NCBI GenBank assembly: GCA_903813345.2
Contig: CAIIXF020000010.1
Location: 22,891,181 to 22,955,180, forward strand
From: Owenia fusiformis
Lineage: Eukaryota; Annelida; Polychaeta; Sabellida; Oweniidae
Length of the DNA stretch: 64,000 nt
Reading direction: 5' to 3'
The translations under genes were made by a program, and so were the position numbers. A model generated the notes under the pieces. That model saw nothing but the letters and a program-made list of their open reading frames with translations, had not been told where the DNA came from and searched no databases. Positions 1 to 64,000 of the stretch are shown here, in pieces. How positions within the stretch are numbered: the first letter of the stretch is position 1; each line of letters starts with the position of its first letter.

Positions 1-314
1 AATATGTGACTTCATATTTCTGTTTTATTTCATGTATTTGTGCACATTATTGTATGATATTTGGTTGCTTCATCATAATTATGTACCAGTGTTGTCATGA
101 ATAAAGCTTACTTTTACATATTTTGCTGGTTCATATTGCTATGCATGAATTATGGTGACTGAGTGAAATTCCAAAGGGTTTTATATTGTAACAGTTGTAT
201 TTGTATTATTAATTTCCTTTGTTTAAATGTGATATTTACTTTCTTATCGCAACTTTAATCAGGCTTCCAGGAAATTGTGTAATGTATGTGTAAACAAACT
301 TGTTGTTTTACCAG

Positions 315-379
315 TTTACACCAAACAGAATGGGTACAGCACTTCATCTACATATTACTCATCGCCCACTGCACTTTGA
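315..379 (+). other. Weak candidate terminal coding exon
   Basis: A pyrimidine-rich tract ending TTTTACCAG is followed by an open frame of about 21 codons (YTKQNGYSTSSTYYSSPTAL) ending in TGA at 377-379. The Ser/Thr/Tyr-rich composition looks more protein-like than its surroundings. I do not recognise the protein, and no preceding exon is in the window. It could be chance. Confidence 0.2.
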
Positions 380-1406
380 AAAATGGAAAATTGTTGTTGC
401 AATAAGCCTAATACCACATCATTATAATTGTTTACTTGAGCTTATGACATAATCTCTAAGTCTCATAAATATGATATTTTCATGAAGAAATTATGTCGTG
501 TTGGAGAATAAGAAACAATTGGGCACAGAGAGTTTATTTATTTATTGTTACAAGGATGTTCTTGAATTAAAAGTTTCAGCACTTCAAAAATTATCAATTG
601 CTCTAATTTTTGTGAGCCAAAACATTGCACTAATCCTGAAAGCTCGACTTTCATCATGAGAGGGTCTAGGGTGATACAGTACTATAAATATGCATATAAC
701 AGACTTTGGTGGGAAATGAAGTTATAACATACCTGACGTGCTTTTCTATTGAAGTCAGCATTCAATAATTAGGCAAATACAAAACAGTATTATGCCATAT
801 AACCCCTCCTTTTCAGCCATATGTGAATGACATAATAAAAAAACAAAAGAAAATAAGGACGATCACCAATTATATGCTAAATAAGAATGAATTTCAAACA
901 TCAGTTATTCTACTACTTCATTTCACAGGTCATTTACCTTTGTTTTTTGGCAGAGAGATTGCTTGAGATTGGTTACTGCTGACCAGTCAGCTTAAGCATT
1001 CTCTCCATGATAGTGCTGATATTAATGAACCAAAGTATGTACTTGGATCACTTTTTATCATATATGTCACTTCAATATTCTGTTTAGAACTGCCCATTCT
1101 GGTTTCATTTTATGGTCTACGAATATGCTTTATCCAGTTCAAGGGTTATAGAGACTATACATCCTGGATTACCAAGGGATAAAGCTGGTAATCGAGTATG
1201 GAGACTATATATGTGGACATTTTCTAAACAGAATAAAGCTAAGTCTTGTATTAAGCCTTTGTATTCCTCCTCGTTCTTGATCTGGGTTAGGCAATACATA
1301 CTAGAAGGGGAGGGGTAACCAGAGACCTGATATAAGACTAATTGATGGTACATGTTGAATGTTAAAATGTTGAATGTTGTCATGATGATATGTGTTTTAC
1401 CTTCAG

Positions 1407-1466
1407 ACCCCGGGGCAACCGCCCAGCCAGACCGTCTCTGACATGTTTAGGGGGATGCTAACTACG
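1407..1466 (+). other. Candidate 60-bp micro-exon
   Basis: A GC-rich island in AT-rich DNA, bounded by a good acceptor (TTTTACCTTCAG) and a donor (ACG|GTAATT). It is exactly 60 bp and open in phase 0. It translates as TPGQPPSQTVSDMFRGMLTT, which looks like real coding sequence. I do not recognise the family. It could belong to a gene to the left or to an alternative 5' exon of basonuclin. Confidence 0.35.
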
Positions 1467-3121
1467 GTAATTTCATTATTTATATCAGCATGTTACCTTT
1501 AACACTATTCCCAAGTATCAGTCTAAGCCCCTTTAATACCCACATTTCCAGTAGGTCCCTAATCATAGTTTGGTTTAGAGATAACTAACTTATTGGCATG
1601 TGGCTCTTTAAAACATCATATCTTTTGCCCTTTGACAATCATCTGACCTTTAAGTTTAGTAAAATAAAAGACATACGTTTGTATATATGTAGCTGGAACA
1701 TGTCATTCAATGAACATATGACAATGATCTGGATTATCTTCCAATCTCCAATAATAGACAATTACATTTACATTTAATTGATTTTTAGTTCTAATCCAGA
1801 TGTCAACATAACATTTAGCAATCATAATATCATAGTGCCCTCTGTAAGATCACTGTCACTACATTGACACACTTTAATTAGAGATTATTTTATGATCTAG
1901 TCTATATTCAATAACAATATGTAGTCAGATAATTATGAAACAAAATGTTCTAACCAAATTGGAGATTTTAAGATTTTCAGCACCAAAAATTTAAAATCAT
2001 TTGACTACTCGTCACAGCACCCTCCTTTTGAAAAGGGTACCTTTCCTTAGACAGTTGCTAATTGGATTGAAGACAAATGTTCATAAACAGTTCTTTGTTT
2101 ATTCTACTATATTATGCATATTATATTTTCTGAGGTAAAAGAGCATTGACATCTAATTTTGTAAATATTTGGTTGTGGGTGTTTCTCATTAGCTATTTAA
2201 TAGTTTTTAAGTGTGATAAAAAGTGTGATAAAATTATACAGCATTTGTATTTTTTAGATAATGAATTATTTCTATTTTTATTTTAATTACTTCTGGTTTT
2301 GCATGTTTCTTATATAATGTTGAATTGCATGATTTCTTGCATTGAATGGTTGTTTATCAAAAGTAAAAAACACATAAGAAAACATGTTATTGATATATGT
2401 AGATACCACAGCTGAGATATTATGTAACCATAAATGCTCTTAGATTGTCGTTACACTTTTTTTCTTATATAAGGGTTGATATTAAAAGATCTCCTCTAAT
2501 TTTATGATATTTACAGTATGATGCTCAGCACCAAAAAGTGTCAACTTGAGGTGAATCCTTGATTAATTCACGTGTACCTATTCTTGAGTCTGTGCACTAA
2601 TCTGCCTCTCCATACATCATAAGAAATGTCTTATTGTGTATTTGGTATTATATGATTATACTGTGGGGAATTTCCATGTCTCGGTGTTATGAATAATTAA
2701 GAAGACTTAGGACTTATATCAAAGTCCAATGGTTTAATGAAGAATTGCCATTGATTTTTTGTCCATATTGCATGTCAACTAGAAAGACAGGCAACTCCAG
2801 TCTTAGACAAGTAAATTTTCTGACATTATATCCAGTAGAAATAGGTAGAGAAATAGACTAGCTGTCACATATACTCAAATGTCAATGTATTTTATCTTTG
2901 CGAAATCAATACTGGGGCATGCAAATATTTCAGTTTGATGATTTGTAAATTCTGTTGTTTTACATTATTTTTATAATGTTGACTTGAAATCATGTTCAGA
3001 AATGTTCTCCAAATCCTAAAGAAATAGATTATTAATTTCTTATTTTCTGTTTAATTTTTATGCCATGTGAACTTTTGAGTTATTTCTGTTCTAACATGAG
3101 AGATTGTTTAATACACATATA

Positions 3122-3602
3122 CAGTAAAGCTTGTATATCTGAGCACCTGTCTAATCCGAACACTGCCCACTTTTTATCGGTCCCATTTTTTCCTCCCATT
3201 GACTCCCATGTTAAAAAATGTGAACACCTCTCAATTTGAACAGCGAACAGTCATATTTGAAAAATTAACCTGTCTAATCTGAACACTTTTCATAAAATTT
3301 CACACGTTTCATACAAAATTGCTCAAATATTGCTATGGTATCAAAACTTTGGGCAAAAACTTGAATGGACTTGATTATAATAGGGCTTTCCAGCATGACT
3401 AGATTCATTTGAATCGAATTTTCAAATTTCTGAAATGCCATTAAACTATGTGATCAAATGATCTATAAATATATACCGAGAATGTTCACATTTCTTCAGA
3501 ATCTGGAATCTCGCAAATGCAAAAACCTCGAAATGTGAACACCTCCTAATCTGAACGCTTTAAGCCAGTCCCAATGGCATTCGGATTAGACAGGTTTTAC
3601 TA
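3122..3602. mobile_element. pogo/Tigger-like MITE
   Basis: The left end reads CAGTAAAGCTTGTATATCTG and then CACCTGTCTAATCCGAACAC. The right end is the near-complement, CATTCGGATTAGACAGG then TTTTACTA. The phrase 'cctgtctaatc(c/t)gaacac' and its complement recur inside the element. CAGTAAAAC-type ends flanked by TA are typical of pogo/Tigger non-autonomous elements. No transposase frame is visible. Confidence 0.6.
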
Positions 3603-6600
3603 AAGTCTAGATAATTGTTACAATACATAAATTGTCACTTTATTGTGGTAGATATGTTACACTTTGTATTCAATTATTAAGAGTCACTGTAATATGATAA
3701 ACAGAAATTTAATGTATTAGTTTCAGCAATTTGATAATGCTGTAATCATATCATAATGATCAGACTTTTACCAAAAATATTTAAGATATTTTTTCTGTGG
3801 TGAAGATACATATTTTGTATGACATGAAGTAAAGTGATATGGAACACCTTCAATAGCATGTGGGTAATTTGAGGTGAACTGTATTTTAAAGTCTTCGGGG
3901 TTTACCTTTATTATACACAGTCAGGGTTAGGTGATCAAGGATGCTGGGGGAGGGATGAACATTAACATTGACAGGTTATGTAGAAGTTAGTAAAGTTGAA
4001 TGGTAAAATGTTGAGGCTGTTTGGTTGTATTTGGTTGAGTCTCTGTTCTATCACCCTACGCACTTCTCATCTTCAGTTTCAAGTCCTGTTGCCACCAACC
4101 GATAGCTCACATAAGTACCTAACCTACATATTTCTCTTATAAAGCCTAAATACTAATTGGACGACAGGTATGCATGAGAGGTGCCAAGTTGATGTTCCTA
4201 CCTATTTTTAACTTGGGCACTTCTTGCTCAATGGCATCTAAAGGCCATGTGTTCAGATTCACTGTTTCTGCTGCAGCTCTATATACCATCTAGAGACCCC
4301 TTACATCAAACATTATAGTGGTCTTACTTCAGTTGTAAATAACAAGGAATCTTAAGAACCAACCAAGAAATAGGGTGGACTAGCATTCATTTCTTTGTGC
4401 AACTTAAGTAATAACATACTCAGTGTGATCTGATTGGTGATCTCTAAAATTAATGGAAAGTTCGGAATTTTGAGACTGGATATTGTTTAAGAGTTGTCTA
4501 TAATGCTAGATGAAGAGTGGCACTGCTGCGTTATAGCAGTATGTCCAGGTGAATCTGGTTCACCTTAACACAGGATGTAAGCACAAGTCTGCTTATTCCA
4601 TTGCTTGCATCAACTACCTGTGTTACATCCCCCTCCCTCCTCATATTCTATCATCTTGAACTCTTATCGTCTTCATTATTTACAGCATCTAGTCCCCAGG
4701 GTAGGGCCCATCTTGTGGCACCCTGACAGGAATGCATTTTCAATCTGTTTAATTTATATTGTTTTATTAGAAGACAATAGAATTTGAATGTCTTCTTATC
4801 CAATAGTTGTTACCACATCAAAAACATAAAGCATTTTTACACTGGATGAAAACGCAGCATTATATTGCTTCTTAGCCTGTTATGGCACAATTAATAAGTG
4901 GTTGAATAAATGTTAGTTCGACCTTTGATATCTTAATCCAAACAGAAGCTTAAATGCAATTTCATTGAAATAAATATTTAGATCTTGTCACTAGTATAAA
5001 TTTGACTCTCCTTCAGCAAGACCTATTTGTGGCAACTTTGTAAGTGTCCCAAGTATTGTTATCAGTAAGACCCTATAAGTAAACCCAGCTAATGTTATTT
5101 AACACACTTGCTATACCAGTATACCATGAACGGCGCCTTATACACTGGAACGTGTTAGAAAAACCAGTGTAAAAGTTATCTGAGTATACGTCTGTTGACT
5201 TATAGCTATTTATTCTACGTGTGACATTTGGTGATAAATAAAAGATACGCTCAAAGTAATCATATTGCAAGGAAAAAATGGTAGCAATGATAAAGTCTAT
5301 TTCTGCAGCTTGCGTGATGCCATTTATGGCGACTTTCCCTGGCCCTTATTTCCGAAGACATATGGTGATTAAATCTAATGATGTGATAGATTAAGACTGG
5401 TATGGTTTGGTTTAGGTCTTGGGTACCTGTAGCAGGAAATATCTCTCAGCATGACTTCACAGAAGCTACTCATCATATATTACACTGGTCTCTTATCCTC
5501 ATAATCCCTACTACTAGCATTAAAATATAGCTATTGAATTATGGGATATGGAAATTTACTTTTGAAAGATTATGTTTGAGTTCAAAAATTCCCTTAAGTT
5601 ATGCTCCATTTGATCGAATTAATTGGCAATTAACAAAAAGTTATATCATTTTCATGTATTAAGAGGAAATAATTTTTTCGGTTTCTATTTATTTTGTGGT
5701 TACCCTCAAATCTTGTAAACTTCTTATTCTTTTGTGACTGATGTAATTTTGCTCTTCTAAAATTTCATTCACGTGATTAGTTGATTCATAATATCCATTC
5801 TCTTTTTCTCATTTAGACAAATATATTTGTCAGGTCTTCTGTACCATCCTCATTATTTCATGTCAATTTGTCTACTTTTCTTTGTAGATAAACAAGAGAA
5901 TTTACGATGTTTCACTTTCTGCCTCCAGGGACCCCTGTATTCCCTTCATATGTTGGTCATTCTCATCTTACTCTCCAGACTAATTGGCCACAACCACAAT
6001 GTCTTTACCAACAATAACTTTGGAACTTTTTGATCATTTTGGATGGCAGCCTTTTGCGCTGTAGTCCCAGGGCTGTATGATTTAGCTTTCCTTTTTAGTA
6101 GTTTGATTTCACTGTAAAAGAAAGCTTCTTCTACACAGAGGGTAGTAATTACTGCTTTTGCCCCCCCCCCTCCGATCTTACCATTGCTACTAAGACAGAT
6201 GTTTTTATTTGAGAAAGGGAGAATAAGAGGGACCAATACTTTTGATCATACAGGGGTTAACTACAAAAACTTTTAGCTCAAAAACTTTTTTGATCATTAA
6301 CAGCATTCATTTGTGACTGTCCATGTTTCTGGAATCTTGGTTATTACTCAAGTTATTTGCCATGGATGCTTGAGACATTTGATCTTTCCTATTTTTGATC
6401 CAGATAATCACTGCCATTACACTCTCATAAGCTACTTTGATCCTGATTATATCAATTTGCTAAACAGCTTATGTTATTTGGGCTCTTATATGTGGTTAAA
6501 CTGGCATATCAATCAGCAGTAATCAATGGGAGTAGGAATCTAGATTTAAAACTGGTCTTTGGTGGACTACCAAAAATGTCCATGTTTTGACTGTAGTTGA

Positions 6601-9440
6601 ACTTTAGGGACATGCTGCATGCATGTTTATATTTAGACAAACTGACAAATCATTCTAAGCCCAGGAGGGTAAACTAATAGATCAGAGATCTGTCTGCAGC
6701 TTCTCTCTGACAAAAAAGAACTGGAATAAGAGAAGACAGATTTTATGGGGGGAGGGGTTGCAGATGAAATAATTTTGTAGGGGTATAATTGTTTCAAGAT
6801 TAGAGATGTAATATATTGAACCTAATATTCAAAAAGAAACATTACGTATACCCAGGGACTTATTTCAAGATACAATAATGGAAAAATGACAACTAATATG
6901 TTTTTCATTTATGCACACATGTGTTATTTGTATGTCATTGTTTTACTAATTGAAGAAATATGGAGGTGATTGATTTTGATCTCCATAAAAGGAGTGTTTA
7001 GAAACATCTGCATATCTGAGATGTGTCTGATCAATTAAACCAACATTCAACATGTCCTTCCTCTTCCCTCTACATGTCCTGTATATTGTACCATTGACAA
7101 TACAGGCTTATTGGAATCATTAAATTGATTAAAAGCAATTCAATGAATTTAACAATTAATTTCTATCTTAACTGGGGAGATTCTGTTGTGAATGCAGCAG
7201 GATATCAGCATGTAATTCTTATATCATGTAATTACATGTGTGAATCAATTATATGACATCAAAAGACACTTCCAATAACTAGTAAACCATAAGTTCAATC
7301 TATGAATAATTAATTAGATGATTAATTGGGTATTAATTGGAATCATCTGACATGATGTCCATCACCCTCTTAGACATACCAACCAAAATACTTATCTATC
7401 TACCCTTATGCAACAGCTCAACTTTCACTTCACTCTTGAAATCAAAGACAATTATTGATCTTGTCTATATCCAATCAAACGATATTCAGAAAATCATGAT
7501 ACTAACTTTTCAAAGAAGATAATATTCATCAAATTCTACCTTGAGTGTCAGCGATTAGTAAAATAGGCTCATAGAAAAGGGTTATCTAACTTTAGTCTAA
7601 CTATTAGTAATCATGATACTAATTTTAAAGCACTGTATATAGCACTTCCTAAAACTTTGGTTAAACTATGCATCAAATAATGTATTTTGATACCATTCAA
7701 TTGATCAGAAACCTTTGTAGGTATAAAAGACAAAATTTGCATTATATATGATTCCTTTATGGTACAAATGCTAGGGTATGATGATATCATCATAATTATG
7801 CAATATATTTTATCACATATACTGTATGGTCGCCATACAGGCACATTAATAATTGAATGACTTAGTTGTTCTAAGTAAAGTTAGAAAGCATAATATGATG
7901 ACACTGTTATATCTAGAATTAGAATAGATTGTACTCACTGACATTCGCTGCTGGTGATAAAGTATAAAGCAAAAAGTTGATTTTTATTTCATTAACAAGA
8001 AGTGTCCAATGGCATGTGTGAGAAATCATTGCACTTTTGCAACCAGGTAGTGTTATTATGTCATGTTCATAAAGTATATTGCATGGAGGCCATTACCCAA
8101 AATATCAAGAATTACAACCCTTGGAATATTCAAGAAAGTAATACTAGTTGGTAGTTGTATTTTAAAAAGATGGATGATTGTGATGAAGGTTTGCTGCTAG
8201 AGATGGTATGGTACAAGTACTTGAGTGATACATGGCGGGGACTGGTGGGCTATATCTTCCACTTAGTTCAGCTATTTTTACACAAATTCATCTAAAAGCA
8301 GCTGACAGTGTACCAGATATGTACTACCAGCTCCAAACATGGCTTGCCATGTCAGGACATTGGTGCATTACATACACCCCTCACAGATTGGTAATTGATT
8401 AGGAACTCATTGTTCATGATCAAACTGGTCTACCATCTTGTGATGTCCTTGTTATTATTGCAACTATGAAGACTATCTGAATATAAATTTGAAATTAAAT
8501 ACAGTATTTATCATTATGAAAATAGTTCACTTTTTAAAAAGTAAATCAATTGAATTTTTAATCAACAAAAGCCTACTATTAAGTATTATTTTATGAGGAA
8601 AGTTATCTCTGTTTCGGAGCTTGAAGTTTGTACAGAGAACTCTCAAACGTTTTGACGCATCATTCTGACAAACAGAAATCCAAAGTCTGAATACATTTTT
8701 TCCAAGAAGTGACATTGAGTTCTTCCAACTTTAAGGTAGAGTACCCGAGATAGCTATTTCTACCAAGTGCTAGCTATATATCAGATAGTCTGTCTCTGCT
8801 ACAGTTGTGCTTGCTTAGAATGATGTGTCAGAAAGTATACCTAAATATAGAATATATCACGCGATACTCATCCATATATGTTTCAATAGTCGTTCAACCA
8901 CAGCTACTACGTCATTGGCTTTTTGTTGTTTCATAAAATCAAAATTTGACATTGTAATATCTTTTTAATGATGTTTCATGCACAGAAAACTTTCACTAAA
9001 TTATACTATTTATTTCGTGTAAAATATGAATAGATTCAGACCTATCACCATTCCCAAGTGCAATATTTCTCTTGTTCATTCAATTAAGTGATTATAAATG
9101 TTATGTAATAATAGTAATCAGTTGATGCTTACAATCTGCCTGCCTGATGTATTTTGAAACCAATTATATTGTAATGCATACATGACCTTTTCAAATGAAT
9201 ACAAAGTTAATTCATATCTTTTAGTCACTTCTCATATTTCTGCATCTTAAATCTCAAATAATTTCACATTTGGACAAGATACCGGTACATGGATCCTTTT
9301 ACGAATCATATATTTAATAAGAAGGTAGATACTTGTATAAAGGACATGTGAATTGGTTTATTTATAAATGCTACTTTCAGTTTGATCATCTTTTATATTT
9401 CTGATTCTTACTTTAATGTTTATTTTATTATGTGTTGTAG

Positions 9441-9543
9441 GCCATCCGCTGCACCCTTCCCACTTGTAGATGTGATTGTTTCGCCCCTGGGAAGGCACAT
9501 ATGCGAACATGTGACAACTGCCAACATGGCTGGGTTGCCCACG
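9441..9543 (+). CDS. BNC2: Basonuclin exon: Cys-rich N-terminal segment
   Basis: Acceptor TTATTATGTGTTGTAG, donor ACG|GTAAGA. The exon is 103 bp, entering in phase 0 and leaving in phase 1. It encodes [28 protein letters not shown] and HGWVAH, which corresponds to the conserved basonuclin N-terminus. Confidence 0.93.
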
Positions 9544-12500
9544 GTAAGATATTTTATTTTTATGTCACTCAATAAGTGGTGACATATTGTTTAGCCGCTA
9601 CATTGTATTTGTTTTGGTGATGATCCCCATACCTCTCCCTATATCTTTTTTGCAAAAACGGGAATGGAGAGGGGACTTTAAACTTAAGACTGATTTGGTG
9701 ATCAATCATTAGTTGTCTTTTGTTTCAATCATCAGTTTTTATCTTGAATGTCCATCTTGAATTTCCAAGATATGACCTGGTTACTGGATGTGTTAGTTGT
9801 CTGAGACAGAAAACCAGAAAGCAGTAGCAAAAGGTAGCATTTATTCTGGTTCAACTCAAGAAGGATTGGCTCCCAGGATCGAAATTCAATATTTTCTAAC
9901 AATGAAAATGTCGAAATGTCGTTATTTTCTGAAATTATAACTGACAATAAATTCAAAATAAAAAGTGCAAAATATTTGAACCAATATCTTGATCTTTTTT
10001 GTGAATTTTGGAATTTTTCGTTCAGAAATAAGACCAAAATGCACAATTCTAAATTTTGAAGTGAACAAAATGGTGGCTGTTTGAATTCGAATTTTGTAAT
10101 CACGACATGGCCATATATGGCAAAAATATCAATGTTGCACTCTGGGAGCCAATCCTCCTTGGTTTCAACTGACACACTCCCCAGATTTTGATGGTCCAAT
10201 CATTGTTAGTCACATCAATAAGCAACTGGTGGCATTCATCAATATGCCAGGAGGAGCATATGTCATGGCACTATATCATTCAAAATGGACATTATCATAA
10301 TCACCTCTCAAAGCCACACCTGTATAAACCTCTACCCTCTCTCCCCCAAATATGTCCCCCAAACTGTGTTAGATGTAGAATAGTAGAGGACATTACTCGA
10401 TTCAAACCTAAAAAACATACTATTTGATTTTAATGAAAACGTTAGAAATGAGTTATCAAAAGGCATTTGGGTACACTTAATCAAAATATTAATTCCTGTT
10501 ACAAAATGTAGACTTTATCTTGGCAGATATTGTTTGATTACGATGTACTTAAAGACGTCATCATTGATCAACCCAACACATCACTTTGAAAAGTAATCCT
10601 GCCACATTTATCATTTTTTTAAATTTTAGTTCATGAGAATTCTCTCTCTCTTTGTCATCAGCCAGTGGATAACTATGGCAATTGTTAAATAAATATTGTC
10701 ATTGTTTAAATATTGTCATTGATGATGTCAATATAAGTAAGTCATATATATATCAACGGAGCCACCAAAGATACAAACATCTGTTAATTCTCATTGATCC
10801 CTTTGATGGCTATCTGCATGGACATTCTTTCTCTTGTTCCCAGACCTCATAACTCTTCAGGGCCTTGATGCGAAGTGATAAAAACTAAGTAGAGACCAGG
10901 CACACTGAGATGTCTAAAATGTGTGTTAATGCAAAGCTCTGTGTGAATTCTGTGTATGTTAGGTACAGTTGAAGGCTCCTAAGAAAAAACATCCGTCAAG
11001 ATGTCAGATAGAATGCAAGCCAGATGGTACCAATACCCAAGGATGTTCATACAGAAGCTATCTCATGGGTATACTACAAATTATGGATTTCAACAGAATA
11101 AGAAAGTTAGAAACAAATGATATAAATTACCTTTTAAGTTATGGACCAAATCTCAATTTTAAATTATATTCACTAGATTATATAGATGATGACCTGGTTT
11201 TGTTTTAAACTTTAGGGTTAGTTTAGGAAAAGTATTTTTCTTGATTTCCAGTTTTTGGATCCAACCAATGGAAATAGAGGCTGTTGATGGTTGCCCAAGT
11301 GTTTTTTGACTGCATTCTAGAGATGTATATAGCCCAGTTTAGCTCACAGTCCTCTCAATGTATTTCTACTCACCATCAAGTTATCTCGCCTTGTGTCACT
11401 TTATATAGTACAGCTACTTCGGGAAATAAATTACCAAAAATATAAGCAGAGAATCACATTTTATGAGGTTATCATAGGAGTTGTCTTTTGTGAAGTTCTT
11501 GTGCTATTTTATACCTGTAATGCAGGACATTTCACTTAAATGTATGTTGCAAGATCTCTCTAGAATGTGGCTTCTGCACCTACATGATTTTACTTGGCTC
11601 TGATTTTTCATTGAGATTTTAACTTGACCTTAACTTCCAATTGTGTTTTAATTATCAAGTCATCTTGTTTTGGGAATAGGGAGTCCCTGCTAACAAACTG
11701 GACTCTTGATTATTTTCTATCAACATCTGCGTAACATTAGATTTTAGGTCAGTTGATAGAGTAGGCTCAATTAGAATCCTTCTAGTCTCAAATGGATTCC
11801 TTATGTACCTCTGTCATTCTCTTATATACCTTAATCAAGCCCCTGTGCACCTCCATCAAAACTATACAAGTTGTAAACACTTTTGATTACAAAAAAATTA
11901 ATGAAAAGTTGAAAACATGATATGATTAGTGACCCATTGTCGCTAGTGGCCTAGTGTATTTCTATAGATGGAGGCGAATACCAGAATACCTCCTCAATTG
12001 AGTCTCTGATTGGATGTTTCTGAAATAAGTTGGGCAGATTGTATTGCCTGTATTGTGAAGGTCATATGGGTATATGATAAATAATGATATATTGATGCAT
12101 ATATGCACTTACAGAGACAACATTGGTCATTTTCTTTGATCCATCAGTGTCAGATTATGTGTCATCTGATAACAAAAATGAGTCTGGGTATCCTCTTTGG
12201 TCATCTGATAATCTTCTTTCGGCCATTCCGGACCAATTAATTGTCTTACATGATGGTCACTAGGCATTGTGGTTAGACCACTTTTATGGCCATCTTGGGA
12301 AGCTGAAATACCTTTCTATCTTTTCCAGCTGTTCTTCAATTCTTTTTACAGCACAGTGAATGCCATATAGGGACCTTGTGCTGCTTAGCATACTTCATCA
12401 TATTTTATCATGACATCATCTCAATCAGAGGTATTGTTTTGTGAACTAGTGAGAAGTACTTTTCCATGTGTCTAGACATTTTATCTGTTACATCGTCATC

Positions 12501-15500
12501 AATTTCAAAGCGTTATCTGGACATTTGCTCCATACTTGGAATCGGATGATTTTTGATTTGGAATATGATTTTATAATTCAACATTCTATTGAAGACATTC
12601 TTCTGGTGTCAGTTTTACACCCCCTTCATTTTGGCAATTGGAAGTCCCTATTGGATAGATGTTAATGTTTGAATCTTAATTTTGCTTCTTAATAATTATA
12701 GGTCAGAGATTTATTGACCAATGAATTTGGAAAATCACCAAACATGAATAGGCTTTCAAACATGATTCCAGTTTTTGAATGCTGGTTGTTTAATAGTATT
12801 TGCCCAAAGTTTGAAAATTTGTAGATATGTCATCTTCTTATTTGTCATTGATGCATCTTTTGAAATCTTTGCATATCAAATTGACCCAAATGAAAAAAAC
12901 AAAAATTGCATTTTTAATTATGCATCATGTTATTGAGGGACTTTTGGGAGTCTTCTGCTTGTACCATATAATAAATGGTTTACTGTAAAAGATTTGTTGA
13001 CACATGTTCTAATATATCTACCAACATCAGATGCAATTTGAAAATGAATGGAAATTGTAGAGCAAGCAGCTGACTATAAGGTTGACAAATAATTAATGAA
13101 TATATTGTACAATTACACTGGTACACTGCATTCATTACCTAATGTTAAAAATAACACGCTTGTCATTTTAATCCTTGACATTTCTCTCTTTATTTACTCA
13201 TATGATTTGCATATTTTCTGGTATTTCGTATATATAATTTCTAGAACTGACAACATGTTTATATTGCTTTAATATGCTTTTCTCATTTGATCTTGTTTGC
13301 TGTTTTGCAGTTTGAAAATTGATTTGATATTTTATCCATGGAAAGGCTTGTGATTATGTGGACAATTTTATATTCATAATTTAGTTCATTTTATACATGG
13401 TATGCAGATAAGTAGATTGTGCATGCTAAAACCATATGCCTGATAATTCTAATGAATATTGGGGACATTTCATGTATTAACTTATTGCAATTTATTTTGC
13501 CATTGGAATTTTATTGTAAAACATGTAAAATGAAGGTTTGTACTATCAAATATCATTGTTTGACATTTGTTGTTTGCTGTACTTTATTAATGTAAGCCTA
13601 AATAGTCCTTTGGGAAAGATTAATAAGGCAACCATTGTCTAATTTAACCCATATAGGACTTTGTGATATTACATTGGACAGATGTAGTATCCAATTATTA
13701 CTCTCAGCATATAAAAGTAAACTGGACATCAAGAAGCAATGTGAAGATGTTTTGGTATCTCGCATTTTTGCTCTTATTAATTAAGGTATGGTACATGCAA
13801 GTGTAATTCATGGTTTTTGTCCTTGTTTATGCTCTCATCTCCATGGTAATTCAACAAACAAAAGTGATGCCAACCAGTATTGATCGGTCACTGCTGTAAT
13901 ATAATAACATGCCACTCTGTAATTAATGTCTGTGTGATCAGGACAATGCGTCATGTTCTCACGCTTGCATATATTGATTGTCAACTCAAACTTTCTGCTG
14001 TCCTGCTTGCTTCTGTGTTGGAATTTTAATCACTTCTTCGACTGGAACACTCTCCGTCTGAATTCATGTATTGATTTCTGTGTTTGTTTTGTGGGCTTCT
14101 GTAGAGTGCATAACTCGAGTTCAAATTATAGTACACTTTGTCTATTTTATGTCATTTCTTTCAAAATGTTGAATGAACTGTTTGCTGTTTTGTCATTTCT
14201 GTGCAGTTGGAGTTATTTATTTTATATTTTGCTAATTTCACGTTCTATTTTGGTATTTTGAAACATGATCACCAATTCATTTCATATTGGAGATTATTGG
14301 TTGGAAGAAGTCACCAATGAATTGTCCAATGCTTTTGCAACCACTTTAGTTAATCACTCTTTTTGTATTAGTGAAAGTGATACCATGCTTGTCACATTTT
14401 TAGGTGGTCAGAAAATGTATATTATTATGTGTATTTGGGTCATGTATGTCTTTGATGACATCAATATGACAAAATAAGAAAGACATAAAATACAATAGAA
14501 CAGGCCCGTAGCCAGGATTTGCCAAGGGAAGGGGGCACTTTTTGAAAAATTCCAGGGGGGTTCACTTGTGACAATTTTGGTCCAAAAATGGCCAAAATCA
14601 CTCAAAAAGTGCTCAGAATGGTGAAAAACTGCATGATTTTGAAAGATCTTTTGGCCAGGGGGGGGGGTTCCATCGAAACCCCCCCCTGGCTATGGGCCTG
14701 GTAGAAAGAACTAATATATATAATTCATATTTTTAAATGTTCAGGGGGTGGGTCTTAACAGAAACTGCAAAGTCAAGAATTCGGAAATCAATTGTTACAA
14801 CTATGGATAAAATGACATCATAGTAAGTGAACAATAGACATTAGGAATTCTTAACTAACAAAGTAACAGGAACATGTAAAGTGTGCAAAGATTCTGTTAT
14901 TTTGAAAAGTTAGGAATTCGTAAGTCAACTGTTGTAACCATGGATACAATAACATAATAGTGAGAGAAAAATGGACTTAACATTTTTGTAAATGGCCGCC
15001 AGTATATTTTATTATTTCACTTAATAGTTATTTGAATGTCACATTTTTAGATAAAGAGTCGATGTCACTTTATGATGTTGAGCTTTGCTTTTAACATCAT
15101 TTGTACATTAATTTTACACTATGGTAGAGTATTCATTCCCCTTTCATTTTGGAATAAAAATCTGAATTGCAGTTTATCATAGCTTTGTCTCATTGCACAG
15201 TTGTAGAAATGTTTTGTCAGTCATTAATGAAAAGCAACATCAGTAGAATGACTTTTACTATAATCATTCAGCTTGGTTTGATCACATATGTTGCATTGTC
15301 ATCCTCATTATACCACATCATAATAACAACATACATCAGCTTTGAAGATTAAACATGTGGACTTGTATTGATTCTAGATCAGGTTGTTGGTCCAACAATT
15401 GAATAAATATAAAGTCATGTTTTTGTCATTTCCCATCACTTTGAAGAAATTATGGAGGAATAAGGCTGAAATAAACAAAATTCATAGAAATTACTTGTAA

Positions 15501-18500
15501 TTGTAGGAGATCTATTGTAGGATGGCTATATTTTGAAATGAAGGGACAGTTTAAACAGGGGAGATCTTGATATCTTCTGATGGCTGTTGTCCCGATTCTA
15601 AGGCTCTCACTTGGAAGTTGCCATTTTATGACATGCCACGTTGCTACGTAGCTAGTCATTGGGGGAACAATTGAATTGACATTTCTATGGATTTGTCAAT
15701 ATACCGCTATGTCGTTATGTCTGATAGATTTTCCATATAGCATTATTACTGTCATGTCAGGAGTTTATGATTGGATCTTTCTGTGGGTTGTAGTCATAAA
15801 ATTGAACACAGTTAAGTCATGTGCAGCTGCGGATCTGATGTTATTCTTTACATATAATTGTTCTTTCATCGTGTCATCATCTTTATTGTAAATCTATATG
15901 GCTGGTTAGTTTTTAATGTGTTTGTTTCATGAAACAGCATTTGCCAAAGGAACAGTTCAATGAATATAATTGGGCTTCCAATAACCTTGTCACATTAAAC
16001 GTTGACCAGATAAATGTTGACAATAAAGACACCTATTTACATTGTTATATACGTATAAGTTATTAAACTTTTGTCATTTTTTCATGCAAACTTTAAGCTT
16101 TTAGATATTTAGATGGCAAGAATTTTATTTGAATGACAATAGACTTAATATGACAAATTCAATATTTTTTACTTGTTAACTGTTTGATTATTGTATTTTT
16201 ATGTTTCATGTATTGTTCTAGTTTGTTGGGGACATTGATCATCGTCACTTACAACTGTGCGCTATTTCATTGTTCAGTGTTTGCCTGTAATTAAAACTCT
16301 CTATTATTGTTATGTTAAAGGACAACAGTTCCAATGGTTTGACATTTTAGCTAATGCCACCCATGTCAAGCTGTGGGTACTTTGCTAGTATATCTCTTGG
16401 CTTGTCATGACTAAGTACATTAGTGATACTTTATCATCTCAGTCATTTAACTCACTATCACAGAACGTCAAACCATGGGTTGCTATTGATTTTCCTAAGA
16501 ATGTGTCCCCGGATTGTACTCTCTGTGCTCTGTGGAGCCAACACTGCCCTTGGAAAAACCCTAACTTCATATTGGTCTTATGGACCAAAATCCAAAGGAA
16601 ATTAGGTATAATTTGGTGAATAAAACCCCTACATGCCATATTTTCTCAAATTTTACTTTATTCATAATTTTCTGAATTATTATTGCTGAGTATACAGATA
16701 TTTTGCAAGATCTCGTTATTTTATTCAACAATTGTCCGCAGAATACACTTAATTCATAAGAAGAAATAACAGAGCAATCAATCAATGCAATTTCTGCTTG
16801 CTGCCATTGTCTTTGGCGCTGAAACACGCTATATACATTACAATGACATCAGGAAAGACACCATTTAGTTGAACTTTAAACATTAGGTTGTATGATTCAT
16901 AATTTCATATCAAGTTCTTTTGTTGCTACCTTCCCCATTCTCTCCCTCATACAATGTCTTCTTTTGAATTTTTTAAGATAGGCTTGGTAGGATGCTTTTG
17001 GGGATTTTCACCCTAAATTCCAAGTTATTTTCTTCATAACTATTTTATATATAATTCCAACATATAAAAAGTTTAGAAATGTATATCATAAAAATGATGA
17101 ATTTCAGTAATTATTTTATAATCATATACAGATTCTATCGTGGTACCACTCTATGTCTTAAACCCCTCTAATGACATGTTATAATAGATTAAAACAAATT
17201 ATCACTACACATGGCAAGTTTGCAGAATCATTTACATGCACAACATATGACAATCTCAAAATGATAAAACCATAACATGTCATGCTACTACACAAGCTGT
17301 CACATTTGCAGTAATCTTGGCAATCAGACATGTTCAATTTCGATCATTTTATGACATATGGATTTAGACCTATCAAAATTGACTCTGGTTTTGTCACAGC
17401 ATCATGCAATTGAATTTTTGTATTTATTTATGTTAATTTTCATGAATGAAATTGCAAATGTCTGGTATGTGATAATATTTATATGTGGAAAGAGGTTGTT
17501 GAAAATATTTATTTTTTCTGTGTTACATGATTTGGTTGAAATTAATTAAAGATAAAAAACATGATTTGGTTTATTGTGGTATACAGTGTAATGCTGCCAG
17601 TAGATATGACTTTTGCATTATGAGATAATTAAATGAAAACAAACACAATTTTGAAATTGTTTTAAAAAAGTAATAAAAATGACTGGTAATTTAATCACAA
17701 ATGACATATGATTGTAGCGGAAACAGAACAAACAAATCAAGCATGCCCTTGAAGTTGAATCACCAACATATAATACAGCCATGCTTCTATTGTTTAGGAT
17801 TAGGTGTCATACGATCCATGGAATGAATTACAATTAGAGTTAAGTTCATTGACAGGTTTTCTCAAATATAAGATGAACATAGCAGATCCAGAAATTTGAA
17901 AAATGTACTCTGACCTTGAAAATAATCTGTAAGGGAAGCAGGCTGTTGTCATTTTACTAGAGAGTTGTATGTTCAAAATGCCATCTAGTGATTGTATTGT
18001 TTTACCTAGCTACACGGATGTCACACGATGTGAGAACATTGAAAATGGTTCAGTATTTCAATTATCATAGAAATACACTCTATTTAATCAATAGAAACAG
18101 ATTTTTCCTCCTATAAACTATTAGTGTAATGCTTACTTTTATTATTTGATCAAATCAATGTTCAATAATTATTTGACAAAGTGAAGCATGTGTGAAAGAC
18201 TGATGAATGTTTTTTGTAACATTTGAATTGAGTAGCTTGCATAAAGTCACACTTGTTCACCAATAAGTCAAATTATTAATTGTCCCTGTTCTTCAAAGGA
18301 TATGTACTTTACATTGGTTTAATCAATGGCCTTATTCTATCAGAGAATTTGTTTTACTCACATCCATCAGCTATTGTCATTAGATTATGGGCACATTGTG
18401 GCTTTGACAAAACATGATCATCCAAAGTATGCTATGTTAATTGGCCCCAGTGTTCCTATTGTCAAGTTATACATTTAATATTGGCAAGTTATTATGCTGA

Positions 18501-21500
18501 GGGAACAGGGAATTAGATTATCTATAGGACTTATTAAACAGCCTGTTCTTTATTAAAAACGTTATCATATATCATAAGTCATTTAACCATTGATGACACA
18601 TGGATCCAAACCTATTTATGGAACCAAAACTGTTATCTAATTTGAAATGTTTTGCAGCTATTTCATTGTGCACTGCTTTATTTTTTATTATTTTTCAATG
18701 ACTATGATCCTATATGACAAGGTGACATGTCTTCCTATCTTTATATTCACATCAGGATGTTATCCCTTAGGTTAATTACCACATTCAAAATCATTAGAAA
18801 TATACAAGAATCAAATGTTCAGAAAGCAGATCAAAAAATGTAAAAGCTGCGACGTGGCAACATATTGTGTATAATCATGTCAGAGAATCCTTTTTGAATA
18901 ACTAAGTATTTCAACTATAGAAACATATGTGTCATATAAACTTAGAAGATGTTTGAGATTTACTTTGAATTAGTTCTATCTAAAATCAATGATAAACCAA
19001 CAAAGGAATAAGAAATTTAATTGATTTAAGTGAAGTGTCGTTTCAAGATGGTGGACAGATCGCGTAGCATCTGGTGTTTGGTATTGATTGTCCGTGTGGT
19101 GATGTCATAGCGGATCAATAGTCACAGCGTCAGTCGTCTAAGACATTTATTTTATTGATTGCGCTGACTCAACATGGGGACAGATTCCAATGTACTCTGC
19201 TATTGAAAGCTGTTGAATATGCAATAGTTGTATCTTGCAGATGATGTCATTTGGTTGACAATTATTTATTTTTGACATATAATAGATTAAGTTAACCTTT
19301 CTGTAATAAATACATTTAGATATATCAAGCATGGTGTTATATTTTAAATAGACGACAATATTTTAATTTTGATATTTATAAATATGATTTCTAAGGAATA
19401 AGAAATTGCTTTCATGTCTGAACTAATTGAGACCATTAGAAACATATTTCTTAGAAGTGTTTTGTTTTAAGATTTCCCGAAGTATTTCATTTGAAGATCA
19501 TAAACCATAATTGTTATACAAGCTGATGCTCAAAAATCCAATATTCTCTCTTGTGTCACTTCACTATGTTTGGTTAGGCTGTCATATTTGCAATATTTGG
19601 TATTACGATTTCAAATATGCATGATTGTTCTGTTTGACTACAATCGACAGTTTGTCATCTGCACGGAGTTGTCACGTATTTAACCATGTGTATTGAACCT
19701 CAAATTATGATTTGAAAATATGATCAAGTTTAGATAGTGTAAAAATATAAATGTCAGAATGGATTTGTTAACCAGTGATAACAGTTTATCAATGGAGGAG
19801 CATTGATTTTTTTCAAAAATCCATCTATTAAGTGACACTAGTAGATAATAATGTACCCGGGTATGATCACTGTAATCATGCATTGGACATAAATCACTCG
19901 ATCGTGAATCATAGAAGTTATGGCATGAAACAAAGGAAGGCGCTACGGACAAAACCTGTTATTCATTCTTTTATTGGTTATTACAAGCTATGTTATTTTG
20001 GTCACATGACATGAATTGACCACTGGTGTTATTATGGTAGTATGTAACATATGACCACTTGTGTTATTATGGTAGTATGTAATATATTTTCTTGTCTTGT
20101 TTGTCATAGTCATATAAAGTTGTTGCCTAGTGACAGAACACTGATAGACCTATATCTTGAAGAAAAAGGAAATTTTCTATCTCTTATCAACATTCATAAA
20201 ACAATCAACACAATCAAACCTGATTGATTTCTCATTTGTCATGAATGGTGTCTTTTCCAATGTTGCTCTAGTGACTCCCTGAGCAAGAGTGTTTTCTTAT
20301 GGACATAATTGTATTGAATGAGAAGCGCTATATTTGTTGGAATATATCAGTCTGAAGTGTATTTTATTTTCCAATGTTGCCCCAGGTGCTTTCAGATTGT
20401 AACTCCCTTGGCTTTACAGGATATTATGTATTTCTCGCAAAACTTCAATAAATGGTAGATCTGAGGAAAGAGTCCACCTAATCATAGATTGATCAACTGT
20501 CTCAAGTGGAATGTTTTCTACAGCATGATTGATGAGATGCCTGTTGTGACAATTAAACATATCCAGACCTCAAGTTGACCATATTACAATGATTTAAACA
20601 TGTCTGGACTTCCTCACTTTCAGAGTTCTTTTAGGACAAAGTCTACCAGAATCCTAAATGATACATATGATTATAGGTGAATAGATTTGCCTATTTTCTA
20701 TTGTTTTATGATATTTTCCTACTGTCACACTTCCCCCTCCTGTGAAATGTATATGTCCCTGAACTCGACTTTTTCAAGTATTTACTCTAAGATGAGGCTC
20801 ATGTGTGAATGTGCTGCTTCTTATAAGTTAATTGTATTTTCTTGAATTTAATCTTCATCTAATTACAAGGTGACATTTCTAATATCTGTTGTTATTTCCA
20901 TTAAGACACTTAAGAAATGTATTATAGTTGGATTGAAATATGTCAATGCAAATGGTTTGGAGTGATCTATGGCATTTAATAATAAAAGTGCATATTTTTA
21001 ACATGGTTTTTACCATTTGTACATGTCTTATAAATGATTTTGAAAAAATATATGTGCCATTTTACTATTGATTTCTTATTATAAATTGGTTAAGTTTGTA
21101 ATAAGCAGGTTATTGCAAAGGTGGTGACCTGATACAAATCCTGCTGGTGATGATTTGATAGATAATAACAAATGTGACCAATTAAAGCATGCCCTGTGCA
21201 AGAGCTCAAATTACTTTATTATACTCTTTAAATCAAAAACGATTCTTTCATCTAATATATCTAATCAAAATGAGTAATCAGAAAGTCACATTAATTAATA
21301 TGTTTTGCTCAGATTCATATTCCCTTAAAAGGCTATTATACTTACCTTTGAAATCGCTAAGATCTTCTCAGCATCAAAATTGCAAAATCATCTGCAATAG
21401 TAAGAGGATGGTATGGCTAGCTGATGGGGATTCAGGGTATGCAAATCCAGAACACATGGGTTAAATGTTAAAGACTCATGTTGAAATAGTGCAGAATATA

Positions 21501-24500
21501 ATGCAATTAAGAAGAAACAAAGATTAGCTAATTCATTCTATTTATTAGTTCAAGCTTGGCCTTTATTGTCAAGCTTGATATGTTGAAAATGATTGACTGG
21601 CCTTTACATTTTATGTTTGATCACCAAAAAATGAATATATTATTATTTGTAAAAGAATATAAATATTTATAAACTGGTCCTACTTTATACTTATATTTTA
21701 TTCATTTTATTAACTAATAGCACTTTTGGCATAATTTATATTAAAATTATATTTATTTATTTCTACTTTCAGCTTTAGACAAACTGACTCCACGTCATAG
21801 CTTCCACTTAGGTACGCAAGTTGAGATCGTACAACCGAACATTGTATTCGACATTGCAAGTTTGATGCTTTACGGTGCTCATGCGACGCCTATCCGACTA
21901 AAGATCCTATTAGATCGGTTATTCAGTGTTCTTCAACATGATGAAGTCATACAAGTGCTCCATGGGTTTGGCTGGTCTTACGAGGACTATGCCCGCGGTT
22001 ATATTTTACAGGTAAGCTTAATTGGATTTTGGCCATTTTCAACATCAGCAATTTTTTTTAGAATATTAAGAAAGTAGTAGGTCTAGAACTCTAGAATTGA
22101 TATTGTCAGTTGTCACATTTTCGTTTGTGGTCATACAGATTTCCAGTTTTGGGCATTTCACAGTTGGAATCATAGTATTCAGTAATATTGATAGGAAGAA
22201 GGAGTATCTGCATAATGGTGCCAGAACTATTACATACTTCATTCAAAAAAAGAAAATCTCTGAGCTTTACTTGGAAAATCATTAAATGACTGCAGTTGAG
22301 TAATTGTATTGAAATAGGGCCTCATTACTTTCATATGTACATTTTATATGAAGAAATAGTTTTACAGAAAGTTTAACAGAAATTGTAAACATATTGGGTG
22401 TTACCTTGGTGTTTTATCATAGACAGGGCTTGGAAAGTCTTAAATTCACTTACAAGACTGATAAGTTTTGGTAATAATCTCTTGTCTGTCATTCTATAAT
22501 CTTAATCCCAGATATAACATTGGTTAATCCGAAGTATCTGACTTCACCCTTTAATAGTATTCTATACATTTTGTTGGGAGTTTCTCTCATTTTAACATTT
22601 ATTATAAAATATATTTTACTTCCTCATATATTTGTACTTTGATGATGGTAAGGGTCTGTTTTGTTTTTCCCCTTTTTGTTTTGAATTATTTTTGTGCTTT
22701 CACAAAGAAAAGAAATCAAAGGGACATTTTAGGGTGTTGCTCTAAAGGGAATGGTTGGCTAAATTTGGACATAGTGAGAAGGTATGACATTACCAGGCGC
22801 TGGGAGAACCTCAAACCCTCAATTCATATACTACTTATTTCTGTCAAATCGATAAACAATTGATTTTTGTTGAATTTCTCACCAAACAAAATGAGAAAAT
22901 GATCTGAGTAATTGAGTTTTTATTAATATAATTTGAATTAGCTTTATTGAATTTAACTCGAAGAATATACTTTAAAAGAATTGTGACAACTACTTGTAAG
23001 ACTATGGATAAATCTTGAGATGTCCCCATTACTCTTCCTGACTTCTAAAGCAGCTGTCAGGTAAGCTGTATTATTCATGTTAAGGGCCAGATAGTACACA
23101 GATTATATTAATTCAATTAGCATTGCTATAAGTTGGCCAAAAATACAATTAAGTGAATGATGAGAAAATAGATATGTTTGAACAAACAAGAAATATCACT
23201 TAAATATTTCAAATCATGAGTTCACTAATTGCTTTTAGATAAAAAGTGAATGATTATAATCTCTTTGCTTGCATGAGAAATTAAATGACACTTAATTGAC
23301 ATTTTAAATTATATTTTATTCCCTCCATGTGCTTCATTTTAGCATTCAAGTTCCAGAAATAGAGAATTGATATATTTTATCAGTATTTCTGTAAAAAGCA
23401 ATATAATAGATAAACATATGGTGTCCCGACTTGCAATCTTTTACGTCTTGACGATTGGATAAATTCCATGATATCAAGAATGTCAGCGCGAATTAATAGC
23501 AATTGAGGACAAAAAATGAACTATCAACGATAAATGATTGTCACTTAGCTATTCAAGCAGTTAGTGTTTATAGGTATTTTAATGACATTGTTCTATGTTT
23601 TATTCATTATCCAGATATGGTAAATATAAGTGCTATAATTTATGTATTAAATATGACACAAACTGCTTGTTACATGTAATGTTTCATGAGTTCTTTTTAT
23701 TATTGTTAGCAACAATGGTATATCTTAACACCTGTTTGTTTTCTTCCTTGAGCCTGATGAGTTATACATCTGGCATTAAAGTTTTGTTTGTGTAAATACT
23801 TTGTAAAGAATCTACGAACTAAGACAAATGACCATGTGAACTGGACACAGATTTCATTACAATGAATAATCAGAAATAGAAATTGTCTTGTCAACAGAAA
23901 GCTTTATTTATTGATGCTCAATATTGTTTCATATTTTCCAGCCTTTATATCAATCATGGAAATATATCAGAACAATTGAAGTCGCGATACGTCATTCTGT
24001 ATATATCACCAACTCTTGGTATAAGATAGACTAGGAATTCATGAAATGCCTGTAATTTCCTTTAAATCAATCATGCATGACATTATAAGTCACCTTTGGG
24101 ATGTCCTAACTTGATCGAAATTCCAGGTAGAAATAGGATAAATTCATGGATGTGTAGTTTGTGTACTATGTAAGCTGACACCAGAAGATAACAGCAGGCA
24201 CAGGTAGAGAACCAAGTGAAGCACAAGGATCATGTAACAGATCATGACAGTTAACACTTTCTGTATTGTATAATCCATAGGATAAATTTAGACAGCCCTG
24301 AACAGGCGTTGAACAGGCGAAATAACCCAAAAGTGATAAAACCAGAAGTTGACTGTCTATTTTTCAAGCAACCCAGAAGACAAGATGTGTTCTTTTAATG
24401 AATAGTCAGGTTCAACCATGGTTCTACTTTGTAAACATATGTATGATCCTCAATGAACCCTAGTTTCCAAGTGCTTGAGAAAGCTGCTGGGTCTGATGAC

Positions 24501-27500
24501 TGACAATTTTTTACCTGGTTCTGCAGTATATACATAGCCAGGTAACCAGGTTGCCAAGCCAGAAAATGTCAATCTAATTATGTTTATTTCATACCTTTGT
24601 CTCTATTAATTAACCTCCTACTTTTCTGGTATTTTCGTTGGAGGATTTTGACATGTTTACTTGGTTCCTATACATCTCACTTCTCTATTATTTTGCTTGG
24701 TTTCTCATTATTTCGCACGTTCGGGCTAACATTTAGGGGCAGGGATTTAAGGTAACATGATAAGTGATCTATGGTGGGATAAGATGCTGTCCTTACATGG
24801 AAATGCTTGTGTATCATCACTGACCATCTGTGGACAATCTCCAAGATATAAGTGAAATCATACATTTGGTGCCAGTCTAAGGGCTACATCATATAACACT
24901 AGCATTTTGAAGATTCTGATTGCTTATGATCTAATCAAGCAGGGGCCAGCTGAGAGACTTATCCTTTGGGACATTACATAGGAACATTGGTTCTTTGTCA
25001 TTTGATATTCTCACATTAAAACGCTCATGTTTTTTCTCTTCTATTCCCCAGGTTTTAGGGAAATAGATGACAGATGGGGGGTCATTTTAGCTAATTTCAG
25101 GGTAGTGGGGTTCAGACACTTGATGCAAAACTAGATAGATATATGACCTTATCAAGAAATAATAACAAAATATGTGTTTGGAATATTAACCTTTAATTTA
25201 GAAAATGCATCATCTGTTCCTGAAACATATTCAAAAGAAGTGAAAATGCCTTTATTTACATTTTTTCCGGCGTTCATATTTTTGCTGTGTAGACGATCTT
25301 TTTTAGACATTTTTCTACAGAAATATTTTTGCTTGACAATTACCAGGTAAAATGCGTATTTGCGTGACATTTTTTGTCACGCAAAAATAACTGGCGTGAC
25401 TTCAAATTCTTCAGCAAATGCGTGACAAATACGCAAATTGCGGGACACTTGACGGCCTGCATACTACTACTATTTTTTGAATTGAAACAAGTCTTGGTAT
25501 TTTTCTTATCATGTGACACCTTTTCGGGTAAATGTGTCTCTTCAAAATGATAAAATATAAAACATATATCAACATGTAAATATAAACATTGGTTCTATTT
25601 GAGCTCTCCCTGGTCAGCATGTTGGACAGCACACTATAAAAATCACTACCAGATTGTGTTTCTAAATGCAGCAAGTGATTCTCCTCTTCGGATTATCCTC
25701 CCAAAATTAGTTCATCGGTCATTGGAGTTTTCTCACACTTTCTCTAAAATCTGAATGAATTAGTTTTTTTTATTGAATCTGTACATGATTTTGACTCTCA
25801 ACTTCATACAAGTGGGTTTGATTCTTTGTCCAATTAAGTTGTTTTGTCAGCAAATGGTATTAAAGGTGGATTATGTCATATTTTTTGTAAAGGTTTAAAT
25901 CTGCCAGAAAGGGCTCTCAAGTCCTAAATTCCTTCCATAACAAGGCCACATCATCATGTCCATCTCTCACTTAGATAACGCCTAGATTCCCCTCCCTTAC
26001 AAATCTCTGTCTCTTACATATACAGTATAACATTATGAAAAATATCAATTTGAGTATAAAAGATTAGAAGTGCAAGAACTTCATATCAAACATCAATTGC
26101 TTTTACATGTATTTGAATAATCTTTTTCTATCTAGTGTGGTAGTGCCATATGTGTGATACATGTGTAAGGTTTGCATCCCGGGGGTGGGGGCGGGGGTTC
26201 ACTCGAATCTACCTCTTAACACTGTTCCTCATATTCTGATTTACCAGGGTTCCTAATATTCTTACACAAGTTTTGTATCAAGAATACCCCCCCCCCGCTA
26301 TCTTTTTCTGTATCACTCACTGAGAGAATGGAAGAGGTTACAGGGTCATTTAGTAAGACCAAACACTCAAATGAGAGCAACAACTTTCTCTAAGAGATAG
26401 TAAGGCTGCTGATGACTCCCCCTTGTACTAAATTTACTTATAGTTATGCACAAGTTTCAGAAATACATATAGATATTATTTTCATTTTTAGTTTGGTTTG
26501 CTGAAATAAAAGAAAAGAACCATTATAGTATCAACAAAATATATACAGACGTGTAGACTTGAATATGTTTAGTATATAGTACTATTTATATACAATCCAG
26601 AAATCAGTTCATTTCACTCACTTACTAGTCTACCATCTGTCTTTTTATGTTTTTTCTTGTCCATAATTATGCCAAACATGACCATGTTACTTTTACTATA
26701 TACCCTCACTACATTCTGTCAACAGTGCACTTTCCGTAATAAAGAAATAAATAAAATTGAAGGAGACCAAGATAACAAAATATTTTCTAATGGTTTCTTC
26801 AAACACTTTTGTTATATCTAATCTTTTGTATATTTGTCCTCATGATGGTGACTTCTAATGTGGCAGTCTCACAGTGTCATGTGTCAGTTGACCTTATATG
26901 GTAATGTCAGTGAGAGTAGGCGTGTCAGATGTCATGTGTCATACCCAAGTTGTCATAAACATAAACAATGATTAATTAGAAGAAACAAGAACTTAGTAAT
27001 GTATATGTAATACTTAGATGTGGTTTCTCCAGTTGTTATGTTATGTCCTGTAGCCATTACTTTTAGGAAATTAGCACAAAGGGCAAGATCATATGTCTCT
27101 GATTCAACCATTATGGTATATCAACCATTACTATATCTAATAGGTGGATTTGCTTCTTAAAAGTTTAGCTTCATTTACTTCATCTAATATATTAGGCTCT
27201 GACATATTGGGGAGGGGGGTAATCAACCATACCATATTCAAGATCATTGAGGGAAGTTAACGGTTCTTGTAGCTAGAAATACTTGATCATATCAGGATAG
27301 AAATAGAACAATTAGGGAACATCTCAACATTGTAATATACTTGCAATACCCCTTCATGGTTCCTTTTGCTTTTGAATGATAAAATCAGTAGGAAAGATTT
27401 AGAAAATGGAAAAATTGTCAGATCAAAATTAAATCACATAATGTTAAGATAGGGGGTCTTGATCCACTATTTGCCTAATTGGCATAAAATAAGTCTCAGC

Positions 27501-30500
27501 TACATGTATATAAAATATAAAATAAGCTTTGGGATTAAGTTCTAGCCATATAAAATATACAGATATAAAACTAGAATATCTTAATAAACTTTGTGGTAGT
27601 ATAGCTAATATTTAACAACTTTTGACAATTGCTTTCTTAATAGATGGTGCAGATGTGAAGGATTATCTGATTCATGTGCTTTGAAGTACTCATTTGGGAT
27701 CAGTCAGGCTACTTTATTTTGTTTATGAATATCTGTTAATGAATTGCAGTTGTTTCTGTTTTAAAATGGGGAGATTTCTTGCCAAATACGATATAGATTT
27801 GATTTTTGTGGAGTTTTTATGATTTGTTTTGTTCCAGCTGAAACCACTGTTATTATTAGAGCATGGAGTATTATTGGTATTCAGAATTGAACTTTTTTTG
27901 AATTTTAGGAATTCCAAACTTCCAAACTAGTTATAGAAAAAGAAGTGTGCATGTGCTGATTTGAGTTTTATAAAAAAAGCAAATTACAATTTACAATATT
28001 CTCCTCAGGATCTCAAATTGGTGCAAAATTATCATTGCACCACTTCTGAAGAGAAAATGTCTAAATATGTAAAAAAAATCCAAAGGTCATTGATTCTCAA
28101 TTATAAGATGCAGTACCTGATTGCTTTAAAGCTAGGGATGAAGACTACTGTGAAGGTTTCTCTAAATAATGGCCTGGTTTGGTAATGAAGTTGCATGAAT
28201 TGGCACATCTTTGGAGCGCCTATCTGAGCAGGGGGTAAACTTGGCAGGGGAGTGAAAGGATGAGCCACCCATGTCAGTTAAGTCAGCTAAAGTGGTCATT
28301 AATGTCATCAGCAGCTATTTTTACATGGAACACTATGGTGGAGAATGCTGGACATTTCTAATTAAATCATAACTCAGAAGCTCCTCCATATAAGGTTTCA
28401 CAGGAGGTTATATGTCCCAGAGTTCTTTCTGAGCGATGATTGGTCATGTGACCAAAAATATTGTTTGACACAGTGAATAGATAAGATTTGTAAAATGCAT
28501 ATTTAAAGGTGCATGTCTTTTATAAGCTTAGTTCTCACTATGGGACTACCTGGTCTACCATACAAATTGGACCAAGCCATTGTCTTCCTCACTGACTACA
28601 TTTTTCGACTAATGTCTCAATCTTATTTCTGTTTCTCCAGAACACTTCCATGGTTGTCAAAAGCCATCAATATAAAGGCTGAATGTAGCAAACATCAAAA
28701 TGATGATTAGTAGTCCTATCTATGTTGAGTTGGTACAGGACTGCGATAAATCCAGCAAAGTGGGCATAATGTGCAATTTATTGAGCTGATTTAGTGCCCC
28801 ATCGTGAGCTGAACTGTCACATGGTATCAATCCTCCGATTGCACAGACAATTTCGATAAACCTCAATGTCTCAAATCACAGATAAATGTCTGTGTTTCTA
28901 GAATCTCATTTGACTCGATTAGATGGGGATATTTTAATTGTATGGCCAATGGTCAGCTATGTGTGGTGTGTCCTCAAATGGTTTTGAAATCCATAAGTAT
29001 AGTTTTATTGCAAGTAATAAACAATGTTATGGTATTGACTGTTTTACTGTGTATGTATTTCTTTGTTAATGAATTTGTTAAGGTTGTTTGATGAGGCCTG
29101 TCATATATACATGTACATGTATATAGCCATACAACAGATATTAAAATGTTCATCCAGTAAATTATTCTAACTGTTTTGTGATAAGAATAAAAGGAATATA
29201 TATGAGCCCATTCTCTCTCATACCCGCTTACCAGTTGTATTTCAATCATGAAATCTCCGAACCGTAACCCAAGTTGATGTCATCTTACATTTTCATTGGA
29301 GGAACTGAGGACATGTATAATCTAAATTGAGTGAAATGGATTCCAGAATTTGAAGTGATCATCTGAATATTTTGTTGCCTCTTATTTCCAACTATTAAAC
29401 CTCTCCATAAGTTTGTCAAATAGAGCTTTCTATTAGATTCGTAATGGCTATAGTTTATGTTTGGCAATTTTATGACAGAAAGTCTGATGAATTTGTCAAA
29501 ATTCCCAAACATATACACTGGCTTCAATACATGATCCAAATGAAGACCCCACGTTGTCAAGTTTTGGGAGTGTAACTTGTACCTCCTGTTCAAGAAGATA
29601 CACAAGGTTGTATCCTAACAATAGAATATAACAAATATATTCTGAATTATCATGTGGAATATGTCATATGTTTCAGTTTTTACATATGACAAGTTGATGG
29701 CTGTAATTGCATGAAGCAATTACTACAGATTAGACATAGAACATTATTCTATGGCAATTTATACATTGAAGCCAATGACAGGAAATTGTCAAAGATTGCT
29801 CAGGAAATAAAACAAGAGATATCGTATTAGCTTTGTGACATGTAATTTTTTGTATTTCTTCTGAGCCTCAGATCATTAGGCCCTTAGAAATTAAATGTCT
29901 GATTTGGGGATTTTAGGGGTTTTCTTTCACTTTGGTAATAAACAATAAAAGTCCTGTCATTGAGTCCTTTTCCAGCGAATTCTAATAAATTTGCAGATAA
30001 ATAACCTTTGGGGACTTTCTATGGTCCCAAGCAAATTATTATTCATGTTTATTAACAATTTAATCTATTTTGACTTGTACTGTGACAGAACATTGTCTAA
30101 ATATCAAAATATTTAATTTTCATAATCAAGCCATTTTGATGATCAAACTTAGGGTATTACTTTTTACTTAGCAGACAGAAAATTAAAGTAGGAGAGTATA
30201 TTATAATCAGTCTTTTAGCATATAGGTGAACGTTTTATTTTTTATATTGTTAATTCAGAAGTGATTGCATTGTTTTCATAAAGATATAGAGAAGTAACGT
30301 CACAAAATAAATAAAATGTGACATGAATAGTACGATATCATGACACAATTTGATATGTGTGTTGGCTTATTAGGAGCAGACTCATTGTAAAACATTAACA
30401 TGATTTCTGTGGTGTCACTAATTCCTCCCAGGAGACAGCTCATAGTATGACAGAGTATGTTAGACATATGCCCATGAGTTGGTGAGGAGTAGGTCAGGGT

Positions 30501-33500
30501 GGTTTTGTTTAAATTCAGTAAAAAAGAGAGTAATAATACAAAGTTTTTAAAAAAAACATTACATTTTTGGGAAGAAAGGGAGGTTAACTTTTTACTCTTG
30601 ACCAAAATATTTCTCCCAAATTAACAAGATCAGTAATATTTATTCTATTAGATTCAAAAAATTAATTCTAACCATACTTAAATTTCCAGTCACTATAACA
30701 CAAGTTGAAAATATTTTTTAGAAAGATTATCTAATGGCCACTTGCGACCAGCACCCTAACTGATTACAAGTGATCACTTGATGAAGCTCTCTTTTAAGGC
30801 AGTAAAATCAAACTATTCACTAACTGGTCTTATTCCACATAGAACTGAAGCGAATTTTGTTATTAGAACAAATGAGCTCAGTAAAAAATATTTCTGAAAA
30901 ATGTTTATTGATCAGACAGTAGAGTTCTAAGCACCCGCTAGTGATTCAACTATTTTACCAGGTTTATAGATAAATCGTCATCCCATTAATAGCAAAGCAA
31001 TTTTGTAAATGGTTCATTATACTTTGTCACTGAAATGCTTCACTATATTATAGTATCTGTCATAAGAGACGTACATTAGTAGGCACATCATGTATCATCC
31101 ATAAATATGTGACATCATCGTGTAAAATGACAAAAGCTATCGTGATAATGATGACAGTAAGCAGAAAACCTACTACTGAATCGTAATATGTGAGGCTCTC
31201 GGGACAGTCACATAGGATATCATAGTAGTTTACGTCAATCAAAAATCATATGAAGCAGGTTGTCTTTTTATATCTAAATGACAATAACATGTTTTTGGTT
31301 AATGAATGAGAAAGACATTGTTTGAACATAGCACACCTAGACTCCTGGGAATGCACTAATCTCATACAACTCAATGTTACTCCGACCTCAACATTTCTCA
31401 TTTAATGCTCACAAAGAGGGGAATCAGAAAGGACAGAAATCTTCATATTAATTGTCAATAACCAACTTTGTATAAAAATGTAAGAAAAGTAGTTTGAAAA
31501 AGATAAGAATAAGTACAATTGATAATAATGAATGATATCAAATGTTTTGCTAGAGTTGTATATGATATCCTGGTATATTAGATATAATAGTGTCATTAAT
31601 TGTAGAATGATTATCTACCTATTCTGTTGTAGTAATGTCACCAGTTGTCAGTAAGCATTATTACTATCACATTAGAAAATACAGCAGGTGAATGTTTCAT
31701 TGAAATGTCATAAATTAAATTAATAAATAGCACTGTCCATGTGCTGAGGTCGAATTGTAGATTGAAAGTTCTTTCTTGGGAGAGTTTAAATTAATTACAT
31801 GTACAGGAATCTGTTTAAATTTTCAGGTGATCTCAAATTCATTTTTTCATGTATAATTTAATAAAAGTAAAAATCAAATTTTGCCTCATTAATTAAATAT
31901 AACACTTTATTTCCAAAACAATTTACATATTCCTGATAGACATGGTTTTACCATGGGGTTTCAAGAGAGGTCTTGATAGCCCGTGGTTTTACCAACTGAA
32001 TATATAAATATGTTTTAAATTGTTCAGCAATCACCACTTAAAGAAATTAGAATAAGCATTATAAACATTGTCTTAATTCACTTTATTTGTCATAGTAAAT
32101 AGGAAATAATATGTTGTTTTGTATGTTCCAGGAGAAAGGTGGCAATGTTTTAGATAAGTGGTCCATTACAACAAAAGATGAGGAGGCTATCATCTTACAA
32201 CAATTTTTACGCTTTGGAGAGACAAAGGCCATTGCCCAGGAAATTATTTTACAAGTAAGAGAAGAAGTAAAAAAGTCACAACTTGATTAAATATATTTGC
32301 CAATCTCAAATCAAATATAAATTAAGTTTTAAGAATACAATACTGTTTATTAGGTACTGTTTATTATACATAAAAAAATATTCAACAATGTGTTGATTGA
32401 CACTGAATTGGAGCAAAGGCATGATAAATACTATAAGAAACAATCATGTTATAAATACTTAATAGAAACAATTGTGTCAATTAATACTCAATTGAAGCAA
32501 TAATTATCTTGATGAATATTCAGTTACAAAACAATTGTGTTATTTCAGGAATCGCGAGAGCGTCAAGATCTTTATTCCCGGCCAACCTCCAGAGCAGAGT
32601 CAGATATCAAGAAGTTTATAGAACGCAGCAATCTCTCTATGCAAAGCCTAGCTAGGTCAACATTTGACCCTGCAAGGTATATCCTCAACAGTCCTGGGAA
32701 ACCTCCCAGCTTCTCTTCCCCTCGGGAAGGGGGACGTATCGTCAGTCCAACATCATTGCAGCACTATTCTCCTAATGCTTCCAGCCGGGAATCGTCCCGA
32801 GACCGCATGACCTTGCCAGTTCAGACCCCGAGTCCTGTCAATGGGTCTCCACTAGGCAGACTTCAAACCATGCAACCATTCGATTATCGTACTAACCCAG
32901 ACCGGAGTAGCCCTGCAATCAGTCCTGCCTCCAGTAGCGATAAAATTTCGCAAGTAACTCCGTCTACGCCAACTAAAAGTCCTTTGAATCTCAATATCAG
33001 TAGTCCAATTTCGGTGCCTCCCCCTCCTCCCCCTCTTGCCCCTATACCAAGCAAACCTGCCTTGGCTGAGAGAGCTATGGAGCTCATTACGACACCATCC
33101 AGCTACAATCCTCATGATTTCTCAATTTCCCCAGCTGTTCTTCATGGGGACACTGAAACAGAGGCCATCAACTACTCCACTCATGGACATCAAGCATCAA
33201 GTTCCCCGTATGCAGACCGGAAACTGCGAGCTTTGAGAAAAACAGCTGTGAGTGCTCCTAAGAGAAGCTTTAGCCCAAGTATCGCCTATGGTGGCACACT
33301 GATATCTTCTCAAGGCAAGAAGCGTGTCATATGTACCGCATGCAATAAAACATTTTGTGATAAAGGAGCCCTGAAGATTCATTATAGTGCTGTGCATTTG
33401 AAAGAGATGCATAAATGTTCTGTTGATGGTTGTAATATGATGTTCAGCTCTCGTCGCAGTCGAAACCGACACAGTGCAAATCCAAACCCTAAGCTCCATA

Positions 33501-35011
33501 TGCCTCAGACCAAACGTAAGATTGACCAGGATGAAAAGAGTGACAGTTCAAGTGCGACAGGAAGCGTCACTAGCGAGACACCAAAGTTTGACAACCCCAT
33601 GATGTCTTCTCTAGTGTACCAATCCCCCTCCTCCCAGGGCAACCAGTCTGATGCAAAATCTAAGGCCCTGTCTGAAGGTCACGGGGACCTGATGATGGGA
33701 GATCAAGCGTTCTATGTGGATTCTAACAATCAACTTACATTAATGCCAACTAAGCGTATTAAATTGGAGCAGGATGACAAACCTACAAATGAGCCTACTG
33801 AACCTATTAAAGAAGCTACCAATGAAAAGCCAGTTGATCTACCTCCAGTGTCCAGTGGATCTAGTCGACGAAAAAGGAAAAGTGCAGCACCAATTCGTGT
33901 GGCACAGACAGATGACCGTGAACTGTTTGTGATGAGTGAAGATGAGGGCGAGGACCTTTCGCTTAAACCACGCACAAACTTCACACCCAGTCACTCACCA
34001 ACAGACAGCAAACTTTCAGGTAGCAATAGTCCCCATGGCAACAACAGTCTCCAGACTACCAAAAGTCCCCATGGTAATGATAGACACATTAGTAACAATA
34101 GCCCCAATAGTAATGATGGCCTCCATGGAAACCAGTTCAAAGCTATAGAAGAGACAGCCATTGAGCACATGAATATGGCTCTTGAACAGCTTGACAGTGA
34201 GATAAAACACACAGGGGCTAACCCTGAACAGGCCGCTACCTCAGACACAGAGATGCATTCAGATTTAGATGAAGATTCTAGTGCTTCTGACGACTCAGGC
34301 AAATTGAACGGTAACTCATCAGACACTGATATCCCTCTAGATCAAGATAACCCCTGCAAGTGTACAGCTTGCGGTAAGCTTTTCCAGAACCATTTCGGAG
34401 TGAAAGTACATTACCAGAATGTGCACCTGAAGTTGATGCACATGTGTAACATAGAGGGTTGTAATGCAGCTTTCCCATCACGCCGGAGCCGCAATCGTCA
34501 TAGCAATAACTTAAACCTGCACCGTAAACTGCTCTCAACTACCCTCCCTCAGGACACCCCTGATAGTAACCATGAGAACCAGTCTCCACAGAGCTTGCGT
34601 GAAGAGTTCCTCAGTAAGATTTACAGAGGTGACGACACCAGTAGCAGCAGGAATGGTAATGGATATGGCGATGATGAAGGCCCCATTGATATGTCCAAAG
34701 AACCTAACTGTGATAGTGAGAATAATGAAATAAAACATCATGAACACATAGACAGTGAAAACCAGTCAGAATCGGAAGAGAGTAAGGGAGAAAATGAGGG
34801 GACAGTGAAATGTCACCTATGTAGTCAGAACTTCAGGGATAATCTAGCACTCAAAGAGCATTATGAAAATATTCACCCAAAGGAAATGTTTGCATGCAAT
34901 ATCGGCGGTTGTGAAAAAAAGTTTTCTACACGTAAAAGTCGCAATCGTCACAGCCAAAATGAAAATCTCCACAGGCATTTGCTGGGCCATGGAACAAATG
35001 GGATTGCTTAA
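9441..35011 (+). CDS. BNC2: Basonuclin zinc-finger transcription factor (BNC1/BNC2 ortholog), 5' exon missing
   Basis: Four exons splice in consistent phase: 9441-9543, 21773-22011, 32132-32254 and 32549-35011. They give about 975 residues, close to BNC1/BNC2 length. The N-terminal part has the family-specific Cys-rich segment ([10 protein letters not shown], then [16 protein letters not shown]), followed by [36 protein letters not shown] and [14 protein letters not shown]. The last exon carries three pairs of C2H2 fingers at about residues 417-475, 758-815 and 910-968, each ending in an S-R-N-R-H-S signature. A basic stretch [12 protein letters not shown] (near 33862-33897) matches the family nuclear-localisation region, and PIDMS (34682-34696) resembles a CtBP-binding motif. 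The motif [12 protein letters not shown] favours the BNC2 side, but an invertebrate may have a single co-ortholog. Basonuclins are nuclear DNA-binding regulators. The initiator methionine lies upstream and was not located. Confidence 0.95.
9857..10161. mobile_element. MULE-like MITE, copy 1
   Basis: About 305 bp bounded by inverted ends CAAGAAGGATTGGCTCCCAG and CTGGGAGCCAATCCTCCTTG. It is flanked by a near-perfect 9-bp duplication (GGTTCAACT at 9848-9856, GTTTCAACT at 10162-10170). The whole length is similar to the copy at 40486-40790. The internal 155-aa frame on the minus strand is a by-product. A 9-bp target duplication suits Mutator-like elements. Confidence 0.75.
14501..14700. mobile_element. 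Short MITE with GTAGCCAGG ends
   Basis: Terminal inverted repeats CAGGCCCGTAGCCAGG (14501-14516) and CCTGGCTATGGGCCTG (14685-14700) match at 15 of 16 positions. A G-run and C-run pair lies just inside the right end. About 200 bp long with no coding capacity. Similar ends are common in marine invertebrate genomes. No clean target duplication was seen. Confidence 0.6.
20018..20086. repeat. Two-copy tandem duplication, about 34 bp
   Basis: The phrase tgaccac-tggtgttattatggtagtatgtaa occurs twice in a row with few differences. It lies inside the basonuclin intron and has no coding content. Confidence 0.6.
21773..22011 (+). CDS. BNC2: Basonuclin exon: conserved helical segment
   Basis: Acceptor TTCTACTTTCAG, donor TTACAG|GTAAGC. 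The exon is 239 bp, entering in phase 1 and leaving in phase 0. It encodes [35 protein letters not shown] and, further on, [16 protein letters not shown] and YARGYILQ, all diagnostic of basonuclin. Confidence 0.95.
22012..32131 (+). other. Basonuclin intron, about 10.1 kb
   Basis: AT-rich, no exon supported. G-rich (26180-26200) and C-rich (26287-26297) runs near 26.2 kb look like an eroded inverted-repeat insertion. A palindromic stretch TATATACATGTACATGTATA lies near 29103. A cluster of GCGTGAC/GTCACGC words lies at about 25350-25445. Confidence 0.65.
32132..32254 (+). CDS. BNC2: Basonuclin exon: [10 protein letters not shown] segment
   Basis: Acceptor GTATGTTCCAG, donor TTACAA|GTAAGA. The exon is 123 bp, phase 0 to phase 0. 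It encodes [19 protein letters not shown] and then [18 protein letters not shown], which matches basonuclins almost residue for residue. Confidence 0.95.
32549..35011 (+). CDS. BNC2: Basonuclin last coding exon with six C2H2 fingers
   Basis: Acceptor TGTTATTTCAG at 32538-32548, stop TAA at 35009-35011, 820 codons. The first third is Ser/Pro-rich with a polyproline run (33017-33044). Finger pair 1 starts at Cys 33332, pair 2 at about 34355 and pair 3 at 34811. Each pair links a CxxC...H finger to a C-x4-C finger followed by R-N-R-H-S-x-N. The linkers are acidic and Ser/Asn-rich, including an imperfect SPHGN repeat near 34030-34135. Having one large exon carry all fingers resembles the layout in vertebrate BNC genes. 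Confidence 0.96.
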   Translation, partial: ESRERQDLYSRPTSRAESDIKKFIERSNLSMQSLARSTFDPARYILNSPGKPPSFSSPREGGRIVSPTSLQHYSPNASSRESSRDRMTLPVQTPSPVNGSPLGRLQTMQPFDYRTNPDRSSPAISPASSSDKISQVTPSTPTKSPLNLNISSPISVPPPPPPLAPIPSKPALAERAMELITTPSSYNPHDFSISPAVLHGDTETEAINYSTHGHQASSSPYADRKLRALRKTAVSAPKRSFSPSIAYGGTLISSQGKKRVICTACNKTFCDKGALKIHYSAVHLKEMHKCSVDGCNMMFSSRRSRNRHSANPNPKLHMPQTKRKIDQDEKSDSSSATGSVTSETPKFDNPMMSSLVYQSPSSQGNQSDAKSKALSEGHGDLMMGDQAFYVDSNNQLTLMPTKRIKLEQDDKPTNEPTEPIKEATNEKPVDLPPVSSGSSRRKRKSAAPIRVAQTDDRELFVMSEDEGEDLSLKPRTNFTPSHSPTDSKLSGSNSPHGNNSLQTTKSPHGNDRHISNNSPNSNDGLHGNQFKAIEETAIEHMNMALEQLDSEIKHTGANPEQAATSDTEMHSDLDEDSSASDDSGKLNGNSSDTDIPLDQDNPCKCTACGKLFQNHFGVKVHYQNVHLKLMHMCNIEGCNAAFPSRRSRNRHSNNLNLHRKLLSTTLPQDTPDSNHENQSPQSLREEFLSKIYRGDDTSSSRNGNGYGDDEGPIDMSKEPNCDSENNEIKHHEHIDSENQSESEESKGENEGTVKCHLCSQNFRDNLALKEHYENIHPKEMFACNIGGCEKKFSTRKSRNRHSQNENLHRHLLGHGTNGIA

Positions 35012-36900
35012 ATCCTGTGACATCATCAATTGTTCAATGACCTCACTTAATCTTCACAGATAAACCTATCGAAATCCATGAACAGTACTGTAGAATGAAT
35101 GACAAACCACAAAAATTTTGTAGTAAATAAATTATAGATATTCAGTGTGTAAATTCTAGATCATAATGGGAATTGAATATCTTGTTTTCAAAAAATTTAC
35201 ATGTACTTTTGTTTGCAACTTTTAAGGCCATTTTGAATTGCAGTTGTTTAACATTACTTTTTTCCTTGGTTATACCAGGGTGGAAATGCTGAACAAATAT
35301 TGAAATCCTGATGGCCTGAAAATATTATACAAATGTACAGTTTCTTTCTAAAATGTTAAAAGAAAAACAAAAATTAATTAGGTTTGAATTAAAATTGTAA
35401 ATTATGTTAATTGTATTTATTATTGTTGCTGGAACGTGATAACCAAATATGCAATGAAAGTTGTGAAGTGAATTTGAAATTAATATATTTATAAGAACAT
35501 ATCATTTATGTATGAATGATACGTGTGTATGTAACTTATTATTTAATTTATATGTTCTAACATTCAATTTCATATAGTTATTAAGCTGTAAATAGGACTG
35601 ATTGAGAAAAGATTTATGACCACATGGGTTGTTTAACTGACAAATATTTTACATCAACGATAAGGTCAGAAATAGCATTTCCATGTGGTTACAAATGATT
35701 TAGGCTAGATTAGCTAATTTATTGAAATACTAGTATTTATTTAATGTATATTACTTCATTTTGGAGATATAAAAGTCTATATAAGCTATTAAAGTAATAT
35801 GCCTATATAGCCTACATGGTGATGGTTTTCGTACTACATAATGTAAACATAAAATAATACATTTAAGGTATGGAGTTCCTCTTATTTTGGTCACCCTGTA
35901 GATTTAATGAAATAGCTTGTGCTTTAGTCTTGAGGTTTGCCAGCATGTGGTGGATATATATATTCAGGGAATATTATGAATCTATAAATTGTAACAGAGT
36001 GCTATTAATGATATAATACATTTCAGGTTATATTGAGACTTTTATAAATACAGGGTGAGATTGAAGTCTAGTTGCTTAATGCACTTTTCTCTGGAGACTC
36101 TGCATTGGGAAATCTCATCTCATCTTTATCATCATGTGTAAAATATTTCATGTATATAAATACTGTCATTGATATACCACTGCTGCTACAACTATAGTGC
36201 AATACAGAACAAATTTTTCATATTTATTATATCTTATATGTATAACAATTCAATTTACAAATGTACAAAATATTATTATATGGTATAACATATATATGAT
36301 CTCCACATAAAAAAAATCTGTAGAACCTACAGTGCCAAGTAGCAAAACCATCGCTACAGACATTATTATTTGTTACTCAAGTACAAAATTTTACGTTTTG
36401 TTATTTTCCGCACTTTTTAGTCCCAAGCACTCTTAGTGATGTACAGTTCAAGTGTCTCAGTATTATTATGAATTGCAATACTTTTCGTCAGTTTATTTCA
36501 AGATTTTATTTAACAGTATGTAACGTGCCAATAGTACAGAAAAATGCATGCATGAATTTTTATGATAACGGAATGTGTAAGATGTATGGTAGCATAATAC
36601 TGTACAGGTTGTATGCTATGTTAGCGCTATGTAAGTTAGAAAGATAAGATGTATATTCGAAACCTATGTAACTATGTTGCCAATAGTTTTTGTCATAATG
36701 CACATTTTAGCAAAGTATAGTGATTTATAAAAAATAGCTAGGATAAAATGAAGTGAGATCTAGCCATTGTTTTTTGATACCCTGTATTTTATACAGATAA
36801 TGTTGTAGAATTAAAAACCATAAATGAATTTTGAATAAGGCAGCATGTGGCTGTAATCTGCATCCATGCAATAGGTTCATATTTGTGCCATTTGTATGCA
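35012..36900 (+). other. Probable basonuclin 3'UTR and downstream DNA
   Basis: AT-rich with no coding. AATAAA occurs at 35126-35131, about 115 bases after the stop. Pumilio-type UGUANAUA words occur at 35587-35594 and 36151-36158, so a longer 3'UTR is possible. The true cleavage site cannot be read from sequence alone. Confidence 0.45.
35126..35131 (+). terminator. Candidate polyadenylation signal of basonuclin
   Basis: AATAAA, 115 bp after the stop codon. Other A/T-rich hexamers follow, so this may be only one of several signals. Confidence 0.35.
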
Positions 36901-39480
36901 GTATACATTATTGTTAAATTTACTGTTTTATGACAAGATCTTTATCTGAGACAACATGGTTACAAAAAGGTTAAGTGTCAAATGAAAAGAGTGTAAAGCA
37001 CTAGTCAAAAGATGTACCATAATTTTCATGTTGCGTGTTCTAATAGATACATACAAGATTATGTACGTAGCCAGTCCTAGAAGCAATTCATTTATGCAAT
37101 GTTTCAATAGTTTCAATAACTAGGTCGAAACTAGAATGTATGTGTTTTACTTATACAAATTGTATAATCATTATGATAACAGATGGGAGGGGTGTAGGAA
37201 GTTTTATATGGGCATAAGTGATCATGATTGTGTCCATAGCCCTAGAGCATAGATCTTTTTTATTTATTTTATATATGGTGTTTGATTAGGTGTTTTTGCA
37301 ATACAATTACAGTGTCATATTATGTTTTCTGGCAAAAAAGTTTTGAAACCTTCCAAATGAATAACCACATTTTTATTCAAAGGGTACATGTACATTTAAA
37401 GTTTATGTTTTCCCTAATGTTGTGAGAGAAAATAGAAAATGCATCACAGCCAGTATATTATGATTTTATTGTGATCTCACCAATTAAGTCATATGAGCAT
37501 ACATTTTTAATGACCAATATTCACTTTGCAATTCATCCAGACGATTCATATCTAAAGTAGTTTATCAGTCCCAGAATCCATCAGATCACTCTGTGTTCTA
37601 TCATTTGATTCTAGAAGGTGATTGGTTGACTGGGATTGGGAAGAGGTGTCCTTTGATGCCAATTGTCTTGGAAGTGATGTCAACATGCAAGGAGAAATCT
37701 CTCGAGAATGACAAAGACGATTAATAATTGGCTTCAGACCGCTACATCTTAATTGTTTGTTTAGTGGGAATTATTTTTAAAAAGAAGGCCCTGTGTTTGA
37801 TTTGTTATTTTCTCTTAATTGCAGAAATACATGTCATTATGAATGAAAATTAGGGGAATGGGAGAAAAAAACTTTGATGAGTGAGGTTTTGGATGCCTTA
37901 GAAGGCAACACTGAACAGACATTTAATTTGTGAGGGCCTTAGAACTGTTGGTAATATACAACACTAATCACAAAGCCATCATAATAGGCATGTAGCATGT
38001 ATAGGAATTTAGAAGCCTCTGTGTTGCACCAAGTCTCTGGTCACTTCCCATATCTATTATCCCACCCTGTATTGGGTTGACAATGGGGCAACACTGAGGC
38101 AATGCAAGAGTAAGACACCTATGAAGGGTATTCACAGTGTTCACAAGACATCCCAGATACTCTATTAAAAAAGGTCCATTCAGTAATAGTCCCTGTCATA
38201 TAGGCATCTGGCTGAGAAAATTGTAGTTCGTAGAGATAGTGTGTTGAGCCAAATTCAAACAAAACCATGAGAAAATACTCATTTATACTGATTATATTGA
38301 ATGAAAGCATTGTAAAATGAAATTTAAATGTATTGTAGTAAAAACACATTGGCATTTTTGTCTTGCCCATAGAGATAGTATAAGCGCTGATGTACAATAG
38401 AACCATCTATCTTTGAAAATGTGAATTATTTGGAGAACCACTGGACTGCATTCAAGTTCTTCTACCTTTATGTAAAGAAGCACTAGGTTCAAGATTTTCA
38501 TATTAGTTTAGTTTAAAAGAAATATTTGATAATAAATCTGTCTCCACAATGCATGTTATTCACAATTAATATATTGCCCTAAATATTACAAATGTAATAA
38601 CTATAAATTATTATTGCTATTTATTGATAATAAAGTTGATTCAGATAGTTTAATTTTATGTTATGTTACTATTATATGTTTCATGATAATAAATTCAATA
38701 TGAATGCAATAAGTGGACATTTTCACATTATGAAGCCCTTTACTATGGTGGATGCATTGATTTAACATAATTAAATAAGATTAATTTTTATTGAAAGTGG
38801 AATCTCTTAAAATGACAAATTGCAAGCAACATAAACCAATGGAAGATTATTATAAGGGAGCTTAGAACACAATAGGCCTCTCACAAATCTTCCATACAAG
38901 CCCATGTGCAAAAGAGGAGTTTCCATATATTCTTAAACATGTTCTTCAGGTTGGATAATTAAATCACAAAACTATTTTTTCTTTTCACAACCTTTATTTT
39001 ATTTTTCCTAAACAGGACATTCCGGATCCTGTCTGGATCCTTTTTCAACTGTATATAAACTGGACTGACGGGCTACAAAACAATTAAATAGAAACAATAT
39101 TACGTCATATTAATTGGTGGGAATTTGGAATGAAGTAAAATTCGTTAAAAATTTTATAAAAAAACGTGACTTACTGTCATCCATAGAGAAACTAATTTCA
39201 ACATTGGGGTAATTTTGACACCAAAATTCTGACACATCTCCAATGCTTCTTAATTTTTGTTAAAATTAAAAAAGATTGTGGAATCTCCAACCATTAGAGA
39301 AAACAAAGCTTCTGGGATTGAAAGTTATAACCAAATATGTCAAAATGACCCCCTAATGAAACTTAATTAATTGTATCAGAATTTGACAACTTATCTCAAA
39401 ATGTTAAAATCATGATATCCCTAGAATAACTTGCCAGCTATCTTTCCCTTAATATAAAAACATCAAAGTATATGCAAATG

Positions 39481-39890
39481 ACTTTTTTTCCACAAACATG
39501 TATCATTATCATATGTCGATGTCTAAGAAAATGCACATGTTTGCAAACAAATAGTTCAGATGGCAACAGAATCGTTGTGGTAATACCTCACTTTTGTTAT
39601 GTAAACGGAACTTAAAAAACGGTTAAGATCTGTACTTCTAACCCATTCCGTTTGCATAACAATAGTTAGGTATTAAATCGACAATTCAGTGTCTTCTGAA
39701 CTATTTGTTCGCAAACATAACATGTACATTTTCTTAAACATATGATATTGACACATGTTTGTGATAAAAATGTCATGGGAATTCTGTGTACGATGAGTGA
39801 AATAAGGTAAAAATTTTAATTGTACCTTTGAGGTTGCTACATTTTGTTACCAAAACGAACTGTTTCAGTAATCAAGTGGATCACCAGTGT
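39481..39890. repeat. Foldback (palindromic) element, copy A
   Basis: The two halves are near reverse complements about a centre near 39630. For example, a left GTTATGTAAACGGAA matches a right TTCCGTTTGCATAAC, and left AATAGTTCAGA matches right TCTGAACTATT. The right part ends in gatcaccagtgt. It matches the copy at 54463-54945. It has no coding capacity. Confidence 0.65.
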
Positions 39891-40485
39891 GGTTGTCAAG
39901 GTGATGAGATTGAAATTGATGCTTTGCCAACTTGACCATTACAAAAAGTTTCATTGTAGATATGTTCTTTTAGTGATTTTGCATCCTTTAGGTGATTTTT
40001 GTAGAAAATATTTTGCAATGTGTGAAAACAATTCAAGCCCAAGATTTAATGCATTGTGGCTGCTTCATTCCACTCAGGCGTTGTTTCCTGATTATTGTGT
40101 TCCCGCTGCGCAGTCATGCAAAGATCTGGAAACAACACCTTCAATGGAATGATTTAGCACGGTTAAATTCTTAAATAATTTACTATCAAAATTGCACATT
40201 TCACCACTTTTCAGTTCTGATTTAAGACCTTGTCTCCCAGTGCCATTGTTCACCTGCAAAATCATATCAGTCTGTCTCACATATCCTTCTAATCGAGGAA
40301 TCCTATTTTTTTAATCAAAAAACTTAAATCATTGCCAATACCTTCAAGATCTAAAGAGGATATTTCCTGCTACTTTTGCATGCAAATTGTTCTTTTAAAA
40401 ATACAAATAGTCATGGTTTTGGTATTTGTAACCAAAATACCAATGTCATAAAAGCAAATGTCCATTCTGTATGAACATGTAAACT

Positions 40486-40790
40486 CAAGGAGGATTGGCT
40501 CCCAGGATCGAAACTCGATATTTTCCAACAATGAAAACGTCGAAATGTCGTTATTTTCTGAAATTAAAACCGACTATAAATTCAAAATAAACAGTTCAAA
40601 AGATTCGAACCAATATCTCGATCGTTTCTTGTGAGTTTTGGAATTTTTCGTTTGGAAATAAGACCAAAATTCACGATTTAAATGTTGAAGTGAACAAAAT
40701 GGCGGCTGTTTGAATTCGAATTTTGTATTACGACATACCCATATATGGGACAGAATATCGGTGGTGCACTCTGGGAGCCAATCCTCCTTG
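40486..40790. mobile_element. MULE-like MITE, copy 2
   Basis: 305 bp with perfect 20-bp terminal inverted repeats, CAAGGAGGATTGGCTCCCAG and its complement. It is flanked by a perfect 9-bp target duplication ATGTAAACT (40477-40485 and 40791-40799). Similar along its length to copy 1 at 9857-10161. No coding capacity. Confidence 0.85.
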
Positions 40791-41017
40791 ATGTAAACTC
40801 AAGAAATCAAAAATGAAGACACTGCCATCTTTCTTAGAGTACTGAAACTCCCTTGCTCAAGCAAAAAGGAATTGAATTTTAGTGTAATCTACTAGCTAGT
40901 CTGTCACTGTATAGGCCAGATTTGTACAAATTAGATAATTGAATCAGTAAAAGCAGGGTTAATTTTTATAATGTAGCTCCAATGCTGATAGGATTTGACA
41001 AAAATTAGAGAGTAACT

Positions 41018-41288
41018 TCTATGAATGTTCATCTCTCTGGTAGTAATGTACTATTAACAAAGTTGTTGATTTTCTTTCTCAGAGATATTTAATAATCTTT
41101 TAATTGTAACATCAATGAAGTTTTCTATAGTAACGGTTGCTATTTGTCTCATTGTTATGTAATAATTAATTATTTCAGTTTGATTCAAATATAATTTTAT
41201 TTCTGAAGAAGTAGGATGGACATCCTACGAAACGTTAAAAAGAAAAAGAAATATCTCTGAGAAAGAAAATCAACAACTTTGTTAATAG
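41018..41288. mobile_element. Inverted-repeat element flanked by 12-bp direct repeats
   Basis: A 40-bp inverted repeat pairs 41051-41090 with 41249-41288. TAGAGAGTAACT flanks the unit at 41006-41017 and 41289-41300 and looks like a target duplication. The interior contains CTGAAGAAG, an 8-bp perfect stem (GTAGGATG/CATCCTAC) and GAAACGTT. The class is uncertain. Confidence 0.6.
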
Positions 41289-41900
41289 TAGAGAGTAACT
41301 GTAATTTTTCATCGAAAGTTTCAAAAACCTTCAACTTTTTCATCTTTGCTATAATGACTCTGAATCATTCAAGGAAACCATATTAGAGTCATAAGATTTC
41401 AGGTTTGATTGACATTACTTATCTTAAGATCGTTAACGGTTTCAAAGAATGATTCAGAGCCTGCTTCAGATTTGATGGACATTGAAAAATATTTACATCA
41501 TTTGTTTTATAAGCAATGTCAACTTTATTGTATAATAATGCAATTATAATATACATGTACATGTAGTTGATTTTATTATGTAAAGAATACAGCATAACTG
41601 TACATATATGGAATAAAATTTTTACAAGTTACACTGTCTCATAATTGTACTGTTACAAATTGTAAACCATTGCCATTCTGTAACTTTTATCTTTGGTACT
41701 AAAAGTCAAAATAGAATAAATCAAACTAAAAAGCATGACTTGTAAAAATTATTTTGCTCCAACAACGAACATTGCACAAAGAACAAAATGATAAATTGAT
41801 TCTTGTATTGAGGTAGATTTGGGCTACATCTTTGTTAGATCAAAATGTAAACTTACATTTTGTCACAACCCCTTATTGGTGCAGTAGTTTCTCATTACTA

Positions 41901-42017
41901 CAGGGTGACACAAAACACCCCAAAAAGGTACATCACTGTTTAAAACATTGCACACCCTATCTGACCAAGAACATTTAAGATTCCACTATAACTGAGAATG
42001 ATATCCAGGTCACCCTG
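41901..42017. mobile_element. mariner-like MITE
   Basis: 117 bp with ends CAGGGTGAC and GTCACCCTG, flanked by TA on both sides (41899-41900, 42018-42019). CAGGGTG ends with TA duplication are typical of mariner/Tc1-type non-autonomous elements. Confidence 0.65.
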
Positions 42018-42336
42018 TATATGGTAACTTTTGTTGTCAGTTTCAAATTATATCTTTTGAAAGCTGTTTGGCCTATTTCCAAGCTGACATACATCATTGT
42101 ACATCAAATAAATATTTCAATGGCACAACTTGTATATTGCTCACAACATGAGCTATTTTGTTTTTAAACTTTTAAAGACTAACTAAATGAATTTTAAGTA
42201 TCAAGTAACTGGTGCTGTTTATGTATGCCATTATATTAAAAGCTGTCACTGTCACCTGTTGGATCAAGTCATATTCTGGAATGTTGTATTCCTAACATGC
42301 ACATTAAAAATGATGGTGCATCAACCACATAGTGAT

Positions 42337-42573
42337 CTATTTTGTTGAGCAGCCCATAAAATGAGGAGCTAATAATTTCATTTTAATAGGAGAGTAAAAT
42401 TGTTTGTGATCATTTTTGGAAAATCCAGATTTTTCTAAGATAATCCATGGTTCTTGATTGAGAGTACAGCCATCACTAATGAACCACCAAATCCCACTTA
42501 AAAAATCTTGTAGTTTTCTTATCCAAGTATTTCTAGCTGCAGCAACATGTTCAAGATAGTAGAACTTTCCACC
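42337..42573 (-). CDS. METTL7A: METTL7-like exon 2
   Basis: Minus-strand acceptor TTTATTTCCAG precedes GGTGGAAAG. There are 79 codons including the stop at 42337-42339. It encodes GGKFYYLEHVAAARNTW through to the C-terminal GCSTK. No AATAAA lies close downstream, so the 3'UTR end is unknown. Confidence 0.93.
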   Translation of the reverse strand, partial: GGKFYYLEHVAAARNTWIRKLQDFLSGIWWFISDGCTLNQEPWIILEKSGFSKNDHKQFYSPIKMKLLAPHFMGCSTK

Positions 42574-44499
42574 CTGGAAATAAACATATATCATAACATT
42601 ACATAATACATATGCAGAATTACTTTATACTTATTTATTAATTTATACAGAACATATTAGCATTACATCACTGGGTTAAGGCACTGGCAGAACGAAAACA
42701 TTTTTGAAAAAATGTCTATACCTGCAAAATAAAGTATGAAAGCATGTGTGTATTTCCTTGCTTTTTTCAGGAAAGCATCATTACATTGTCTTCTTTTAGG
42801 AAGCCTGGTCAATGGTAACTCCAAGAAATGCTGATATTTTAAGAAAATGGCTGCCTTTTCAAGTTTCCAAAATTTCTCAAAAACACTTGATTACCATTGA
42901 CCTCTTACCAGATCATGGGCGTAGCAAGGGGCTGTGAACGCATCCCTCCCATAACAAATAAAAATGAAACCATTATATAAAAAAGAAAAGAGCTTTAGAG
43001 TGCTTTTTACTTAAAGCTTCTAGCTCAATTTTGAAGGAAGTTACATCATTTTTTTGTAGAATTCAAAACAAATCTTAAATTTTTTTTAGCTGGCATATGC
43101 AATGATTGCACCCCCCCCCCTTGACTGAAAGCTGTCTATGCCCCCGGGGGGGTTCACTGTGTACAAAATTTGGCAGGGGTCCTAGGCTGAACCCTCAGAT
43201 ATCAATATATTCCCATACCAAAATGTCAAATTTGAATGTGTTCCCATACCAACCGATATAGTGCCCAAAAGCCATCCCAAATGCCCAAATATGAAACCAA
43301 TGCCATACCAAATGTCAAAATATAGGACCAATGCCATACCAATGCCATGACTGGTCCAAAGTAGAATATTTCCTGGGAAAAAAGCTATTTATCTAAACTG
43401 AAGAAGGTCCCAAGAAGAAGGCGATCTTTGAGGAAAATGAACCAAAACAACCTCATATTAGGATACTGTATGTGTAACTACTAGACCAATTCCATAGCAT
43501 AATTGTGAGATAACATATTTTCCATGACCATTCTCATACCAGAAAGTTGAAAAATCTGACCATTTCCATCCCTCAAAAGTTTAATGAGGGGGCATTCTCA
43601 TACCACATCCTAAAATTTGGGTCCATTGCCATACCAAATGTCCAAAAAGGTACCCCATGTGCACCGAGGATCCCCGTCAAGGTTTACGTACAGTGAACCC
43701 CCTGGGCTATGCCCATGCAGATATAGGCCTATTAAAAGAAGACAATGTAATGATACTTTCCTGAAAAAAGCAAGGAAATACATACAAGCCTTCATACTTT
43801 ATATTGTACCAGAAAAAAACATGTGCAGGTATAGGAATATATCAAAAATGTTTTTGTTCCACCAGTACCCAAATTGGGTTCATACTATATTCGCCCCTTA
43901 TACTTCATGCAATCTCTAATGTCGGATCATATACTGTATACATCTATAAATTATCATACAAAATGATAAAAACACATGATAAAACTTACTTTCTTAAGTA
44001 TTCTCAGTATCTCTGAGAAGACTTTGGCCTGGTTATCTACGCTACAAAGTACTAGTGTACACACAACAATGTCAATGCTCTCATCTGGTACTTGTGACAT
44101 GTCCTCAGCAGGCGCAACTATAAACTTGTTCAATTTTACATGAGGAAAAATGTCAAGGTTCTTCTTTAAATATTCGTCAAAAAATGGATTAGGATCCACA
44201 CATGTAACATGACTTCCTCTCGGGAAAAATTTGAAGTTCTGCCCTCCTCCAGCTCCTATCTCTAGTATTTCTAAAGGTTCTGTTTTTACAATATTCCCAA
44301 TGTCAGATAAAAGTTCTTCTTTGAATTTTTTCATGAGTTTTGAATAACGATTTCCAAATCTGTTTAGTATCCATGCATACACGAGTCTATATAGATTTAT
44401 TAAATATTGTTTACCATACTTTTTGGCTAAGTAGATTATTATAATTCCGACTAATATGCCACTAGCATATTTTTTAGCAACCACATCCTCAGCAGCCAT
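42337..44499 (-). CDS. METTL7A: METTL7/TMT1-like thiol S-methyltransferase
   Basis: Two exons on the minus strand, 44499-43990 and 42573-42337, join in phase 0 to give 248 residues. Human METTL7A has 244. A hydrophobic N-terminal anchor (about residues 12-26, SGILVGIIIIYLA) is followed by the Rossmann methyltransferase core. This shows motif I LEIGAGGGQNFKFFP, then CVDPNP, then the acidic/hydrophobic IVVCTLVLCSV segment. The second exon has the family C-terminus: FYYLEHVAAARNTWIR, SDGCTLNQEPW and LLAPHFMGCSTK. The family (also called TMT1) methylates alkyl thiols and hydrogen sulfide using S-adenosylmethionine, and is anchored in the endoplasmic reticulum or lipid-droplet membrane. The ATG has a good context (GAAATGG). 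It is divergent from Treslin. A and B paralogs cannot be told apart here. Confidence 0.93.
42716..43834. mobile_element. Element with about 90-bp terminal inverted repeats
   Basis: The left arm (42716-42803) begins CTATACCTGCA. The right arm (about 43727-43834) ends TGCAGGTATAG. They pair through segments such as TTCCTTGCTTTTTTCAGGAA and the complement near 43760. The interior holds another repeat. No transposase frame is visible. Confidence 0.65.
43144..43706. mobile_element. CCCGGG-ended repeat, copy A (nested)
   Basis: Ends CCGGGGGGGTTCACTG and CAGTGAACCCCCTGGG are inverted. The interior repeats the phrase 'ccataccaaatgtc'. Related to the copy at 53960-54456. It lies inside the larger inverted-repeat element. 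Confidence 0.65.
43990..44499 (-). CDS. METTL7A: METTL7-like exon 1
   Basis: 170 codons from ATG (44499-44497) to donor AAGAAA|GTAAGT. Contains the membrane anchor and the SAM-binding core. Confidence 0.94.
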
Positions 44500-44854
44500 T
44501 TCTCGATTTCCGGGCTACCCCAGTGACGTCATTATCAGTCATTGATCAGTTTTAATATACTTTGTCGTATTACAAATACCTATGGTTCATCCGAGGTACG
44601 ACACCCCAGTAATCTATTGGTTGTATAAAGAGAAAGAGACCTACATGGTATAATTTTGGGACGGATGCAAAACACATGAGTTGTAGATATTACAATATTG
44701 TTTATTTACGTTTAACTTTCAGTTTCGTCTCATTTACATATATGGCGGGTAAAATTCTCACTGAGCATGCGCAATGGGCTTAAAAGGATTCTGGGAAGAT
44801 GTTTTAAAATGGCAGCGGTAATTTAAAAGTATAATAATAATAATTTCTGCAAAT
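44500..44854. promoter_or_regulatory. Shared bidirectional promoter of METTL7-like and Treslin genes
   Basis: The two start codons face away from each other, 355 bp apart. The spacer has a perfect cAMP-response palindrome TGACGTCA at 44524-44531 and an NRF1-like GCATGCGCA at 44765-44773. It also has TTCTGGGAA near 44789 and a YY1-like AAAATGGCAGCGG at about 44806-44818. It is locally richer in CpG than the flanks and has no clear TATA box. This pattern fits a housekeeping head-to-head promoter. The ATG within the YY1-like word would start a five-codon upstream frame (MAAVI, then stop) ahead of Treslin. Confidence 0.55.
44524..44531. promoter_or_regulatory. Consensus CRE palindrome
   Basis: TGACGTCA, 25 bases upstream of the METTL7-like start codon on its strand. 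It matches the CREB/ATF full site exactly. Function is inferred from the match and the position only. Confidence 0.5.
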
Positions 44855-45583
44855 ATGGATACCTTACAATCAGTGAATAAACTACTGTTGTTGATAGACG
44901 TTAGAGGAGGTAGACAGGCAACTTCTGGCAAGTTTCCTCATGAGAGAGCAGCAAATCTAATAAGTTTGAGCACTTTGAAATTGTTGACCTATTTTTCACA
45001 CAAAAATCAACAAAACAATTTTGATACTCTGAAATGGGCTTATAAATTCTTCAACAGCAGCACAGAGGAATTTCTCCAAAAGCAAAATTTCTCACAGTTT
45101 ACGACTAAGTTATATGAGGACTTTGAAATATCAGTTGAGTCTCGGATACAGAACGAACATGAACACTTACTCATTGAGCAGGAACGAGCAAAAATGGCAA
45201 TGCCGACATCAGCTGAAGAAGTTATGTCAAGTTTAGTAGTCAGGCAACTGGAGGACCAACTAAAACAAATTCCAACTGAGTTTGAATGGAATCGACCAAG
45301 TATAACATCACCGGTAAAGTCATTACTTTGCAAGGGAAAAGTAAAAGCGACGGACCATGACAATAATATTGTTGTAATATTTACAACATGTCCACATTCT
45401 TTGCATCAGTTGCAACTTTTTCTAGGATATGAGGAAAAGGAGGATTTTGATGCAACATCTTCAGATCTTATTATTGATTCAATTATTTTGCCAAAAATCG
45501 CACGAGAACTGAATGGTGTTAGAGTGAAGCTATTGTATGTTGACATGTCGGCTGATTCTCAGATCAACAAGAGTGTCATATCG
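44855..45583 (+). CDS. TICRR: Treslin exon 1
   Basis: ATG at 44855 to donor TCG|GTAAAT, 243 codons. Encodes the conserved N-terminal domain. The frame stays open past the donor to 45670, but that tail overlaps a repeat. Confidence 0.93.
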
Positions 45584-48500
45584 GTAAATACATTGTACAT
45601 TTCTTATTATCTGTATCCAATAGTTCTGTTTGATTCTCAGGGCTCTCAGCAGAAAATATTAAGGGTGTGATAGAAACATCTTACATTACAGTTCAGTTGT
45701 GATTAATCATATTTATATATTTTATCCTTTTTAACATGCTATTGTTGTGTATTCAAGTGAAGTTTAGACTATGAAAACAATCATGATTAACCAATAGGCT
45801 GTAGTGGGAGCTAAATAGACTGTGGTGCTGCGCTAGACTATATCCTATTTAGTCTGAATTATATTCAGACTATAAGGCACCTATGTTAAAGTTTGGCAAT
45901 ACTAAATATTTGTTTACATAGGAAGTGCTATTCAAAATGGCCGATTGGGTAAAATTAATTTGCACATTTTTACTTCAGCTAGCTTTATTTCCACTTGACA
46001 ATATGCTTTGTTACTTTTTATTGCTTTTAATTGTACCTTACTATTTCATTGAAATTTTGTAATGTTTATTTTATTGAAGAAATGATTCCTCTAATTGATA
46101 ATTTTGTGCAAAAAATTTCACTGCAATTTCCACAGGAAAGTAGTACATCATAACAGACTGACTTCTAGTCAGTCTGTTGGATACATACTAGGTGCTGCGC
46201 CACAGTCCTAAAAGCCTGGCGAGAGCCCTGAATCTAGTACACAAGTAGATTGTAATTGTCAAGGCTTCAAGATTTTCTCAAATAACATATGATTTTGGTA
46301 AACTATGGTTAGACTGCTGCGTATGGAGCTCCCGGTTAATCAAGAATATAATTAGATAAATGTTAGTCTCATTTGTTTTATGTTTTCAAGGAGCTTGAAG
46401 GCATGGACTTAGTTAACAAAGCAATGATGAAGACAGGTGGATGTGTAGTCCCTATAACAAGTCTTTTGCAGCTCGGTACCACAGCTATCACACATATACA
46501 CCCCCTGTTTAGACAAATACAACAAAATCATCAATCCCCTAAAACAACTAATGCTGAAAGCCAGACCATTGTCTCAAAAAGAGTCTTCAATGCCAAGGAT
46601 TCCAGCAATAGCTTAGAACAAGGAGATCCTAACCTAAGTGATTCAAATCTTGGATATGTTAGCACAGACTTAGATGATGACATAATATCAGGTCAACATG
46701 ATGAGTTGTGTCTACCATATGGATCTATTCTAAAATATTACACAGATATCAAACAAGTTGAAACTGCTGGGAGTTATGATTGTCAGCTTGTGATTCAACA
46801 AGGTAAGAAAAAACATTGAAAGAGACAAAAAAGAAAAATATGAAGCTTCATTATATATTACATGCATATTTATTCATTAAATTATAAATATTATTCTCTA
46901 TCATACATATTACATGTCTATAAAACATATTGTGTCAGACAATGAGTCACTTACTCAGTTTGTGAACTATTGGACACCCTTCCCCATAAAAGTACAGTAG
47001 ATCCCATGCTTACACACCCCATTCTCTTATATGTCAAAGCACTGGAAGTTTATGACGTTATACAAGTATCATTTTTCACAAAAATCATCATAGTTTCCAG
47101 AATTAATTTGGGAAACTGAAGTGTCTGGATGATATGTTAAAATTGTATTGTTAACCTAAATATCTATATTTTCGGGTGATATCATTTCTTTTCAATAAAT
47201 TGTTTTGCTTTCTCGAAGGTCTGATAAGTTCTAGACTGTGTTCAGACGAAATGTCGAGACGTAGTGATTCTAGAGGTATATCTGCATGGTATGGTCAATG
47301 TTTCTATGAAAGGGAAAGGACCATATTCTGTCAAAGCATTGAAATAAATGAGTACATGTACTTCCAAATCTCGAGCGGAAAATACTGCGTCGTAAGAGAA
47401 TGGGGTGTAGCTTGTAGCAAAACATTTTAAAAGTGAAATGTGATGAAAAATCCATATAGACCTTTAACACTGGCTTAACAAAATACCATTTTCACTGTAA
47501 CTCCATTCTTAACGAGGCAACAACAGGCACAATTATTAGATAATTTTAACATGCCATTGGGATCAAATTAGAACATCAAAACAACCTTACAACAACCAAA
47601 TTTAAAAAATCAAATATCATGTCAAATAATTAATAAATCAATATTGCCTGCTCTGATCTGTATACTGTACATATTTAGTAAATGCATATGTTTCAGGCAA
47701 ATGTTTCAAGTTCCTGTGCAGTGTGAAACTACAGTCAATCTTGGATGAGCAGCACCTTTCCTCACAAGATATTACTATCAAGTAAGTGAATTCTTTTAAA
47801 AATGACCAGTTTATATACCTGAGTACCTCTCCAGAGATGGCTTTTATTGTATCTAAAACGGTATTCCTCATGTACAAACACAATCAAACAAATGTGTGAT
47901 AAACAAAGATATTTGTAGGTAGTAAATATTAATGGATTCACTTTTTAGAAATTATTACATTGTATCTTATGCAATATGGGCAATGATTAAAGGCAGAATC
48001 AGATCTATGGAGGTGACAAAATTACAAGCAACATGTACAGTTGAATAAATTTAAACGTCATATTATATATGCCATAAGTCATTGAATCAAGGTATTATAA
48101 TGATGCTGATATACACAAACCAGAAAAACAGCTATACTTTTAAAATTTGGAGTTCTATAATCCGTTTATGAGTCAGAATTTATGTTTTACAGTGACATAA
48201 TTCTCATAGTTATAAATATCATGTTCTTTACAGGGAATCAAAAATAACACCACTTCCAAGAAAATCTCCAAGGAAACAATCAAAGACTCCAAACTCAACC
48301 AGAGCATCATACAACCAACCAAACACAGTGCAGCCAAAGCACCAAAAAGAAAATAGTACCTCAGAAAATGCTCAAGCAAGGTTGATATTACGGGGCTCTA
48401 TAAGACCAAGCCAGGTACCCCTGGACTATATGGTTGGGTCAACAGTTTATAGCTGTGTTGAGAAGTTAAAGGATGAGCGTTCACCAGATAGGTTCTCGTT

Positions 48501-51500
48501 CCAGGAGTTCCTCAAGCAATTAGCTTACTGCCAAGTTGACATGGTATGTAAATCATTTTGCAGGTTTTTGCAGACTAATCTTGACTAAGTTGATAGAAAG
48601 CCCGGACTTATGGAATTTTATCATTTCTGGAGTTACAATGCTTTTGCATTCATCAGAATAAGTTGAACATTGATAATTGCAGGTACAATACTATTCTATG
48701 CTTTTCTTTCAGCCATGTCAAAAGATATATAACCGCTGATTTTCTCAAGTATTGTAATTTTTGTTACTAAAAGCTATTGCCAAAGTAGCCTTGTATACAT
48801 TGTGATTATGATAAATGTTTATGCGATTGGTACTCTACTTACATGTATCAAGAGCATTTAGGTTTACCTAATGAATTTTATCTTGGATATTCTAGAACTA
48901 ATTTTTATGCAGGGTGTCGATAAAGTCTTTACACTTTACGCAAACTTTGCATTGTACTTGTAAAGAGATTTTATGGACACCCTGTATGTTAATAAATATC
49001 CAATAAATTCTCTTGACAGTCCTGGAGGCCATAAAATTATTTTCTGATTCCAGGTAGTAGATTTGATAACCTCACCTGTTCATATCCCCAAGACGTGCAT
49101 CTTGCGACCTTTGACCCCTGTGTCTGCAACCCTAACTGTGATGATGTTTGAGCAGACACTACCCCTAGAGAAGTCACTTTTAAAAGTAGGACAGCGTACT
49201 AAAAACAAAGGCATGACAGAATTTGTTGAAGAATCTCTGAGACATATTGAGAAAGGGAAAAAGAAACCTAGTGTGGCTAGATCCAAAGGTGAATACATCT
49301 GATAGAATGCACCAAGTAAATGATTTGAAAATTAACCAGCATCTAGTTGAAAACACACCCTGTTGTGAATTTTGAAAATTTCTAGTTATTTGATCTTTTG
49401 TTTTTAAGTATTGAGTATTTCTTGGTCAGAATTGCTTAAGTTTTGTATCCAAATGAAAAAATCTTGAGAATGTTGAGAGACATGACTATGAAGCAATATT
49501 AAGTTACAAATAATCTGCAATTTAAGATGGAGGTGGGGTGTGAAAGGGGTGGGGTTTGATTCAAAGCAGGATTTATTGAGTATTTATAATGTACAATGTT
49601 TACAATTCCTGATACACTAGTTTCTGTTTCAGATGATGGGGAACCCAGTAGAATGAGTTTTAGGGAGAGTATGGTGGATACCTGGTACCAACCTTCACTA
49701 CAATCCCTTGTCAGCAAAACACTCATGGACAAATTAAACAGGTATTTCTTGTATATTTTTCTTTATAAAAACAACATGCTGCATGGACAAACTGCAAAGG
49801 TGATAATTTTAGTGAATGGCACGATTTAGTTATTTTATAAAAGAAAAATAGATTTTTATGACACCACCATAATTGCATTGACTTAATGTTATGATCTCTA
49901 ACTTTTTTGTGGCCCATGTTCAGCAGTTGGTGGTTGGTGGTTGGCATCTGCAACAAATGGCAGGTGGTCACATTTTGTACGTTAATGCCTTGTTTTTTTG
50001 CCTTATTTTATTGTTTCATATTTTAACATATTACTTGAAATAAGAAAATTTTGACCAAAGCATTAAAATAGATTATTATATTATTATTATGGAATTATTT
50101 TCAAGTGTTTACGTATTTTCAGCCCACAGTGCAGTAAAGAAGAGATCGCCCTATTGAAGAGATTACAGAGTTATTACCGTAAAAAAGACAAGCCAATGGA
50201 CATTCATAACATGCGCAAAAAGTCCAGTGGGGAAATCAAAACTAGAGGTATTGTAACAAGGTTTTTTCTTCATATTTCTGATTCATAAGAAAACTTTTTT
50301 TTTGTAATTATTGCTTCTTGAATTGAGTTTAGAACAAGGGTATTTGAAAATAAGGTAAAAGTTTGTCCTAAAAATCACAATGTTTCAGAAAACTACCTAC
50401 TGAAAATGAATTACACACATCTCAACTTCATAATGTTGGGTAAAGACTATAGTATAAGCCAACATGATTTAATCTTGTAATATTGTCACAGTGGAACGCA
50501 CAGGGTCCAAGGAAAGACTACCAAGGGCCCCTAGTATGGTGGGAGAAAGAGCCAAGGCAATCATGGCAAAGGGACTGGAGATTGAGAGGAGGAAAGAGCT
50601 TGAAATGGAGAAAAAGAAGGAGGAAGATGAGATTAGAGCTGTTGATAATGAGAAGAAAAAAGAAAAGAAGATCACTCTGAGTAAAGTTTGCAGTGTTGGT
50701 GAGTGGTTAACTACTTTTGATTTAGACCCAATCTATTCCAAACCACCACTTATATATATTTAATTTATGTCATATTGCATTCCCAAAAATCATTCACAAT
50801 TAATTTTCTTTATCAAGGTTATTACCATGATGGCCAAAGTGGTTCAAAACTTTTCACAAGGATTTAAATAAAGGGTTAAAATTAAAATAAGTTAAATATT
50901 AAAAAAAAATTATTAAGAAAATGTTGAGGAATGATTTGAGAATGAGAAACACATTCAATGAATTATACAATCCTTCATAAATTGCATTGTGCAATAGTTT
51001 GATTTAAATGTTGATTGCAGAGTTCAAGAGTGAGGCAGAACTAATTGATTATCTTCGACATAACTATGAGACTGTACTAGCTGAGAAGGGCAACCCTTTG
51101 ATGTTTGCACAGAGTACAGTCAGTGTTACATCACACTACTTCAAGTCACAAACTGTTGATGAACCAGCAGTAAGTTTTACATGTGATGATTCAGTGAAAA
51201 TCATTTATGATTTATCCTCATTTGCTTACTCCTAATTACAATTTGTAGGAGGATGAATGAAGGATGATGTCAGGGATTTTCACTTTAATGGAATTTATCC
51301 ATCGTAATAACCCTTGTACCAGAGAGAGCTGCATGGTTGTGTGCATTAACTTCCCCATTTCTCAGTACTCGGTGCACCTTTTACAAAATAGCACAACTGA
51401 CCGCATCATATACACTTCAGCCAGTTTTCTAGTCAATATCTTTCTTAAATCCTATGATAAGACCACATTATAAATCAAACAAAATTCTTGACAAAATTTC

Positions 51501-54500
51501 TTTTTTTGGTGAGAAACGGTTTTATGACAAAACAAACAATTTATGATATATAGACTAATAGCAAGAAAGTACTGGTTTTCATTGTGTGTGCAATTTTTTG
51601 CATCCCTCAGCACAACCTCTGGGTAAAATGGCAACTCTCCCTGCTGCCAGAATTCTAGAAATTAAAACTTTAAAGTCTAATCCTTCATTTGATAAGCTGC
51701 ACAAAAATTCACATGAATATTTTTCTGGCCGTTAAATCAGTGTTAGATAATTACATTCACCATTTATCCATTTTTGTCTACTTAATTGTCTTGATTTTAT
51801 TAATTTATAATGTACACAGTTCAGTATTTTTGTATATGTTTATTTAGGAGAAAAGCAGAGAACTACTAGCTGCAAACTTGTGTCTCGACAGCAAGGCAAT
51901 ACGTACCAAGTACAATAAAGCTTTTGATGATGTTTCTCTAGCAAATAAAAAGACTGAGTGAGTACTCCATATCAACATTAAAGTCTTCTATTATTTGGTG
52001 GAATTTCCAGCTTCAGGCTTTCAAACTTTGCTTCAGCTTCCTATTTCAATCATGTTAAAATGAATCACAAAAGGAATACAAAAACTAAAGAAGTTTATGT
52101 TAAGAATCAATATATCAGTTGAAGAGTGTTCCATATACGTGTCACTCTTTGTAAGGAAAATCCATCTCCATAGAACTATTTGGGTTTGTAGAGGGTGTTT
52201 CATATATTAGTACAGTACATATGTTATACTATATATTCTGAATTTCAGGTACCAGTTGCAGACATTGCTATTGATTGAGATGGAGGCTGCCAGTACTACA
52301 GAAGATGAAGAACCATCAGAAGATGTCATTGATGAGGTAACTAAAATATTCTGATTTTACATGCGTTTTGTTTTAATACAAATCATACCTCTGTTTCATT
52401 CCCACTAGAGTTGGGTCAGGTGTGGGCTGGCTGGTCTCTGGTTTCACCTCCCGTGTCCGATCATGGGTCATATACTTAAAAATAGTGTTTCTGATAGATT
52501 GACAGCATTATCAAGTTCTTTTACTTTTAATATATCAGTTGTAAAACAGGGATTGTACACTGGTGGAAATATTTAAAATACATGTATTAATATACCCAAT
52601 GTGTAGATGGACTGCTGAACATACAGGACTAATTGCAGGCCTTGGACTTGGAAAACATTTGATCACCAATATGCCAAATGAACCTGTTGAATATTTGAAT
52701 GGACAAATACAACATATCGATGAGCTAATATCATCTGAGAGTCCAAGTATTTTCCAAACTTCTGATTTCAATGTGGATGGGGTTGGCATCTTTTATTTTA
52801 GAATGTAGAATTATCAATTTTATCCGCTATCTTTGAAAACCAAAGTTATAATGTGTTGGATTAATTTACACTTGCAAACTGAAATATGATCCAGAATAAC
52901 GCGTATTAACGGGTCTAATATAATTATTAGTTATCTTATGGATCATAGAAAGCTTTATAAATATAATTCTGGTTAAAGGTGCATATGAAATAAGAGTAAA
53001 TAGGGCTGTAATTATTTGCACAAAAAGATCCAAACAAAAAGTCTATCCCCCCCCCCCCTATTTGATTCTTTAAAGATGGAGTTACCTTTAGTTTTATCTG
53101 TTTTTGTTGTTTTTAATTAAAATCCCATACCATAAAATATTTTGATCTAAATATGAATATGAATCTTTACTAATTGCCCCCTGTTTTCTGTTATTAGATT
53201 GTGACTATGCTGAGAGCAGTCTCATTTATGGAGGACCCCAACTTTATAGGAAACTATGTACAAGATGTGCTCCTTGACAAGTAAGTGGCTATATGGGCCA
53301 GGGAGGGTGTGAGGTGAAAACACAAAGAAAGCACAAATCGAAGAAAAATCTTGAAACCAAAATACTAGTTGTGTCTTGCATATTCTACTTTCTGGTTCAT
53401 ATCTTAAAGTGTGTTTATAAGAGAAAGTCTAGGCTAAGCATAATACTTTTACATGTATATGGAGATCAACTACCTTCATGCTATCATGAAATATAATTAC
53501 GCAAAATAATGAACTAATTCATGCAGTGATGCTTTATTATATAAGGACTTTTTTATATTATCTAGTATTCTATCAGTGACTACTCGACTAGGTGTCATGT
53601 TATTTTCCTCTATAAGCATGCTGTAATAATTAGCTGGCCAGGTTTAACTAACTGACTCTGGGCAGGCACTTATGTCACAAATGCTGGTTTCCCCAACACA
53701 GTGCTTACAATATTCTCTTATTTCAGCTATGGGGCTACATCTCCGAGGCTAATGCTACGCATCTATGAAGAACTGGGTCTGACAGCTCCTTCAACTCTCC
53801 CTCAATTGTTCTCTCCTAATAGTTCATTCACGAGTAGTCAAGAAAAGTCTGGTATAGGCTCAGTGCTCCAATCTGTGGGTACATCACAACCAGGCAGTCA
53901 GTCATATCTACTTGATGAATGTTCAATGGATGTCGTTGATCCACGGATCAAAAGGTATGTGTATACCATATCGCCCAAAAGCCATACCAAATGTCCAAAT
54001 ATAAGATCAATGCCATACAAATGTCCAAATATAAGATCAATGCCATACCAAATGTCCAAATATAGGGCCAATGCCATGCCAAAAGTCTTGTGAGACTTGA
54101 TCCAAGCTATGATTTGTTCAAAGTAGAATAGTTCATGTCCCTGGGAAAAAGCTTATAATCAAACTGAAGAAGAAGGCAGATCTTTGAAGAAAACGATCCA
54201 AAACAACTTCAAATTAGGATATTTGTATATCCTAGACCAATGCCATACCAAAAGGGAGAGATAACATATTTTCCACATCCATTCTCATACCAGTAAGCAG
54301 TAAAACCTAACCATTACCATATCTCACAATTTGAGGGGGGGGGATTCTCATACCAGATCCTAAAATTTGGTCCATTGCCAGACCAACTGTCAAAAAAAGG
54401 TACCCCACTTGCGCCTAGGATCCCTGTGAAGCCTTATATACAGTGAACCTCCCGGGAACAGGGGTTTGGTTTTGGTAATTCAATGTCGGAACGTCGAAGA

Positions 54501-57500
54501 TAGGATTTTTCTTTTTTCCTTATTTCATGCGTTGTAGGCAAAATCCACACGACTTTTTTTCTCACAAACGTGTATCAGTATCATATGTTTTAAAAATGTA
54601 CATGTTTGCGAAAAAATAGCTCAGAAGACATCAGCATTGTCGATTTAATTACTCATTTAAGTTACACAAATGGTTTGGGTTAAAAGTGCAGATCTTAACT
54701 GTTTTTTGAAAAACCGTTTATGTAACTTAAGTGAGGAATTAAATCGACGATTTGATTGTCTTCTGAACTATTTGTTCACAAATATGTACATTTTCTTAAA
54801 CGTATGATACTGACATGATGTGGGAATTCTGCCTACAACGTGTGAAATAAGGAAAAGAGAAAAATCGTACCTTCCATGTTCCGACATTTTGTGACCAAAA
54901 CGAACCGTTTCGGTAAACAGCGTAATCGAGTGGATCACCAGTGTACAGGTGATTTTGTCCACTTGCTTTGAAGGAATGATGTCATTGTTTCCATGTTAAA
55001 ATTATCATTTCTAATCTAATAATTTTGCCTGTTCTTCTTTTTGCCTATTCAGGTCCTACAGGTCAGGGTCCTTGGAGGTGAAATCAAAAATGTTATATAT
55101 ACAGGGTGGTCCAAAAAACAGTGATCCCCTGCAACGTGCTATATTTTCCTTAATACTTGCATGAATAGACTCATATTATCACATGTTGTAGATATAGAGA
55201 AAGGTCTAAAACTTTGGTTGATGCCATAATTTATTCTCCGTCTTAAATTTTGGAGAAATTACAAGAGTTTAACAAACATGCCTGAAAATTAGATATTGTA
55301 CAAAATTTTACCAATGCGATTCATGGAAATTAATGAAACACATCGGATGATCTTAAACAGCTTTCAGTTAGGGATACAAGTTTAAAACCCTACCCAAAAG
55401 GGACACTATTTAAGCAGAAAACACATCTCACACTTTCATTGATCATTTTGAAGCAAACTGTATCAGAATTATAAAACTCAATGGAACAAAGATATATTAA
55501 ATTACCCTGTCTTGAGAACTTATGTTAATAAATCAAAAATGTCTTTGAAAGAGAGAGTTATTTAAATATCCAAAATAAAAATTACAGGCAAGCAATTTGT
55601 AGATTTAGGCTTAGTTCCCACAAGTTACATATAGAACTTGGTCGTCATTTAAAGCCAAAGCCAAAACCTGTAGATGAACGTTTATGTAATATTTGTGGTA
55701 TTTTAGAAGATGAACAACACTTCATCATGATTTGTAAGAAAAACACTACAGAAAGAAAAATTTTGTTCGACACCCTTACACGATTTAATTTTGTAGGCAG
55801 TCCTGACATTATTTTTAAAAAACTAATGTCTCACAAAAATTCTTATGTAATTTTACATTTAGCAAAGTTCATCTATAATTCACTCAAAAAATTGGATTAA
55901 TGTGTCAACGATGCATCACACTGATATTTAAATTTCTGTCAAGTTATATTTGTATTTTACAATTATCTTGTATTCTGTATTTTACATTTGATGATGTAAT
56001 TAGAATTGTATTTGACAACAACTTTATTTTTGTATTCAATAGTTAGTTTAGTCTTAGGTCAGTTTTGTAGATTGTAGTTTTTAGTGACTAATGTGTCATT
56101 GTAATGACATCAGAGAGTCAATAAAAGATATATATATAATCATTCAACAGTTCAGGGGTATGTTTCCTACACCAACAGTTAGAGGAGGGCCTCTTGTGGA
56201 AGGAAGTTGCCCCCTGTGACCAGGAATCTGAGAAACCCTTCATCAAATATTTTTAAATAATCAAAAGAAAATCCAATATTCCATGTTTTTAGCCATATTT
56301 CATGAGAATTGGTTCATGATTTATAGAGATATTGACATTTCAGGATCATATAGGGTTATGTTCACGATTTCACTGGAAAATGTTATCGTCTAGGGAAGCT
56401 TAGAAGATTTAAGATGACACCATACTTATTTTCCCTAATTAAATAGTATATACAAAGTAAAAATACATGTGTTTTGAGGTGTCCTTTTAAGATTATAATT
56501 TGTTAAATAATTTATTTTAGGCAGCGTAAGGTGGTACATCATCCTGCCTTGGCTGGAATAAAACATGCCAAACAAATTCAGTTCAAGAAGCCTACACAGA
56601 ACAATAAGGTATGTCCACTACATCCATCAGTAAATACTGTAATATGATCAGGCCCAATATCATAGCTGTTAAGAAAATTGTTAATTTGACAAATTATGTC
56701 AACATAAATAACATCAAGAAGTGGAGACATATTGTTAAAGCCATGGTATTGTTATGTCAAGTGGTGACATATTGTTATGGTCTCCGTTTTTTTGCGACGG
56801 TGGTTGGAGGTTGGCGTCCGGCGGTTGGTGGTTGGAGGTTGGCGTCCTTACAACTTCCTATAACTTAACAAATACTGTTTAGCGTTTTTACAACTTCCTA
56901 TAACTTAACAAATACTGTTTAGACTGACTTCAATTTTTTTCTAAATCATCTACTTGTTCTCAGAAGTTCAAATCTGACTTTAGATTTGACATTTGACCTT
57001 CAATGACCTTCTCAAGGTCAAAAAGGTCTTTTTTCAACTTGCTTCACATTGACTAAATTTTTTTTCAAAATCATCTACATGTTCTCAGAAATTCAAATCT
57101 GACTTTAGATTTGACTTTAGATTTGACATTTGACCTTCAAATCTGACTTTAGATTTGACATTTGACCTTCAATGACCTTCTCAAGGTCAAAAAAGGTCAA
57201 AAAGGTCTGTTTTCAACTTGCTTCAAATTGACTAAATTTTTTTTTCAAAATCATCTACGTGTTCTCAGAAATTCAAATCTGACTTAAGATTTGACATTTG
57301 ACCTTCAATGACCTTCTCAAGGTCAAAAAAGGTCAAAAAGGTCTAACTTGCTTCAAATTGACTAAAAAAAATTTTCAAAATCATCTACGTGCTCTCAGAA
57401 ATTCAAATCTGACTTTAGATTTGACTTAAGATTTGACATTTGACCTTCAATGACCTTCTCAAAGTCAAAAAAGGTCAAAAAGGTCTTTTTTCAACTTGCT

Positions 57501-59109
57501 TCAAATTGACTTATTTCTTTTTTCAAAATCATCTACATGTTCTCAGAAATTCAAATCTGACTTTAGATTTGACATTTGACCTTCAATGACCTTCTCAATG
57601 TCAAAAAAGGTCAAAAAGGTATTTTTTCATCTTGCTTCAAATTGACTAAATTTTTTTTCAAAATCATCTACATGTTCTCAGAAATTCAAACATGACTTTA
57701 GATTTGACATTTGACCTTCAATGACCTTCTCAAGGTCAAAAAAGGTCAAAAAGGTCTTTTTTCAACTTGCTTCAAATTGACTAATTTTTTTTTCAAAATC
57801 ATCTACATGTTCTCAGAAGTTCAAATCTGACTTTAGATTTGACATTTGACCTTTAATGACCTTCTCAAGGTCAAAAAAGGTCAAAAAGGTCTGTTTTCAA
57901 CTTGCTTCAAATTGACCAAATTTTTTTCAAAATCATCTACATCTTTTCAGAAGTTCAAATTTGACTTTACAAGTTCTCAGAAGTTCAAATCTGACTTTAG
58001 ATTTGACCTTTGACCTTCAATGACCTTCTCAAGGTCAAAAAGGTCTTTTTTCAACTTGCTTCAAATTGACTAATTTTTTTTTCAAAATCATCTACATGTT
58101 CTCAGAAGTTCAAATCTGACTTTAGATTTGACATTTGACCTTCAATGACCTTCTCAAGGTCAAAAAAGGTCAAAAAGGTCTGTTTTCAACTTGCTTCAAA
58201 TTGACTAAAAAAAATTTTCAAAATCATCTACATGTTCTCAGAAGTTCAAATCTGACTTGACATTTGACCTTCAATGACCTTCTCAATGTCAAAAAAAGTC
58301 AAGAGGTATTTTTTCAACTTGCTTCAGATTGAACAATTTCTTTTTTCAAAATCATCTACAAGATCCCAGAAGCTCAAATCTTCAAAAACCTTCTTAAGGT
58401 CAAAAGGTATTTTCCAACTTGCTTTAAATTGACCAAATTGTTTTAGGTGGTGACATTTTGTCATGTTAATGCCTTGTTGTAATAATTGGAGACATATTGT
58501 AATAGCCATGGTATTGTTGTAATAATTGGAAACATATTGTAATAGCCATGGTATTGTTGTAATAATTGGAGACATATTGTAATAACCATGGTATTGTAAT
58601 AATTGGAGACATATTGTAATAGCCATGGTATTGTTGTAATAATTGATGACATATTGTAATAGCCATGGTATTGTAATAATTGGGAGACATATTGTAATAG
58701 CCATGATATTGTTGTAATAACTTGCTACACTTTTGTAACCATTTATTGAATAATCATTTATATGAGATATCAGACCATTGTTTTTTGATTCTTCTATATA
58801 ATACAATTGTCAAAAATATAATTTTGTACTAATTCTTTTTTCAGAGACGGAGTAGTAAAGGGTCAGCTAAGAAATCTTCCGCTAAGAAAAAGAAGATGGC
58901 TGCTGCAGCTAATGAGACTGAGTCAGACATGAAGCATGTACGTCGAAGTTTATTCGATATGGGAGCTGCACCACCAGGTGGCACTAAGCTAGAACGAAGA
59001 CATTCATTTGCAATCACAGATAAAAAATCTAAATCCACTCCTAGTAGACCAAAGTCACGCCGAACCCCAAGTAAAAAGAAAGTATCACCTGGCTCAGCAA
59101 AACCTAAAG
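44855..59109 (+). CDS. TICRR: Treslin (TICRR), replication-initiation factor, 3' end not in view
   Basis: Fifteen exons splice in continuous phase: 44855-45583, 46391-46802, 47697-47781, 48234-48543, 49054-49288, 49633-49741, 50123-50247, 50492-50698, 51021-51169, 51848-51957, 52249-52336, 53198-53280, 53727-53954, 56521-56608 and 58845-59109. They give about 1074 codons. The N-terminus (LLLLIDVRGGR, then LKLLTYFS and KWAYKFFNS) matches vertebrate Treslin. Residues of about 740-960 form the Sld3/Treslin domain (AELIDYLRHNYETVLAE, EYQLQTLLLIEME, LMLRIYEELGL). Later, HVRRSLF and LERRHSF match the vertebrate segment just before the CDK-regulated TopBP1-binding sites. Treslin, with MTBP and TopBP1, loads Cdc45 at origins in S phase. 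The last exon ends mid-codon, and the expected TPVHK-type exon was not found up to 64000. Human Treslin is about 1,900 residues, so a large C-terminal part is missing here. Confidence 0.93.
45638..46230. mobile_element. hAT-like non-autonomous element in Treslin intron 1
   Basis: Ends CAGGGCTCTC (45638-45647) and GAGAGCCCTG (46221-46230) are perfect inverted repeats. About 593 bp with internal small palindromes (AGTCTG/CAGACT). A clean 8-bp duplication was not seen. CAGGG-type ends suggest a hAT relative. Confidence 0.45.
46391..46802 (+). CDS. TICRR: Treslin exon 2
   Basis: Acceptor TTATGTTTTCAAG, donor CAAG|GTAAGA, 412 bp, phase 0 to 1. Encodes ELEGMDLVNKAMMKTGGCVV onwards. Confidence 0.9.
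46803..47696 (+). other. Treslin intron 2
   Basis: About 890 bp. No repeat or exon stands out. The 84-aa frame at 47176-47430 has no recognisable features. Confidence 0.6.
47697..47781 (+). CDS. TICRR: Treslin exon 3
   Basis: Acceptor ATATGTTTCAG, donor ATCAA|GTAAGT, 85 bp, phase 1 to 2. Encodes GKCFKFLCSVKLQSILDEQH and a short tail. Confidence 0.88.
48234..48543 (+). CDS. TICRR: Treslin exon 4
   Basis: Acceptor GTTCTTTACAG, donor ATG|GTATGT, 310 bp, phase 2 to 0. It begins with a basic Ser/Thr-Pro stretch (PLPRKSPRKQSKTPNSTR) and continues into LDYMVGSTVYSCVEKL and QEFLKQLAYCQVDM. Confidence 0.9.
48909..48987. mobile_element. Tiny mariner-like MITE
   Basis: About 79 bp with inverted ends AGGGTGTCGATAAAGTC.TTTAC and GTAAAGAGATTTTATGGACACCCT, in Treslin intron 4. 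No coding capacity. Confidence 0.5.
49054..49288 (+). CDS. TICRR: Treslin exon 5
   Basis: Acceptor TCTGATTCCAG, donor AAAG|GTGAAT, 235 bp, phase 0 to 1. Encodes VVDLITSPVHIPKTCILRPL and a basic end. Confidence 0.9.
49633..49741 (+). CDS. TICRR: Treslin exon 6
   Basis: Acceptor TTCTGTTTCAG, donor AACAG|GTATTT, 109 bp, phase 1 to 2. Encodes RESMVDTWYQPSLQSLVSKT. Confidence 0.88.
49850..50005. repeat. Short copy of the GGTTGGTGG composite repeat
   Basis: Contains cagttggtggttggtggttgg followed by gtggtcacattttgtacgttaatgccttgtt. These two phrases also flank the satellite at 56.8-58.5 kb, but here the satellite core is missing. Lies in Treslin intron 6. Confidence 0.5.
50123..50247 (+). CDS. 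TICRR: Treslin exon 7
   Basis: Acceptor ACGTATTTTCAG, donor TAGAG|GTATTG, 125 bp, phase 2 to 1. Encodes CSKEEIALLKRLQSYYRKKD and onwards. Confidence 0.88.
50492..50698 (+). CDS. TICRR: Treslin exon 8 (charged helix)
   Basis: Acceptor ATATTGTCACAG, donor GTTG|GTGAGT, 207 bp, phase 1 to 1. Rich in Glu and Lys (ERRKELEMEKKKEEDE), likely a long charged helix linking to the Sld3/Treslin domain. Confidence 0.9.
51021..51169 (+). CDS. TICRR: Treslin exon 9 (start of Sld3/Treslin domain)
   Basis: Acceptor TGTTGATTGCAG, donor CCAGCA|GTAAGT, 149 bp, phase 1 to 0. Encodes EAELIDYLRHNYETVLAEKG. Confidence 0.91.
51170..51847 (+). other. Treslin intron 9
   Basis: About 680 bp of AT-rich DNA. Nothing recognised. 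Confidence 0.55.
51848..51957 (+). CDS. TICRR: Treslin exon 10
   Basis: Acceptor TATGTTTATTTAG, donor CTGA|GTGAGT, 110 bp, phase 0 to 2. Encodes ELLAANLCLDSKAIRTKYNK. Confidence 0.88.
52249..52336 (+). CDS. TICRR: Treslin exon 11
   Basis: Acceptor TCTGAATTTCAG, donor GATGAG|GTAACT, 88 bp, phase 2 to 0. Encodes EYQLQTLLLIEMEAAST. It matches the vertebrate 'LQALLRLEM' segment. Confidence 0.92.
52535..52789 (-). pseudogene. Possible BED-finger/hAT transposase remnant
   Basis: An 84-codon minus-strand frame in Treslin intron 11 contains SEVWKILGLSDD, then CCIC, a KYSTGSFG stretch and a late C..H. The order vaguely recalls a BED-type zinc finger of hAT transposases. The paired His residues are not in canonical positions, so it would be degenerate at best. 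Confidence 0.25.
53198..53280 (+). CDS. TICRR: Treslin exon 12
   Basis: Acceptor TTTCTGTTATTAG, donor GACAA|GTAAGT, 83 bp, phase 0 to 2. Encodes MLRAVSFMEDPNFIGNYVQD. Confidence 0.9.
53727..53954 (+). CDS. TICRR: Treslin exon 13
   Basis: Acceptor TCTCTTATTTCAG, donor AAAAG|GTATGT, 228 bp, phase 2 to 2. Encodes ATSPRLMLRIYEELGLTAPS and a Ser-rich tail. A repeat copy begins within about 10 bases of the donor. Confidence 0.91.
53960..54456. mobile_element. CCCGGG-ended repeat, copy B (left end lost)
   Basis: Matches the 43144-43706 element from 'atatcgcccaaaagccat' to the right end CAGTGAACCTCCCGGG. It has an internal triplication of about 33 bp (caaatgtccaaatata...) at 53990-54080. It starts about 6 bases into Treslin intron 13. 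Confidence 0.65.
54463..54945. repeat. Foldback element, copy B
   Basis: Two arms of about 210 bp (54463-54675 and 54712-54920) are near reverse complements. Left AATGTCGGAACGTCGAAGAT matches right CTTCCATGTTCCGACATT, and left CCTTATTTCATGCGTTGTAG matches right CTACAACGTGTGAAATAAGG. The central loop is about 35 bp. Homologous to 39481-39890. Confidence 0.75.
55089..55125. mobile_element. mariner-type terminal repeat remnant
   Basis: TACAGGGTGGTCC followed by AAAAAACAGTGATCCCC is a typical mariner/Tc1 left end. I could not find the matching right end. Confidence 0.35.
55540..56140 (+). mobile_element. 3' fragment of a non-LTR retrotransposon (LINE)
   Basis: An open frame (55561-55900) encodes GRHLKPKPKPVDERLCNICG followed by ILEDEQHFIMICKK, ending in LKKLD and TAA. 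The C-x2-C-x7-H-x4-C pattern with the ERLC...EDE.HF..C context is typical of the end of LINE reverse-transcriptase proteins. An in-frame stop just upstream and the lack of the RT core show it is dead. The 3' tail ends AATAAAAGATATATATATAA near 56140. Confidence 0.65.
56521..56608 (+). CDS. TICRR: Treslin exon 14
   Basis: Acceptor AATTTATTTTAG, donor AATAAG|GTATGT, 88 bp, phase 2 to 0. Encodes RQRKVVHHPALAGIKHAKQI. It corresponds to the vertebrate basic segment after the Sld3/Treslin domain. Confidence 0.9.
56930..58440. repeat. Roughly 135-bp satellite, about 11-12 monomers
   Basis: The anchor word tcatctacatgttctcag recurs with spacings mostly of 126-156 bp. Each monomer has TTTGACCTTCAATGACCTTC, then TCAAGGTCAAAAAAGGTCAA, then AAAGGTC. 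It carries no coding frame. The TGACCT/AGGTCA words equal nuclear-receptor half-sites. Confidence 0.9.
58478..58721. repeat. 40/37-bp minisatellite, six copies
   Basis: The unit AATAATTGGAGACATATTGT followed by AATAGCCATGGTATTGTTGT recurs at 58481, 58521, 58561, 58598, 58638 and 58675. The 160-codon minus-strand frame over it (YYNMSPII... type) is an artefact of the repeat. Confidence 0.85.
58845..59109 (+). CDS. TICRR: Treslin exon 15 (basic, CDK-type sites)
   Basis: Acceptor TTCTTTTTTCAG, donor CTAAAG|GTAAAT, 265 bp, phase 0 to 1. Encodes RRSSKGSAKKSSAKKKK, then HVRRSLFDMG, LERRHSF and TPSRPKSRRTPSKKK. TPSR and TPSK fit the CDK S/T-P-x-K/R consensus. Confidence 0.88.
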
Positions 59110-59610
59110 GTAAATATTTAAAAAATCTTTTGTTATAGCGGTTTGTGGGTCTTAATTAACCCTTTATGCCTGTTCTTTGAAGGCATCAAGCATTCCCAGC
59201 AATTATTTTAAAACTTGGACAAAATATGTCAAGACATCCTTATTTTTGTCAATTCGCAAAATCTGGTTGTAAAGGGATTTTCAACTAGTAAGATGCCAAG
59301 ATATGTTGAAATTTTCAACTGGGTCCACCTCTCAGTTGCTAGGATAATCACTGACATTTTCTCAATAGGACCTTATGTAATATTATTTGGTCCTTGGGTT
59401 TAAAAAGTTAAATCACGTGTGCTCCTATTTCAGCTAGATAACATGTTTTTTTATTCAACACTCTTCTGCTTAGACTATAATGCTAGTAAGGTATTTTACA
59501 AACTTTCATGTACATGGATTCAGTGACGAAAAATGATAATCTATAAAAAGAAACATGTGGTAAGTTATTACCAGAACATCTTTAAACATACTACAGTATT
59601 TAAAGTGACC
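59110..59610. other. Gap between last Treslin exon and the convergent gene
   Basis: No clear exon. A possible tiny Treslin terminal exon (acceptor TCCTATTTCAG at 59433, then CT AGA TAA) would end the protein ...KPKAR, but it lacks conservation evidence. The minus strand carries AATAAA at 59455-59450, serving the cGAS-like gene. Confidence 0.5.
59450..59455 (-). terminator. Polyadenylation signal of the cGAS-like gene
   Basis: TTTATT on the plus strand reads AATAAA on the minus strand, about 155 bases after the stop codon. Confidence 0.5.
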
Positions 59611-60265
59611 TCAGTCTAAAGGTATATCTTGTAACATAGGTCTAGTTGTCTTGTTTTCAAGTTCATTTATGATTCTCTGAAGCAGGAACACTGCCGCTCT
59701 CACGCTCATGATACACTGAAACGATGCCGTTGTCACATATTTCTTGAGAACATTCCTGAATGGTAAAGATATGTCATCGAGACGTGTCCTGGCGTAGTGA
59801 TGATGCTCACGGAATATGGACTCCAGTATTTTCTGCGTGTCTGTTGACATGAGGCATGGTATGATAGCGAGATATCCTGGCCAGACATCACTAGTTATTG
59901 GGCTGTTTGCAGATATTGGCTGGAATGGCACTAGGATTTCTAATGCACTTCTAAAGAGTTCATCTTTCATGTATTCCTCCTTAAGTTTCATTCTCTCTTG
60001 ACTTGACATTTTCTTAATGATGTCATCTACACTTGAGAATTCTGCTGTTGATACTCCCATGGATACAAGAGGATTCGTGTTTTTGGTACATTCAGAAAGT
60101 TTGTCTGAAAGTTTGTTTTTCATCAAATGGAATCGTACAAACAGGACAAGTCTTTCATGCTCAGTTTTAACACTAAAGACATCTGCTCCAAACAGGTCAG
60201 ACATCTCGGCACATATCTGTTTGAAACACATTCCCAGACTGCCAGGTTGATGTTTGACATCACAC
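59611..60265 (-). CDS. cGAS-like exon D (C-terminal lobe)
   Basis: Minus-strand acceptor ATTATCATGAAG before G|TGTGATGTC, 655 bp, stop at 59613-59611. Encodes CDVKHQPGSLGMCFKQICAE, a long helical region and the ending MLQDIPLD. Confidence 0.85.
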
Positions 60266-63200
60266 CTTCATGATAATGAAAAAAATGTTTAGAATTAGAA
60301 TCTTGATTGAGTACAAATGTGTCGATATGATCAAAATATTAGATTTTCATCTCCACCTGAAGGGCCAAAGAGCAATAATTTGATGGAAAGATAAACATAT
60401 ATTCATCGACATTATTAGTCAGTCCGAAAACAAGACTGCATGTAAATACTAAGTCATCTATCTATTTAAAGCCCCACTCTGCGTATTTTCAATGTTTTTA
60501 GGCAAAATAAAGACTTTTATATGAATTCTATAGAATGTCCAATGTATTGATAAGAACCCTATCTTTCATTTGACACCAACAACAGCTCAAACGGACCACA
60601 TCAAAGCTTACAATAATTAATCAAAAAATAGTTTTTATCAATGCCATTGAAAGATGGCGAAGTTGTTTGTACTACATGATACATTCATTTTTATGAGGTG
60701 TCGCCATCTTTTAAATTAAAAGTAATTAAAAACATGCACTTTGTTTAGCATGTGCATGCATGTCTAATGATCTCTGAACTTCAAATGGTTTTTTCTTTGT
60801 GAGTTATTTTTTTCTTGGTTCAGTATTAAAGCAAATCAAACTTTGTGTCATATTCCAGTGTGTGAGTAATATGTTTCATTGATAATTTTTTCTTTTTTCT
60901 TCTAAATTAAGTATAGTGGGGCTTTAAGGATATGATGTTTTAAAAAAATAATATTAAACCTTTTATCATGATGGAGTACTATCATCTTTAGTATGTAGGA
61001 ATCATCCATGTAGTGCCCTCTAGCCAGTGCACACATGTGGAGCATGTGGTTCACCAGTGTCCTTGTGACAAGCTTCAGTGTCATCTGTATGGTGACATGG
61101 TTAGGTGACATAGAGGTGACAAGACCCTGTTCATGGGTAGAGCAAGAAACTGGCCAACAGTAGTGTCCTAATTCACACTTTTGGAGACTCTTTGGTACCA
61201 GCACACAGGATATGTTCCCTTCTGACAACTCAGGCAATTCATCAAATACAATCTGAAATATATTTGACTTATAATGACTCGGTCACTGATTATCATTGTA
61301 TGCATGTTTATTTGAAGTCCTTTTAATTCCCATTCTGCCCTTGCATTAAGTAACAGAGATATTGCATATCAAATATAGGAAACACAATGAGATGTTGTAT
61401 CCATTAACTATAAATTTAAGAGCAAGTAAAGTTCATGTTGTTTACTTTTTATAGTGTGATTGAAGGCTCAATGGTCACATTCAAAAACATGGAAAGAATT
61501 AATAAAGTACAGTACAGTTCTCAATGAGTTTTGCTTTTCATATAATAGCTCAAAGAGTTATGTTGGCTATTGTAGAGGTGGGTATGACAGTAAAAATGTA
61601 GAGAGTTTTATTATGCACCTCATTAAAATACTCAAATCTGATTGGTTAAGAGCTGCAGGGTCTATTGCCATACGTGGCAGCAAGATCTCGTTCTATCCAG
61701 TATTGAAGCAACGAGATCTCCAACCATCCCGTATGCCAGAATACCTATCCTCGAAAAAATTACTTTTGACGAGTCCATTTGTCGATGACGTCATTTTCTT
61801 AGAATCTCTACCATGTTGAATTTGAGACGAATGCAAGGGAGAAATGATTTGATGATATGAGAGAAGGGGATTTCAATTCAATTTCCTGTGATTATACTGA
61901 CAAAGGGTAGGTGGCGCTAGATAAGGCATCGGCCAAACTTATTATGTATGGAGGGAATATTTAAGAATAAGGCCAAATGAGAGAATAAATGGAATTTTTG
62001 ATTGTCGAACACCAGGGTTTTTATAGGCTCGGCTTCTATTTTAGTAGACCCATTCTTTAAAATAGCCTAAAGTATTTCTCAAGGGAGGTGCATAATAAAA
62101 TAAATACTGGATGACCATGAGGTGGATATGCCAGAATACCTATCCTCGAAAAGAAATACTAGGCTCGGCTTCGCCTCGCCTAGTATTTTTTCCTCGGATA
62201 GGTATTCTGGCATATCCACCTCATGGTCATCCAGTATTTGTTTAATACCTTGTGGTTTGGGTTATATCGGTCCATCTGTAAACAGAAGGTGACATCAAGG
62301 CTATATGAACAAAACCCTCCTCCTCCTTGTAGCTCTATGTTAGCATTAGGCATAAACGTGATGGGAGTCAGTCCGTGTCTTGATATCACTGTTCTTAAGT
62401 ATTTCACCATCACATAGCTGGATATATGATTATTCTGATTTACAATTCCTAGTGGTTCAATCACAGGTCGCCCCTTACTTTTTGCATATTCTTCCTGAAA
62501 CAAGAACAAAATATGCCGTTGGCATAAAAGTCAAATGTCACTGGTCATTTTCAGGAGAAGGTAATGGCTGTGGCTGTTGCCACATAAATCTCGTTTTCAA
62601 AAGTCTATGAAAATCGCTTATCATTGAACTTGAAATTTTTAAACATGCAAGAGCTGACTAGTGCCAAGATCTGCTAAGGTTCTGGGCATGCTTGGTTAAT
62701 AGGATAGTTTCTAAATAGCAGAAAAATCAATGAAATCTCGTGCTGCCATCTTTTATTCAGCTTTTAACTTGGGCTAGAGCTCCATTCACTTACATGGTAA
62801 AATCTTGGAAAAGTGGCTTAATTTCATGATTTATCAAAGTGTGTTTGTTGAATCTGTATAAAACTTGAATGATATACCACATGATGACCCTGTTTATGTA
62901 CATGTTGTGATTAAACATGCAAATGTTGATTGACATACAAATAATCCACGGTTTTAAAGAATTTTAGCATTGCATCTATGGACATTTGGCCCAAGTTTTT
63001 TTAAATTGTCATAGAAAATTATTCAAATTACATAACTGTGTAAATCAAAGCTATTTTAGGAAAAAACATTTCACTGAATTCAAATATACCATTTAAAAGA
63101 AGGTAATGTAAGTCATTAGGGGTCTAATATGCAAGTCTCTTAAAATCTCACGAAAAACGAGATTTAGCGAGATTTCAAAAGCTATATGGAAACTATACTA

Positions 63201-64000
63201 TTAAATGGTGGCCATTTTGCTCTTTCAAAGTGCAATATTTATCACTGTGTGTTAGTTTTTATCAAAGGCTAGCTCTGCTCACATCTATGTACAAGACAGA
63301 ATATCAAGATATATTTTGAAATATATAGCTCTCAAGTTTTTATTATTACCTCCTGTTTCCTTAAATGATGTTTTACGTCATCTGGTACCCTAATATGAAA
63401 GTGTCCTCTTGAACAGCCAGTTTCTATGACTACATCTTTTGACATGGCCAACACTTCCAATGAGTCGAATTCATCCAGTTTTGAAATCTTTGTGCCATCA
63501 TAGTAGCTCCCTGTGTGCAGTTGTTTGGTCACCTTGAAGTAGGGATCGTAATCTTCGACTATTTTACATATGTCATCAACATGAACTTCAGCTAGTTTTT
63601 CTTGAAGGGTTCTCTCTTCAATAGTTCCTTCAGGTATTATAGCATCATGAACCTTTTGTACAAATTCACTCACATTCTGACTTGCATCAATAGATTTCAT
63701 TATCATTGTTAAATCATCCATGTTTTCATTGATGTTACCGGGTGCTACTGCTTCTTTTATGAAAAGTTTGATGAAGGTGCTGTAGCTTGGCAATATGGAG
63801 ATACAAAAGTCAGCCATATTAATTGTTCCAGTTTCCTTTGCCTGCATCTCTATGGCAACCAAGAGCTGTTTAATATCCGTGACATCCTCACCACATCCCA
63901 GAATTCCTGCAAGGATCATTCTAGGCCAAAATGTTTCCATATCTGCACGATTCTTTTTTGTCACATAGTCCCAAAAATTTTCCATCTCAGAGAAGTTATC
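59611..64000 (-). CDS. cGAS-like receptor / Mab-21-domain nucleotidyltransferase, 5' end beyond window
   Basis: Four minus-strand exons (64000-63350, 62494-62249, 61252-60960, 60265-59611) join in phase. They give 609 residues from the first ATG (63985). The frame stays open upstream (DNFSE), so the start is uncertain. The Mab-21 fold is clear: TGSYYDGTKISKLDEFD holds the GS motif (G159, S160) and the metal-binding pair E172/D174, twelve residues on, as in cGAS. SYSLDVTFCLQMD supplies the third acidic residue, D279, equivalent to the cGAS ISVDITLALE strand. SCVLVPK matches the cGAS FYLVPK strand. DDSYILKMIVLHH followed by SLGMCFKQICAEM matches the helical C-terminal lobe. No zinc-thumb insertion is seen. 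An intact triad suggests an active enzyme making a cyclic or linear nucleotide signal in innate immunity. The first 150 residues are unrecognised. Confidence 0.88.
60466..60927. mobile_element. piggyBac-like MITE
   Basis: TTAA (60466-60469) precedes AGCCCCACT. The right end is AGTGGGGCT followed by TTAA (60924-60927). The 9-bp perfect inverted ends with TTAA duplication fit piggyBac-type insertions. It lies in the intron between cGAS-like exons C and D and has no transposase. Confidence 0.6.
60960..61252 (-). CDS. cGAS-like exon C
   Basis: Minus-strand acceptor AAATATATTTCAG, donor ATAAAAG|GTTTAA, 293 bp, phase 0 to 2. Encodes IVFDELPELSEGNISCVLVP, a Cys/His-rich strand KCELGHYCWPVSCSTH, then DDSYILKMIVLHHDK. 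Confidence 0.87.
61606..62100. mobile_element. MITE with TTTTATTATGCACCTC ends
   Basis: A perfect 16-bp inverted repeat, TTTTATTATGCACCTC (61606-61621) and GAGGTGCATAATAAAA (62085-62100). About 495 bp in the intron between cGAS-like exons B and C. The 119-codon plus-strand frame over it is not a gene. Confidence 0.7.
62102..62239. repeat. 138-bp hairpin next to a splice donor
   Basis: Two 66-bp arms (62102-62167 and 62174-62239) are near-perfect reverse complements, with AAATACTGGATGACCATGAG at the outer edge and a short loop. The right arm stops 9 bases short of the exon B donor (GT at 62248-62247, minus). The arm phrase atgccagaatacctatcctc also occurs at 61734 inside the adjacent MITE. 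Confidence 0.85.
62249..62494 (-). CDS. cGAS-like exon B (third catalytic aspartate)
   Basis: Minus-strand acceptor TTCTTGTTTCAG, donor CACAAG|GTATTA, 246 bp, phase 0 to 0. Encodes EEYAKSKGRPVIEPLGIVNQ, then SYSLDVTFCLQMDRYNPNHK. Confidence 0.88.
62495..63349 (-). other. cGAS-like intron between exons A and B
   Basis: About 855 bp, AT-rich. No repeat, exon or RNA gene recognised. Confidence 0.6.
63350..64000 (-). CDS. cGAS-like exon A (N-terminal region plus GS and ExD motifs)
   Basis: Runs off the window edge. Donor CAGGAG|GTAATA at 63350, phase 0. From the ATG at 63985 it gives 212 codons: about 150 residues of unrecognised helical-looking sequence (MENFWDYVTKKNRADMETFW at the start), then HTGSYYDGTKISKLDEFDSL. 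A short pyrimidine tract before the ATG (ACTTCTCTGAG) could also be a weak acceptor. Confidence 0.86.

Follow-up and report, generated by a model that had tools for sequence, protein, structure and literature searches.

The minus strand of the window, by which the whole 64,000-nucleotide stretch of DNA analysed here is meant, carries an animal gene. It is best explained as coding for a divergent and probably active cGAS-like receptor (cGLR), whose active site is preserved at the sequence level. The protein is a far-diverged relative of cGAS, an immune sensor, and retains residues required for producing a cyclic-nucleotide alarm signal. Most of the named catalytic and nucleotide contacts are kept, and the scaffold has drifted under the Pfam cut-offs. 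Because cGLRs are already known as a common type of animal receptor, the gene counts chiefly as an exceptionally remote member of a known family.

Gene structure

The window was read directly, and four exons were joined in phase to give 614 codons and a stop (Table 1). All three introns are GT-AG, with lengths of 855, 996 and 694 bases and phases of 0, 0 and 2. No internal stop was found in the 614 joined codons, and the four-exon model of the earlier note is thereby confirmed. Exons 1 and 4 hold about 217 open codons each; across 1,000 single-base shuffles of the region, open runs reached at most 169 codons. The GC content by codon position (0.48, 0.33 and 0.40) is unlike that of the introns. 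The exon-4 acceptor is not a textbook site, as its pyrimidine tract does not adjoin the AG. The reading frame continues past the window end, and the protein N-terminus is therefore missing. The receptor had been called apparently intact, which cannot be said of a gene with its 5' end beyond base 64000. Inverted repeats that resemble transposon inserts are present in introns 2 and 3.

Table 1 Features of the candidate receptor gene and its predicted protein.
Feature	Position in window	Strand	Evidence
Exon 1 (part within window, open at window end): N-terminal extension, spine segment, GS...ExD half of active site	63350..64000	-	217-codon open frame, donor GTAATAAT
Exon 2: mid catalytic domain and third Asp (YSLDVTF)	62249..62494	-	acceptor TTTCAG, donor GTATTAAA, in phase
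Exon 3: C-lobe signature LVPK, WxxSxSxxE, SYxxK	60960..61252	-	acceptor TTTCAG, donor GTTTAATA, in phase
Exon 4: remaining C-lobe, C-terminal tail, stop codon (59611-59613)	59611..60265	-	acceptor ATCATGAAG, in phase
N-terminal extension, residues 1-131, incomplete, acidic (pI 4.4)	63608..64000	-	no Pfam match at cut-off
G164-S165, activation-loop GS motif (LHTGSYYDGTKIS)	63506..63511	-	direct reading; phmmer alignment to cGAS chains
E177-F178-D179, first two metal-binding acids (predicted)	63464..63472	-	direct reading; aligned to cGAS E225/D227
D284, third metal-binding acid (predicted), in YSLDVTF	62294..62296	-	direct reading; aligned to cGAS D319
C-lobe signature block C315-K388 (CVLVPK, WPVSCSTHEQGL, SYILK)	60986..61207	-	12/15 consensus positions from family members
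C-terminal tail, residues 473-614	59611..60039	-	no Pfam or PDB match at E 10

Conservation of the active site

The cGAS-type motif HTGSYYDGTKISKLDEFD was found in the protein by direct reading. It follows the vertebrate cGAS form LxTGSYYxxxKISxxxEFD with identical spacing. E177 and D179 stand 12 and 14 residues beyond S165, and the third Asp lies in SLDVTF, just as had been described. Residue numbers here count from the window-edge codon; the E172, D174 and D279 of the earlier note count from the Met at residue 6. The GS-to-ExD offset is 14 in the window protein, in human cGAS and in the solved cGLR1 (8gjy) alike. The distance from the ExD to the third Asp is 105 residues in the window protein, equal to that in 8gjy, and 92 in human cGAS.

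Thirteen active-site residues of human cGAS, those named in the available text of PMC4897736 and PMC10855445, were compared, and 10 of them are kept (T211, E225, D227, D319, K362, S378, S380, E383, Y436 and K439). R376 is replaced by P333 and S434 by D383, and K414 is not placeable in the alignment. 8gjy carries a Cys at the R376 position, which indicates that this residue is not fixed across the family.

The window protein shares with animal cGLRs the GS activation-loop motif, the ExD, the third Asp and the C-lobe signature blocks (PMC9980059). The active-site features by which that paper recognises cGLRs (GS, [DE]h[DE] and a third [DE]) are all present. Its literal pattern, h[QT]GS X8-20 [DE]h[DE]h X50-90 h[DE]h, is not matched, with 102 residues vs 50-90 and His/Ser at two 'h' places. 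As coded here, the pattern fails on human cGAS too, and 8gjy departs from it likewise, with the same long spacing as the window protein and a Lys at [QT]. The literal-pattern miss therefore does not exclude cGLR membership. PMC9980059 also looks for sequence homology across the NTase core as well as the C-terminal helix bundle, and for structural homology in AlphaFold2 predictions; the window protein has a clear profile signal at the start of the core, a block signal in the C-lobe and low-confidence models (see below). The acidic triad alone is insufficient as proof of activity.

Divergence from known sequences

A search with the Mab-21/cGAS Pfam families had been proposed as a check. No Pfam model reached its cut-off. 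Mab-21 (PF03281) scored 12.4 bits on a fragment, from the motif onward, vs a gathering cut-off of 24.1 (E 0.17), and Mab-21_C (PF20266) gave no match in the window protein. The controls, a solved cGLR and human cGAS, match both models with an E of 1e-26 or better. Unlike animal cGLRs, the window protein lies under both cut-offs, and its divergence is greater than had been implied. This suggests that surveys based on Pfam models may miss cGLR members; surveys by iterated PSI-BLAST might detect the window protein.

The whole protein gave nothing significant in Pfam, NCBIfam or PDB. The PDB similarity covers about 50-65 residues, and the PDB sequences at E <= 1 number 17: 13 named cGAS, 2 cGLR1, 1 Mab-21 and 1 'uncharacterized' (4jlx), which the available text of PMC4897736 calls porcine cGAS. 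The PADLOC oligonucleotide cyclase matched weakly (E 0.0035). The match of residues 126-180 to a four-member family profile (Z 14-21, with 0/1,000 shuffles as good) is judged not to be by chance. AlphaFold models of exons 1 and 4, each alone and without relatives, were of low confidence (pLDDT 39.5 and 50.2), and Foldseek with the exon-4 model found nothing at an E of 0.001 or below. Six scans of non-animal collections, four viral and two prokaryote, returned no relative; in one viral and one prokaryote scan, the confirmation step used 8gjy in place of the window protein.

Signature blocks of the C-lobe

The C-lobe matches 12/15 positions of a block consensus and 0/1,000,000 shuffles reach 12 (shuffle maximum 11), in a test picked after other C-lobe tests had failed and with the window's LVPK and WxxSxSxxE known before the blocks were drawn. 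Its columns and gap ranges were taken from family sequences, of which three of the four were tested and scored 15/15 each. It was run at 4,000 shuffles, then at 1,000,000. The blocks all lie within the single exon-3 reading frame and are thus independent of splicing. Together with the direct reading of the active site, they support the earlier proposal of a cGAS/Mab-21-type nucleotidyltransferase keeping all three acids.

The cGAS/Mab-21 order claimed for the C-terminal lobe stands on this block consensus and was undetected by Pfam, phmmer, hhalign and profile alignment. The hhalign probability for the C-lobe alone was 0.04. Profile alignment with shuffles gave a Z of -0.4 to 0.1 for the C-lobe and of 1.0-1.5 for the middle of the catalytic domain, neither of them better than shuffles; left-out known members gave 8-17 and 44-52 (middle and C-lobe). 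The C-tail negative control reached a Z of 2.4, higher than the C-lobe. The comparison sequences carry a HYFIPxLNLF-like stretch that the C-lobe does not have, and the H and T of SYHxKT are absent from it as well.

Zinc thumb, charge and terminal regions

The zinc thumb of vertebrate-type cGAS holds H, C, C, C ligands in the C-lobe. Residues 341-383 of the window protein contain four His, one Cys and no CC pair, and the absence of a zinc thumb, already noticed earlier, agrees with this lack of a CC/C cluster. The window protein is further distinguished from vertebrate cGAS by the Pro at R376, the Asp at S434 and an acidic spine segment. The missing zinc thumb had been read as a pointer to another ligand. 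This argument is weaker than claimed and says little about the ligand, since shrimp and fly homologues are also reported without the thumb in the available part of PMC12928593. The available part of the review PMC10855445 words the distribution differently.

The core of the window protein is near-neutral (pI 6.6) and the spine segment acidic (pI 4.6), unlike nucleic-acid-sensing cGLRs, which are reported at a pI above 8.5 (PMC9980059 section 6). Based on this difference, a trigger other than nucleic acid is possible. The window protein is a candidate for a class raised as an open point in the same section, namely acidic cGLRs whose ligands are unknown and may not be nucleic acids. More than 3,000 cGLRs have been catalogued in animals (PMC9980059, Li et al. 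2023 preprint). Unlike the 87% of them without an added signalling domain, the window protein has long N- and C-terminal parts without a known domain. The N-terminal extension (residues 1-131) gave no PDB match below E 0.6.

Proposed mechanism

As an active cGLR, the window protein would bind its activating ligand on the outer surface, and the activation loop would then become ordered. E177, D179 and D284 would hold two metals that activate an NTP donor, stacked by Y385 and held by E340 and K388, and an acceptor nucleotide in contact with T163, S335 and S337. The enzyme would make a cyclic dinucleotide, to be read by a STING-type receptor.

A possible difference from vertebrate cGAS in product or trigger is suggested by P333 in place of R376 and by the acidity of the spine segment; this is the least certain step of the mechanism. 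A T211Q/R376I change is tied to altered cyclic dinucleotide linkage. It is conceivable, though doubtful, that the curated Mab-21 models no longer capture the branch of animal cGLRs to which the gene belongs, and that this branch has a non-nucleic-acid ligand and a cyclic dinucleotide of altered linkage or bases. Sensing in such a branch might proceed via the non-basic surface and the N- and C-terminal modules, with the altered product tied to the replaced R376; taken jointly, these features are an equally tentative proposal.

Alternative explanations

A Mab-21-fold scaffold without enzyme activity, in which the catalytic residues are kept only for nucleotide binding, is rather unlikely but has precedents, as the available parts of PMC4897736 and PMC12928593 propose such a role for MAB21L1 and shrimp Mab21 proteins, respectively. 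The former text states that nucleotidyltransferase activity of MAB21L1 was not seen by its authors; the latter reports an action of the shrimp proteins on IKK-epsilon and gives no evidence that they are enzymatically active. The heavy divergence of the window protein and the replacement of R376 and S434 would fit a scaffold as well. However, the MAB21L1 and shrimp cases are without catalytic or acceptor-site residues, whereas the window protein still has the Asp, the T and both Ser. MAB21L1 shares its donor-site residues E, Y and K with the window protein, but of the two only the window protein has the GS motif, the acceptor-site T/S and the third Asp; according to the available text of PMC4897736, MAB21L1 has Q169 in place of the third Asp and A235/V231/Q233 at the acceptor contacts.

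The limits of the profile test, by which clear homology is confined to residues 126-180, leave some room for a wider CD-NTase/Pol-beta nucleotidyltransferase with a non-nucleotide acceptor or a linear product and a C-lobe of separate origin, and the N-extension and tail match no known domain. This explanation is improbable, as the ordered LVPK, WxxSxSxxE and SYxxK blocks are Mab-21-type and unlikely by chance. Still less probable is a decaying pseudogene or a mis-joining of exons, in favour of which the 5' end beyond the window, the exon-4 acceptor and the intronic repeats can be cited. It is opposed by 614 codons without stop or frameshift, by agreeing intron phases, by a codon-position GC unlike that of the introns and by the selective retention of the catalytic residues.

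Gene structure and active site

The analysis shows the gene anatomy and the residues of a candidate cGAS-like receptor (cGLR). All introns are GT...AG with phases 0, 0, and 2, and the joined exons give 614 codons with the final stop only, which confirms the four-exon, in-phase splicing proposed in an earlier note. The gene was also called apparently intact; no premature stop interrupts the part in the window, and the protein start lies beyond it. Coding GC at the codon positions was 0.48, 0.33, and 0.40, unlike the cGLR introns. Across 1,000 single-base shuffles the longest open run was 169 codons, shorter than those of exons 1 and 4.

Features of the cGLR gene and its neighborhood
Feature	Position	Strand	Remark
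cGLR exon 1 (part in window)	63350-64000	-	Frame open at window end
cGLR exon 2	62249-62494	-	
cGLR exon 3	60960-61252	-	
cGLR exon 4	59611-60265	-	Ends with stop
Intron 2 inverted repeat	62095-62246		Arms 61 nt, spacer 30 nt; two bases from exon 2
26-nt piece of this repeat	62127-62152		Second copy at 61732-61757
Intron 3 element	60466-60927		Ends are 24-nt inverted repeats (TTAAAGCCCCACT...); looks like a MITE by eye
Treslin/TICRR gene	44822-59138	+	
Its N-terminal domain, PF21854	44822-45670	+	Pfam, E 9e-15
Basic Ser/Lys-rich exon	58833-59138	+	Given to Treslin/TICRR by eye
Methyltransferase-domain exon	43954-44514	-	Methyltransf_11, E 7e-17
Large exon with C2H2 fingers	32516-35008	+	Pfam matches below cut-off
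Open frame	21745-22077	+	
Tandem arrays	57136-58381, 58474-58720		Units 135-base and 40/77-base
Open frame	55532-55900	+	Like LINE reverse transcriptase C-terminal end (CNICGxLEDEQHFI), by eye only

Residues 162-179, numbered from the start of the frame, are HTGSYYDGTKISKLDEFD, and the third acid is D284, within YSLDVTF. The acids noted earlier as E172, D174, and D279 are thus present as E177, D179, and D284, with a numbering offset of five. The GS-to-ExD offset is identical in the window cGLR, human cGAS, and 8gjy (a solved cGLR1); the distance from ExD to the third Asp equals that of 8gjy and exceeds the published 50-90 range. The residues named by the catalytic-residue criterion in the cited passages of PMC9980059, a catalogue of animal cGLRs, are all found, and the literal motif pattern printed there, as coded here, matched neither the window cGLR nor human cGAS. 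The catalogue has three criteria in all, the other two being homology across the two lobes and a predicted structure.

Divergence from known families

Pfam search of the whole protein found no family at E 1. The PF03281 score of a cGLR fragment was 12.4 bits versus a cut-off of 24.1, whereas both Mab-21 models in the same library matched the only two positive controls, 8gjy and human cGAS (E 1e-26 to 3e-49); this was the Pfam check suggested earlier. NCBIfam search gave sub-cut-off, unrelated matches only, and a PADLOC oligonucleotide-cyclase model matched the core (E 0.0035). The best PDB matches were cGAS chains, over 48 residues (E 0.028 for the whole protein, 0.011 for the core). MAB21L1 (a Mab-21 relative), 8gjy, and cGAS chains matched one another over about 275-330 residues (E 3e-33 to 2e-9). 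The MAB21L1 query reached MID51 at E 6e-4 to 2e-3 and MID49 at E 0.32, with cGLR1 8gjw and Mab-21 chain 7lt2 absent at E 1; the 8gjy query reached MID51 and MID49 at E 0.007 to 0.49. By these queries, faint similarity inside the superfamily has precedent.

The C-terminal lobe

Profile alignment gave no signal for the C-lobe (Z -0.4 to 0.1; left-out family members 44-52) or the middle (Z 1.0-1.5; left-out members 8-17), and the C-tail, a negative control, reached Z 2.4. With hhalign the core had a probability of 57.6% (E 1.4e-5), for which the motif region accounts; the C-lobe by itself had 0.04. A block consensus of 15 positions with gap ranges, common to two cGAS proteins (one of them human), MAB21L1, and 8gjy, was then considered (F/CxLV/LxK; WxxS/QFS/AxxExxI/L; S/NYHxKT). 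The cGLR matched 12/15 positions in this test, which was picked after other tests failed and with some blocks already seen, the positions being nonetheless family-derived. One million (1,000,000) C-region shuffles gave a maximum of 11/15, attained 21 times. The N-extension scored 5, the C-tail 6, and the reversed C-region 6; among 44 window frames of at least 90 codons, the exon-3 frame scored 12 and the runner-up 9. From these sequence blocks, we take the C-lobe to be present and strongly diverged. The lobe in cGAS/Mab-21 order described earlier is thus supported by the blocks, and profile alignment and hhalign gave it no signal.

Contact residues and proposed function

Passages of PMC4897736 and PMC10855445 name human cGAS T211, E225, D227 (printed once as E227), D319, K362, R376, S378, S380, E383, K414, S434, Y436, and K439. 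Ten are kept in the alignment (T163, E177, D179, D284, K320, S335, S337, E340, Y385, and K388), a count not independent of the block test because the alignment was built on the same blocks. R376 is replaced by P333 and S434 by D383; K414 was not placeable. In the cited passages of PMC10855445, S434 varies even among mammals, and arthropods show no conservation of K362, R376, or S378. Residues 341-383 contain no CC pair, therefore the window cGLR lacks the zinc thumb, as the earlier note had stated.

The main rival reading is a catalytically silent Mab-21-type scaffold. The cited passage of PMC4897736 describes MAB21L1 as lacking the third Asp as well as the acceptor contacts; in PMC9980059, section 5 lists a complete putative active site for it and the figure legend does not. 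The window gene is most likely a ligand-gated nucleotidyltransferase: a putative ligand would gate the enzyme, its predicted activity would yield a cyclic dinucleotide, and this product would act through a STING-type receptor. Biopython pI values were 6.6 for the core and 4.6 for spine segment 126-160. By comparison, the human cGAS fragment has a pI of 9.1, its first 50 residues taken alone 9.9, and the core of 8gjy 8.3. By another pI method, passages of PMC9980059 give pI >8.5 for nucleic-acid-sensing cGLRs and values down to 5.0 for an acidic, auto-active cGLR whose ligand is thought to be a different one. That paper reports >3,000 cGLRs from animals of almost every phylum, and the window gene is therefore of a kind already known; some bivalve genomes hold >200 each, ligands and products are diverse, and some cGLRs carry repeat domains.

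Genomic neighborhood

The Ser/Lys-rich exon lies tail to tail with the cGLR gene; the methyltransferase-domain exon and the Treslin gene are arranged head to head. An animal source of the DNA is read from three things: the N-terminal Treslin domain next door, the cGLR family as such, and the way the genes are split by introns. The final Treslin exon seen has both tandem arrays upstream of it. The open frame upstream of the C2H2 exon forms with it a pair resembling a basonuclin-type gene, named by eye.
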